This document shows, one piece after another, positions 1 through 64,000 of a DNA stretch of 64,000 bases. The stretch comes from Saururus chinensis. Its lineage: Eukaryota; Streptophyta; Magnoliopsida; Piperales; Saururaceae. The notes beneath the pieces are model-generated. The model had not been told where the DNA came from, searched no databases, and saw only the letters and a list, made by a program, of their open reading frames with translations. Both the position numbers and the translations under genes were made by a program. The stretch spans positions 29,320,501 to 29,384,500 of the forward strand of contig CP141146.1 of the NCBI GenBank assembly GCA_035235625.1. The letters run 5' to 3'. Position 1 is the first letter of the stretch, and each line of letters starts with the position of its first letter.

Positions 1-330
1 TTGATTAAGAAACTAAAAGGAGATAAAGTTGAAATAAGAAAGAGAAAAACTTGAATACTTAGAGGAGAAGACTTAAAGGCCAACAACAAAAGATGAGGAG
101 GTCTAATTAAAAAGAGTTTTTGTTAGAGTTTCAAAAAAAGTTGGTGGTTTATTTTGGTTTTGTAAGAAGTCTTGTTTACTAGTACATTGATTTGGCCAAG
201 AGAAAGGTCGTCATGGTTTTTTACCCTAGTTTGGGTTTTTAACATTAAATCCTTGTATCTTTTACATGCTTTTGTCGTGCCCTAGGATTTTCGAAAGCAC
301 ATATAAAAGTTTTAATATAAATATCGGAGT
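1..330 (+). other. Unassigned DNA with a Ty1/copia LTR-like stretch
   Basis: No gene is supported. Around 205-260 there is a T-rich phrase (GGTTTTTTACCCTAGTTTGG followed by a short AAATCCTTGTATC block). It resembles the R-U5 part of many plant Ty1/copia LTRs, so this may be a worn LTR end. The segment stops at GGAGT (326-330), which is the left target-site duplication of the next element. The copia reading is inference from motif memory. Confidence 0.3.
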
Positions 331-3253
331 TTCCCCGGACCTGCGACTGGAGCTATTCATCTTAAACATGCTTTAAAATAGTATTCACCCAAGAATATAT
401 CGTATGTGTACAAATACACAAGTTAAAAAATAATAAAATTTCTTACCAGGGTTTAAGTGCAGTTGAAAATCTTTGAAATCATTTCGAAAACTTCAAAGTA
501 GGTCCTTCTACTCGCACACTAAGCTTCGTCAGGTCTTGTAATGTATGAAGGGTGGTGAGTATTTTAAAATACTTAGTGAGAGAATTTATACTATCAGGCA
601 TAAAGTAACATATGACAGTTTCAGAAACATATAATATAAATGATATTTTTCCTAAAAAATAGGGTGTGTCTCTCACCCAAAACCACCTCTAGAGTTTCTT
701 CCTATGTATCAAAGATGCTCTGAGGGTTTGCAAGCTCTCATGACTTACTACAAGTGTCCTAGACACCTAATCCATCCTATGGACTTTGTTGTGGGTACAA
801 AGTAGCAACCTCTTACTCCTCTACGGATCATCACAAAAATACCTCGTGCTTGTGGAGAGAAGAGAAACCCATGCTCATGGGGAGTCAGGATCAAGAGAAT
901 AGAGAGTCTTCCCATGATTCTGTCTACCATAGAGTACATAGCCTTAATAGGTACCCTTCATTAAAGGCTAATCAGGGGTCTTACCCTTCGTTAGGGGCTC
1001 ACCAGGCTACAAAGTGTATTGTGCCTTTGATTCCAAATCGGATTATGACTGTTCCTTCATCTATTCCACGGAGTTCTATTGAGGCGCCCAACAATAGCTC
1101 CAGACAAACAAAACAATCCTGAGTTCCCAAACTCATAAAAAAATAGATTTTCTTTCAAAACATCCCATCCCAAAGTTTATCATTTCAAAAACCCTAGTCT
1201 TGCCTCTACAAGCTATGGGAGCGCCACCAATTATGACTATGAATATAGGGTTGGTTGCTCATCCAACGAGACAGTTACCCTATCTTTATCCCATTTCAGC
1301 AACTCGATCACCATGCTTGTATATATATTCAAAAATAATTTTGAGAGTCATCCTTCTACAAGGAATCATTCTCTAAAACCATTTTCAAATCCACTTTAGT
1401 CATTCCTAATCAAAATAGTGACGAAGCTAGATTACGAAGCTAGATTTTCTTTATCTCACACGCTACCACGTGTATATTTCATAAATCAAGGGATAAACCA
1501 TTCAATAAAATGAACATATGATGCAACAATAAAATCATATGATAAAACATGTAGTATATAATCTACATCTTACTCCAACGGAAATTCATTCGGTAAACCA
1601 CATATATGCGGAAATCATAAAACATAACTTAAAACTAACTCTAACATTTAGCATGCTAGAGTCATACATATATTAAGTTCAAAAGACAACTAAAGTAAAT
1701 ATTTATACCATAAAATAGGATAAAAACCACTACCTCTCTCTCCTTGTGAGTTCGAAGACGATGAATCGGAATCCGTGAACTTGGACGTCCATTTTATTAA
1801 CCTTAGAGCTCTCTAACTAGAAAAATAATCTCGCCACAATATCCAACATGCTCGATTTAGGTAAGAACAACTATTGGATGACTCAATTCATACTTAAAAC
1901 GATTTAGAATTTGGTAAAAGAAGTTTGAATATTGGGTCAAAGGATCTCATAATAAGGTTTCTTTACTTTAGAGTAATCAAATCTAAAAAATAATCCCTCC
2001 ATTGCGTAGAACGCTCTTTGGACAGACTAAATCGGACTCAAAAAGAACTAAAACTGAGAAAGTAAAGTCTGGTTCAGATAAAGTACTTGAAACCAGTATT
2101 TATAGGCCACGACATGCCAAAACAACAATGCCGCACCACCGTTGTTCGATGCTGCACCCGCGGTTTCACAGGCGTGTGTCAGTCCATGGCGGCCGCGTGT
2201 GCTGTAGCATGAGCGTCTGCCCCACGACGCTTGGTTGTATTGCACATTGTGTGCTGTGCGGCAGTTTTTTTCCAATTTTTTTAAATCCTTTATATCTTCA
2301 AATACTCGTATCTTTCTACCCTGGATTCACGTGTGCGTTCTTGGTGCCGTTAAGCTCGTATCAACAAGCCCTACAAAACTAGTCTCCTTAAAGTAATTTA
2401 TCCAACTATTTTTAAGTGAGTCTCACATATAAAATATGAATATTAAACTCTCAAAGATCACCACAACTTGTAGAGCATAGAAGGGAAGAGATAGCCTCAT
2501 GAGAGCCTCCTCGGGGCGTGTACAAGTCACCGATAGACTGCCTTCTTCAACTTGCACACAGCCCTAGATGAGGGTCTAGAATGCGCCAAGGGTGAGAGGA
2601 AAGCTCCTCCCTTGATCACCACACATGAGGAAAGAAGGAGGGAGGAAGGAGGCCGCGGCTCAATCCAAGAGAGGGGAGCTGCCTGCCAATCGAGACGATA
2701 GAGGGAACAGATAGGGGGGAATGGGGTTGGCCGCCAAGTCATGGGAGAGAGGGGCGAGTGATGGAGAGATAAGGGCTGAAGAGCCCTAGGTAGGTTGGGC
2801 TCCTCTCTTCCATGTTGGGCTAGGACTAGGCCCAACAAGTCTCTTCGTTCATGGGCTTTTTAGTGGTGTTTTAATCAATGTTATGGGGTCTACCCTATGA
2901 GCACATGGAGACATAGCTCACCCCTCCTGGCCATGCCCATGGGAGCCAACCCCTCGTTAGTTCACGTAAGTCCCACTTTAGGTTGTACACATATTTGGGG
3001 TCCGCCCACAAGGTATATGCATGCATGGTCACCTATAATATTACTAATATCAAAGTGAGTATGTGTACGTGTATGACTCGGGCCCACCAAAATGTGTAAA
3101 ATTAGGCAATAGGTCATGGGTCCACCCCCACATACTTAGACCCCTATGAACTTAAACCAGTGCAACCTAACCGGACTTTATGTGACCAGCATGGGCCGAA
3201 CCCTATACCTTGGTCCAACAGTTCTCAAGGTCAAGTTAGGGTCCGCCATTACA
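331..3253 (-). mobile_element. Solo-LTR-like copy of a Ty3/gypsy-type long LTR, between GGAGT direct repeats
   Basis: GGAGT lies immediately outside both ends (326-330 and 3254-3258), as expected of a 5-bp target-site duplication. The right end reads ...CCATTACA. The left end reads TTCCCCGGACC rather than a canonical TG. The part at about 1990-2400 matches the LTR at 10430-10990 (CATTGCGTAGAACG, a TATTTATAGGCC box, GTGCGTTCTTGGTGCCG), so it belongs to the same broad LTR family in the same orientation. Near 950-1010 there is a short imperfect tandem repeat of about 30 bp. No internal domain or second LTR is seen. It is old and non-coding, and the open frames inside are not genes. The composite could also be two adjacent LTR fragments. 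Confidence 0.5.
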
Positions 3254-3969
3254 GGAGTTTTTAAGCTCCAATTCGTTTGAGCAGTGGGTTCGTTGGTGGA
3301 AGAAGAACCATCTGAGGACGTTCAGGTTGAAGCAATGGAGAAGAATGAGGTAGAAAGGCGTAGAATTTAGAAGTGGAGCTGCTGATCATGTTTCAGTAGA
3401 AGTTGCTGGTGCGTCTTTGGCCAGAAATAGGAGCAGTGAAGGGGTGGTTAGTTGCAAGAGTTGAACTTATGGTTTCTGTTGGTGTTGACTGAAGAAAATG
3501 AAGCACCCATGAAGCCCATTGGAATCTATTGCGAAGGGAAGTGATGCAGCCAGAGGAAGCTGTGAGGATGGGTGCCTCTCTTCCTTGCAACTTCATGCTT
3601 GAAGGCGAGCTTGGAACATGAGGTGTCTGCTGGCTGAGGAAAAGCATGTTTGTGGAGGAGTCGCACTGGAGTCCTGGAGAATTATAGAGTTGTGTTGAGA
3701 AGAGAGTTTCATGCAAAGCAGAACAGAAGAGTTGTGAGGGAGATGTCGTCGGGTTCACACTAGAATATGACGCACTGCTAGATGAAAGTGTGTGAAACGC
3801 CTACAGGACTCTACGAGTCCTTAAAGAAAATGATCAGCCGATAAAAGAAAAAAACGATTCGAAGGGAAAACTATGTACGGCAAAGTATTGTAGCAGCCAT
3901 CAACGAAGAATAACTGCTCATCGACATCATTGTCATCGTGCGTCGCCAATGACCCTGACAAAACTATCC
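3254..3969. other. Unassigned flank between an LTR copy and a CACTA element
   Basis: The roughly 500 bp at 3260-3770 are richer in G+C than their surroundings. They hold a 121-codon minus-strand frame (3393-3758) and purine-rich plus-strand stretches. I recognise no protein family in any frame, and codon use gives no clear support. From about 3840 the sequence runs without further landmarks to the CACTA terminus at 3970. It could be a captured or decayed exon, or unrelated repeat DNA. Confidence 0.25.
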
Positions 3970-4799
3970 CACTATAACAAAATGTATTATTAGCGATACT
4001 TTTATTAACGACGCAAATATAAGCGTCACTAAAAATTACTATTTGCGACACATAAAAAAACATCACAAAAAAGTTAACTATCTATTTTTTATTAAGCGTC
4101 ACTAATAGTCATATATTAACTATGCATAATAAAAAACATCACTAATATTAAACATATTAGCGTCGCTTTATAATAAATGTTGCTAATAATTATGCTATTA
4201 GCGACGCTTTAAACAAGTGTCACTAAAAGATCTATATTTTAAATAAAAAAGAAAAAAATTATAGCTATTAGTGATACTTTTTATTAAGCGTCGCTAATAG
4301 TTTCAACAATAGCAATGCTTATTAATAAGCGTCGCTAATAGCTAACCTATTAGCGACACTTAGCAAAAACGTCACTAATAGTTATAAATTTAAAATAAAA
4401 AATAAAAAACTTAGCACTATTAGCGACACTTTTTCATAAGTGTCACCAATAGTATTAATAATAACAACACTTTTATACAAGCGTTGCTAATATTTATATT
4501 ATTAGTGATGCCTTTAATTAATGTTATTCAATAAATATATAAAAAAGTCACTAATTATTTTATTAATTAATGTTATTTAATAAATAGTTATATAATAAAA
4601 AAATATTAATTTTTTTAAAATAAACTTCTTAAATATAATATATTTTATTCAATATTTACTATTTGTATATGTAATAAATAAACATTAAATTTTCAATAAA
4701 AGGTAGTGTCAATAATAGATTAAACTTTCGCTATTTAATTATATATAATATATTTTATTTCTTAAATTTTTTTATTAATTTTAAAATATAATTTATAAT

Positions 4800-7700
4800 A
4801 AAAAAAGAGTGAAGAGAGTAAGAGAGAGAGGAGAGGAGAGAGAAGAGAGGAGAGAGAGAAAGAGAAGAGAGAGGGTAGCTAGAGAGAGGGTGATGAGAGA
4901 GAGAGATAGGGAAGAGAGAGAAAGATAGAGAAAAGAGAGAGAGAGGGTGAGGAGAGAAAGATAGGGAAGAGAGAGAAAGAGGAGAGAGAGGGAGGAGAGA
5001 GAGGAGAGAGAAAGAAAAGAGAGAGGAGCGAGAGATTGAGGAGATAGAGTGTAGAGAGAGGAGAGAGGAGAGGGAGAGATAGTGGAGAGAGAGGTTGAGA
5101 GGCGGAAAGGGGAGAGAGGAGAGAGTGAGTAAGAGGAGAGAGGGTAGAGAGAGAGGTAAAAGAGAGAGAGGGAAAGGAAAGAAAATTTTAATAATATTTT
5201 TTTTAAAAAAATTTCAAAAATAAAAAAAAGTTATATTAGCGACGCATATAGGTGTGCGTCGTTAATACCTTAGGGTATTAGTGATAGGTATGCGTCGCTA
5301 ATACCTAGTGTATTAGCAACATATACAGTGATGCATCGCTAATAGTTTTTTTTTAAAGATTAAAATAAAAGGGATATCGGGGGAGAGAAGGGAGAGAGAC
5401 GGTGAGGACAGAGAAATAGGGAAGATAGTGAGAGAAGAGAGAGAAAGAGGAGAGAGGGTGAGGAGAGAGAAGAGAGAGAGTGGGGAGAGAGGAGGGAGAG
5501 AGAGAGGAGAGAGAGAAGAGAGAGAGGGAGGGAGAGAGAGAGGAGAGAGAGTAGAGAGAGAGGTCGAGAGATGGTGAGGGGAGAGAGGGTAGAGAGAGAG
5601 AGGAAAAAGAGAGAGGGAGAGGAAAACAAGTTTAACTATAAATTATTTTTTAAAATTTTTAAAAAAATTTAAAAATAAGAAAATTTATATTAGCGACGTC
5701 GTTATTACCTTAGGTATTAGTGCCACATAAGTATATGCGTCGCGAATTCTCAAGGGTAGTAGGGACGCATAGGTGTATGCGTCGTTACTACCTAGTGTAT
5801 TAGCAACACATATTGTTATGCGTTGCTAATATTTTTTTGTTAAAAAAATTAAAATAAAAGGGATAGCGGGGAGAGAGAGAAGGGAGAGAGGGAGAGGAGA
5901 GAGAGGGTATAGAGAGAGAAAGAGGGGAGATAGAGGGTAGAGAGAGAGGGTGAGGAGAGAGAGGGTGAGGAGAGAGAGATAGGGAAGATAGAGAGAGAAG
6001 AGAGAGAAAGAGGAGAGAGAGGGTGATGAGAGAGGGAGGAGAGAGAAAGAAGAGAGAGAGAGGAGAGAGTGGGGAGAGAGAGGGGGAGAGAGAGTGAGTG
6101 AGTGAGAGGAGAGAGGGTAGAGAGAGAGAGGAAAGAGAGATTGGGAGAGGAAAGAAATTTTTAATTATAAATTATTTTTAAAAATAAAAAAAATTATATT
6201 AGTGATGCATATAGGCATGTGTCGCTAATACCTTACGGTATTAGGGATAGGTATGCATCGCTAATACCTTAGGTTATATGCGTCGCTACTACATAGTGCA
6301 TTAGCGACTCATACAATTATGCATCACTAATAGTTTTTTTTTAAATAAAAAAAGGATATGGCGAGAGAGAGAAGGGAGAGAGAGGGAGATGAGAGTGGGG
6401 TTAGAGAGAGATAGCGTGAGGAGAGAGAGAAGAGAGAGAAAGAGGGTAGAGAGATAGAGGGTGAGGAGAGAGAGGAGAGGGAGTGAGGAGAGAGAGGGAG
6501 GAGAGAGGAGGGAGAGAGAGAGAGAGAATGGAGAGAGAGAGGTCGAGAGACGGAGAGGGGAGGGATGGTAGAGAGAGAGAGAAGAAATTTAATTATAAAT
6601 TATTTTTAAATATTTTAAAAAAATAAAAAAATTATATTTGCGATGCATATAGGTATGCATCGCTAATACCTTAGGGTATTAGTGACACATAAGCATATGC
6701 GTTGTGAATTCCCAAGGGTAGTAGCGACGCATATACCTAGTGTATTAATGACAAACTGTTATGCATTGCTGATTATTTTTTAATTAAAAAAATTAAAATA
6801 AAAGGGATAGTGGGGAGAGAGAAGGGAGAGAGGGAGAGGAGAGAGAGAGAAGAGAGAGAAAGAGGGTAGAGAGAGAGGGTGAGGAGAGAGAAAAAAGAGA
6901 GAAAGAGGAGAGAGGGGGTGAGGAGAGAGGGAGGAGAGGAGAGAGAAGGAAGAGAGAGGAGAGAGAGTGGGGAGAGAGAGGGAAGAGAGAGAGTGGAGAG
7001 AGAGGTTGAGAGACGGAGTGGGGTGAGAGGAGAGAGTGAGTGAGAGGACAGAGAGGGAGAGGAAAGAAAATTTTAATTATAAATTATTTTTAAAAAATTT
7101 TAAAAATATTTTTTATATATTAGTGATGCATATTGGTATGCTAATACCTTAAGGTAGTGTATGCGTCGCTACTATGTAGTGTATTAGCGACTCATAGAGT
7201 TATGCATCACTAATATTTTACTTAAAAAATTAAAATAAAAGGGATAACGGGGAAAGAGAGAGAAGGGAGAGAGGGTAGAGAGATAGAGGGTGAGGAGAGA
7301 GAGAGAGATAGGGAAGATAGTGAGAGAAGATATAGAAAGAGGAGAGAGGGTGAGGAGAAATAGAAGAGAGAGAGGAAGGAGAGGGAGGTGAGAGGAGGGA
7401 GGGAGAGAGAGAATGGAGAGAGAGAGGTCGAGAGACGGAGAGGGTAGAGAGAGGAAAAAGAGAGGGAGAGGAAAAAAGTTTAATTATAAATTATTTTTAA
7501 AACTTAAAAAAAAATAAAAAAAACTATATTCACTACATATATAGGTATGTGTCACTAATACCTTTGGGTATTAGGAACACATAAGTATATGCGTCGCGAA
7601 TTCTCAAGGGTAGTAGCTACACATACATGTATGCGTCGCTACTACCTAGTGTATTAGCGATGCACATTGTTATGCGTCGCTAATTAGTTTTTTGTTAAAA

Positions 7701-8525
7701 AAATTAAAATAAATGGGATAGTGGGGAGAGAGAGAAGGGAGAGAGGGAGAGGAGAGAGAGAGGGAAAATAGAGAGAGAAAGAGGAGAGAGGGAGGAGAGA
7801 GAAAGAAGAGAGAATGAGGAGAGAAGAGGGAGAGAGAACGGACAGTGAGAGAGAGGTTGAGAGACAGAGAGGGGAGAGAGGAGAGGGTGAGAGAGAGTGA
7901 GAGGAGAGAGGGTAGAGAGAGAGAGGAAAAAGAGAGAGATGGAGAGGAAAGAAAATTTTAATTATAAATTATTTTTAAATATTTTAGAAAATAAAAAAAA
8001 TTAGATTAGCGACATATATAGGTATGCATCTCTAATACCTTACCGGTATTAGCGATGCGTAAGTATATGCGTTGCAAATATGCAAGGGTAGTAGTGACAC
8101 ATACGTGTATGCGTTACTACTACTAGTGTATTAGCATTGTATATATACCGCTAATAGTTAAAAAAAATGGATAGTAGGGAGAGAGAGAAAGGAGAGAGGG
8201 AGAGGAGAGAGAGAGGGTAGAGAGAGAGGGTGAGGAGAAAGAGAAGAGAGTGAATGCAGGGAGAGAGAAGGGAAAGAGAGGGTGAGGAGAGAGATAGGGA
8301 AGATAGAAAGAGAAGAGAGAGAAAGAGGAGAGAGAGGATGAGTCGAGAGAGAAGAGAGAGGGAGGAGAGAGAGAGGAGAGAGAAAGAAGAGAGAGAGTGA
8401 AGAGAGAGGAGAGAGGGAGGCTAGAGAGAGAGTGAAGAGAGATAGAGGGTAGAGAGAGAGTGGGGAGAGAGAGTGTGCAGAGAGAGTGAGGAGTGAGAAG
8501 AGAGTGGAGAGGATGAGAGGGAAAA
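4800..8525. repeat. Higher-order array: eight GA-rich purine tracts alternating with hairpin modules
   Basis: Purine tracts of about 220-370 bp lie at roughly 4807-5180, 5372-5620, 5866-6150, 6361-6585, 6808-7055, 7249-7470, 7720-7950 and 8175-8520. Between them are seven 100-170 bp modules that start with a variant of ATTAGCGACGCATATAGG, carry GCGTCGCTAATACC, and end near TAAAATAAAAGGGATAGCGG. The repeat period is about 410-560 bp. All purines are on the plus strand for nearly 3.7 kb. Modules with an AAGTATATGCGTCGC segment alternate loosely with modules that lack it, suggesting a dimeric unit. Open frames in the tracts are low-complexity by-products. Confidence 0.85.
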
Positions 8526-8849
8526 AAGTTAAAAAAAGATTATTAGCGACGCTCGAAAATTAGCGTCGCTAATAGACCAATGTGGTGATGCTTATTCTTA
8601 AGTGTTGCCACTAATAATACTTTTAGCGACGCTCATTAACGTTGCTAATAGATATAATTTTTTTTAAAATTTAAGCTATTAGTGACGCTCGGCATAGAGT
8701 GTCACTTATAATATCCATATTAGCGACATTTAGGATTTAGCGTTGCTAATGCATTTGCTATTTGTGACGATCGTGGCCTAGTGTCCCCAATAGCTTATAT
8801 ATATTTTTTTAAAAAGATAACTATTAGCAATGCTTGTTGCGAGCGTCGC

Positions 8850-9365
8850 TAAATTCGCCACGCGGGCAAAATTACTCCCACACTGGGAAATTTCGGGCGC
8901 AGGCAAAATCTTGCCCAAGTATATCTCCCCCACCGAGCTCCCCTTCGTCACTATCTTCGACCACCGTCCTCCACTTGATCTAGTCAACGACCATCTAGCC
9001 TCTATAGCCTTCGACCACTGCTTATATTTTCGCCACTAATCTTCCCTCGTCACTACCATCAACCACCATCACTGCCTTTGACCACCATATCTCCAGCCTT
9101 CAACCACTGTCTCCAGCCTAGCTTAGACCACCGTCCTCAACTCCCCACTCTCCTCCGCCCCCTTGTTCCCCTCCTTTGTTCGGGGGAAGGGGGGGTGGGG
9201 GAGCAGGAGGGAGGAGGGGGTGGGGGGCCAGAGCGGGAACTAGAGCCCCCTACACCCCCCCCCCCCCCCAAACAGAGGAGAAGAAGCAGGGGGCAAAACC
9301 GGGGGGTGGGGTTGATGCTGGCTCATAGTAGGAGAGGGGGGACCTGGGGAGAGTGAGGGGTCCGG
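8850..9365. repeat. GC-rich middle part of CACTA 1 with G and C homopolymer runs
   Basis: The segment begins at TTCGCCACGCGGGCAAA and passes through pyrimidine-rich text into runs of G (9181-9230) and C (about 9255-9269). A reverse-complement counterpart exists in CACTA 2 at about 24020-24720. The same C-run character returns at 33128-33150 and 33247-33260 in CACTA 3, so this is part of the element, not a captured gene. The 92-codon plus-strand frame at 9078-9356 is biased composition only. Confidence 0.6.
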
Positions 9366-11199
9366 TGTAACGACCCGACCCGAGCCGGGCCCACAAAATC
9401 ACTGATAGAAAATTTTCTCTTTCCTTAATCCAGGAATCATCTTCTGAGTGCGAGAGGTACAACGTTCGTCTACGCACTACGGAGCTTTAAGGCTTCCTCG
9501 TACGTAGACTTAGGTTGTAACGAACACGTACACACAACGAAGCTTCATAGTTTGTCGCGTATAAAACAGAATAAAACATATTATTTATAATTTAATTGGA
9601 TCGGCCAATGTTGCCTTGCCGTTGGTTGCCTATGTACGTATTGGATATTATTCCAATACGATTGGATCCGAACGTAGTTCTGCCTAATGGCTACTACATA
9701 CAACAAGCATAACAAAATCATATGTATAAAATATGTATCTCCGAATATTTAATCAGAAGTATACAAAAACTCATCATATATTGGAGTCAAGCGGAAGTTA
9801 ATAAATTAACGGAATCGTACATCTCGCTCTACCACAGAGCGGGATCGAAATCAATACACTTGTCTCGCCCCTATTACTGAGTCGAGACTGAGCACATCAC
9901 CCGGCTCGCTCTATCACTAAGCTGAGACCGAACACACACACACACACACATCTCGCTCTACCCTAGAGCGAGACAACACACATCATGGCATATAAGTACA
10001 CATCAAGCATATGGATCAAAGCATAGCACACAAGTCGTTCTATAATTAAAACGGGAGATTAGAAAAGCTTACTGCCCTCATGCTTCGTAAGGTAGCTGTA
10101 TTCGGAGTTGTTCGTATGAGCATCCTCCCCTTCAGATCCGAAGATATAGACGGAGCTTCCTCTAGCCTCCATACGTTCATCGTTTTTGTGCTAAAGGACT
10201 ACGTATAAATGTTCTCCTTGCTGGGGACTTCTCATTTTCTATGCCCGTGAGCAGCGGAAAGAACCTCCCTTACTCTGGATTACTTCTCTTGATGTAGCCT
10301 GGTAACTTCGGACAGAACCCTGTCTTGCTCTGGGCCCCTATTTCTTGGTCGGTGCTCGAGGATAACGAGCAGAGCCTCTCCTTGTCTCGAGGCATTTCCT
10401 CCTTATACGGTTGCCGACTCAAAGAACGGACCTCTCCATCGCGTAGAACATACTTGATTTAGTCAAGAACACCTCTTCGATGGACTAAATCGGAGTTAGG
10501 ATGCTTAAGAACGGGGGATAAAGGAGTTTGTCGGCGCTCGGGCAGAACCTCTCCTTGTCTTGGGGCATTTCCTCCTTATACGGTCTCGGACTCAGAGAAT
10601 GGACCTCTTCATCGCGTAGAGCACACTCAATTTAGTAGGAAATGGGTCTTGAACGGCCTTAATCGGCCTCAGAACGGTCAGAAACGGGGGGAGAGAAGAT
10701 ATGGATAAAAAAAAGGAATGAAATGGGGTATAAATAGGCCCCGAGCCGCCGAAACTGAGGTGCCGCGCCGCCAAAACCGGCGGCGCCCGCGGAAACAAAC
10801 CGCGGCGCCTGCAATTGCATGGCGCGCGCACCGCCATTTCTTTTATTATTATTAAAAAATCCAAATCTTCAAACGCGCGTATCTCCCTACCCCGGATTTG
10901 GATTCGCGCGTTCTTGGTACCGTTGGACTCGTATCGATGAGTCCTTCGATACAAACCCACTTAAAGTAATAAATCGTGCTCTTACCAAGTGGGTCCTGCC
11001 TAAATTACATATTCGTCGAGGTCGTAACTTCCAGTCCCAACCTCCGTTTTACACGTTCTTCAAGTCGTTACGCTCATTTCTTCGAGCTCTACTCATATAC
11101 AAAGGTTTTAACCTACGAAACCTTCCAAAACTTATTAAAGGTTATCTAATTACCTTTAACCCCGTAGGCTAAACATAATTAGAAAAGCGAGGTGTTACA
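9366..11199 (-). repeat. 3' LTR of the nested element
   Basis: The copy begins TGTAACGACCC and ends GGTGTTACA. It has an (AC)n run at 9931-9949, a repeated phrase on CTCGCTCTACC, two copies of a block on CATTTCCTCCTTATACGG (10395 and 10566), and a TATAAATA-like box near 10727. It shares long blocks with the solo LTR at 33505-35598 in reverse orientation, for example the GTTACGACCTCG block and the CGGTACCAAGAACG block. Confidence 0.8.
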
Positions 11200-11689
11200 T
11201 TTTTCCCCCCTTAAATGAATTGCGTCCTCGCAATTCACCGAAACATACTCTTTGAAACACATCTAAGTAAAATCTGATAATTAATCGGATAAGTAATCAT
11301 AAGAAAAGTTTAATAAATCATAATCAAATAAATCATATAAAATGAATCCAATCTTAAAATTGGATAACACATTCACAAACATAATTTATGATCAGATGAA
11401 ATATCTTTGAAAGAAATCAGACTATAAATATAGAATCATATAATACAAAATTTGATACTTAATTTAGAATCGAATAAATCATCATATTGAAATTGGATAT
11501 GTCATTCAAAATTAGACATATCATTCTTTTAAAATTCAACGAATCAATCGTTCATCAAAATCTGATAAATTGTTCATAAACAAAATCCGATATTTAATTC
11601 AAAATCGAATAAATCCTTGTTCAGAAATTCTAATGTCATTCAAAATCGGACATATCGTTCTTTCAAAATTCGATAAATTAATCAGTTAA

Positions 11690-13090
11690 TCAAAATGCCG
11701 TGATACTGAACGGCTTACTTCCGCACTCATGGGGCCACGGAAGACGGAAGGATAGGAGCTTTCCCATGATGCTCCACACCTATGCGTGCCAGAACCAATT
11801 GGTTTTCTTGATGGGTATCTTTATTTAAATCCGCAATACCAAACGACTTCATCCGCACTCATGGGGCCACGGAAGATGGAAGTATAGGAGCTTTTCCATG
11901 ATGCTCCACATTGTGCAAGCCAGAGCCAAATTTGGCGGTATCCAGAATTGATAGCTTTTGGGCTTTATAGCAAATAACTATCCAGAGAGTTTGAAGACCC
12001 AAATCATCGAAATCTTCATCGTCAAATCAAATTCAGATTAAACATTTCTGAAATAACCAGATTTGAAATCGAAATTCATTTTAATACACTTGCGGAATCA
12101 ACCTTAAAGCTATCCACTAACACCTCATATCCCATATCACGGGTGTTTGATGGTTTCTTCTTAGCAATTCCACAGGTGATTGAGATAAATTTACTAAATT
12201 TCATATCATGGGATTTGAAATTAAATTTTATATCAAATCCATCAGTAGATTCAACCTGAGAGCAATCCACTAACACGTCATGTCCCATACCATGAGCGGT
12301 CCATGGTCAACCCTTGGTAATTCTACCGCCTTTGAAAACAAATCAATTTCAGAAAATAACACAAGTCTGAAAACATACGGTCACATAAATGTCATGATAC
12401 CAAATGACTTACACCCGCGCTCATGGGGCAACAGGAGACAGAAGGAAAGGAATTTACCCATGATATCCCAGTCCTGTGCGCGCCAGATGCCAAATTTGGC
12501 GGTATCCAAAATCATAATAATAATTCTTAGTTCCGAGGAACCGAGAACTATCCAAACGGCACGATTGCCCAAAACTCGGAGAAATTTTCGAAAAGAGGAG
12601 ATGATTTTAAAGTCAGAGCTTTTGTTTTCATAAAAGTAGCAGAAAACTTTTAGCAAAACTTTGGTGAGTCAAAATCTTGGTATAAATTCATACTTAGTAG
12701 GTCGAATTAAGTTCTAAGAATATGCTTCATGCACATAAGAAAATATTGTGTCATCTTTCTTTTGAAATCATTCGGAAAATCTGAAAACACGATCACAGAA
12801 TGTCGTGATACCAGACGACTTACACCCGCGCTCATGGGGCAACGGGAGACAGAAGGAAAGGAATTTACCCATGATATCCCAGTCCTGTATGTGCCAGATG
12901 CCAAATTTGGCGGTATCCAAAATCATAATAATTCTTAGTTCCGAGAAACTGAGAACTATCCAGACGGCATGATTGCCCAAAACTCGGAGAAATTTTCGAA
13001 AAGAGGAGATGATTTTAAAGTCAGAGCTTTTGTTTTCATAAAAGTAGCAAAAAACTTTTAGTAAAACTTTGGCAAGTAAAAATCTCGGCA
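11690..13090. repeat. Dispersed 120-130 bp repeats and a roughly 280-bp duplication in the LTR element interior
   Basis: A unit beginning near GATACCAAATGACTTAC and containing CGCTCATGGGG and CCAAATTTGGCGGTATCC occurs four times (about 11697, 11839, 12397 and 12808). The last two sit in a longer duplication (12390-12660 and 12805-13085) that also shares the AAACTCGGAGAAATTTTCG block. The open frames here (for example 12280-12656 and 12707-13091) are translations of these repeats and match no family I know. Confidence 0.75.
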
Positions 13091-13189
13091 TACGATTAGA
13101 ATTTAAAGCTACCTACTCCTTGGAAATTCTATTGTAGTTGAAAGCATATTTGAAATCAAATTTTATTTCAATACCTGAGTAGAATTAAC

Positions 13190-14035
13190 TGTAGGGTTTT
13201 CCACTAGCGTTACATGTCCCATACCATGAGCGGTTAGCGGTTACCTCGTGGTAATTCTATCGTCTTTGAAAACATATTTAAAAGCAAATTTTATTTCAAC
13301 ACTCAATAGAATTAACCGGACAATTTCCACTAGAGCTACATGTCCTATACCATGAGCAGTTAGCAATTACTTCGTGGTAATTCTATCGTCTTTGAAAACA
13401 TATTTCAAATCATATTTTATTTAAATACCCGAGTAGAATTAACCGTTGAGTTTTCCACTAGCGCTTCATGTCCATACCATGAGCGGTTAGCGGTTACCTT
13501 GTGGTAATTCTACCGTCTTTGAAAACATATTTCAAATCATATTTTGTTTAAATACCCGAGTAGAATTAACCGTAGGGTTTTCCACTAGCGCTACATGTCC
13601 CATACCATGAGCGGTTAGCGGTTACCTCGTGGTAATTCTACCGTCTTTGAAAACATATTTCAAATCATATTTTGTTTAAATACCCGAGTAGAATTAATCG
13701 TAGGGTCTTCCACTAGCGCTACATGTCCCATACCATGAGCGGTTAGTGGTTACCTCGTGGTAATTCGCTACCGTCTTTGAAAACATATTTCAAATCATAT
13801 TTTGTTTAAATACCCGAGTAGAATTAACCGTAGGGTTTTCCACTAGCGCTACATGTCCTATACCATGAGCGGTTAGCGGTTACCTCGTGGTAATTCTACC
13901 GTCTTTGAAAATATATTTGAAATCAAATTTTTATTTAAATACCTGAGTAGAATTTACCATAGAGTTTCCACTAGCGCTACATGTCCCATACCATGAGCGG
14001 TTGGTGGTTATGCTATGGTAAATCTACCACGGTTT
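13190..14035. repeat. Tandem array of seven units of about 127 bp
   Basis: Seven head-to-tail copies carry TACCATGAGCGGTTAGCGG, GTGGTAATTCTACC, CCCGAGTAGAATTAACCG and CACTAGCGCTACATG. The central copies are nearly identical and the edge copies more diverged, the pattern expected of unequal exchange. More distant copies lie at 12090-12310. The array is inside the interior of the LTR element 9366-15807. Confidence 0.85.
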
Positions 14036-14942
14036 AAAACACATTGAAATCGAAGTCGTTGAAAATATCTAAAAAGAATCATGTAACGAATTCAAAACAA
14101 AATTTTCGATCGAGTCGAATTCAAAATCACAATTCATAAAAATCAAGGTTTTCGATTAAATCCAAAGCCATACGAGAAAACAAAATTTCAATTCATTCTC
14201 GATGAAAAATTGAAATTTAGAGAAATTCAAATCCGTCTTAAATTCGATGCAACACATGCAGAATGAAATTCCAAATTAAATCTAAATCAATTTTTTTTTT
14301 CAAAAAGAATTTTCATATAACTCATGATTAAAAATTCGTAAAATTCATAAAATCGACTTCATATAAATTTCAATGTCACATAAACAAAATAAAAAGTTCA
14401 AAAGCAAAATTCATATTAAATCCAATAAAATAAACATGATGCAACACATTTAAACTTAAAGCTATAAATAATTTTCAATTGAAAAATATTTAAAATAACC
14501 AAATTGATGTTTGCATCAAAATTTATGCAACACATGGCGATAAAAATCTCAAATAATTCTTCAATAATAAATTAGATGCATCATATTCAATGCAAAAATT
14601 CCAAATCAATTCTAATTTAAAAATCAACATCTATAAAGTATAAGCTTGCCATCAACCAGATACACATACATAGCATAACACTTTAAAATTTCTTCAAATA
14701 AACAAATTAGAATTTATCAAAATTAGAGTTTGTGTTAAATTCGATAACACATAAGCATAACCAAAAGATGAAAAATCGAAATTTATTTGAAATCCACGAC
14801 AACACGTTCAGAAGAGAAAATTTAAAAAAATCACAATTCATTTAAAAAATAATCAGAACACATTCAAAACAGAAATCCTATTTATTTCAAAATTTAAATC
14901 AAAATACATATTAAATTAATAAAATATTATACTGTCGCAGAC

Positions 14943-14964
14943 AGATCAATGGTTCGATACCATT
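14943..14964 (-). other. Primer-binding-like site beside the right LTR
   Basis: The complement of 14951-14962 reads TGGTATCGAACC and starts two bases from the LTR edge at 14965. Plant LTR elements commonly use TGGTATCAGAGC, which pairs with initiator tRNA-Met. This site is close but not identical, so the priming tRNA is uncertain. Its position sets the element's direction as minus. Confidence 0.5.
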
Positions 14965-15807
14965 TGTAACGACCCGACCCGAGCCGGGCCCAAAAAATCA
15001 CTGATAGAAAATTTTCTCTTTCCTTAATCTAGGAATCATCGTCGTGCGAGAGGTACAACGTTTGTCTATGCACTATGGAGCTTTAAGGCTTCCTCGTACA
15101 TAGACTTAGGTTGTAACGAACATGTACACACAGCGAAGCTTCATAGTTCGTCGCGTATAAAACAGAATAAAACATATTATTTATAATTTAATTGGATCAT
15201 GCCAACGTTGCTTTGCCGTTGGTTGCCTACGTACGTATTGGATATTATTCTAATATGATCGGATCCGAACGTAGTTCTGCCTAATGGCTACTACATACAA
15301 CAAACATAACAAAATCATACGTATAAAATATGTATCTCCGAATATTTAATCGGAAGTATACAAAAACTCATCATATATCGGAGTCAAGCAGAAGTTAATA
15401 AATTAACGGAATCGTACATTTCGCTCTACCACAGAGCAGGATTGAAATCACATACACTTGTCTCGCCCCTATTACTGAGTCGAGACTGAGCACATCACCC
15501 CGGATTCGGATTTGTGCGTTCTTGGTACCGTTGGACTTGTATCGATGAGCCCTTCGATACAAACCCACTTAAAGTAATAAATCGTGCTCTTACCAAGTGG
15601 GTCCCGCCTAAATTTAACACTTGTCGAGGTCGTAACTTCCGGTCCCGACCTCCGTTTCACGCGTTCTTCGAATCGTTACGCTCGTTTCATCGAGCTCTAC
15701 TCATATACGAAGGTTTTAACCTAGGAAACCTTCCAAAACTTATTAAAGGTTATCTAATTACCTTTAACCCCGTAGGCTAAACGTAATTAGAAAAGTGGGG
15801 TGTTACA

Positions 15808-16536
15808 TCCTGATTCCAGCACTTCTCCCTAGTCCTGCCCCCCTCCCCGGTCCCCGCTGGAATCAGGCCCCCCCTCTCCTCGGTATCCCCCGAGCCAGCC
15901 ACCGGCGGTCTTTTTAATAAAAATTTGAAAGTTTTTAGCGACTTCTAAAAGCGTTGCAAAAGTCTATTTTTATTTTAAATTTTTTTGACGTATTAGTGAC
16001 ACTTTTTAAAGTGTCTCTAATACACAAAGTTCTTTTTTTAAATATATTTCATCATTAGCGGAGCTTTCCATAAGCGTCGCTAAAAACTTATATTTTTTAA
16101 AAAATTTTCTTTGCTACGTTTAAATAAGCGTTGCTAATAAGCTATTTTCTATTTTTTTTAAAAATGTTTCTTTATATTAGCTATGCTTAATAAAGCGTCG
16201 CTAATAACCAATTATTAGTGGCGCTTATAATTATCCGTTGCTAATAAGCTATTTTTTATATTTTTTAAAAATAATTTTTATATTAGATACGCTTTATTAA
16301 GCGTCGCCAATAATTGATTATTAGCGACGCTTATAATTATGCGTCACTAAAAATTTACTATTAGCGATGCTGTACTATGCGTCACAAAAGTAAAATCATT
16401 AGTGACGCATAAATAGATGTCACTAATGTTACACTATTGGCGACACTTTGTGTAAAGCGTCGCTAATAAGCATTTGCCATACTTAAAGTACTATTAGTGA
16501 CGCTTGGCGCGGCTAATAGTACTATTTGTTGTAGTG
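15808..16536. other. Right arm of CACTA 1
   Basis: After the nested LTR element, the CACTA sequence resumes with a C-rich stretch (15830-15900) and then dense subterminal repeats of the GCGTCGCTAA and TTAGCGACGC type to the TAGTG end. The same arm is recognisable at 33395-33504 and 35604-36037 in CACTA 3, which supports a single family. No gene is present. Confidence 0.8.
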
Positions 16537-16724
16537 TGATCTCCGTTCTTAGTTCATTTATAGAAACAAAAAACACCTTCTCAACTTCAAGAAGATTTGT
16601 AATTTGCTATGAAATCATGAATTGCTATTTTATCTTTATCTTTGTTGTGTAAAAAGATTTGTACTAAGCCAAAATTATATAGTAACAAAATAACAATTTT
16701 GGCATATCAGTGGTAGTTCCTTAC

Positions 16725-16838
16725 TATCGGAGACACCACATTCGAGCTGCCAAATTGGCACATTAGAGATGCTCCTGACAACAACTCTTCAATGTTTGAT
16801 CTCACATCACCATTAGGATCAATTGTTAGGATCATCTT
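16725..16838 (-). CDS. Possible host exon, unidentified
   Basis: On the minus strand a 38-codon open stretch lies between an AG acceptor (after CTTGCAAG) and a GTAAGG donor (before the TAAGGAACTACC text). The translation includes LTIDPNGDVRSNIEELL and SLMCQFGSSNVVSP. It is more protein-like than its surroundings, and the length is a multiple of three. I do not recognise the family, and it does not look like the E3 ligase exons expected here. It could be an exon of another gene, a decayed fragment or chance. Confidence 0.25.
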
Positions 16839-16862
16839 CTTGCAAGTAACCAAAGATGTCTT

Positions 16863-17626
16863 TTGCCAAGTAGAATCGAAGACTTGTTAGAAGTATGTGT
16901 AGAGTTAGGAAGACCGAATTGATATATGATTCGCTTAAAGATGAAATAGACGGTTCTTTAATGATGATATAAGAATGATCGTTCTCTTCATTGGTCATGA
17001 ATTGTAAGAAAGAAAAGCCAAAATTATCACTTAGAATATTTGAAGTTGCTTGTGCCTTGGATTTTGTTTGCTACAAGGAAACAAGAGCATTAAATTTGCA
17101 TGAAATCTGCCTCCTTCTCATTTGCCTAGGACAACCCAATATTGCTAACATTTCATTCATAGAAAAGTAAACAAATTAGGTTGACTCTGTTTTGAAGTTT
17201 TTTCAAGGATGTAAGCACTTTTTAAATGCACTGACTAGTAGAGAAAATAGTGTTCCCATTGTCAAAATTTCAAAATAAGATAACAGGCATATGAGAAAGG
17301 CAAATTTGATGAAAAAAAATGTTCTCCTTTCCTTGCAGCTAAGAAAAATCAGTGACAACCAACTTCAAATACTCTAATAAATAATAAGTTTGGCTAAAAG
17401 TAGTTCATTTTACGCAATTCACGATTAATGAAGAGAAAAGACGACTCTTCTACCATCATGAAAGAATCATCTAATCCTTCAGGCTGCATCTTCAAGTGCA
17501 CCAATAATACACCAATTGGCCCTTCTTAATTCCTTCGTGCATATCTCTTCTAAGGAAGGGTTTTTTCATGCTCCCCTCAAACAATGAGCCTGTGTAAGGT
17601 ACACATCTACGAGATTAATGACAGAC
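16863..17626. repeat. Duplicated block of about 760 bp, copy 1
   Basis: The block from GTAGAATCGAAGACTTG to the AATGAGCCT...GTAAGGTAC text is matched at 28516-29302 in the same orientation with high identity and a few small indels. Both copies lie downstream of the right end of a CACTA element (327 bp and about 440 bp away). The sequence has no terminal repeats or coding signal. It may be an older segmental duplication or an unclassified repeat. Confidence 0.75.
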
Positions 17627-18954
17627 ATGTTAACAATTCACCACTTGCGGCAGTGGTGATTCATTAATTGAATGGTTGCATTAGTCGTAGTGAAGTATGT
17701 AAATACTTTCCACGTATACAAATAATTAAGCTGATGGCATTTATGATAAGTTTAGGAAGAGTAGTGAGTTGGATATCCATAACCCAAAGCCTAAAAAATA
17801 GATAACAATTCATATTTCATTTTACCAAAGCTAGTATTCCTCTGGCACGCTTATGGACATTAACTAGACATTCTGATATTAACTTGAAGGGTGACTCTTT
17901 GCTCCCCACATTATGCAGCTGATACACACTTTGGCCTCTTTCCTCGTTCATACATAAGTGTTACAATCTGGTACTTTGAATCCATGTGCATAAAATGCAC
18001 ATCTTATAAATGCAGGCATTCCAATAGTTTTTGAGAGGATTAACACTAGTGAATTTTCGAGGAAAGATTAAGAAAAAAGATATTTCTCTAGATAATCATA
18101 GAGAAATTTTTTTACCAACAGGTAATTGCATCTATCGATTAAATCACATTATTTGAAGACTAAGCAATTAGCAAAAACTAACCAGTAGGGGTGAGGAGCA
18201 TTCTCCATGAGAATTCCTCCACCAGAAACTGCCCAATAGAAGCCAACAATCCACCAGACAAATGATGGCATTGTATTGATAGTCCCACATCGCTTGGCAA
18301 TGTTGGTGTAACGCCCGGGGTTTTTCACACATTTTCCTCAAAATTCACGAAATTTTTTTGCAATATTACGTCTATAAATCGGAGGAAAAATGACAAAATC
18401 AAAACATGATAAAACAGTTTATAATTTAAAACACTAAACATCCATTTTCCATCTAAATATTTTCATCACACGGTCAAACATCGTACGGCCAAAGCAAATA
18501 TCCTCAGGCGCTACTCGAAAACACACGTACGACTAAATTGCTATGATCATAGACTTTAAATACAAATCACTCCCAGGCATCCTTGAGTGCAAGTCCCATA
18601 ACAATCCACAGACTAATCCAAATGAAAGTCCAGAATATAAACATCTTAACGTCTCGTCTAACCCAATACATCGGATCGTGGCACAAACAAACTCGCAGTG
18701 AGTCAAGGATATACCTGATTCAACGGGAATCGATCCACTGTTAAAATGAGCATCCATCTCCAGGAGCTCTCCATCACAAACCTGCAAAAGCTCCCGAACC
18801 ACGGGGCTAAAAATGGTAGGGTGAGTATTTTCATACTCAGTAGGAAAATACCCAGTAGGGGAAATCCCAAACGGTGAACTCAAAAGTTCATAAATACATG
18901 CGTTCATGCAACTCAAACATGAAGCAGATAGGCATATCAATATCATGCTCATGC

Positions 18955-21130
18955 ACATACAAACATACCAAATGCACCATCGTGCCAAAGACATACAAAT
19001 GCACCATCGTGCCAAAGTCATACCAAAGGCACCATCGTGCCAAAATCATATCATCAAATGAAACTTACACAAACACCCTTATCCAGGGTCTTACAAACTT
19101 ACTCGTACCATCGCACGCATACTCATACAACATACGCATACTTGTACGACCTTACTCGTACAATCATATGCTCACTCATACAGCTTACACATACTTGTAC
19201 GACCTTACTCGTATAGCTTACACAAAATCACACTTACTGTCTTACTCTGAAACATACTCTCACAATCGTACTCATACACATAATCTTACAGTCGTGCTCA
19301 TACTCATACGCTTACAGTCGTACTCATACTCATATGCTTATAGTCGTTCTCATACACATACGCTTACAGTCGTGCTCACACTCATAATCGTACACATATC
19401 AACGACCACTGAAGCTCATTACAACTAATAAGCTCCAGCGTCGAAATGGAAAAGAATGCCACTGGGGCAACACCTTAACCTCCGGGGAGTGACTAGACGC
19501 TATGGACTTTTCCGAAGGTAAGGCACATCAATGCTCATGGGGCACTGGATCAAACAGGTAAGAGTAGATCCATAATACTACTTACCTGAGCGCGCAAACA
19601 TAAACACCCACACATAAGGGGTCATACAGTTGCCCACCATAATGGGTCTTATAGTGCCATAGAATCGCCCACCATAATGGGTCTTATAGTGCCATAGAAT
19701 TGCCCACCATAATGGGTCTTATAGTGCCAGTGCCACTCTTGGGCAGAAATCGTACAGTGCCACTCTTGGGCGGAAACATACAACGCTCTCAATAGAGCAT
19801 CAAATGTTTGGGTTTATACAGCACACAGACCAAATCGGAAACATACTTTGCTCTCAACAGAGCATCAGACGTCTGGGCTTCATACAGCACATAGACAAAG
19901 TCAGAAACGTACATCGCTCTCAACAGAGCATCAAATGTCTGGGCTTATACAACACGCAAACCAAATCGGAAACATACGTCGGTCTCAACAGAGCAAAAGA
20001 CGTCCGGTGCTCTACACAGCACACAGACAACATCCCGCAAGATAAACACCATGGCAAGACATGATAAATGCTCAGCCGACTCATTATCGGCTAGCTCAAA
20101 CACGGAACTTAATCCGTTGAACCCTCAGGTCTCAAACTCACAACGCTATCATTAGCTTTCTTATAATTCAAGTTTGAATTAAGTAAATTATGTGGTATAA
20201 TTATGCCACACAAACTCACAGTCCTCGACTGATCAAACCGAAGCTGAGCCTGATCGAAACCCTAGTTCGTCAGGGCAGAAGACTTCACTTAACCCGTCCA
20301 CATCATGATCACAACACATCGTACATCAACCCTTACAGTCTTACATACTTTGCCATCCCTCTTATGGCCAAATCATCTTACATTGACATCAACAAACTGA
20401 GCTCCTCAGAGCCAACCCCAGTTATCACCCTCTTACTTATACCTCACTTATTGAGCTTACTTTTCACTTCATAATTTGTACGTTATGCTTGTACAATTAT
20501 GTACACTCTTACTGTCTGATAGTCCCCCAACATACGCTCTGATACAAACCAAACAAACCGCTCCAAATCCTTGCCCGTCATACTCATATCCTCTGTCATC
20601 TGTCATACACTTACATATCCCACATCCAATCCAGATGAAGCCTCTGTCACCTCTTACTGTCCATCACCCATACCTTTGCCCACATACACTTACACATATC
20701 TAGCATAGTCAAATAGTCATCATACATACGTATGTCTATCACACATACATATAACATACACATACGGCCATACATACGCAGCTTACAACCATGCTCACTA
20801 GCCATCACTAGTGCATACATACACATTTATACATACGTCAAACATACATGCTAGCCATCACTAGCACATGCATACATATGTCAGACATACACGCTAGTCA
20901 TCACTAGCACATGCATAATCCAAACATACTTCAAACATGCACGCTAGCCATCACTAGCACATGCATACATACGTTAACATACACGCTAGCCATCACTAGT
21001 ACATACTCAATTAACATACAAAACTTACCAACAAACACGCTAGTCATCACTAGCACATACTCAATCAACATACAAAACTTACCAACAAACACGCTAGTCA
21101 TCACTAGCACATACTTACATCCAACATACT
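18955..21130. repeat. Series of short tandem arrays inside the 4.6-kb LTR
   Basis: At least five different arrays follow one another: three units with GCACCATCGTGCCAAA (18970-19050); imperfect CATACTCGTAC-type units (19090-19400); three units with CCACCATAATGGGTCTTATA (19625-19740); four units of about 60 bp with CTCTCAACAGAGCATCA (19785-20040); and seven or more units of about 38-60 bp with GCTAGCCATCACTAGCACAT (20780-21115). Opposing open frames across them simply read the repeats. Confidence 0.8.
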
Positions 21131-21269
21131 TACAGCTAACATGCATATCGTATGCATTTCAACATACCATATAATCATGCTTACATGCACATCGTGCAAT
21201 CCTAGCATGCTACTACTCATTCAAGCATGCTTTCATGAAATTACGAGTTCAAAGCTCCCCTACCTCGTA

Positions 21270-22700
21270 ATCATGACGTTTGATGGCGAGCACACGACGG
21301 TGGCGGCGTTGACGACGGAGCTGGCGGTCGAAACCGTTGCCTAGCTGAGAGAGGTGTTGTCCCGAGGATTTTAAGAAGTGCTGAAAACAATCACAGCCAA
21401 ACAAGGTGTCAGAATCAATGCAGCAAAACCCGCAATCCACGGCAGCACACTAGGGCGGTCGGGAGAAAAGTCAAGCCAACACATGTGGCGGTGCGACCAG
21501 AAGTCGATAGTGTACACACTGAAGGTCGGCCGACAGCTGAGAAGTCCTCGGCTGGCCACAAGACATTGAAATCGGCCGTGAACATCACCCAACGGCTGCG
21601 ATTTTGCGTCACAAGGGCCCACATAAGGGCGGAGGGTATGGGGCGACACTCGAGGATAGAAAAGAGGTGGAGGAGGGCTATGTGTCAACTCCACTCGGTG
21701 GCAAAGCCAACCGATGGTCAGGCGGCACAAATACGGCGCCTAAACCCAAAAATGCACGCGTGGCCACATGCGCACGCGGCCAAAAAGTGCCACTCTTAGG
21801 GGAGATGGGTCGGACAGTGGCGACCCAAGGCCCACATAAGGGCGGTTGAGCTAAGGCCAAGACATGGTGGCCGATTGAAGCGGCGACATCACCGATCGCC
21901 ACCCACAACTAACACATTTGGTGCGGGTAACTGTGCATCTTGCATGGTATAGGGTAGGGCAAGCGGCCCTTTCCGAGCGGAGTGTATAATCGGGCCAATT
22001 GGGGCTTTCCCTCACTGTCGCTGAGCCGGGGCAGAGCCCACAATGGCCAAATGGCCGACGGCTCGCCGATGGCCAAGACCCGAGACGCACCCAAAGCGTC
22101 TAATCAGGCGGAGCAAGGCAATAGGGGCAAAGCGGGGTTGGAAACGGCAACCCCCTACCAACACTGGGTCAAGGTAGGCTGGACGGAGTCCTACCGGTGG
22201 CCGGGTGACGACCGGAAACACCGGCGTCTAAAAAAAATCTCACGGACAGTGAGATGAAAATAGTGATAAAAACCTGACCAAAAGACCGGCAGCTCACAGC
22301 GGAGCGCAGAAAGCACGGCGGCGGCTCTAGCCAGCGCCTATGGGTTCCTAGCGGCCAACTAAACATAAGTCTAGTTGAGAGCGGCCGCAAACGACGTCAA
22401 AATCGTACACCCACAGCTCAAAAACGGGATTGAAGGAGAGAAAAAACCCAAAAAAGGTTTGGTACCTTGTGGAGGAGCGAAGAGGCCATGGCGGCGGTCA
22501 TAGCCGGTGTCTACGGACTCGTGGCGGTGAGGCAAAGCAAATCCGGACAAGAACCGCCGGAATCCAATGACGGAGGAGGGAGAACGGAGCGACCAGAATC
22601 GAGCTCGGGGTTCTCCAAAATGTTACTGGACGTGAATTCTTACTGGAACCGAAATGTCGGTTCTGGAATCCGATGAATGATATATATAGTTAATCTTTTT
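21270..22700. other. GC-rich segment of the 4.6-kb LTR without a recognisable gene
   Basis: G+C is much higher than in the flanks and several frames stay open on both strands, for example 22467-22676 plus. None resembles a known protein, and the frames overlap on both strands, typical of GC-rich non-coding DNA. Phrases such as GGCCCACATAAGGGCGG repeat (21609 and 21829). In the minus direction this would be the U3 or promoter side of the LTR. Confidence 0.4.
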
Positions 22701-22979
22701 AATTTTTACATCCACATCCCTCATACGCGTTCACCTCCCAGTTACGCGTTGTACCTCCAAAATTTGCGCCGTAAGCGCGCAGTGAGGCCCACGGCCTGCG
22801 ACTAAGCCCCACACCCGACTCTACGGGTATAAATACGGAGAAAAATACATAAATATGAATACGCCGAAGCATCACATTTTCCCGCCGAAAATGACCAGAA
22901 AAATAGCAGGAAAAATCACAGAAAATCGTAGAAAATTCAGAGACATTACAGTTGGCCACACATAAAGAATCATTTAACA

Positions 22980-23421
22980 CTTAACAGAAAAAATATTTTC
23001 ATATTAATGACCAACAAAAGATCAACAAATAGATGTAACAACGAGACATGAAATTTATTAGATTATAGAGTTGTTACCAAAAGAAGATGAAAACAAACAC
23101 AAAATGAAATAAATGTTCACAAACATAAGGTTGGCCTAGCCAGCAACAATATTCAGTATCAATTGCACCTTCAGTACTACCTCCCATTAATAGCAACCAT
23201 AATGACTCATCTGATTTCATATTCTTGGACCTCAGATTTTAAGTACAACTAATGAGAATAGTTTAAGATCTATATCAGAAGTTTTTGTTCCAACTTAAGA
23301 GTGTTGCATAACATCATTTTGAGAAAATAAGAGTTGAATAGTACTATAGAATATGTGTTATCGGGGACAGATATATGGGATAGCAATACATGAAACTGAT
23401 TAGTAAAATGCTAAAACCATA
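22980..23421 (-). other. Intron-like DNA upstream of the E3 ligase exon
   Basis: AT-rich, apparently low-copy sequence lies between the exon acceptor at 22979-22981 and the CACTA 2 insertion. No exon of the ligase family (the N-terminal membrane segments) was recognised. The ACA target triplet of CACTA 2 is at 23422-23424. Confidence 0.4.
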
Positions 23422-24019
23422 ACACACTACAACAAAAATGACTATTAGTGACGCATTTAGTGAATAGTACTATAGAATACTATGCGTCGTTAATAGTATT
23501 GTAAAAATCACTAATGACTATTAGTGACGTATACTAAACGTCGCTATAAGTGTCAAAAAAAGTGCCATCGCTATTGCCCATTAGCAACGTATAAAACAAG
23601 TGTTGCTAATAAAGCGTATTAGCGACGTATAACTATATGTCGATAATAATAACTTATTAGCGACGTATATTCTATAGCGTCGCTAATGATAAGCTATTAG
23701 CGACGCTTTATTTACGTTGCTAATAGAAAAATAATTTTTAAAATTTTTTTTTTAAAAAAAATAGTAGCGACGTATATACCTAAACGTCGCTAATAATTAT
23801 TATTAGCGACATAAAATATACGTCGCTAATATAAAAAAAATAAAAAAATAAAAAAATTAACCCATTAGCGACGCTTTTTTATACGTCACTAATAAAATAA
23901 ATTTTTTTAAAAATTAAAATTATATCAAAATTAAATAAAAAATATTGTTATTTAAAAAATAATAATAAATAGCGACGCTTAAAAAGCGTCGCTAATAATA
24001 AAATTTTTAAAAAAAAATC

Positions 24020-24720
24020 CCCAATGGGCGGGGGGGGGGGGGGAGAAGGTGGATGGGGTGGGAGGGCGGCGGGCCGGGGGCGGATGGCGGCCGGGGCGAG
24101 AGGCGAAGGAGGCCTGCGGGAGGAGGGGGAAAGTGGGGTCTGAAGAAAGGGGAGGGGGAGCGGGGGGCGGGGCGGGGGCCGGGGGGGGGAAGGGCGGAGG
24201 ACGGCGGGGCGGCACGGCCACGGCGAGTTGCGGCGGAACCCGGCGGTGTGGTACATGTGGAGGGGGAGGAGAAGAGGGGAGAAGGGGGACCGGGAGAGGG
24301 TGGGGGGGGCGCGGAGAACGGCAGGGCACGGGCGGAGGGCGGCGGGAGATGCGGAGGTGATAGAGCGTCAGGGCGGCACGGCTGCGCAGCGGAGCTGCAG
24401 GGCGAAGCAACAAGGCAGGGGGAGAAGGGGGACCGGGAGGGGGTGAGGGAGCGGAGCACGGTAGGGGACGGGCGGAGGGCAGGGGGGGCGGAGCTGCAGG
24501 GCAGAGGAACAAGGCGGCGAAGGCCGACGGGGCAGTCCTGTGGAGGGGGGAGGAGAAGGGGAACGGGCTGAGGGTGGCGGAGGCAACTGTGCGGCGGGGC
24601 GGCACAGCTGAGTGACGGCGGGCAGCTGGCGACGAGCAAAGGCCGGGTGATTTATAAGCCACGTGGCGAAATTTCGCCCGCGCGGGTAAATTCCCGCATG
24701 GCAAACTTTCGCTATTTGAA
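24020..24720. repeat. G-rich low-complexity core of CACTA 2
   Basis: Long runs of G and GGC/GGAG-type text on the plus strand end in CCACGTGGCGAAATTTCGC and CATGGCAAACTTTCGC. The last phrase is the reverse-complement counterpart of the TTCGCCACGCGGGCAAA text in CACTA 1 (8861). Overlapping frames on both strands are open because stop codons are GC-poor. No domain is present. Confidence 0.6.
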
Positions 24721-24889
24721 TTCGGCGACGTATTGTTTAATACATTACTTTTAGCGCCGTATTGATTAATATGTCGCTAAATACACCATTTATAGCGACG
24801 CTTTGGATTGGTACGTCGCTATAAGCAAAACATTTAGCGATGTTCATTACAGTACGTCGCTAAAACAATTTTTTTATTATTTAAAAATA

Positions 24890-27410
24890 TATTCTCTCTC
24901 TCTCTTCCCTCCCCTATCCTCTCTTTTCTCTCTCTCTTCCCTCTCCTTCCTGCTCCTCTCTCTCCTCCCTCTCTCCACCCTTTCTCTCTCCTCTCTCTCT
25001 TCCCTCCCCCTCTCCTCTCTCTCCCCTCTCTTCCTCTCTCTCTCTCTACCCTCTCCTCCCTCCCCCTCTGTCGCTTGATCTCCCTCTCTCTCCACCCTTT
25101 CTCTCTCCACTCTTTCTCTTAATCCCTTCCCTATCCTCTCTCTCTTCCCTCTCTTCTCTCTCTCCCCTCTCTTCCTCTCTCTCTACCCTCTCCTCCCTCC
25201 CCCCTCTCTCTTGATCTCCCTCTCTCTCCCCGCTCTCTCTCCTCCGTCTCTCTCCCACTCTCTCTTCTCCCTCTCTCTCTAAATCCTCCTCTCTCTCTTC
25301 TCTCTCTTCCCCTCCCTCACTCCACCCTCTTCTCTCTCCTCTCCTCTCTCCTCCCTCCCCCCTCTCTCTTCCCCCTCCCTCACTTCACCCTTTCTCTCTC
25401 CTCCCTCTCTCTCTTCCCTATTGTCTCACTCTCTCTCCTCTATTTTCAAATTTTAAAATTTTTTATTAATTAAAATTAATTTTAAAATCTAAAAAAAAAT
25501 TAAATAAAAATACTAATAGCGACGTATAGCTATATACATCGCTATTAGTATATGTAGTAGCGATGTATACCCATATACGTCGCTACTCTATGTACTAATA
25601 GCGACATATAGTCGTATATGTCGCTATTAGTATTTTTATTTTCTTTATTTTAAAAATAAAAAAAATTAATAAAATTTTTTAAAAAGTCAAAATAAAATTC
25701 TTCTCTCTTCCCTCCTCTCTCTCTCTCTCTCTCTCTCTTTCCTCTCCCCTCTCTCTCTTCCCTCCCCTCTCTCTCTCTTTCTTCCCTCCCCTCTCCTCTC
25801 TCCACCCTCTTCTCTCTCCTCTCTCTCTCTCTCTCCTACTTCCCCTCTCTCTGTCCTACCTCCCCTCTCTCTCTTCCCCTCCCTCACTTCACCCCTCTCT
25901 CTCCCCTCTAATTTCAAATTTTAAAGATTTTTTATTATTTCAAATTAATTTTAAAAATAAAAAATAATTAAATAAAAATACTCCCCCAGCGAGTTGAAGT
26001 TATTCCCGCTACCCTGAGGACGTATAGCTCTATACGTCGCTATTAATATTTTATTTTCTTTATTTTAAAGATAAAAAAATAATAAAAATTTAAAAAAGTC
26101 AAAATAAAATTCTTCTCTCTTCCCTCCCCTCTCTCTCTCTTCCCTATTGTCTCACTCTCTCTCTCCTCTAATTTCAAATTTTAATAATTTTTTATTATTT
26201 AAAATTAATTTTAAAAAATAAAAAAAGAATTAAACAAAAATACTAATAGCGACGTATAGAAATATACGTCGCTATTAGTATTTTATTTTAATTATTTTTT
26301 TATTTTAAAAAATAAAAAAAATTAATAAAAAATTTAAAAAAATCAAAATAAAATTCTCTCACCCTCCCTCTCTTCCCTCCCTCTCTTCCCTCTCTCTTCC
26401 CTCCCATATCCCCTCTCTCTCCCCTCCCCTCTCCCCTCTCTCCCCTCTCCTCTCTCCTCCCCCTCTCTCCCTCACCTCTCTTTCCCTCCCTCGCTCTCTC
26501 TCTCCCCGCTCTCCTCTAATTTCAATTTTTTATAATTTTTATTTTTTTATTTAAAAATTAAAAAAATTAATAAAAAATTTTAAAAAATAAAAAATACAAT
26601 TCTTCTCCCCCTCTCCTCTTCCCTCCCTCCCCTCCCCTCTCCTCTCTCTCTCTCTCCTCCCTCTCCTCTCTCTCCTCCCTCACCTCCTCTCTCTCCTCCC
26701 TCTCTCTCCCTCTCCTCTCTCTCCCCGCTCTCCTCTCTCCTCTAATTTTAATTTTTTATATTTTTTTATTTTTAAAAATTAATTTTGAAAATAAAAAAAT
26801 AAATACTAATAGCGACGTATAGAAATATACGTCATTAGTAATACAGGTATTAGCGATGTATATATTTATACGTCGCTAATACATGTACTAATAGTGACAT
26901 ATTCCTATACGTCGCTATTAGTATTTTATTTTAATTATTTTTTATTTTAAAAAAATAAAAAAAATTAATAAAAAATTTTAAAAAATCAAAATAAAATTCC
27001 TCTCACCGTCCCTCTCTTCCCTCCCCTATCCTCTCTATCTCTCTCTCTCTCCCTCTCCTCTCTTTCTCTCTCTCTCTCCCTCTCCTCTCTTTCTCCCCTC
27101 GATCTCCTCTCTTTTCCTCTCTCTTTCAATACGTTGCTAATAGTATTGAGTTTATTTTTTTTATTTTTAAAATAAAATAATTTATAAAAAAATCTTTAAA
27201 AAATAAAAATTATATAATATACCACTCCCCTTTCTCTCCTCTCCCTCTCATCTATCTCTCCCCTCTCCTCTCTTTCCCTCTCCTCTCTCTCTCTCTCTCT
27301 CTCTATCTCCTCTCTCTCTCTGTCTCTCTTCTAACCCCTCTCTCTCTCCTCTCCCTTTCCTCTCTCTTCTATCCCCTCTCCCTTTCCTCTCCCTCTCCTC
27401 TCTCTTTTAT
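24890..27410. repeat. Pyrimidine (CT) tract array with hairpin modules in CACTA 2
   Basis: CT-rich tracts at about 24893-25440, 25700-25910, 26110-26170, 26354-26515, 26603-26745, 26998-27125 and 27220-27405 are separated by AT-rich modules. Several modules contain near-perfect hairpins on TAGCGACGTATA / TATACGTCGCTA (for example 25515-25650, 26239-26282 and 26810-26930). This is the reverse-strand equivalent of the 4800-8525 array. Confidence 0.8.
26239..26282. repeat. Perfect 20-bp stem hairpin with a 4-base loop
   Basis: The left arm AATACTAATAGCGACGTATA (26239-26258) is exactly complementary to 26263-26282, with GAAA as the loop. It is the most perfect of the module hairpins in this element. 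Such stems can form cruciforms, or fold-back RNA if transcribed. Confidence 0.8.
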
Positions 27411-28076
27411 TTTATTAAATAAAATTAATTAATAAATCTATTCGCGACGCTTATAATTAACCGTTGCTATTACAAATACAATTTACAATGCTTATTTAAA
27501 GAGGATAAAGAGGAGAGAGAGGGGAGAGGGACATTAAATATTATAAAATTTTTAAGATTTTTTTATAAATTATTTTAAAAATAAAAAATAAAATAAATAC
27601 TATTAGCGACGTATGGCATATACGTCGCTAATAGTACAGGTATTAGTGACATATAGAACTATACGTCGCTAGTAATTTTATTTTTTTGTTTTAAATTAAT
27701 AAGTAATATGAGGACTATTAGTGACACTTGTGTAAACGTCGCTAATAGTCTTATTATTAGCGATGCTAGTTACAAGCGTCGCTAATAGTTGGACTATTAA
27801 GCGTCGCTATTATTTATGATTTTTTTCTTTTTTTAATTAAAAATTATATATTTTAGCGACATTTTTGTAAAGCGTCGTTAATATCATTAGTATTAGCGAC
27901 GCTTTATGTTAAGCATCGCTAATACATAACTATTAGCAATGCATAAGAATATGCGTCGCTAATAGTTCATTTTTTTGCGACGTAGCTTTATGCGTCGCAA
28001 GTATAGGTTTTTAGCGACGCTTATAGTTACGTTGCTAATAAATGCGTTGCTAATACCCAGTTTTGTTGTGGTGACA

Positions 28077-29771
28077 ATACTAGTAAGGCTTACTTGACAT
28101 CAGTTCCGAACAAATTAAAAACTTAATTACACCAACAATAGACTATAATAGAAGCAAAATGCACAATGCACCACAACATTCCATCGTAATGCTATAAAAA
28201 TAGCTTATGTTGTGAAAAGATATCCATTAGGATAACAAGTTCCATCTATTGGAATTGGTTTATGTAGCCATTTAAAAATAGATGTACTTACTCTAGATAC
28301 ATTATTCAACATAAGTTTGTTTTCACCAAACAATTGTAAACAACCTCTTTTCATATATCAAGTGTCCTACCAACTTTTGGTCAAAAAATTGGTGCCTTAC
28401 CGAGTTAAAATGAAATAACTACAATTTCGAACATCGTAGAAGCAAAATAAAGAAGTCCAAAAATTAAATTGAATCTATTCCAATTTTAACCAATGATACT
28501 AAAAAAACGACATGATGCCAGGTAGAATCGAAGACTTGTTAGAAGTATGTGTGGAGTTAGGAAGACCCAATTGATATATGATTCGCCTAAAGATGAAATA
28601 GACGGTTCTTTAATGATGATATAAGAATGATCGTTCTCTTCATTGGTCATGAATTGCAAGAATGAACCTCTTTCATGCCAAAATTATCACTTAAAATATT
28701 TGAAGTTGTTTATGCCTCTGATTTTGTTTGCTACAAGGAAACAAGAGCATCAAATTTGCATGAAATCTGCCCCCTTCTCATTTGCCTAGGACAACCCAAT
28801 CTTGTTATCATTTCATTCATAGAAAAGTAAACAAATTAGGTTGACTATGCTTTGAAGTTTTTTCAAAGTTGCAAGCGTTTTTTAAATGCACTAACGAGTA
28901 GAGAAAATAGTTTTCCCATTGTAAAAAATTCAAAATAAGATAATAGGCATATGAGAAAGACAGATTTGATGAAAACATGATGTTCTCCTTTCCTTGCAGC
29001 TAAGAAAAATCAGTGACACAACCAGCTTCAAATACTCTAATAAATGATAAGCTTGGCTAAAAGTAGTTCATTTTATGCAATTCACGATTAATGAAGAGAA
29101 AAGATGACTCTTATACCATCATGAAAGAACCATCTAATCCTTCAGGCTTCATCTTCAAGTGCACCAATAATACACCAATTGGCCATTCTTAATTCCTTCA
29201 TGCATATCTTTTCCAAGGAAATGTTTTTCTTGCTCGCCTCTTACAATGAGCCTAGTGTAAGGTACGGATCGCAGTTGTTCATCTACGAGATTAATGACAC
29301 ACATACTAATGATTTAAAATATCAATGCCTCTCTCATGCATTGAAAAACTCTTCCCTATTCTAACTAGGGCCTTTTGGCTAAACTCTACATTAATAAATT
29401 CTCCCTCTTAAAATTTTAAAAATCTCCTTAATCTAAATTGAATTAAAACTAGTTTGCAAAAAAACAAGAGGAAATACAACATGTACTACTAAATAATGGA
29501 AATAATAAATAAATTAATAATTGCGTGTGCTTTAAACTAGACAGTGAACTCTGGAGATGGTAGTAATGAATCAGATCAAGTTATGTTGATTATGAGCTAT
29601 GCACAATAGTTGCTATGCATGAACATTTTCAATCAGCTTGATGTATATCATGTAAGCTATTTTCATTCCATAGATGATTATGAAAAAACTGACCTAAAGT
29701 ACACTGTGACCTTCGAAAACTTTCCGACGTGGAGCCTATAATCAAATAATGTTTTAATGACCTAAAAATAA
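28077..29771. other. Low-copy intron-like DNA right of CACTA 2
   Basis: No gene model is supported. It contains the second copy of the 760-bp duplicated block (28516-29302). The 61-codon frame at 29179-29364 starts inside that block and matches nothing I know. Confidence 0.35.
28516..29302. repeat. Duplicated block of about 760 bp, copy 2
   Basis: Same sequence and orientation as 16863-17626. Shared markers include GTAGAATCGAAGACTTG, GATGAAATAGACGGTTC, GCCTAGGACAACCCAAT and ATCTACGAGATTAATGACA. Copy 2 has a few extra bases, for example GGATCGCAGTTGTTC near its right end. The flanking sequences differ on both sides. Confidence 0.75.
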
Positions 29772-29773
29772 TA

Positions 29774-29969
29774 CTCCCTCCGTCTCATATTAGTAGCTAT
29801 ATTTTAAAATTTGTGATTTTTAATAAATAGTAAAAATCATATTTAAGAAAAGACAAAATAAGTTTATGATAATCTTTCTTAAGTACCCAACTATCTAAAT
29901 TAAACAAAATAAAACTATTAATATAGAACAAGCTTTTTTGCCAAGAGATATTAAATTAAGATGAGGGAA
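29774..29969. mobile_element. Stowaway MITE (Tc1/mariner), about 196 bp
   Basis: The element starts CTCCCTCCGTCTCATATTAG, the usual Stowaway terminus, and ends with a degenerate inverted copy (GATGAGGGAA). TA dinucleotides flank it (29772-29773 and 29970-29971). The interior is AT-rich and non-coding, as expected. The right terminus has diverged, so it is old. Confidence 0.85.
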
Positions 29970-30355
29970 TATTGAATACAGACCGGATCACCGAGGATTG
30001 AAGAATCAATTATTCATTTTAATCAACTTTGTCTATGTAAAGCAGTCATTGTTACTGAAAATTTTTTAAGTGACAATAATTGAGAAAGAGTTCTATTCTT
30101 GCAGAACTCCCCAAATTACCTTCTATAGGTTATTACTGCCTTTTGGCCGGCAATTGTTTACCTGGGAGAATGAATTAAGAAAAGGCAGTTTCTGTGATAA
30201 AGATGGAGAAGAGAGACAAAACAGCCCTTGAGACGGGGTTTTAAGATGTGGGTGATTAGGCACAACAACAACCAAATACAACATGATTATACCAAATACA
30301 ACTTGATTATACTATCGTAGTAATTAATGTTGCATGAAGAGTCCAGTAATTAGAT

Positions 30356-30712
30356 TCAAGAAACCGAAAAGCAAACCAAGAACACCACTTGCGGCGGTGG
30401 AACAGGCGGAGCCACTCCACTCACTCCCAACTCCTCCCGACTTCGCTCCTCCGCCGCCCTCTCTATCGCCTCGTACTCTCGTAGTCGACTTTGCTCCAGC
30501 GCTGGCGCTCCTCCTCTTGGGCCTTCTGGGTGGCCTTGCGCTTGCTGCTGCACTTTCCCCGGCGGTCGAGCTTTGCTCGGAGGCAGGCGTCGTTCGGATC
30601 GACGGCTGGCTTTGCCCTTGAAGATCTGGTAGAGAATTTCCAAAGAACCGATCAAAACACTCCTTAGAAGATGGTAACCATCCTTTATATAGACTCCTCT
30701 TCCGAACTTCAC
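30356..30712 (-). CDS. GC-rich putative first exon of an unidentified host gene
   Basis: A sharp GC rise at 30380-30615 follows a minus-strand TATATAAA box at 30692-30699. Two minus-strand frames are open. One runs the full 118 codons (30356-30712). The other (30463-30612) has 49 codons with strong G/C third positions, including KPAVDPNDACLRAKL and KATQKAQEEERQRWSKVDYE, a basic, charged, coiled-coil-like peptide. I recognise neither. The second frame has no ATG before an upstream stop, so it would need an unseen splice or a different start. The opposite strand has a hydrophobic frame (30334-30621), which I regard as a shadow. Confidence 0.35.
   Translation of the reverse strand: MKFGRGVYIKDGYHLLRSVLIGSLEILYQIFKGKASRRSERRLPPSKARPPGKVQQQAQGHPEGPRGGAPALEQSRLREYEAIERAAEERSREELGVSGVAPPVPPPQVVFLVCFSVS
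30692..30699 (-). promoter_or_regulatory. TATA box for the minus-strand GC-rich exon
   Basis: The complement reads TATATAAA, placed about 30 bp before the region that becomes GC-rich on the minus strand. The position and strand fit a core promoter. Without transcript data it remains a motif call. Confidence 0.4.
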
Positions 30713-30789
30713 AAAGTGGGTCTTTTCAATTCAGGAAATCGCCCTCCCTATTATGGGGAAAGTTTCCTCATATTGATTACGGAAGGTCT

Positions 30790-32350
30790 CTAATTTTGAA
30801 ACGGGAAAGTCGGCTTGTTCGTCCCAGAAAAGCTTTTCAATTTAGGAAAGTTCGATCTTGTGGTGCATCTCACATTCGTGTTCAGCTTGGGAAAGTCGGT
30901 GTTTTAAATTCGGAAAGGTTCTTCTTGACTGAAACTGAGTTATGGACTTATGGGCCGTTAAGAATTACAGTTTTACAGTTTTTTAGCTATACAAGGAGAT
31001 CAGTTGGCGAATGCAGCAAGCGCCGCCTCTGCGATGACTTGCATGCTCTTACGATGTGATTAGTTTGAGGTGTTTTTTTGTTAAAAAAAAGGAAGTTTCC
31101 TTGTGCGGTTTCTTGGTTCTGGTTCGTGTTCAAGAAAACCTTTTCAATTTGTAGGTCTGAATGTGTCTCCTCTGTTTTTAAATTTTGTTATCTGAAATGT
31201 CCTTTTGATTAGATACGAAATGTGGGTTTTACTATCATGTATTAAATCTCCATTTTTAAAAACTATTTTGTTTTGGTGATGGATTAATGGATTGGCAGCG
31301 ATTGGTGAATGGGTTGAGTAACATGGAGGGATTGCGATTGGTAATTCTTTAACAAACAATTACATTTAGCTATTTTTGGCACACATTTCTTCCCAGTGCC
31401 ATTAGTTTCTATATCTTGTATCACAGCTTTTCTGCTTTGGATTCTAACATGTTTTACAACTGTTCTATGCGTTTCAGCGACTTTGATTCACTGCTTACTT
31501 TCAGTTATGCATTTGACCGATTTTTAACTTTAATTGTCCATTTGTTTGAGTTTATGTGGGGAATTCGCATAAATATTTGTGGGATTGGTGGATTTTTTTT
31601 ATATATTTTGGTAACAGGATTGATGAATTTCGGTAGTGTTAACATTTTTAAAATATGTGCTTTTTGTTTATTGGTTTGGATTGATAAATACTTCTGAGGA
31701 TTTATAAATTTCCGAATCCTCTGTGTCATAGGATATTGCGTATGTCTGGGTTCATAATTAAGTTTTACGGAGATGTGGTAATTATATAGAAGCGAGATAC
31801 AGTATTATAAGATTAGCAAATTAAAAAATGCCTCCCTCCTCTGTCTTTTGGGTTGCTCTATGTGTTTGTTTTTATAAACTTGTTGCTTCTGATTCATATG
31901 ATGAAGCAATTATCTTATTGTCCGTTTTTTTTTTCTGTTTCATATTGTATGAACTGGTTTCCTGATTTTACTCATTGGGTCAGTATTATGCCAAATCCTG
32001 TTTAATGGTTCTTTTAGGAAATTTGTATGCATTAGAATCATGGGTGATTGTTTGAATATGGATGATAATAGGAAATTGGCTTCAGAATTCAACAAAAGAT
32101 GTTCAGATAATAGTGTGAACATTGATTTAGGTGATAAAATCCCTCTCCCCCTCTCACATTACTATGTCTCTTTGGCCTTTGGACATAGAGCTCTACATTT
32201 GGACTTGGTTAGACTCAAAACAAGAATTTGTTACTAATGTGTGTCCAAGCTTCTGCCTGGTGGATTTATTTATGAGAAAACTAATCATCTTCGTAGTTGC
32301 TTGGGTGCAAAAGCCATATCTGACTACTGCTATCTAGTTTTCTGCTTTGT
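30790..32350 (+). CDS. Possible plus-strand host gene start (5' UTR intron and first coding exon), unidentified
   Basis: The layout resembles a plant gene with an intron in its 5' UTR: a mixed-composition leader (30790-31050), a T-rich intron-like stretch (31060-32010), then an acceptor-like TTCTTTTAG followed by an ATG at 32040. The first peptide begins MGDCLNMDDNRKLASEFNKR, and a donor-like GGTGATAA occurs near 32131. A second coding-like stretch near 32250-32330 contains LLPGGFIYEKTNHLRS and CLGAKAISDY in one frame. I cannot name the protein. Further exons were not found before the chromovirus fragment at 32690. It could be a truncated gene. Confidence 0.35.
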
Positions 32351-32689
32351 GTGAGATTCTTTTTGAATAATATATTAGGGAAGGTCCAGGGAGATGGTCT
32401 CATATGTAGGAGTTGGGTCTCTTGTTCTCAGATCTATATTCTAAGAAGGTTGTATGCTGAATACCCTTGTTTTTGTGTTTCGTTCCATTTTTTCAAAATT
32501 ATAATTATCTAGGACATGTTCATTTTTTATTAACATAATAAGACATGTTTTGTTCATTTCCATTTGAAAGTTGGAAACATTTTTAAAATTTTTAATTATA
32601 TAACCAATATTTCTTTGGCTTGCCGACCAACAAGGATATTTTGGCCAGCCTGACCAACAAAGTTTTTTTTTATTTTTTATGGAGGCTAA

Positions 32690-33045
32690 CTTTAAACGAT
32701 TTGTAGTTTTATTTGTCTTTATAGAAAAGTAAAGTAGTATTCATACTGAAGTAAAGTAAGCAAGACTAATCCTAGTGAAATTAGGAAATAAACTAATATA
32801 AGAAAGTAAACGATGTATTCTAATTAGGATAGTAATTTAATTAGGAACATATCATTCCACTATGTTCAGCAACGCCTTGTCCTTAAGATGACCAATCAGG
32901 ATATTGCTGAAGGAACTCATCCTTCAGTATCTAAGTAGCATCTTTTGAGAATAATGTAACCGAGCAATGAGAACATTTGAAACAACACGTCCATGATGGT
33001 GAACATGTCATTGTTCCAAAATAGCATGAGGTGTCAAAAGGGCTA
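32690..33045 (-). mobile_element. Fragment of a Ty3/gypsy chromovirus 3' end
   Basis: Minus-strand text at about 32865-33030 carries PHAILEQ, followed by a stretch resembling the C-terminal chromodomain that follows integrase in plant chromoviruses. The AT-rich part to the left (32690-32860) looks like the start of a 3' LTR. It is a broken fossil fragment: only the end of the polyprotein region and some LTR-like DNA remain. The right side is cut off by the C-rich edge of CACTA 3. Confidence 0.5.
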
Positions 33046-33504
33046 GATTAGAAGAAATCAGTGGCAAAATTGATGGTGCAAGAGAGGGGAGGAGGGGGCC
33101 GGATTTTGGCCCCTCTCCTTGGTCCCCCCCCCCCCCCCCCCCCCCCCTCTCTCCATTTGTAGATGAGGGGGAAGGGGGGACCTGGGGAGAGGGGTTTGGA
33201 TTCCGGCCCTCTCCTTGGTCCCCCTCCTCTCTCTCCATTAACCTCCCCCCCCCCCCCCCCCATAGAGGAGGGGAAAGGGAAGGGGGGAAAAGAAGAAGGA
33301 AGGAACGCCGGAGTCCACCCCATCTCCATTTTGCTCTCCAGTCCTGTCATCGGCTGAAAATGTAAGTTTTTTGCAACACTTCGTTGAAGCGTGTTTTTTA
33401 TTTTTTTACGTATTAGCAACACTCCCTCAAGCACTGCTAATACACAATTTTTTTAATACATTATATCATTAGTGTCACTAAATATTATTTTTATAAATTG
33501 TTTT

Positions 33505-35598
33505 TGTAGCACCCCGTGTTCCGATTACACTTAACTCAAAAGGGTTAGGGGTAATTATATAATTTTAGTTAAATTTTAAGGGGATTTAAGGGATGAAATT
33601 CCCGTATCTGGTTAGAGCTCGAAGTAACGAGTGTAGCAAATCGAAAAACACACGAATTAGAGGTCAGGAACAAAAGTTACGACCTCGGGAAGCATGCCAT
33701 ACAGGCGGGACCCACTTTGAAAGTAAGAGAAAACCTACCCATGTAGGGTCTAGTTTTGAAGGGCTCGTTGACACGAGTCCATCGGTACCAAGAACGTGCA
33801 ATTCCGACTTCGGGATAAAAAGTTATTGTATTTAAAGTTGGAATTGTATTTGATTAAAATAATAATAAAATATTATTATTAAATTGAGAAACGAACAAAA
33901 TAGTTGGAGTCATTGCAGATGCCAGCGGCTGAAGCTGAGCCGACCCGCGCCGCGTCACGCGGAACGACGCGCGCGATGCGCATCGGACGCACGGCGAGTC
34001 CGCACGAATGAGCGTGCCAGCGCGAACGAATGTGCACACCGCGCGCGTACCAAGCGCGGTGGTGCCGCATTTTTGGCGTATTGTGATGCGACACGTGTTG
34101 CCCACACTTGCGCGCGCACGTCGTCAGCTCGCGGGTCTTCTTCTATAAATACCGGATTCCATTCATTTCTTCGGAAGAACTTTCTAGAGTCATTCTGTAT
34201 CCGTTTCCTTCCGTTCAAAATGCGTTCTTAGCTAAATCGAGGGTGTTCTACACAATGGAAGCGTCAATTCTTCAAGTTAGCAACCCTATATAGGGAAAAC
34301 GTCCAGGGGCAAGGGGAGGTTCTGTCTGCCGCCTACGGGTGTGGAAAGGGAAAAGTGTCTCCGGGTAAGGGGAGGTTCTGTCTGCTGCCTACGGGCGCAA
34401 AAAGGGAAAAGTGTCTCCGGGTAAGGGGAGGTTCTGTCTGCCGCCTATGGGCGCGAAAAGGAAAAAGTGTCTCCGGGTAAGGGGAGGTTCTGTCTGCCGC
34501 CTATGGGCGCGAAAAGGGAAAAGTGTCTCCGGGTAAGGGGAGGTTCTGTCTGCCGCCTACGGGCGCGGAAAGAGAAAAATGTCTCCAGGTAAGGGGAGGT
34601 TTTGTCAGCCGCCTACGGGCGTGGAAAGGGAAAAGTGTCTCCGGGTAAGGGGAGGTTCTGTCCTCCGCCTATGAGCGCGGAAAGGGAAAAATGTCTCTGG
34701 GTAAGGGGAGGTTCTGTCCGCCGCCTACGGGCGCGGAAAGGAAAAAGCGTCTCCCGGTAAGGGGAGGTTCTGTCCGCCGTCTCCGGATCAGAAAGGGAGG
34801 ACGCCTTGAGGAAATAACCAACTCCGAACATCGCTACTCCCAAAATTGCAGGGGAGTATGATTTTCTGACCTTCTAGTATAATTTGATTTATATAAATGC
34901 ACATCTTAATTAGTATATTACTAATTAAGATATATACAATTTGGTTATCTGATATATGCTGATATGTTCCTATTTAATCTACTTTGATTTATTCTGTTGT
35001 GATCTGAATTACTTTGAAATGCTCTACTGTGATTTGACTTACTCCGATATGATATGATCCAATATGCTCTATAGTGTGTTATGCTCCGCTCTATGAAAGA
35101 GTGGGATGTGTATTTTGTTAGTGTTCTGCTCACTTATGTGAGATGTGTATTTTACTAATTCATTGGCTTTCGCTTGACTTCGACAATTTATAGGATTTCC
35201 GTCTGATTCCGAATAATTATTTGGATGTAAAGATATACATATTTTTAACGTATATGATTTTGTGATGCCTAATGCATGTATTAGCCGTTAGGCAGAACTA
35301 TGTCTGGATCCGATCGTATTGGAATAACATCAGAGATGGTATCCAATATGTATGTAGGCAACCAACTATAAAATACGTTGGCCCGATCCAAATTGGTTAT
35401 AAAATTAGGTTTGTTCTGATCTACGCGCAACGAAACATGATAGCTTCGTAGCGGGTAGAAGTATGTTATGACTCTCGCACTCAGAGTCTGCAGCTCCTGG
35501 TTCGTCGGTTTTAATTTTTCGCTTATTTTATGAACTCCGATTCAGTCTTCAGAGGCAACCCCCGGTCCGGGTCAGGTTTACCGGGCCGGGGCACTACA
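33505..35598 (+). mobile_element. Solo LTR (Ty3/gypsy-type), 2.1 kb, with GTTTT target duplication
   Basis: It starts TGTAGCACCCCGTG, ends GGCCGGGGCACTACA, and is flanked by GTTTT on both sides (33500-33504 and 35599-35603). A TATAAATA box lies near 34145, on the plus strand. The long resemblance to the LTR 9366-11199 in reverse complement (GAGCTCGAAG, GTTACGACCTCG, GGTACCAAGAACG) makes it the same family. The G+C-rich patch at 33920-34130 and the array at 34297-34790 are internal. It looks whole as a solo LTR. Confidence 0.85.
34297..34790. repeat. Minisatellite of nine 58-59 bp units inside the solo LTR
   Basis: Nine head-to-tail units contain GGTAAGGGGAGGTTCTGTC, CCGCCTACGGGCGCGGAAAG and AGTGTCTCC. 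The units are highly similar, so recent expansion by slippage or unequal exchange is likely. The array lies about 150 bp downstream of the TATA-like box, so in an active LTR it would have been in the transcribed part. Confidence 0.9.
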
Positions 35599-36037
35599 GT
35601 TTTATAGTAGTGACGCTTATTAAAGCATCGCTAATAACAACTTATTAGCGACACTTATCATTACACATTGCTAATAAGCTATTTTTTATTTCTTAAAATA
35701 ATTTTTATATTACCGCCACCTAATTTATCGTCGCTAATAATGAATTATGTGTTACTAATAAGTTATTTTTTATTTTTTAAATATTTTTTATATTAGCGAT
35801 ACTTATAATTATGCGTCGCTAATAATTTAATATTATTGACACTTTAATATGTGTCACAAAAGTAAAATTATTAGCGATGCATAGATAAACATCGCTAATG
35901 TCATACTATTAGTGATGCTTTTGTTAAGCGTCGCTAATGAGCAGTAACGACTGCAGTTTTATCGCGTATGTAGCGACGCTTATTATACTATTAGCGATGC
36001 TTAAAAATGTTGCTAATAGTCCTTTTTTGTTGTAGTG

Positions 36038-36220
36038 TCTTCTCCAACATTCATGGCTTGCTAAATTCATAGACAAGGTTAAGATGAAGCCCTAACTAAT
36101 TGGTTTTATCTTTCTTTCTTTCATTTAAATTCAGTTGAATGTAATACTTTATTCCATATGTTTAATGCAAATTTTATTGTTTTCAATTTTATGCACACAA
36201 GAGAGGGTAGAGTTGTTTAG
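36038..36220. other. Short flank between CACTA 3 and the copia element
   Basis: Just right of the CACTA end, the plus strand can read QHSWLAKFIDKVKMKP followed by a stop and T-rich, 3' UTR-like sequence. It is too short to assign. It could be the last exon of the gene-like region 30790-32350, or chance. Confidence 0.2.
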
Positions 36221-38010
36221 TGTAAGAATATATGTTATCATATGTATTCTTTTGGCTTATTTTTGTGATCAAAACAATGTCATATGTGTGTAAATTTTGA
36301 TTCCAAGTATGTCGGAAGATCAAATGTTGAAGATGAAGTAGAGAAGCTTACTCAATCAATGTTTCGACAGGTAAAAACATATACACACATCATACTTACA
36401 CACTGGGGTGAAAAGATTTTTTTTAAGAGTGTAGTAGAGTGTTGGAGACATTTTGAATGAAAACTGAGTTTTTGTCCAAAAGCGATCCATCTACCTTGAA
36501 TGTTATTCACAAAGTTCTCCAATTTCTTAAATGAACAATCACTTGGTGGACATATCAATCAATATGTAGGTTAGGTGATTACAGTAGGTTAATTGATCAA
36601 ACCTTGTATAGATGGGTCAATCACACCTTATAATTTAGAGTCCAGTGACTTAAACAAATGATCATTTTTGGGAAAGGATTGATCAAGACTACTCCAAACA
36701 TACTCTAGTAACCTTATCGATCTATCAATTGATAGAACAAGTGTGTTTGAACAAAATAGGGAACAATTGATTGCCGTGTGAAACGATTGATCCCTTCAAT
36801 TCACAGTTACTTAGGGGCTGATTGGATGTTGAATTTTCATCGATTCTACCCGAATTTTGGTCCAAATTATTGGAATCATGTTTGTGTGCAGAAGATAGGC
36901 GGAAAGTTGATTCCAAGCTATTTTGAGCCAAAATCACTGAATCACCAAGTGAGGTGATTCTGTCGATTCTAGCTCCCAACCCCCGTTTCGAAATTATAGA
37001 TTTCGTTATTTTTCAACAGTTACATCTCATATCGATTTGAGCCTTGAGAAGCATGCCGTATAGGTGGGGCCCACTTTAAAAGTTCAAAACTACCTACCCT
37101 TGCGGGATCTTGTTTGATAGGGCTCAAATTCAGGAGCATAACATAACTATGAACGTGCATATCTGAGTTCGGAAGAGAGTTATATTAGTTTAAAGTTTTA
37201 AAAATGGGGTTGACACAACATCCAAATTTATTTTAAAAACTTCCATTACCAAATGTAGTTTTGATTATGTGGTTAATTATTAAAAAAAATTGCTTCTATT
37301 TCTAATTCCGTTTCTAAAAAAATTTCACACAAACAACCCCTTAAAATAGGCTATTCCAGTTTGGCTTATATTCCTATTTGAGTTAGACTTCCTTATTGGA
37401 CTAGGAGATGCTATATAAGAGGTCTAGAACGTGGGAAAGACAGAAGAAAGGCTTGAAAAACCTAGAGAAAAAGGGTAAAACCTCTCTAATGCTTTTGAGA
37501 ATGAATTAGCCTCCTTGCTAATGTTTTTTCAACTATAATAAAAAGGAGTGAAAGAGTTGAGTTGAGAGTACAAAACACTTGATGGGACTAAGTGTTTATT
37601 GAAGAAGGCTATTGAGAAGATCAAATAAAAGGAGATTCATGCTAAAAGGACTTGTCATAAAGCTCTGGATATTTTAGAAGCACAACAAGGGTTAAGATCA
37701 ATGTAATGCAATTAAACAACCAAGGAATGGTGGATTCAGAGTTTAAAGTGGCGTGAAGTGTCAGCTGAGTAAAGAAAAAAAAAGTATGTTGTCATTGTAA
37801 ATTAGTAACTCTGTATCTTAGTTTACATAATGTATAGTTGATTTAGACATAGTGTCATGTGATTTCACCCTTGATGGGATTCCACATAAAAATTCTTGTG
37901 TGTTTATTAGTGTGATTGTTTTACATGATTTCGTTAGAACACATGAATTTGCTGCACTAGCTAAGTCAAAATCTGAGTTTTAATTTTTGTTTGAAAGGGG
38001 CAGATATATA
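36221..38010 (+). repeat. 5' LTR of the copia element, containing a Tourist-like MITE
   Basis: Matches the 3' LTR copy at 42075 onward in the TGTAAGAA start, the CATCAATCAATG / GATCGATC-rich part, the TATAA-containing leader and the end region near 37830-38010. The MITE at 36814-37340 interrupts it. The exact right edge is unclear because other LTR-like sequence begins at about 38012. Confidence 0.65.
36814..37340. mobile_element. Tourist-like MITE (PIF/Harbinger) with a piece of LTR-like DNA inside
   Basis: The left end is GGGGCTGATTGGATGTTG and the right end ACAAACAACCCC, forming inverted termini of the GGGGCTGTTTGG type. TTA flanks both sides (36811-36813 and 37341-37343), the 3-bp duplication of PIF/Harbinger. 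It is 527 bp, longer than most Tourist elements. The middle (about 37020-37210) resembles the solo LTR family at 33675-33850 (AAGCATGCCATACAGGCGGG-like and GAACGTGC text). It has no transposase. Confidence 0.75.
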
Positions 38011-38011
38011 T

Positions 38012-38270
38012 GTGACAACCCGGATTTTTAAAAGTCTTTTTAAGTCATGAGATTTTTTTTTCTTAAATACAAAATAAACCATTCATTTAAATATCTAAGT
38101 CATGATAACTTGGGATCACAAATACTAATATAAAATCCTATGATATTAATATACGAAAGAAAAATTCATAAAGAACAACCTATCTATCTAAGTAAAAGTC
38201 TGTCATCAGTCTGAAAATAAATAACTAAGTTAATAATTATGTAAACTTTTAACTTGAACATTTTGAGCAT
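38012..38270. other. LTR-like fragment beginning TGTGACAACCCGG
   Basis: The start and the following T/A-rich text with a run to ATACAAAATAAACC resemble the start of the LTR at 46384 (TGTCACACCCC, then AAATACAAA). It is probably a remnant of the same LTR family. No coding signal is present and the right edge is not visible. Confidence 0.35.
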
Positions 38271-40108
38271 TATTTCCCCCATTATTACTTCTTTGTTTCT
38301 CATTAATTCTTAGATCCTCCATTGTATAAAAACAAAGAGAATTTTCAATAGATTCATTCACTCTTCTCAATCGTCTTGAATTATTGCGTACCCATGTAAA
38401 CATGCAACAACGATTTTTTTTGGTAATAAAAGAAAGTAAAAGTGCAAAAACTAAATATTAGAATATAAAAAGTTAGAGTGTTAGAAGTTAATAGACATAA
38501 TTTAAATTACAAAATAAGGCCAAAGGCACTATTGAGGTACATGTTTGATCCCGAAAATTTTTTATTAGTAACGTGGGTAGTGCCTCCAGTCTTAAAAGAA
38601 AAATTGCAAAACATAAATATTTAAATTAAATGACATAAAGTAAATTACTGAGTTTAAAGAGTTAGTGTACAAAAATAAAAGTTAGAGAATTACTAAGTTA
38701 GAGTGAGTTTTTTTTCGTGACGGATTCTTGTCACATGTTGCAATCCCTGGCAACAACGCCAATTTGTTGTTACATCTGAACCAAGACTATGAAGTAGTTA
38801 AATTCAGATTTGTTTTACTTGCTAATTGTAGTAGACAAGGTTAATCCACAGGGAAAGGCTTGTTAAACAAAGAAAATGATTACGAAAAATAGAGGAAAAA
38901 ATAATTAAGAGAGAAATAGTAGAAGAGTATTAAAGCAATAAAGAGTTAAGAAATCAATAAGAGAAAATACTAAGGCATTATGTTATCTCTATTAGAATTG
39001 AATGAATATTCTATGTAATAGGAAGATATGAGCATTAAAAGTAAAAATAAAGATAAGAAATACTTTGGATAAATGAAGGATAAAAATAATTGTTTCTTCA
39101 AGAGTTCTGTGTATCAAAACCACAAAAGATTAAAAAGGAGAGCCTTCAAGTATCTTATATATCAAAATCACAAAGAAACAAGAAGAGAACAATATTAAAT
39201 GAGCATCACTTCAAATAACCAATGCTTACTTGAAACCATAGGTGAAACATGAATAGAACTCCATTAGATTGTTACAAATCACCTTTAGCCTTAGCTAAAA
39301 ACTTAGAAAGCCATTACAATAAAACTAAAAACAAAAGCTACTAAAGAAGAGAAGAAAAATAGGAGAAGAGAGCTTCAAAGAGGAGGGGATGATGCCTCTA
39401 TCACATCCACCCCTCTATTTATAGGAGTAGAAGGGGTTGCTTCAAAGGGGAAGGTCTAATCATATCCCTTGATTGCATCCTAATTAATTGCTTGATTTGT
39501 TACTTCATAGACAATAATTAGATTCTAAATCAATTAAATAAATCAATGATTTATTTATCAAATAGGTATCTTTTAGTCTTCCTTTAGTTATCCAATCAGC
39601 CTCATTGTCTTTCCTTATATGTATTAATCACAACCAATGAAAAGATGCTCCTTGTGTTGGCCTTGGGTTAATTGACTAGCTATCCTTTGCATGTCCGTTA
39701 TGGCCCATATATCTTCAGAATTATGAATTTCTTCCTAAAATAGTGATTGTAGCCATGGAAGTTTTTTTCTTCTAATGACACTAGAATCATATCGATCCAA
39801 ATTTTACATAGAAAGATATGACCAAAATACTAGGGCTATATCAATTTGTCCAAATCAGCTTCTTCCCGAATTTGGTTCTCTTGATGGAAATCTAAAATCC
39901 AACGAGTCCACAAGGTTGTGTTAGACCATTCCATGCATGTTTAGACCATTAGGAGCCCATTTTTGACCTTTGAATAGCTTTAGGTAGTTGGGCTTCACTT
40001 CCTCTTCCACTTTGATCCTATCAAAGTCCATTTTACATGTAAACACAATAGAGGCTCAACTAACCTATTCAAGACATAAATAACACATATAAGAAATGAA
40101 TTAACACA
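38270..40108 (-). mobile_element. Tat/Athila-type Ty3/gypsy remnant: LTR plus leader with primer-binding site
   Basis: The complement of about 38745-38763 reads TTGGCGTTGTTGCCAGGGA, close to the TGGCGCCGTTGCCGGGG priming site typical of Tat/Athila elements. To its right, 38765-40108 has LTR form: TGTTGTTACATC on the left and TTAACACA on the right, with a minus-strand TATAAATAG box near 39413-39423. The part left of the priming site is leader DNA. No gag or pol is recognised. It is a broken fossil lying inside the copia element. Confidence 0.6.
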
Positions 40109-40149
40109 AAATAGGATTGCAATTTAAGATTTGAAAAAATTTAATTAAA

Positions 40150-40450
40150 TATTATTTCAGTGCATCATGAAGCTAAATATATAGTTGTTGGTAATGGTTG
40201 TACTCAATTAATGTCGATGAAAAAATATATTTGATTATGGAATACCTCAGGGCAAAATGATTATATTGTGATAATCTAAGTTATATTAAGATTTCACAAA
40301 ATCCTGTCGAACATTCTCGTACTAAATATATTGATTGTAGACATCATTTTATTCAAAATTTGGTTAAGATTGTTAACTTAGAATATATTTAATCAGAGTT
40401 TCATTTGACACATCTTCACAAAACTTTTGGATTTTAATAAGTTCATTAAC
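40150..40450 (+). pseudogene. Fossil of copia RNase H region
   Basis: The plus strand carries SRTKYIDCRHHF (40310-40350 region) preceded by NPVEH, the conserved copia RNase H block, with the HHEAKY-like start of the same domain near 40160. It lies before the 3' LTR, as expected for the end of the copia polyprotein. It is non-functional and degraded. Confidence 0.65.
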
Positions 40451-42061
40451 CTTAGGAAAGCCATGCTTAGAGTAGTTTTATAAGAGACTTTCTATCCCTT
40501 GTTTTGCATTAAAATCTTTAGGAATATCAAACACAACAAAAACTTTTTTTTCTTTTTAGAAGTTTTTTTGATAGTTTGGTTTGGTTTGTTTTTAGAAAAG
40601 GTTAAGAAGAATAAATCAACTTTTGTGTTTCGAAACATATAACCGGAATATCATATGGAATACACTTGAATTGTAAAGTATTGTACATAGTGGGTCACAC
40701 ATGTAGTGTATTATAAATGTAATCTTAAGTCAAGAGGACTAATTGAATATCATTTGAGTAAAGTTTTAAGATTAAAGATAATTTGTTATGTATTTTTGAT
40801 TTACTGAAATACTTAGTATGCACTATTGGAATTCATGGTCATCTATTGGGTTAAATGTATAATATAGTTGATTTACTTCTCAACTTTGATGCAATTAGGT
40901 AGTATAAGGTATTTAAACAGTTTGGATTCCTTTTCATGATGGATGAGATTTGATATGATTATGTTTTCTTTGAACACTTGATGTAAACATTGTCATTAAT
41001 AGTTCTCATAAAGATGATGGAGAGGGCTGCCTACATTATAAATCTTGTGTTAGTGTAAAAGCTACTATCCCCTTCACACTGAAAAAGGCTTAGAATGAAA
41101 AAATATATATAGTGGAAGGTCACGAGAACTACAAAGAAACCATAAAAAACCCAATTATTAAAAGAATGAAAAAGCTAAATTTTGAAAAAGGAAAAGGGCA
41201 TAGAGAATGCCAACAACAAAATATAATTAAGTATGAATGCTTATATCTCTTACTTATTCAATGTAAATCAATAAATAAATGGAATGTAAACATGGGTCAA
41301 ATTTCTCGATAGACTCATTTGCCAAAATAGTAGAGAGAAAAGTTATTTTTGACTATATTATGTGTATCCTGATGATTGTTTTGAATGATTATGATATAGT
41401 CTTTGAATTGAAGTAATACACTTTTTCATCTTTTCTTATTATGAGGCTTGGAACTTGAAGATCTTATTCTTTTGGTTGAGTGGCTCATGAGATCATGTTA
41501 TACTCATGTGGGATACACATGATGTGTAATTTTGAAACTTGGATAGTATGTTCACAATTAATACTACTATGTGGTTAACAACACACTGATTTCAATTAAT
41601 TTTTTGTTGATTCTCCTAAAATTGATTATAGATGTGGTTTCAAATTGGTTTACAAGTTTTTTGTCTATTGTTTTTCTTCTTTACCTTGATTTTCTTTTAT
41701 TTATTTATGACAAAAAGGGGGGAGAAATTTGGGTTAGAGAAAACATTAATTCTTGAGGATACAATGGTATCAGATAGCTTGAAAAAGAAGATCTAGGTTG
41801 AATTGATAAAAAAAAATTCTTGATATGATTATGACTTGATTAATCTTTTACCTACTTGAATATTTAAATTATGTATTTACTTTTTTCTTAGAAAAGTATT
41901 ATACAAGTATGTTCTAGTTGGTGATGTGCATGTTAATTGCAGGTTTAAGATCACACCATAATAGGATTAAAGTTTTATAGATTAAGGGGGAGAGTCATTG
42001 TTGGAGTTGAAATTTTTTATTTTTTTAGATGATGAGTTATAGTATTTTGTCAAAAAATAGC
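40450..42061 (+). other. Post-pol region of the copia element
   Basis: AT-rich DNA lies between the RNase H fossil and the purine tract at 42062. SIRE-type elements often carry an extra reading frame here, but only short frames exist (for example 41112-41312 and 41571-41756) and none is recognisable. A second purine phrase, AAGGGGGAGAG, occurs at about 41984-41995. Confidence 0.4.
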
Positions 42062-42074
42062 TAAAGGGAGAGAT
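42062..42074 (+). other. Polypurine tract next to the copia 3' LTR
   Basis: TAAAGGGAGAGAT directly precedes the TGTAAGAACATAAG start of the LTR, the position where plus-strand DNA synthesis is primed. It supports the plus orientation and the LTR boundary. Confidence 0.65.
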
Positions 42075-42779
42075 TGTAAGAACATAAGTGTCCTTATGTC
42101 AGGTATTGACTTATTATGTGATCAAAACAATGTTATTGATGTGTAATTTTAAGTCAGTTTAAGTTTGAAGATTGAGTTATGAAGATAGAGCAAAAGGAAG
42201 ACTCATATCTTTGTTTCATTGGTAAAAAAATGCACACACATCACATTAACACACTTTAGGGTAAAAGAGACCTTTAGAGGAAAAAATGGTGAGAATTGGA
42301 GGCTTTATATTGATAAATAAAAATCCAGTCAAAACGATCAATCGATGATGAATAGTAGCAAAACTCCAAAATATAGAAGATCGATCGATTGCTTCTATAA
42401 AGTATTCATTGGCACCCAAAAACACTCTTTGTTAAATGAAGCTGAGAGTTTATCGATCAATCACTTGGTTGATAGATTGACGAGTCATGAGTACTAGGAA
42501 CAGGGATTGATCGATCACCCTATGGAATGATCAATCGATGGAGAGCATAGTTGCCTAGTTTATGTTTTTGCCATTTTGATTTGGATTCCTGGTTAGAGTT
42601 ATATTCTTTTTGAGACTAGAGTCTATAAAAAGGGTTTGAGACATGATGGAAAAGAGAGAGAAGTCCTAGAAAAATTAGAGAGCTTGTGTGGAGTTGTTTT
42701 AATGGAGTTTTAAAAGAATTAGTATTCTAGAGATAGAAAGTGTCTACCTTAATTAAAAGTCATTAGAGGTGAGATGAGA

Positions 42780-45700
42780 TGTTGTGCCCGGTGTAGGCAC
42801 AATCGGTACCCCGGAGTGCTACGCAGGGAAAGAGAAGGAAGAAGGAAAGATAAACTGAAAATTCTATTGCATAACCCGAGCCAAGGAGGGAGAAGACCCT
42901 CCATATGGGGAGCCGCACCCTCCCACATTGGCTATTCCGTGGTCCACTAGCATGCCTATTACAGTTCAATAATCAAATAAACATAAGGGAAACTAGACTA
43001 ATGTATCCAGAAGGATCAAAATAGGGGCAGACGCCATAACCCGCTTCAGTTCAGCAAAGGCCGCTTGAGCAGCCTCAGTCCAGCGGAATGCCCCCTTCTT
43101 CAAGGGGCTGAGCAATCTCACCATAGTGGTTAATGAACCTCCGATAGTAGCTAGTGAGGCCTAGAAAACCCCAAAGTGCCCGTACACAAGTAGAGGGTGG
43201 CCAGGAAAGCATGGCGACCACCTTTGAGGGGTTAGTGGCGACGCCGTCACGAGAGATGACATGTCCCAAATATTCCACCTGCGGGTTGCCAAACGAACAC
43301 TTCAAACGCTTAAGAAACAATGAATTATCTTTCTTAATAGCAAAGACAGACCTGAGATGCTCCAAGTGTTCCACCCATGACTTACTATAAACAAGGATAT
43401 CATCGAAGAAAACCAAGATGCAGTAGCGGAGGAAGGGCCTGAAGAGATCATTCATGAGGCTCTAGAATGTGGAGGGGGCGTTGGTCAGTCCAAACGGCAT
43501 GACAAGGAATTCGAAGTGGCCGTCATGAGTCCAGAAGGCGGTCTTATGCACATCGGTTGGCTGCACTAGTATCTGATGGTAACCCGACCGAAGGTCGAGT
43601 TTACTGAAGATAGTCGCTCCAGCCAGCTCATCCAGAAGCTCCTCAATCATCGGTATAGGGTACTTGTCATTGACTATGATAGCATTCAAGGCCCGATAGT
43701 CGACACTAAATTGCTCTGTATGCTTCTTGCGAACTAGCAACACCGGGGAGGAGAAGGAGCTCGTGCTCGGACGAATTATACTGGACGGAAGCATGTCAGC
43801 CACAAGATGCTCTATCTCTACCTTTTGAATGTGCGGGTAGCAGTAAGGGCGGACATTGGCCGGAGAGGCCCCTAAAATGATAGGAATACAGTGATCATGA
43901 GGCCGCACTGGAGGAAGGCCATGCGCTGCAACAAACACCTCACTATGCTCCGCCAACAAGTCAAGAAGATCCTGCGGCAACTTGTCTTGAAGGACTTTGA
44001 CCGCTGCCCGCTGCTGAAGGAGGACCCCTGGGGGGCAAACCGAAACAAAGAACTCGTCGACTGAGCAGAAAGGAGGGTGCCCGGCTGAGATCCCTGAAGC
44101 ATGAAATCCATCACCATGTTTTTAAAGTTCCATAGCACGTCCCCAAGCTCTTGGAGCCACTGCACCCCTAACACCACGTCTGTCCCCTTCGTAGGCAGCA
44201 AGAAGAGGTCGATAACGAATGTGTGGCCCTGAATGGATAGCGCTGCCTGGGCATAGACCCCTGAGCTCCAGAGGTGCTTCCCGTCACCAATCTACATGTC
44301 AAAGGGCTTCAAATCCAACATGAAGCAGCCCAGCCATTGGGCCACCTTGTCGTTAATAAAGTTGTGGGTTGACCCACTGTCGATCAGAATGGCCACTTGC
44401 TGCCGCTTGAGGTGGCCCTGGACTCGCATAGTACGTGGAGTGAAGGCCCCCGAGAAGGCATGGGCAGAAATCTCCGGTAGCACGTCATCATAGTGGGACG
44501 AGTCAGCCCCGTCCACCACCTCTCCCTCCTCATCGATCTCCTCCACTAGAAGACTGCCCTTGATGGAACAACTATGCCCTGGGACAAACTTCTCATCACA
44601 ACAAAAGCAAAGCCCCTTTGACCAACGTTCCTCCATCTGTGCCGGAGTGAGCAGCCAAACAATCTGGCCGATCTGAGAGGGTTGCTGGCCAGGGCGGCTG
44701 GTCACTGGGCTGCTGGCTAGGGCGGCAAGGGAGGAAGCGCTCATAGCAGCCCGGGGAAAAGGCCCGAGCCGACCTGCGAGTCACTGTCTAGCCAGTTTCT
44801 CTTCCTCAATGCACGCATGGCGCATGACATCCCGCATGCTAGAACAGGGAAAGTGGCACATCTCCTCAGAGATCTCCGGTTTGAGCCCTCTCTTGAACGT
44901 GCCCACCAAGGCGGCCACTGGCTAGTCAGGGAGGTGGTTGGCCACCTTCATGAACTCCGTATAATAGGCCTAGATGGTGGTGGTCTGGCACAATCTAGAG
45001 AGCATCTTGTTGAAGTCTTGGAACTCATTTGGGCCAAACTGAATGCACAACTCGTCGGAGAAGGCTGCCCAAGTGGGGTAGCACACCTCCTTCTCGAAGC
45101 TTTGGAACCACACAGATGCATCCCCGTCTAGGTGGAAGGCTGCTATACATAGCCATTCAGACTCAGAATGTGTTCCCTGGTAGGCGAAAAACTTTTCTGC
45201 TTTGTACAACCATTCCACTTGGTCGTCATCCCCATTGTAACATGAGAACTGGAGGCGGGCCAAACGAGGTTCAGCTCCTCCTCGTGGTACACCACGGTCC
45301 CCGGGTACTCCTCCCAGTCATCCTCCATCTCCGAAAATAGATTTCTAGGGGGCGGCACCATTGGGGCATTTTCCCGAACACTTGGCGTGCCTCGTATATC
45401 CCAGGCCTGGTGCCTCCCATCCATGGCTTGGTCGACTGTGCCAAAGCGCATAGGGACATGGGGAATGCGCATATCTCTGTCTGCTGGTGCCGGAAGGTCA
45501 GGGGCATGCGGTTCGGGGGCTTGGGATGGAGCCCCCTTCTCCACGAAAGAAGCAGGTGGCTTGGGTAAGAGGGGAGTTGAGCGCTCTGCTTGGAGTTGAG
45601 CCACGACCAAGCTGAGGGCATCAATTTTGGCCACCCCCATGCTCAAAGTTCTAATTTCCGCCATAATTTGTGCCAGGGTCAGCTCGCCTGTGGATTCTAG

Positions 45701-46074
45701 AGTGGCCTTCAGGCCGCCCGCTGAGGTGAGAGCCTCTTTCTCAGGTGGGGCGTCCAGGGCCGTAACAGCTTATTTGCCTCGTGCCATGGCCGGGGATCGT
45801 AAGAGCTCTGATACCAATGTTGTGCCCGGTGTAGGCACAATCGGTACCCCGGAGTTCTACGCAGGGAAAGAGAAGGAAGAAGGAAGAAGGAAGAAAGGGA
45901 AGATAAATTGGAAATTCTATTGCATAACCCGAGCCAAGGAGGGAGACGACCCTCTTATGGGGAGCCACATTGGGAAATGTGCTACTAGTGGGCCCGGCTA
46001 TTTCGTGGTCCACTAGTGCGCCTATTACAGTTCAATAATCAAATAAACATAAGGGAAACTAGCCTATTGTACTT
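42780..46074 (-). mobile_element. Small Ty3/gypsy (chromovirus-like) retrotransposon with short LTRs
   Basis: Short LTRs lie at 42780 to about 43003 and 45818 to about 46074, both starting TGTTGTGCCCGGTG. The complement of 45801-45817 reads TTGGTATCAGAGCTCTT, a tRNA-Met primer site beside the right LTR, so the element reads on the minus strand. Recognisable parts from right to left are gag (about 45664-44970), a zinc-knuckle-like CFCCDEKFVPGHSC and a protease with DSGSTHNFI (about 44744-44292), and reverse transcriptase with KLDLRSGYHQI and VFFDDILVYSKS (43980-43075). RNase H and integrase domains were not recognised. It is broken at several points. It is nested in the copia 3' LTR, and the LTR copies are still similar, so it is younger than its host. 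Confidence 0.85.
45801..45817 (-). other. tRNA-Met primer-binding site of the small Ty3/gypsy element
   Basis: The complement reads TTGGTATCAGAGCTCTT and directly touches the LTR edge at 45818. This is the canonical plant initiator-tRNA-Met site. Confidence 0.85.
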
Positions 46075-47584
46075 ACATAAAGATAAATGATGAATTGTGT
46101 GAACGTGCACTACATGAGAGTACAACAGCACATGTGAGGCATAGTATTTGCTGAAGAATGTGATTGAGAAAATCAAAGAGGATAGAAGATTTATTCCAAA
46201 GAAGGAGATGAAAGATATACTTTAATTAAAGAGCACAAAGAGGAAAAGATCGAACTAGTGATGGTAAACAACCAAGGAGTGGTTGATTTAGAATTCAAGA
46301 GTTGTGTGAAGAACTAGCCGTTTGAAGAAAAATGAGTCTTTCATCTTTATAATCGGTAACTTTGTAATCTCAAGTTTACATAGTGTCACACCCCTAATTT
46401 TCACATATAATTTTTTCGTGAAATACAAATTTTTTCTCTTCCTTTTTAAAAGAAGACAAAACAAACGTATGTATTTCCTTCTTGTCAATTGCAGTGGTAA
46501 AACATACAAAATAAATAATTGAAATAGAGAATTAGTGGTATGAGTATCATCAACTTTCACAATCATTAGATGCAATAATAATAACTTTACTAAGAATCTA
46601 TGTAGCTATTACATTAAAATATTCACAGGATCCACAAGTTCATCATTGTCTGATAATAATATCTAAACCAATGAAAGAAAAATAACACTCATGTGCTTAG
46701 TCAAACCTAGCTAAAGAATCTCCATAAATGCATATTAAAACTTCACTATAGCTACGACCTTCACATTACCTTCAAGTCATGACCCAAACACGTTCACCAC
46801 AATAAATGCTAAGTATACAAGAATACTCAGTGGAATAACAATCTTAAAAAAACATAAAGATTCGATCAACATACCATGGAATTCTCATAAGAAAAACCAG
46901 TCGATTCATAACAATTGAAAGAGTACATGCTTTTCATATAAATCATTTCATTCATAAGCAAGACCCATCCCAAAGGTTCTCTAGACACTATGACCTCATC
47001 TAGGAGCTCTATTCTACTAGATATGCCATCACATTACAACATCAGTTCTCTAAAGTCTGTCTATCCCCATCAAAGTCATGAAGTAAAGGCTCACTAGGTT
47101 TCATAGACCCTAGTACCGAGATTTTGACTTCCCATGATCATCGAAACCTCCTGTATTGCGCTGCATAGGACCAATTATCTTTTAATGCTCTAGTCTATTC
47201 GAACATGACTCCCAAGCCAAGGAAGCTATTCTACATAACTCTGTTCCTTAGAGAGCCGAAAGACCTTAGTTCTATTTCATAGTAAGCCCTTTTTGTCTGT
47301 GGCTAACTACTTACCTTTGGAGCAAAGGTACCAAAGGTTCCTACGACCTTGAATGTCATATGCATAGTCTTTTGGGTATTCATTCATCACAATCAAGAGT
47401 CACATATACATGCATTGGGGTTTACTAACTCCTAAGCAATACATGCATAATTGATCTTTCATTCACATCACATATTACATCAAAAGCCATGCAATATCAA
47501 TTATAATTACTATAGCATACATAGCTATAGTCACACTGAAATCTACAAATCACATGTTACATTAGCAGCCTTGCTAACATGTTG

Positions 47585-48010
47585 ATTACCCCACCAATGA
47601 TCATCGGTGGCTTTATTGACATGTCCAACCTTGCCAACAGTGACTATGAGGTTCCATCGGTAACCTCATAGACGGGTCCATTTCCTCACCGATAACAATC
47701 AATGAGTTCATTGACACGTCAAACCTTATTGATAGATTATATCGATGACCTTACAAATGAGTCAGCACCCTCACTGATGACCATAGTTAAGTTCACCGAC
47801 ATGTTAAACCTTACCGACAGTAATGCCAGGCACTATCGATGACTTCACAAGTGGGTCGTCACCCTCACCGATGACCATCAGTGAGTTCATTGATATATTG
47901 ATTCTTACCAACAGAGATATTAGCCTCTATTGGTAACTTTACAAATGGGTCAATACCCTCATCGATAACCATTGGTGAGTTCATCGACACATTGAACCCT
48001 ACCGATAGTG
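47585..48010. repeat. Four imperfect tandem units of about 108 bp
   Basis: Units share ACCTTACAAATGGGTC, CCCTCACCGATGACCAT, GTGAGTTCATTGACA and AACCTTACCGACAG motifs and are quite diverged. The array belongs to the 46384 LTR. Related CACCGATGC / CATCGATGG text appears at 56980-57030 and 58195-58260, in other copies of the family. Confidence 0.65.
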
Positions 48011-48016
48011 GAATAG

Positions 48017-51000
48017 TATAATGTCCAAGAAATTTCAACTCATTTTTTTAAAAATTCACAATTTTTTTAAATATAACTGCTATAAATCGGGAAATATGAC
48101 GAAATATGAAACATGTAAAACCAATTTTATAATTTAAAGCATCACAAATCAATTTTTAATCATATAAAAATTTTCAAATCAAATATCATATGGCCAAACC
48201 AAACATTCTCAAGCACTACTTGAAAACAAACATATGAAATAAATTGTCATGATCATGGGCTTTAAATAGAAATCCATTTCAGGCATCCCTGAGTACAAGT
48301 CTCATAAACATTCCAAAATCTTAGTTCATCAAACATACACCCCTTAACATCAAATGCCACTACAAATCCACATCAAAACCCACAAATAATTGATTCAACA
48401 CAATTCACCGTATATCGTGCATAAGCCTTGCATACTCCTCATTCCTCACACATACATATGTATGCCAAATGTACATTCCACATACCCGAGATTTATCACA
48501 TAACTTGTCAGCATATCCATTAGTCATCATACTAATATATGCATATATCCAAATACGTACATCAAACTTATAACTTACACATTTTTCATAAGTATAAGTA
48601 AACATACAAGATTTCATAATTTTCCCCTCTTACATCATATAGACATATTATTATTTAGCATCCAAAATATCAAAGCTCAATAATCCTAGCATGCTTCTAC
48701 ACATTCAAAGCATACTGTAATGAAATTATGAGTTCAAAGTCCCTACCAACAGCTAAGGGATTTTAAATCCTTATGATAATGAAGGTTAAAAAAATATACT
48801 CACCTAGAAGACCCTTAGGTACTTCTTCTATGTCATTAGCTGACCAAATGGGAAGTAGTCAAACTAATTTTCATCACTAGCGAACTTCATCAATCAAAGC
48901 ATAAGTGGCCATAACCACTCTCTATTCATTCGGAGTCTGCTAAACCTCAACAAGGTACTTTGTAATCTCAGTTCAACACTAACAACCTATAGTTCTCTTA
49001 ACAACCATTGAAGGTGCTAGCCAACCTTTTTGAACTCAAAATATTTATTAGCAACCTATGGCTCTCCTCAGCTAATAAACGTGCAATCCAACCACCCAAA
49101 TCTCTAGGCGGCTAATGCACTTCGGCTCAACCTTGCCCAAAGGTAGAAAGAAATGGAATCAGGGAAAAAGTCTTTACCCAGAATTCCTCAGAATCAAACT
49201 CAAACTTGCTCTAATATGCCACGATTCTAGACTTACGACTATTATGGACTTGTAGTCAAATTGCCTAAGCTCTAATTCCAACTGTAATGTTTGAGAATCT
49301 TCAACACATTTTCTTAAAAATTCATGGAAATGTTTTGTAATATAACGATTGTAAATCGGAAAAAATGATGAAATACGAAACCTGTGAAAATAATTTTCTA
49401 ATTTCAAACATGATACCATCATTTTTCCCATATATATTTTTTCCAAATCAATCATTGTACGACCAAACCAAACATTCTCGGGCACTACTCGAAAACAAAC
49501 ATATGAAATAAATCACCATGATCATAGACTAAATACAAATCTATCCCATGCATCCCTGAGTGTAAATCCTATTAATAGTCTAAAATCTAATCCAATGCAC
49601 AAGTCCAGAAGGTGCAAACTACTTAATTTTCATCTCACACAATATATAAAATCGTGACAAAAATAATGAAAACTCATAATGAGTTAGAAGTATATCTGAG
49701 TCAATAGAAATTGAACCACCCACACAAATAAGCGTGCATCTCCAGGAGCTCTCCAATAAAAACTTGTAAAAGCCTCCAGAACATTAGGGCTAGAAAGATA
49801 GGGAAAATGAGTATTTTCAAACTTAGTAGAAAATACTTAAGGTAGTTCTAATAAGTGAACTCCATAAGTCCATACATAGATATGTTCATGTAACTTAAAC
49901 ATGAAGCATAAAAGCATAATATACATATGAGTCGCATAATATAATAATCATACACAAATATATATCATCTTACTATTCTTACACTTATAGCCTTACTCAT
50001 ACTATTCTTACACTTACAACCTTACTCGTATCATTCTTACAATTACAGTCTTACTTAGAACAGTCTTATAGTCATTCTTGTATTATCTTACCCAAATTCT
50101 TACACTTACAGTCTTGCCCAGAAACATACACTTACAGTCTTACTCTGAAACTTACACTTACAGTTTTGCTATGAAAGTATTACTTAGAAACTTACAATTT
50201 ATTCAAAAACTTACAAACTTATTCATACTATCAACAACTGAAGCTCATTACCATTAATAAGCTCTAGAGTCGAAGTGGAAAGGAATGCCACTGGGGCATC
50301 ACCTTAACCTCTAGGGGGTAACTAGACGCCATGGACTTTTCCAAAGGCAAGCCACACCTATGCTCATGGGGCACAAGATCAAACATGTAAGAGTAAATCA
50401 ATGATACTACTTACTTGAGTTTGCAAATACCACACTCTAGGGGCCATACAGTGCCAACTAAGGGCGAAAATCATACGATGCCACTTTTGGGCAGGAATCT
50501 TATAGTGCCACTCTTGGGCAGAATCATACAGTGCCGAAAAATGCCAGAAACATACAAAACCCTCAATAGAGCATCAAACATCTAGGCTTCATACAACAAC
50601 AAGACAAAAAAAACATATCACTCTCAATAGAGAATCAAACGTTTGGGCTTAAATACAACACACAAACAACATCGCGTAGGATAAACACCATGACACGACG
50701 TGATAAATGCTTAGCCGTCTAATTATTGGCTAGGTCAAACACAGAACTTAATCAGTCAAACCCTTTAGGTCTCAAACTCACAATGATAGCATATTAGCTT
50801 TGCTTATAATTTAAGTTTGAATTAAGTAATTTATGCGGGTACAATTATGCCATAAATTTCCTTTGCTTATAGTCTTAAACTGACCTATTTGAAGTTGAGC
50901 CCATTCCGAAACCCTAATTCATTAGGGCAACATACTTCATTTAACCAATCCATCTCATAACCATAACCCACCATACAACAAATTCTTACGTATTCTTACA

Positions 51001-51400
51001 TACTCCGCCATCCACCTTATGGCCAAAACATCTTATTTAGAAGTCATTAAACTAAGCCTCTCATATCTCATTCTAGTTATGAACCTCTTACTGACATCTT
51101 GATTCTCAAATATATATATTATGCTTGTACAATTGTGTTGTGCGCTCTTACTATTTAACAATCCCCATAAGGCACCAAACCTTAAGTTTGCTTACTTGTT
51201 GAACCCATTCCAATCCTCGCCCGATGAACTTACATCCTTTGTCTTCTGTCAGACGGTTACAAATCCACATCTAAATCCATAGAGAACCCTCTATCACCTC
51301 TTACTATCCATCGCACGGACATCTGCCCCACACACATACACATAGCCATCACACAGGTATAGAGCCATCATAGAAACACATAATTTGACATGTAGCTTAC
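48017..51400 (-). mobile_element. Pair of LTR copies of the TGTAACGCCC family with a short interior
   Basis: Two starts of the same LTR lie at 48017 (TATAATGTCC) and 49287 (TGTAATGTTTGAG), each followed by the TATAAATCGG block. The first copy is short, reaching about 48780, and the second runs to about 51400. The complement left of 49287 reads TTGGAATTAGAGC, close to the tRNA-Met priming site, so 49287 is the end of a 5' LTR and the element reads on the minus strand. The interior at 48780-49286 has no coding domain. It is the same family as 18307-22950. It is broken and clearly old. Confidence 0.6.
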
Positions 51401-54400
51401 CATCATACTTGCTTCTTGCATCGTAATTTTTTCATTCTTTGTCATTCTTTTTCATCTATTTTTTTTAAATTTTTTTATATCAAGTGGATGGGTGCTTTAC
51501 ATTAGCTTTTCCATCATCTTTACGAGGACATTGAAGTACATTGCATGAAATTTTCTTTTCTTTGAATTTTAAATAGAAACCTAGCCAAATATCTACTTAT
51601 TTGATCACCTAGACTCTACTAAAATCTAAATGCCTAAGTCAACTTATGTTTAAGAATTCTCTCTTTATATTCATTCTTAAAAGTGACTTGATTCTCAACA
51701 TGATGTGTGCAAATTTTTTTTAAAAAAATTAGAGAATTCCAACATCAAGGAAAATAAAATTCAATTGATATTCACTCTCCTTAGTGTATCGTTGTCTTAG
51801 TTAAGGTATATTTGACCACTAATCATGTTACTTTCCAGCTTAAAAGAATATTAATTTCAAAATATCTCAAGAGCTGAACTTCATAAAAAAAATTGCTAAC
51901 TGCAAAAGCTACACTAATTTTTTTGTGTTTTTTGTTCCATTTTTTGTTTATTTTTTTATCCAACACAAATGAATAAGAAGACATGAAAACAAAGCAAAAA
52001 TGAGATAAAAACTAAAACATGTGTGTCCAGAAGATTGAATGAATTAAATCATGGACAAAAACAAAATCTCTTACTTAAAGATATATGACTCCTTAGCCTT
52101 GCCTAGCCAACCAATCCTAAGGCAACGTAAGGTGGACTTCCTTGCTTTACCCACTTTCTGCACCCACACTCTCTTCATCTTCTTCTAATACACTTGGTGG
52201 GGTAGCTTAGGGGTAGAGGAGATACTGTGCTTCTTCTTCTCATTCTTCTTTAACATAAATTTGAAAGGGTAGTTCTTAGGACATTCTCTTCTAAATGGGT
52301 ATCACTATGGAAAATAGATTATACACCCACAATGCTAGAACATATCCTTCCTTCTTTCACTCTAGACCTAGGTGGGTTGGGCACTATCTTAGGCTCTTTC
52401 ACACTTTCTTTTGCCTTCACAAAGATAATAGGTTTTGCTACAAACAATTTCTAAAACATAAACCTATTTTGTTTGTTTGACCTATGCTAGTTTACAACAC
52501 CAAGGATTTTGATAAGCACGGATTAGCCATGGTTGCCAGGCATGGCTTTGGGTACAAAGGACCTCTTTTGCAGTAAAATCGCGATTGCCCTTTATTGGAT
52601 TACTCACAACTTGTTGGGTCTTTAGACCTATAACTGATAATTGTCTTTTGTGCACTGACTGAATCATTTTCCTTCTATTCTCTAATTCATTGGTTCGGGA
52701 TCGCGGTTTAAGATAGCCTCTGTATTATTTTCTCACCCATCTCAACCTCCTGTTTTGAAGTGATGATGCTTAGATGATTCTTTTGTATATATTGTTTACT
52801 GTAAAAACTTAGACCAACATTAACCTTTCCAGGTGGGGAATCTTCTTCCTACTTTTCAACCTATATAATTTCTCTTTAGAGGACATGAGTTCTCTATTGA
52901 GAGCACAAGATTTTCTTTCTCACTTTCTAGGTCTTGCTTAAGGTCATTCACTTCTCTTTCTAGTTTGTTATTCAACTCTACTAACCTATTAGTCTCTTAA
53001 GAAGATACAACTAGCTCATTGTTTTCTTCTTCAACTCTCTCTCAAGATTTTTGGTTCTCTTAGTCAAAACTAAAAGTTGTTGGCGGAATTCTTTAAACTC
53101 ATAGTTGCACAATTCTTCTTCTTTAGAAGAGCTCTCATCAAAGTAAGTTGCTTGAAGCACATTTCTCTTTTTTCTTATAATAAATCTCTTTTTAATTTTT
53201 GGGCTTCTCATCAGAAGAATTATAAGAATTTAAGTAAGGAAAATTAGCAGCAAATTGACCTAACTTACCAAATTCAGTGCACTTCGAATTCTTCTTATCA
53301 TGTTTTGTTGGTCTCTCATCTATGTTTTCCCCTTGTTTCTTTACAAAATTTTTTCTCTCATTCCCAAATCTAAAGTTATGGGTTTTCATGAATTTCTTGA
53401 AGTTCTTAGCTAGTAAAAGCATTAGTTCTTCATATTTATCTAAGGTGTTTAATACTTTATTTTTCCTGGAAGTTCTTCTAGATACTTTTAGGACATTTTG
53501 TTTTCCCTTGACCTTGTTAATCATCTATCTTTTATTCTCATAAGACTCTTCTTGCATCTCCAAAGTTCTAAGGTTCCCAACCAACTCTATGTCTAGGGTG
53601 TCAATTTTATTTAATTCATTAATAGCAGCCACCTTAATTTTAAAGTTTGAGGATAAGGACCTTAAAAGTTTTCTCACAACATGATATTTAAGAATAGGTT
53701 CTCCTAGTTGATCACACATGTTGACTATGTTTGAAATTTTAGCATCATATTTAAAAATTGTTTCTTCTTCGCTCATTATTATGTTTTCAAACTTTAGAGT
53801 CAACATTTCAAGCCTAGATATCTTCACTACTTTAGTTCATTCATTATGTTTAACCAATTTTTTTCAAGCTACTTTGGCAGACACACAATTAGAGAACAAC
53901 CTATATTGTAATTTTCCTATAGCATTGAATAAAGCTCTAAGGCCTTTACTATTTTGATTAGCAAGTCTAGTCTCATTCTCATCCCAATCAATTTCATCTT
54001 TTAGAATTGAGTTTCCATCGTCATCTTATGTCATTGGAGGACCCCAACCTTTAACAACCGCTTTCCGGGCATTCCTATCAAGCACTTGTATATATGCTCT
54101 CATCCTATTCTTCCAATATGAGAAATTTTGTACATCAAACAAAGAAGGTTTATTCATAGGATTTCCCAAGTTCTCATATTCATTCATTGAATTGTTAAAC
54201 TAGCCATTGAATTCTATTAACAAAAATCAACCCAAGAACCAAAAATTTAGCACTTAAATCTAGCTACTTTGCGCAAAATTTTTTAATAAGCAGAATTGAT
54301 TAAAACCTAAGTATTCACTCAATCTCACTCTCGAATTATCAATCAATCAACAATAAATCAATCCACACATAAACACAATAATTTATGTGGAAAAACCCAG

Positions 54401-55350
54401 CTAGGGTAAAAAACCACGGCAGTTCCAAAGGAACCAAATCAATGCACTACAACTCAGACTTTTGCATGGACACAAGCAAACCGCCAACTTATTAGACTCT
54501 AACACAAACTCCTCTTATTTAGATCATTGTTGCTGACCCTCAAGTATTTTCCAAGAAATTGAAACTTTCTCCTCCTTGCCTTGTCTCTGTCTAGTTCTAA
54601 TCTTCAACAACCTCCTCTTGTTGACTTGAATTTGGCATCGTGGAAATCTTCAATCTTCCATTGAAGACATGCTACAACTCTTCTTTGAATGGTCTATGTA
54701 TCAGCTCCTTTAATTGTGGATTGTCTTCTTCAATTCACCATAGATCTTTAATACAAAGCACATGTGTAAACCATCTTTTCTCTTTTCTCCTCTAGTTTTT
54801 CATCTCTCCAATTTAGTGATTTCATAACCCTTATATTGCTCAATAAGTCAATTTAGAACTTGTAGTTGAATAAGGATTGAAATAGAAATAAGAAGGTCTT
54901 AATTTAGGTAAATTATTCTTGAAATGATCCATCATTTAAACAGTGATCAATTGACAACTCTTGGCTTCATTTTGCACATAGCTGAATCAACACACGAACT
55001 ATTGTTTTGTCCTTCACATTTTGCAGCGATCGATCGTTCTTTCTATTTTTGATAATTTTGCCATTTTAACCTAAATCCTTCTGAAACCTCTAGAATCACT
55101 TCTCAACCTTTTCCAAGTAATTTATGCAAGCAAATGTGATCTGAAGAAGCTTCAAAACTCTTCATATTCTCCAGTCTTCACCTTGATCAATAAGAATACG
55201 TCTGCTCCTATTTTTTAAGTCTGTCAATTCCAAATCTAACTTGACCACAACAACCTCAAATTAGACTCTAATACTCATTATATACATATGGTTTCTTGAC
55301 ATAATTTTGATAAAGAAATAAACTATACATATGATACATATGTTCTTGCA
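51400..55350 (-). mobile_element. SIRE-like copia fragment: LTR and gag region, minus strand
   Basis: The right edge is the complement of TGCAAGAACATATG at 55350, matching the copia LTR start at 36221 and 42075. The LTR and leader run left to about 54230. From 54230 to 52890 the minus strand carries gag features: a W-K-RM start region, a UBN2-type stretch with KISNIVNMCDQLG (53525-53827), a zinc-knuckle-like CTEFGKLGQFAANFPY (53192-53524) and a lysine-rich coiled-coil part (53011-53211). DNA at 51400-52880 may be the start of pol but shows no clear domain. It is a broken fossil with several breaks. Confidence 0.6.
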
Positions 55351-55359
55351 AGCCAATGA

Positions 55360-56965
55360 AAGATTATAAGACAGAGGAATTTTATGGCATAATTGTATCC
55401 ACATAAATTACTCAATTCAAACTTAAATTATAACCAAAGCTAATATGCTAGTATTGTGAGTTTGAGACGTGAGGGTTTCAACGGATTAAGTTTTGTGTTT
55501 GAGCTAGCTGATAATGAGTTAGTGAGCATTTTTCATGTCTTGCCAATGTGTTATCTTGGAGGAAATTGTCTATGTGTTGTATTTAAGCCAAAATGTTTGA
55601 TGCTCTATTGGAAGCAATATATGTTTTTGATTTTGTCTTTGTGTTGTATTAAGCCCATATGTTTAATACTTTATTGAGAGTGCTGTATATTTTTTACCAT
55701 AGTTAGCACTGTATGATTCTGCCCAATAATAACATTATAAGATTCCGGCCCAAAAGTGGCACTTTATGATTTTTGCCCTAGGTTGGCACAATATGGCCCC
55801 TAGAGTGTAGGCATTTAAACAGTCAGGTAAGTAGTATCATAGATCAACTCTTACTTGTTTGTTCCTGTGTCCCATGAGCAAATATGTAACTTGCCTTAAA
55901 AAAAGTCTATGACATCTAGTTACTCCCCAGAGGTTAAGGTGATGCTCTAGTGGTATTCATTTCCATTCCGATGTTAGATATTATTAACAATAATGAGGTT
56001 CAATTGTTGATAGTATGAGTACGAACAAATGAGTAAGTTTGTATGTTTTTTAGTAAGTTGTAAGGTTCCGAGTAAAACTATAAGAGTAAGTTTAAAAGAA
56101 AAACTATAAGTTCTTGAGCAAGACTATAAGTGTATATTTTTGGGCAAGATTGTAAGTGTAAGAATTTGGGTAAGAAGGTATGAATAAGACTATAAGAATG
56201 TTCTAAGTAAGATTGCAAGTGTAAGAGTAGTACGAGTAAGGCTGTAAGTGTGAGAATAGTAAGATGGTATGTATTTTGGTATGATTGTTATATTATGTGA
56301 CTCTAATAATAGTACGAGTAAGGCTATAAGTGTGAGAATAGTAAGATGGTATGTATTTTTGTATGATTGTTATATTATGTGACTCTAATGTGTTTGTATG
56401 GACTTACAGAGTTCACTGATTAGAACTCCCCCACTAAGTATTTTCTACTAAGTATGAAAATGCTCATTTCCCTATCTTTTTAGCCCTGATGCTCGAGAGG
56501 CTTTTGCAAGTTTTTTATCGGATTGCTCTTGGAGATGGATACTTATTTCAGTGGGTGGATCGATTTCCATTGAATACTCCTGGCTCATTATGAGTCTTTA
56601 TTATTTTTTCATGATTTGATGTATTGGGTAAGATGAAAATTAAGATGTTTATACCTTTTGGACTTGTGCATTGGATTAGATTTTGCACTATTTATGGGAT
56701 TTCTACTGAGGAATGCCTGAGATAGATTTGTATTTAAGTCCATGATCATGGTGATTTATTTCATACATTTGTTTTCAAGTAGAGTTTGGTTTGGTCGTAC
56801 AATGATTGATTTGGAAAAAAATTATATGGAAAAAATATGGTATGATGTTCATAAAACTATTTTCATAGGTTTCATATTTAGTTATTTTCCCCATTTATAG
56901 TTGTTATATTACAAAACATTTCATGAATTTTTAAGAAAATATGTTAAAAATTCTCGGGCGCTATA
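55360..56965 (+). mobile_element. LTR copy of the TGTAACGCCC family in inverted orientation
   Basis: This stretch is the reverse complement of about 49287-50870, ending ...TTCTCGGGCGCTATA at 56965. With 48017 it makes the two outer ends of the composite inverted to each other. The flanks AATAG (48012-48016) and AAAAG (56966-56970) match at four of five bases, so both ends may belong to one insertion event. No coding signal is present. Confidence 0.6.
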
Positions 56966-57748
56966 AAAAGCACTATTTTGCCATTCTCACCGACGCCTCA
57001 TCGACGCATCTTCACATTGTCGATGACTAAAAACACATGGCTGCTATGCACACATGCATGAAAACTGTTCATCTTCTTCCTTTTGTTGGTGCAATCACCA
57101 ACGTGTTGTTAACTCCACTCATAATTAGAATCATGAGCAAATGCTCTCATTCATTCCCGAAAAGTATATTTTTGTATAAACTCCTTGAAAATCTTCATCC
57201 AAAGAAGAAATCATCAACCCAAACCATAATTTTACTCCCAGTACAGTAAAAACCATGGATTTGCCACAAAGACTACAAAACTCAAGGATTTCACTCCAAT
57301 TAACAATATGTCAAACAAAAATCATGAAGAACGAGAAGAAAATAAAGAACTACACTATTCTGGTAAAATCTTAAGTGTAGAAAGTGATCCGAACTTGAAA
57401 CGCAAGTGTCACTAAAACTTCCGGCATTCACTTCACCCTCGGTCATCTACCGCTCTCTTCTCCGGCTACAAGTCTGCTTCTTGAACTTGTTTTGAAGTGT
57501 CAAAACCATTTCTACGCTTAAATACTATCATAACTACCCATAAAATTTGAAATTGGTTAACCGCCTCATATTTTGGATTAATTACTTGCATGAAGTTACC
57601 AACGACAACTTCATCAACACTCGGTGAGTTTGCTGACAAAAAAAATTTGAATTCCACTAGCAAGTTTATCATACATGTCGATGGTTACTGATTATCTGAA
57701 ATATAAAATAAATTATAATATTTTCTTCAGAAAATATAGGGTGTTACA

Positions 57749-58310
57749 CATAGTGCAAGTTGATCTAGACAAAGTGTCTCATGGTTTTTTCGTAGTTGGG
57801 TTTCTATGTAAAACAAATTCTTTTATGTTGCTTTTTTATTTGATTATGAAATTCTTGTTAGAACATATTGGAATTAGGCACGCTAAATTGAACAAAAATT
57901 GTGTTTATTTTGTTTAAAAAGGGGAAGATAAATCTTGTAACTTAATTGTGAGTTAGAGGCACTTTATTTTTCTCGATTTGTATATGCTTCACATTTAGTT
58001 CACAAACCAATAGAAAGCTCTTTGCTCTTCTTTGGACTCTATTTGATTGCCTAAATCCTCCAATATTCTATTATTCTTTCCCTTTATAAAGAGTGTAACC
58101 ACCTACAAGGGTCATAATCGCGTAACCACCCACGATTCACTTATAACCACATCTTATGATTTCACCAATACATTACTGACACGTTAGTGAGTTGTCAATA
58201 GTTAACTAAGTTTTCACCTATGCATTCACCGATGCATCGATGGCTTATCGATGGTTAAGATAATTTCTTTTTCCAAATATTTTTTCTTGGAAAAATATGG
58301 AGTGTCATAA
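57749..58310 (+). other. End of the copia 3' LTR, then another LTR-family fragment
   Basis: 57749 to about 57930 matches the 5' LTR at 37830-38010 (TTGATCTAGACAAAGTGTC against the TTGATTTAGACATAGTGTC form). From about 57936 to 58310 the sequence ends in TATGGAGTGTCATA after CACCGATGCATCGATGG text, resembling the right end of the 46384 family. Boundaries are approximate and no gene is present. Confidence 0.4.
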
Positions 58311-60440
58311 AAAACTTAGTATCAAAATCCTTAATTATCTCCGATTGCTTGTAACCAACATATCCCTCGAATCGATGATAAATTGTCTTATCAATTGATA
58401 TTCATGATTCTTATATATTTTATACGCCTATTTACCTTACTTTCTAGTGTATGATTAAGTTAATTAAGAGTTAATTAGGGTTTATTTATGTTAAGATAGA
58501 TATTAGTAGTATGATTTAATTATTAGTTAATTTAGGTAATGTTAATTATTTGAGATTGTATTTGAATAAAATCAGTGTTCTCCAAATGTCTTATACGTTT
58601 GAATTATGACTGTTTATGTGATTTAGGTAATGCACGTTTCCTAAGGCATGTGGACGATGTTTAGAAAAATTTACAATACTCTATACATGCTTAAAAGTGA
58701 TTTTGACAATTTTTTGGACTTGTGGACAGGTTGGAAATATATATGGACATGAACATAACTGCTTTATGAGCAGAGAAGAAATCTGGACGAGTTCTTGGAC
58801 AGAAATTGGACAAAAACGTCTAGATTGCAGTTACTTGATTTTGAGTGAAATTGAATACGAATTTGAACAAATAAATTAGGCATTTCAATACCCATTTTAA
58901 CTTAGTTAATAAATAACGTGTTCAAAGTGTATAATTGAAGAATGAGAGTTGATTTTCGTAGTTGTCATTGTTGAACACAAATAAGAGAGAATGAAGAAAG
59001 GAAACCGGAAATAAAGTGGGAAAGAATTGAGCAACAAGAAAGCTTATTACAGGAATGTTTAAACATAGCAATGAGCTCTTATTTTGGGGCGGAATTGAGA
59101 CTTAAACAAGGAAAATGGTTGTTGTCCAGAAATTTATTTAAAGGCAGAGAATTGCAGAGAAGGGGAGAGGAGAATAGAACGAACCAAAGCCAAATTTCTT
59201 GAATCCCATCCTCCGAAATTGATGAGAGAATACTTTGAAAGTGAGAGACTTAAAGTCCCAAGCCAGAAGAACGAAGAAGAAGCAGAAACAAAATCATAGC
59301 TCGCGGGGTTACTGTAGCAGATACTGTTCACTGGTTGGAGGTTGAAGACGCTAAACAGTAGTAACCCGTGGTTACTGTTCACCGGTACTGTAGCAGTTTC
59401 AATTTTTGATTTTTACTCCATTTTCTTCTAAATTGTAAGTCTTTCATTTGTTCTAATGAAGATTTTATTTTTTAGATTAATGAGTAGCTAAATTTCATTG
59501 CTAAGGCTTGGATGAAACTTCATCAAGTTATAGAATTTCATGATTATGAAACTTGATTAATTTTTCTTAATGGTGGATTTAATGTTATTTGTTTCTACCT
59601 CTTTAATTAATGAGATTGATTTGGATATGAGTTTAGTCATGCTTCTCTCATGATTTAAATTGGTTTTCATTAGTTTTTTTTTACTTGGTTTTGTCTTGTT
59701 TAATTGAAATTGGGTATTTGTTGTGATTTACAAATTGTGGATACAACTAATGACTTGATTTTAATCCGTTGAAGTGAGGAGAAATAAAGTATTTGTTTAT
59801 AGTACATGAGAGCTTAATGATGATATTTTCCATAATAACAAAGATTGAATTCTAGATTATTATGAGGAATATGGAAAAATTGATTAATGATCATGCTTAT
59901 GAGTTTCTATGATTTAATGAATGTGGATTCCTATGCCTTAGTATTTTGTTTGATTCTTAGTGTTTTTCTTATTTAAATAGTGTTTTATTTATTTTGCTTT
60001 GCTTTCTTATTCTTAGATTAAAGTTTTAGAATTTTGATTTAGATAGTTTAGTTGCCTTGAACTCTTATTTGCTTGTGTTAGTTACTTTAGTCCAATTATT
60101 ATTTTTATATTTATTAACTAGATTAGAGTTTACTTGAGTTAGATTAAATTTAGTTTTTCAATTTCAAGTCTCTGTGGGATCGACACTCGATTTAGCCGCT
60201 TAACTACTATAGATTCGTGCGCTTGCGAGTAAACAATTAAAATTTAACAACATCAATAATACAACTTTTCGCCTGCCAATTGTCAACATTCCGTAAAGGT
60301 AGAATACATGTATGGACTTGATTAATAGTCTTGATCTTAAACATTTCACATTCATTCAACCTTGCCACATGTAATCTCCAAGGGCATTCCTCACTAAGGC
60401 ATGTGATTGTGAACCTAGAATAATTGGATTTTACCACCAT
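58311..60440 (-). pseudogene. Mutator-like (MULE) transposase fragment split by a solo LTR
   Basis: On the minus strand, 60440-60253 encodes the start of the DNA-binding region of MuDR-type transposases. It includes ECPWRLHVARLNE and INQVHTC, i.e. the C...CPWRLHA...HTC pattern with zinc-ligand-like Cys and His. The reading continues in the same frame at 58395-58311 (GYKQSEIIKDFDTKF, like the Y-DIIKDF-F motif) if the solo LTR and one TCAAT are ignored. The catalytic DDE part is absent, as are terminal inverted repeats. It is about 95 codons of a protein normally over 600, so it is a dead remnant of a plain DNA transposon. Confidence 0.7.
58396..60252 (+). mobile_element. Solo LTR of Tat/Athila-like type, 1.86 kb, with TCAAT target duplication
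   Basis: It begins TGATATTCATGATTC and ends AATTTAACAACA, with TCAAT on both sides (58391-58395 and 60253-60257). Near the right end it carries GTGGGATCGACACTCG, a phrase characteristic of the LTR ends of Tat/Athila-type Ty3/gypsy elements. No interior is present. It looks whole as a solo copy and is younger than the transposase remnant it interrupts. Confidence 0.82.
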
Positions 60441-60966
60441 GAATTGAAAGTTGTTGACATGGTGGTTGTGTGTATGTGGACTTGAAGAGCATGCTTGTTT
60501 TTGAACTATGTTCCAAGTTCTATTAATCTATGGTCGACAACCCTTGGAACCCTATCACCAAAGTCTTTGTTCACGTAATTATCTTCAACAATATCCACTA
60601 TATGCACATGTTTGGTGTGTTCTTCTCGTCTATAGAAAAAAGGTAATTGATAGTTGGTCATTGAAAGCTTGAATTAGATGGGGTATATTCAACAATTGAA
60701 CATTCAAAGTCAATAATCGAATGTTGATAGTCGTATTTCACCAATTTCCACTATATTTAGACTTTTACCCTCTAATACATATATGAGAGGGAGTCAGCGG
60801 TTCTTAACCATTGTTCCTCGTTAGATTCTCACTGTCAATATTTGCATAATTTGATCAACAATTGAAACTTAAGAAACAAAAAATTTTAGTTATAATCATT
60901 GTAGATGAAATTATTACATACTTGCTAAGGTTGAAAATAAATTATACCTTAGTATAGTACTCTATT
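60441..60966. other. DNA upstream of the MULE remnant, no gene seen
   Basis: Probably the extended N-terminal or 5' part of the Mutator-like element, since it lies upstream in minus-strand sense. No open frame of useful length and no terminal inverted repeat were found. Confidence 0.3.
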
Positions 60967-63459
60967 TGTACCCCACCCTTTACTATAAAAGGAAAGGGCC
61001 AACCACTTTCCCAATTCGGAAAGGACTGAGACCTAGAGTTAGGAGCCTAATCCCCATTTTCCTAAAGGAGAAAGGAAATTAAGGTATGATTTTGCTTAAT
61101 ATTTTATTAATCTATGAGGGTTTTACTTAAATCTTTCCAATCTCTTCCTTTGCTTTGGATTAATCTCGATTTTAACTCAAAAACTACTGATTTTGGTTTC
61201 TATTTCAAAACCTAATATTTGGAATTTTGTTTTTTTGAACCCTAGATCTAGTTGTTTTTTTAAGGTTTTAGGTTTTTGAAAATCGGATTTGAGAAGTATT
61301 AATAAAAATCATGTTCTTGGGTAGGTTTCGAAGGAGTTTAAGGAGTCGTTCAGAATCAAGAACTTGCTGGAAGGTAAGGGTTTTAGTCTCAAACATTGTT
61401 GTGATTCAGATTTAAGTTTTGATAGGGTTTTGAAATGGATTCCATGATTATGAGCTTTGATGGTGATTTGTGAAAGGTGTAGTCTTTGATGCGATTTCTT
61501 GGGGCCTATGTTTAATAATGGCTAGATTTGATGTTTCAAAAGTATGGATTTGATTATGGTGATTCTTGGGAGTAGGATTTGGGAGCTTGAATGGTGTATG
61601 TGAAGTTTTGGTTTTGAATTCGAAGTGGGGAAGACGAACTAGAGCCACTGTGTTGGCGTTCAAACGGCCTTGCAGGCCGATCTAACAGCAGTGGTGCAAT
61701 TTTGCCATTTGTAGTCCTTCTGCTTATTTCAATGTATTTTCTCTTCAATATCATTTCCTATGTTCATGTTGAGTAATTTGAGCTAGAATGAGCTACTGTA
61801 AGGGTATGTTATTGATGCTTGGAAATTATGAAGAATATTTAAAGTTCATGTGAAATTGCATGGGGATGGCTATTCATGTTAGAGTTGCTATCTTAAATCT
61901 ATGATTGAATGATTCCTTATGTTTTAAGCATGATTCCAGCAAGATTATAGCATGAGAATGAGCTGATATGTCTTCATATAATGTGATTATATTATGGATG
62001 AGTGATGGTGCCATGTCTTGATTCAAGTGTGGTGTGAATATGCTTCCATAGTTTAGCATGAGGTCACATTTGACTTGATTTCGATTTGAGTTCTTGTGTG
62101 GAACATGGATACTCCTCGGGTTGAGTCAATCTGAATTGAGTTGAGTTGAATGGGGACGAGTTGTGTACTTGTCTTGTGGTTGAGATTTCTTGAAATAGTC
62201 ATCTGGACCTTGAGAATCCAGAGTGGTAGGCCTTTGTGAACCAGCTACCATGTGTTCTAGGTTTCCTGTTTGGAATTCGGATTCTTCCCACCGCAGAAGA
62301 TGTTCCAGGGCTTACACACTTGCTCTAGGTTCTCTGTGTGAGATTCGGATATTCCTTGGCCAGGATTGTCCAGGGCAAGCAGATTTAGGGGCTGACTACC
62401 CCGAATACTTCATGTCTCCTGTGTGGTAATCAGACAATGTCTAGCCTGTGTGGCTTGATTGTATTCTCTCCATGATGGAGACATTTACCATTTGTTGATG
62501 ATGCATGTGTATGAGATAATATTATGTCTAGGTTACACATGTTGTGTAGGGATGATTGAGATTATGTGACACATGTGCATATGCGTAATTATGCATGATT
62601 TAGTATCGTGTGATTGAGACACTCATCATGCAGGGTGAATGATCTATGGATGAATAATATGAGTATGCATTATGTGATTACATATTGAGTACACATGTTA
62701 TGCAGGTTGAATGCTGTGAAGAAGAATGGCTTCATGTGCTTGATTATAGATGTGATTGTGTGAGAATCAATTATTATGCATGATGGATGCAATGCCATGG
62801 TGTGATTTTTCATGTCATGATTAGCATGTATGTGATACTCGTATGCAGAATGATTATTTATGGAATTAGGGGTATGGTAAGGGGGTTAATCAGAAATGGG
62901 AATATTATGTGAAATGTTGATCTCAATTACCATATTGTTGTGTCATGGTTAGTTTCTAATTAATGTTACAGTATTTCAAACCTTACTGAGTTTTACTCAC
63001 CCCTCTTTCTGTGTTTTTATTTTGGGGTTGCATGGTACGACATGCAGTTAATCAGGATTCCATGTATGAAGGACGACCGGGATAGGTGTGGGATTAAGCA
63101 TGGGTGCTACCGGATGTTATTTTGTCTTCTGACTTATGCTATTATGATCATAGAACACCTTGTGTGGGTTACTATGTTTCTGACTCGTGTATATCTTCTA
63201 CTTTTAGACTTGTCTCAAAATTTTTTATTTGAGCCACATGTCGGCTCAAGATTTTATGCATGTGGATTGTGAGTAAGGATTTATTTCAGAGTTGATGTCC
63301 TCTTTTCTTTTACCTTATTACTCTTGCTCAAAGGACGAAAGGTGTGCGACTCTGTATATATGTTTAATACCCGATTAAGGGGTTAAAGTCACCTACGTGT
63401 GGTTCGACCAGTCCCTGGACTGGGTTTAGCTTAGGTCGGGCGGGCGTCGAGGAGTGACA
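60967..63459 (+). mobile_element. Long LTR-like unit (Ty3/gypsy type), boundaries tentative
   Basis: The proposed left end is TGTACCCCACCC and the right end GGGCGTCGAGGAGTGACA, preceded by GGACTGGGTTTAGCTTAGG, a phrase style common at the ends of gypsy LTRs. Inside are imperfect repeats with TTCTAGGTTTCCTG / CTCTAGGTTCTCTG (62250-62410) and CATCATGCAGG / ACATGTTATGCAGG (62500-62860). The flanks CTATT and ATATC do not match, so a duplication is not supported. After the right end, TATCGGTATCGATG is only vaguely like a primer site. No protein is recognised. Confidence 0.4.
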
Positions 63460-64000
63460 ATATCGGTATCGATGTCCCAATCAATGACCATAGATACATG
63501 CACACACCAATGATACATTGGGTACATATTGAAACAGGTGCAAAGCCTATAATATACATAATGAAAATAAGACTTAATAAAATATTATTATAATACTTCT
63601 CTTTAAAGAATAATAAGCCATGAGAATTTGTAATTAGAACATTGAGCCAAAATTAGTAAGTAGTATGCACACGTTTGTTACAATGTCACCAAAATATGAA
63701 AAAATAAAAAGTGTACTTTCATGCAACTTTAATGACAATATGCCACAATCTTCTTTCCTTGGCCTTCTCCTCGTAGCCCACATTCAATTCTTAGATACCC
63801 CATCCTACCTTTCCATAATATATGTCACACACGTGTATCTCGGGGCTAGTAGGTAGATCCAAACCTATTGGCCTTGAGTAACATAAGCTACACGATCGAA
63901 ATAGCACGTTCCAAAAGCATCATGCACATGTAATAAAGACTTAAACAAAAATTCTTGTAGTGGATATGTGCATTTTAATTTGTTTTAAATCACATGGAAA
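63460..64000. other. No recognisable feature
   Basis: AT-rich DNA. The 63-codon frame at 63665-63856 matches nothing I know. If 60967-63459 is a 5' LTR, this would be internal leader, but nothing confirms it. Confidence 0.3.

Follow-up and report, generated by a model that had tools for sequence, protein, structure and literature searches.

Retrotransposon and solo-LTR insertions into genes are a well-known source of alleles in plants. In the susceptible allele A9709 of Crr1a from Brassica rapa, the cited passages describe a probable solo LTR of 357 bp, with a target-site duplication, that interrupts exon 1 of a fully known resistance gene, whose protein is predicted to be truncated (PMC3559844). 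For TORE1 at the F3H gene of Torenia, the passages cited describe a retrotransposon with 560-bp LTRs and a 5-bp duplication, as well as a solo LTR that arose from it; the site is upstream of the gene, and a promoter effect was tested there (PMC4234012). For the Del (Tekay) group of Ty3/gypsy elements, the portions cited give LTR lengths of 1,143–4,831 bp; the U3 end met most often in maize and sorghum is TGTAACACCC, and positions −8 to −10 of the U5 end read GGG in type A and TTC in type B (PMC4029996). The Arabidopsis proteins At1g12760 and At1g63170 are listed, in the passages cited, as H2-type RING proteins (PMC4641371).

In the 64-kb stretch of Saururus chinensis DNA analysed here as a whole (hereafter designated the window), a 4,644-bp insert, best read as a solo LTR, interrupts an exon-like piece of 148 nt whose predicted peptide resembles, as judged from provisional family sequences, the Arabidopsis At1g12760-type membrane RING-H2 ligases. 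The locus is similar to Crr1a A9709 in having a probable solo LTR with a target-site duplication inside an exon, and differs from it in the length of the LTR and in that the gene as a whole is unseen; with the Torenia case it shares the 5-bp duplication and the solo LTR at a host gene, whereas the insertion here is within an exon. In contrast to the Arabidopsis RING-H2 proteins, a single exon is all that was found here, and no RING domain was found in the window. The account that we consider reasonably probable is that of a solo LTR inserted into a RING-ligase exon, in a copy that is stranded and non-functional or, less likely, belongs to a gene with long introns.

Boundaries and identity of the insert

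The insert (18307–22950, 4,644 bp, TGTAAC...ATTACA) starts with TGTAACGCCC and ends with GACATTACA, and comparison of the flanks revealed a perfect GTTGG on each side, at 18302–18306 and 22951–22955. Both the TG...CA ends and the target-site duplication of 4–6 bp that characterize a solo LTR are therefore present. A direct-repeat search of 18000–23500 detected no second terminal repeat in the insert; its ends share only a 23-nt match of 83% identity (family D15), and the other direct repeats in this segment are tandem arrays within the insert and short matches. Since a complete element has two LTRs and no long direct repeat joins the ends of the insert, we favour a solo LTR and reject a complete two-LTR element. 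The longest stop-to-stop frame listed for the insert has 189 residues. The sequence-only reading had described a 4.6-kb LTR flanked by GTTGG, a description that holds and is here refined to a solo LTR.

The boundaries of the insert exceed chance, given the duplication, the TG...CA ends, and relatives in the window that start at LTR positions 1 and 3. The right end is defined by the duplication and the ATTACA terminus, no relative reaching that far; TATAAATA on the plus strand begins 123 bp from it.

As to its lineage, the insert is likely, though not proved, to be a Ty3/gypsy element of the Del/Tekay-like type, judging from its length, which falls inside the range reported for Del/Tekay LTRs in the passages cited, and from its start, which agrees with the Del U3 end at 9 of 10 letters on the plus strand as against 6 of 10 on the minus strand (PMC4029996). 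The plus orientation would be favoured by this U3-end match; at the place of the GGG of type A U5 ends, however, the insert has AGA when read on the plus orientation and GGG on the minus (PMC4029996). The comparison with Del/Tekay is that of a lone LTR, which would carry no coding region, whether reverse transcriptase, integrase or chromodomain, for phylogenetic placement.

Relatives of the LTR and its relative age

Alignment of the insert to the rest of the window, with E values up to 1e-3, gave 10 rows at three places, representing three decayed LTR relatives of 64–76% identity, none of which is demonstrably a paired LTR. One relative of LTR positions 1–2423 lies at 49283–51377 on the plus strand (main pieces, 65% and 71% identity), another of LTR positions 3–1907 at 55380–56963 on the minus strand (main pieces, 64% and 76%), and fragments related to LTR positions 17–302 and 2712–2958 are found at 48033–48747 on the plus strand. 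Because the former two start, at 49283 and 56963, with LTR positions 1 and 3, the left boundary of the insert is supported independently of the duplication.

A single LTR by itself gives no date. The CpG observed/expected ratio is 0.91 for the whole insert and 0.82 for LTR positions 1–2423, the stretch aligned with the relatives; two of these relatives have ratios of 0.52 and 0.37, and the adjoining segment 16537–18306 has 0.39. The higher ratio merely hints that the relatives are older than the insert, because the window as a whole has a ratio of 0.71 and CpG islands are reported, in the passages cited, for some Del LTRs (PMC4029996).

Structure of the interrupted exon

When the flanks are joined on the minus strand and a single GTTGG is retained (22979–22956 plus 18306–18183), they form the 148-nt exon-like piece, bordered by an acceptor ending ...ttttttctgttaag and the donor CTACTG/GTTAGT, with AG and GT at the respective borders. 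The longer, 3′ part (18183–18306, minus strand, 124 nt) codes NIAKRCGTINTMPSFVWWIVGFYWAVSGGGILMENAPHPY plus two bases of the next codon and ends at this donor, and the shorter, 5′ part (22956–22979, minus strand, 24 nt, or 29 nt with the second GTTGG) follows the acceptor ...TTCTGTTAAG. In one of its three frames the joined piece is free of stops and encodes LNDSLCVANIAKRCGTINTMPSFVWWIVGFYWAVSGGGILMENAPHPY; the other two contain stops. The insert and the duplication together amount to 4,649 bp, a length indivisible by three, and the exon frame meets four stops within the last ~390 nt of the insert; read-through of the occupied exon is thus excluded.

These results bear out the earlier description of a stop-free exon with splice sites that look usable. 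The youth of the insertion relative to loss of function, which had been argued from the intact frame, is not supported by it, since 148 nt is too short: this frame stayed open in 186 of 2,000 dinucleotide shuffles, and any one frame did so in 515 of 2,000. The open frame alone is not above chance, and the intact frame constitutes weak evidence.

Likeness of the exon to membrane RING-H2 ligases

The family queries were provisional blocks of protein sequence, drawn up after the exon had been seen, so that the match is biased. We take one of these blocks to represent the At1g12760/At1g63170 type and another to represent an unnamed type close to it; the transmembrane block of the former presumably reads NTM..F.WWI.GFYW...GG.....P..YW. 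By tblastn, the exon matched the two blocks with 53.5 bits (E 3e-12; 46.5% identity over 43 residues) and 68.6 bits (E 1e-17; 62.5% over 40 residues), while the best matches of the same two queries in 20 shuffled windows were 26.9 and 26.2 bits. The predicted protein likeness exceeds chance, as measured against these provisional blocks only, and the exon peptide appears to resemble the At1g12760 type. Where the exon reads PHPYW, the usual sequence in the family is PRLYW, and this replacement may hint at relaxed constraint. The transmembrane block of At1g12760/At1g63170 to which the exon is likened is the provisional one, not being displayed in the passages cited (PMC4641371).

Pfam returned no family for the 61-residue frame containing the exon, and PDB, a collection that is no plant proteome, returned two chains for the exon, both with E above 2. 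Among prokaryote genome contigs, none of 72 pattern matches was confirmed, the first entry of query alignment A2, used for confirmation, being a provisional family block and not the exon; among viral contigs, none of 36 was confirmed with the same query. A literature text search for four peptide strings retrieved no paper containing any of them. None of these sources is a plant proteome, and for this reason their blanks say little. Collectively, the resemblance of the exon to a plant membrane RING-ligase group, claimed from the sequence alone, is supported by the likeness to the provisional blocks, whereas the designation of the peptide as diagnostic for that group is not, in view of the Pfam result.

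Search for further exons in the window

The C-terminal RING-H2 domain of the At1g12760-type ligases was not found in the window: a RING pattern, which a RING domain split by an intron would escape, gave no match in the six frames of the 64 kb. The window (to E 10) and 20 shuffled windows were further searched by tblastn with the exon and four provisional family blocks as queries. Away from the exon, the provisional post-exon block reached at best 23.1 bits (shuffle maximum, 26.2) and the provisional RING block 19.6 bits (shuffle maximum, 24.3), and altogether three of the four blocks, as well as the exon query, remained below the best shuffle in the window. The provisional N-terminal block gave 25.8 bits (E 0.004; shuffle maximum, 23.1) at 20804–20745 on the minus strand; since this position falls within the insert, where its tandem repeats begin or end, the match was rejected as a host exon and taken as composition. 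With neither a RING domain nor a neighbouring exon found in the window, the whole host gene that the sequence-only reading had presupposed is not in evidence there.

The exon lies in a host segment of ~2.2 kb (16537–18306 plus 22951–23424) between two long elements, at 3970–16536 (element 1; ends CACTATAAC and TTGTTGTAGTG) and 23425–36037 (element 2; ends CACTACAAC and TTGTTGTAGTG), both with TTAGCGACG-type subterminal repeats. We take these to be CACTA-like; a matching 3-bp target duplication is absent at both. That a CACTA element captured the exon is rejected for now, because the exon is located between the two and not within either. If the gene exists, it needs an intron of over ~18 kb on the downstream side of the exon and one of over ~41 kb on the upstream side.

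Several other features of the window were observed. A repeat of ~765 bp at 16864–17628, within the host segment and ~0.6 kb from the exon, has a 90% identical copy at 28516–29304 inside element 2; it contains an internal inverted repeat of 73% identity, with arms of 181 and 189 bp, and shows no clear target duplication. Two TGTAACGACCC...GTTACA units at 9366–11200 and 14965–15808, 92–94% identical and the left one split by ~1 kb, look like the two LTRs of a further element that inserted into element 1. Long arrays, GA-rich at 4806–8522 and TC-rich at 24893–27410, are interleaved with the TTAGCGACG-type repeats in the CACTA-like elements, and tandem arrays occur at 13138–14010 (128-bp unit, 6.8 copies) and 34307–34786 (56-bp unit, 8.6 copies). 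Just after element 2, an exon-like stretch of 22 codons on the plus strand (36305–36370), KYVGRSNVEDEVEKLTQSMFRQ, is followed by GTAAAA; its 22-residue peptide had no PDB match. A unit resembling a short-LTR retroelement lies at 42779–46071 between direct repeats of 81% identity; pieces of a reverse transcriptase are encoded on its minus strand (Pfam RVT_1, 43078–43461 and 43465–44121). Scans of the window with Rfam and for tRNA (ARAGORN with the bacterial code) yielded nothing.

Origin of the interrupted exon and alternative explanations

We infer that a long-LTR retrotransposon, probably a Ty3/gypsy element of the Del/Tekay-like type, entered a copy of a plant membrane RING-ligase gene within its 148-nt transmembrane exon, where GTTGG was duplicated, and that recombination between its LTRs would then have deleted the internal part, leaving one LTR of 4,644 bp. 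The occupied exon cannot be read through, so that the copy would yield no normal protein by way of it. As the 64 kb yielded no further exon of the gene, this copy most likely represents a stranded fragment that had already lost its function and, less likely, one exon of a gene with introns of over ~18 and ~41 kb; the missing neighbours may reflect long introns alone.

The intact splice borders and frame would also be expected of a gene that had lost its function only recently. The corresponding explanation, that the LTR recently knocked out a live RING-ligase gene whose very long introns are filled with transposons, is possible but the less probable of the two; it is the knockout allele proposed earlier, and it overlaps the long-intron branch of the preferred account. 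Introns enlarged by transposons are reported from grapevine (PMC3058033), and the CpG ratio of LTR positions 1–2423, when set against the two relatives, is the hint of youth noted above. On the other hand, no other exon of the family was detected with the provisional blocks, either downstream (~18 kb) or upstream (~41 kb), and the survival of the frame across 148 nt counts for little. The conserved motif PRLYW moreover appears as PHPYW in the exon.

An unlikely explanation is that the insertion was intronic, the true acceptor being AAG/CGATG with the first exon base at 18292 and the LTR immediately preceding this acceptor. A stop-free exon of 110 nt (lead 0) does follow an AG there. It gives, however, a phase different from that of the original exon, and in the empty site it lacks a T-rich tract, which TTTTTTCTGTTAAG before 22979 possesses; of the residues encoded before this AG, one (K) alone is shared with a provisional family block, so that homology hardly decides.

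Splicing out or exonisation of the LTR would be possible in principle through a single in-phase acceptor, a candidate cryptic AG within the LTR at 18337–18338 (minus strand). Toleration of the LTR by splicing at this AG, which we regard as improbable, would make the first exon base 18336 and the exon 154 nt long, that is, six nucleotides longer, in frame (phase 1 in, phase 2 out), and free of stops; yet such a site is unremarkable, since 802 of 2,000 shuffled versions of the final 400 LTR nucleotides contained at least one, the preceding stretch gcaaaaaaatttcgtgaattttgag is pyrimidine-poor, and ten codons would have to stand in for eight native ones. That a live RING-ligase gene is putatively exonised through this acceptor, ~30 nt inside the LTR, is the least probable of all and highly doubtful.

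Significance

The insertion is of an ordinary kind, a solo LTR within an exon already having a published precedent. The preferred account, a solo LTR in a RING-ligase exon of a probably stranded copy, would gain importance only if the copy were functional and polymorphic, or if the acceptor borne by the LTR were used. If the latter exonisation were true, ten partly LTR-coded codons would replace eight native ones before the transmembrane helix, despite an insertion of 4.6 kb.
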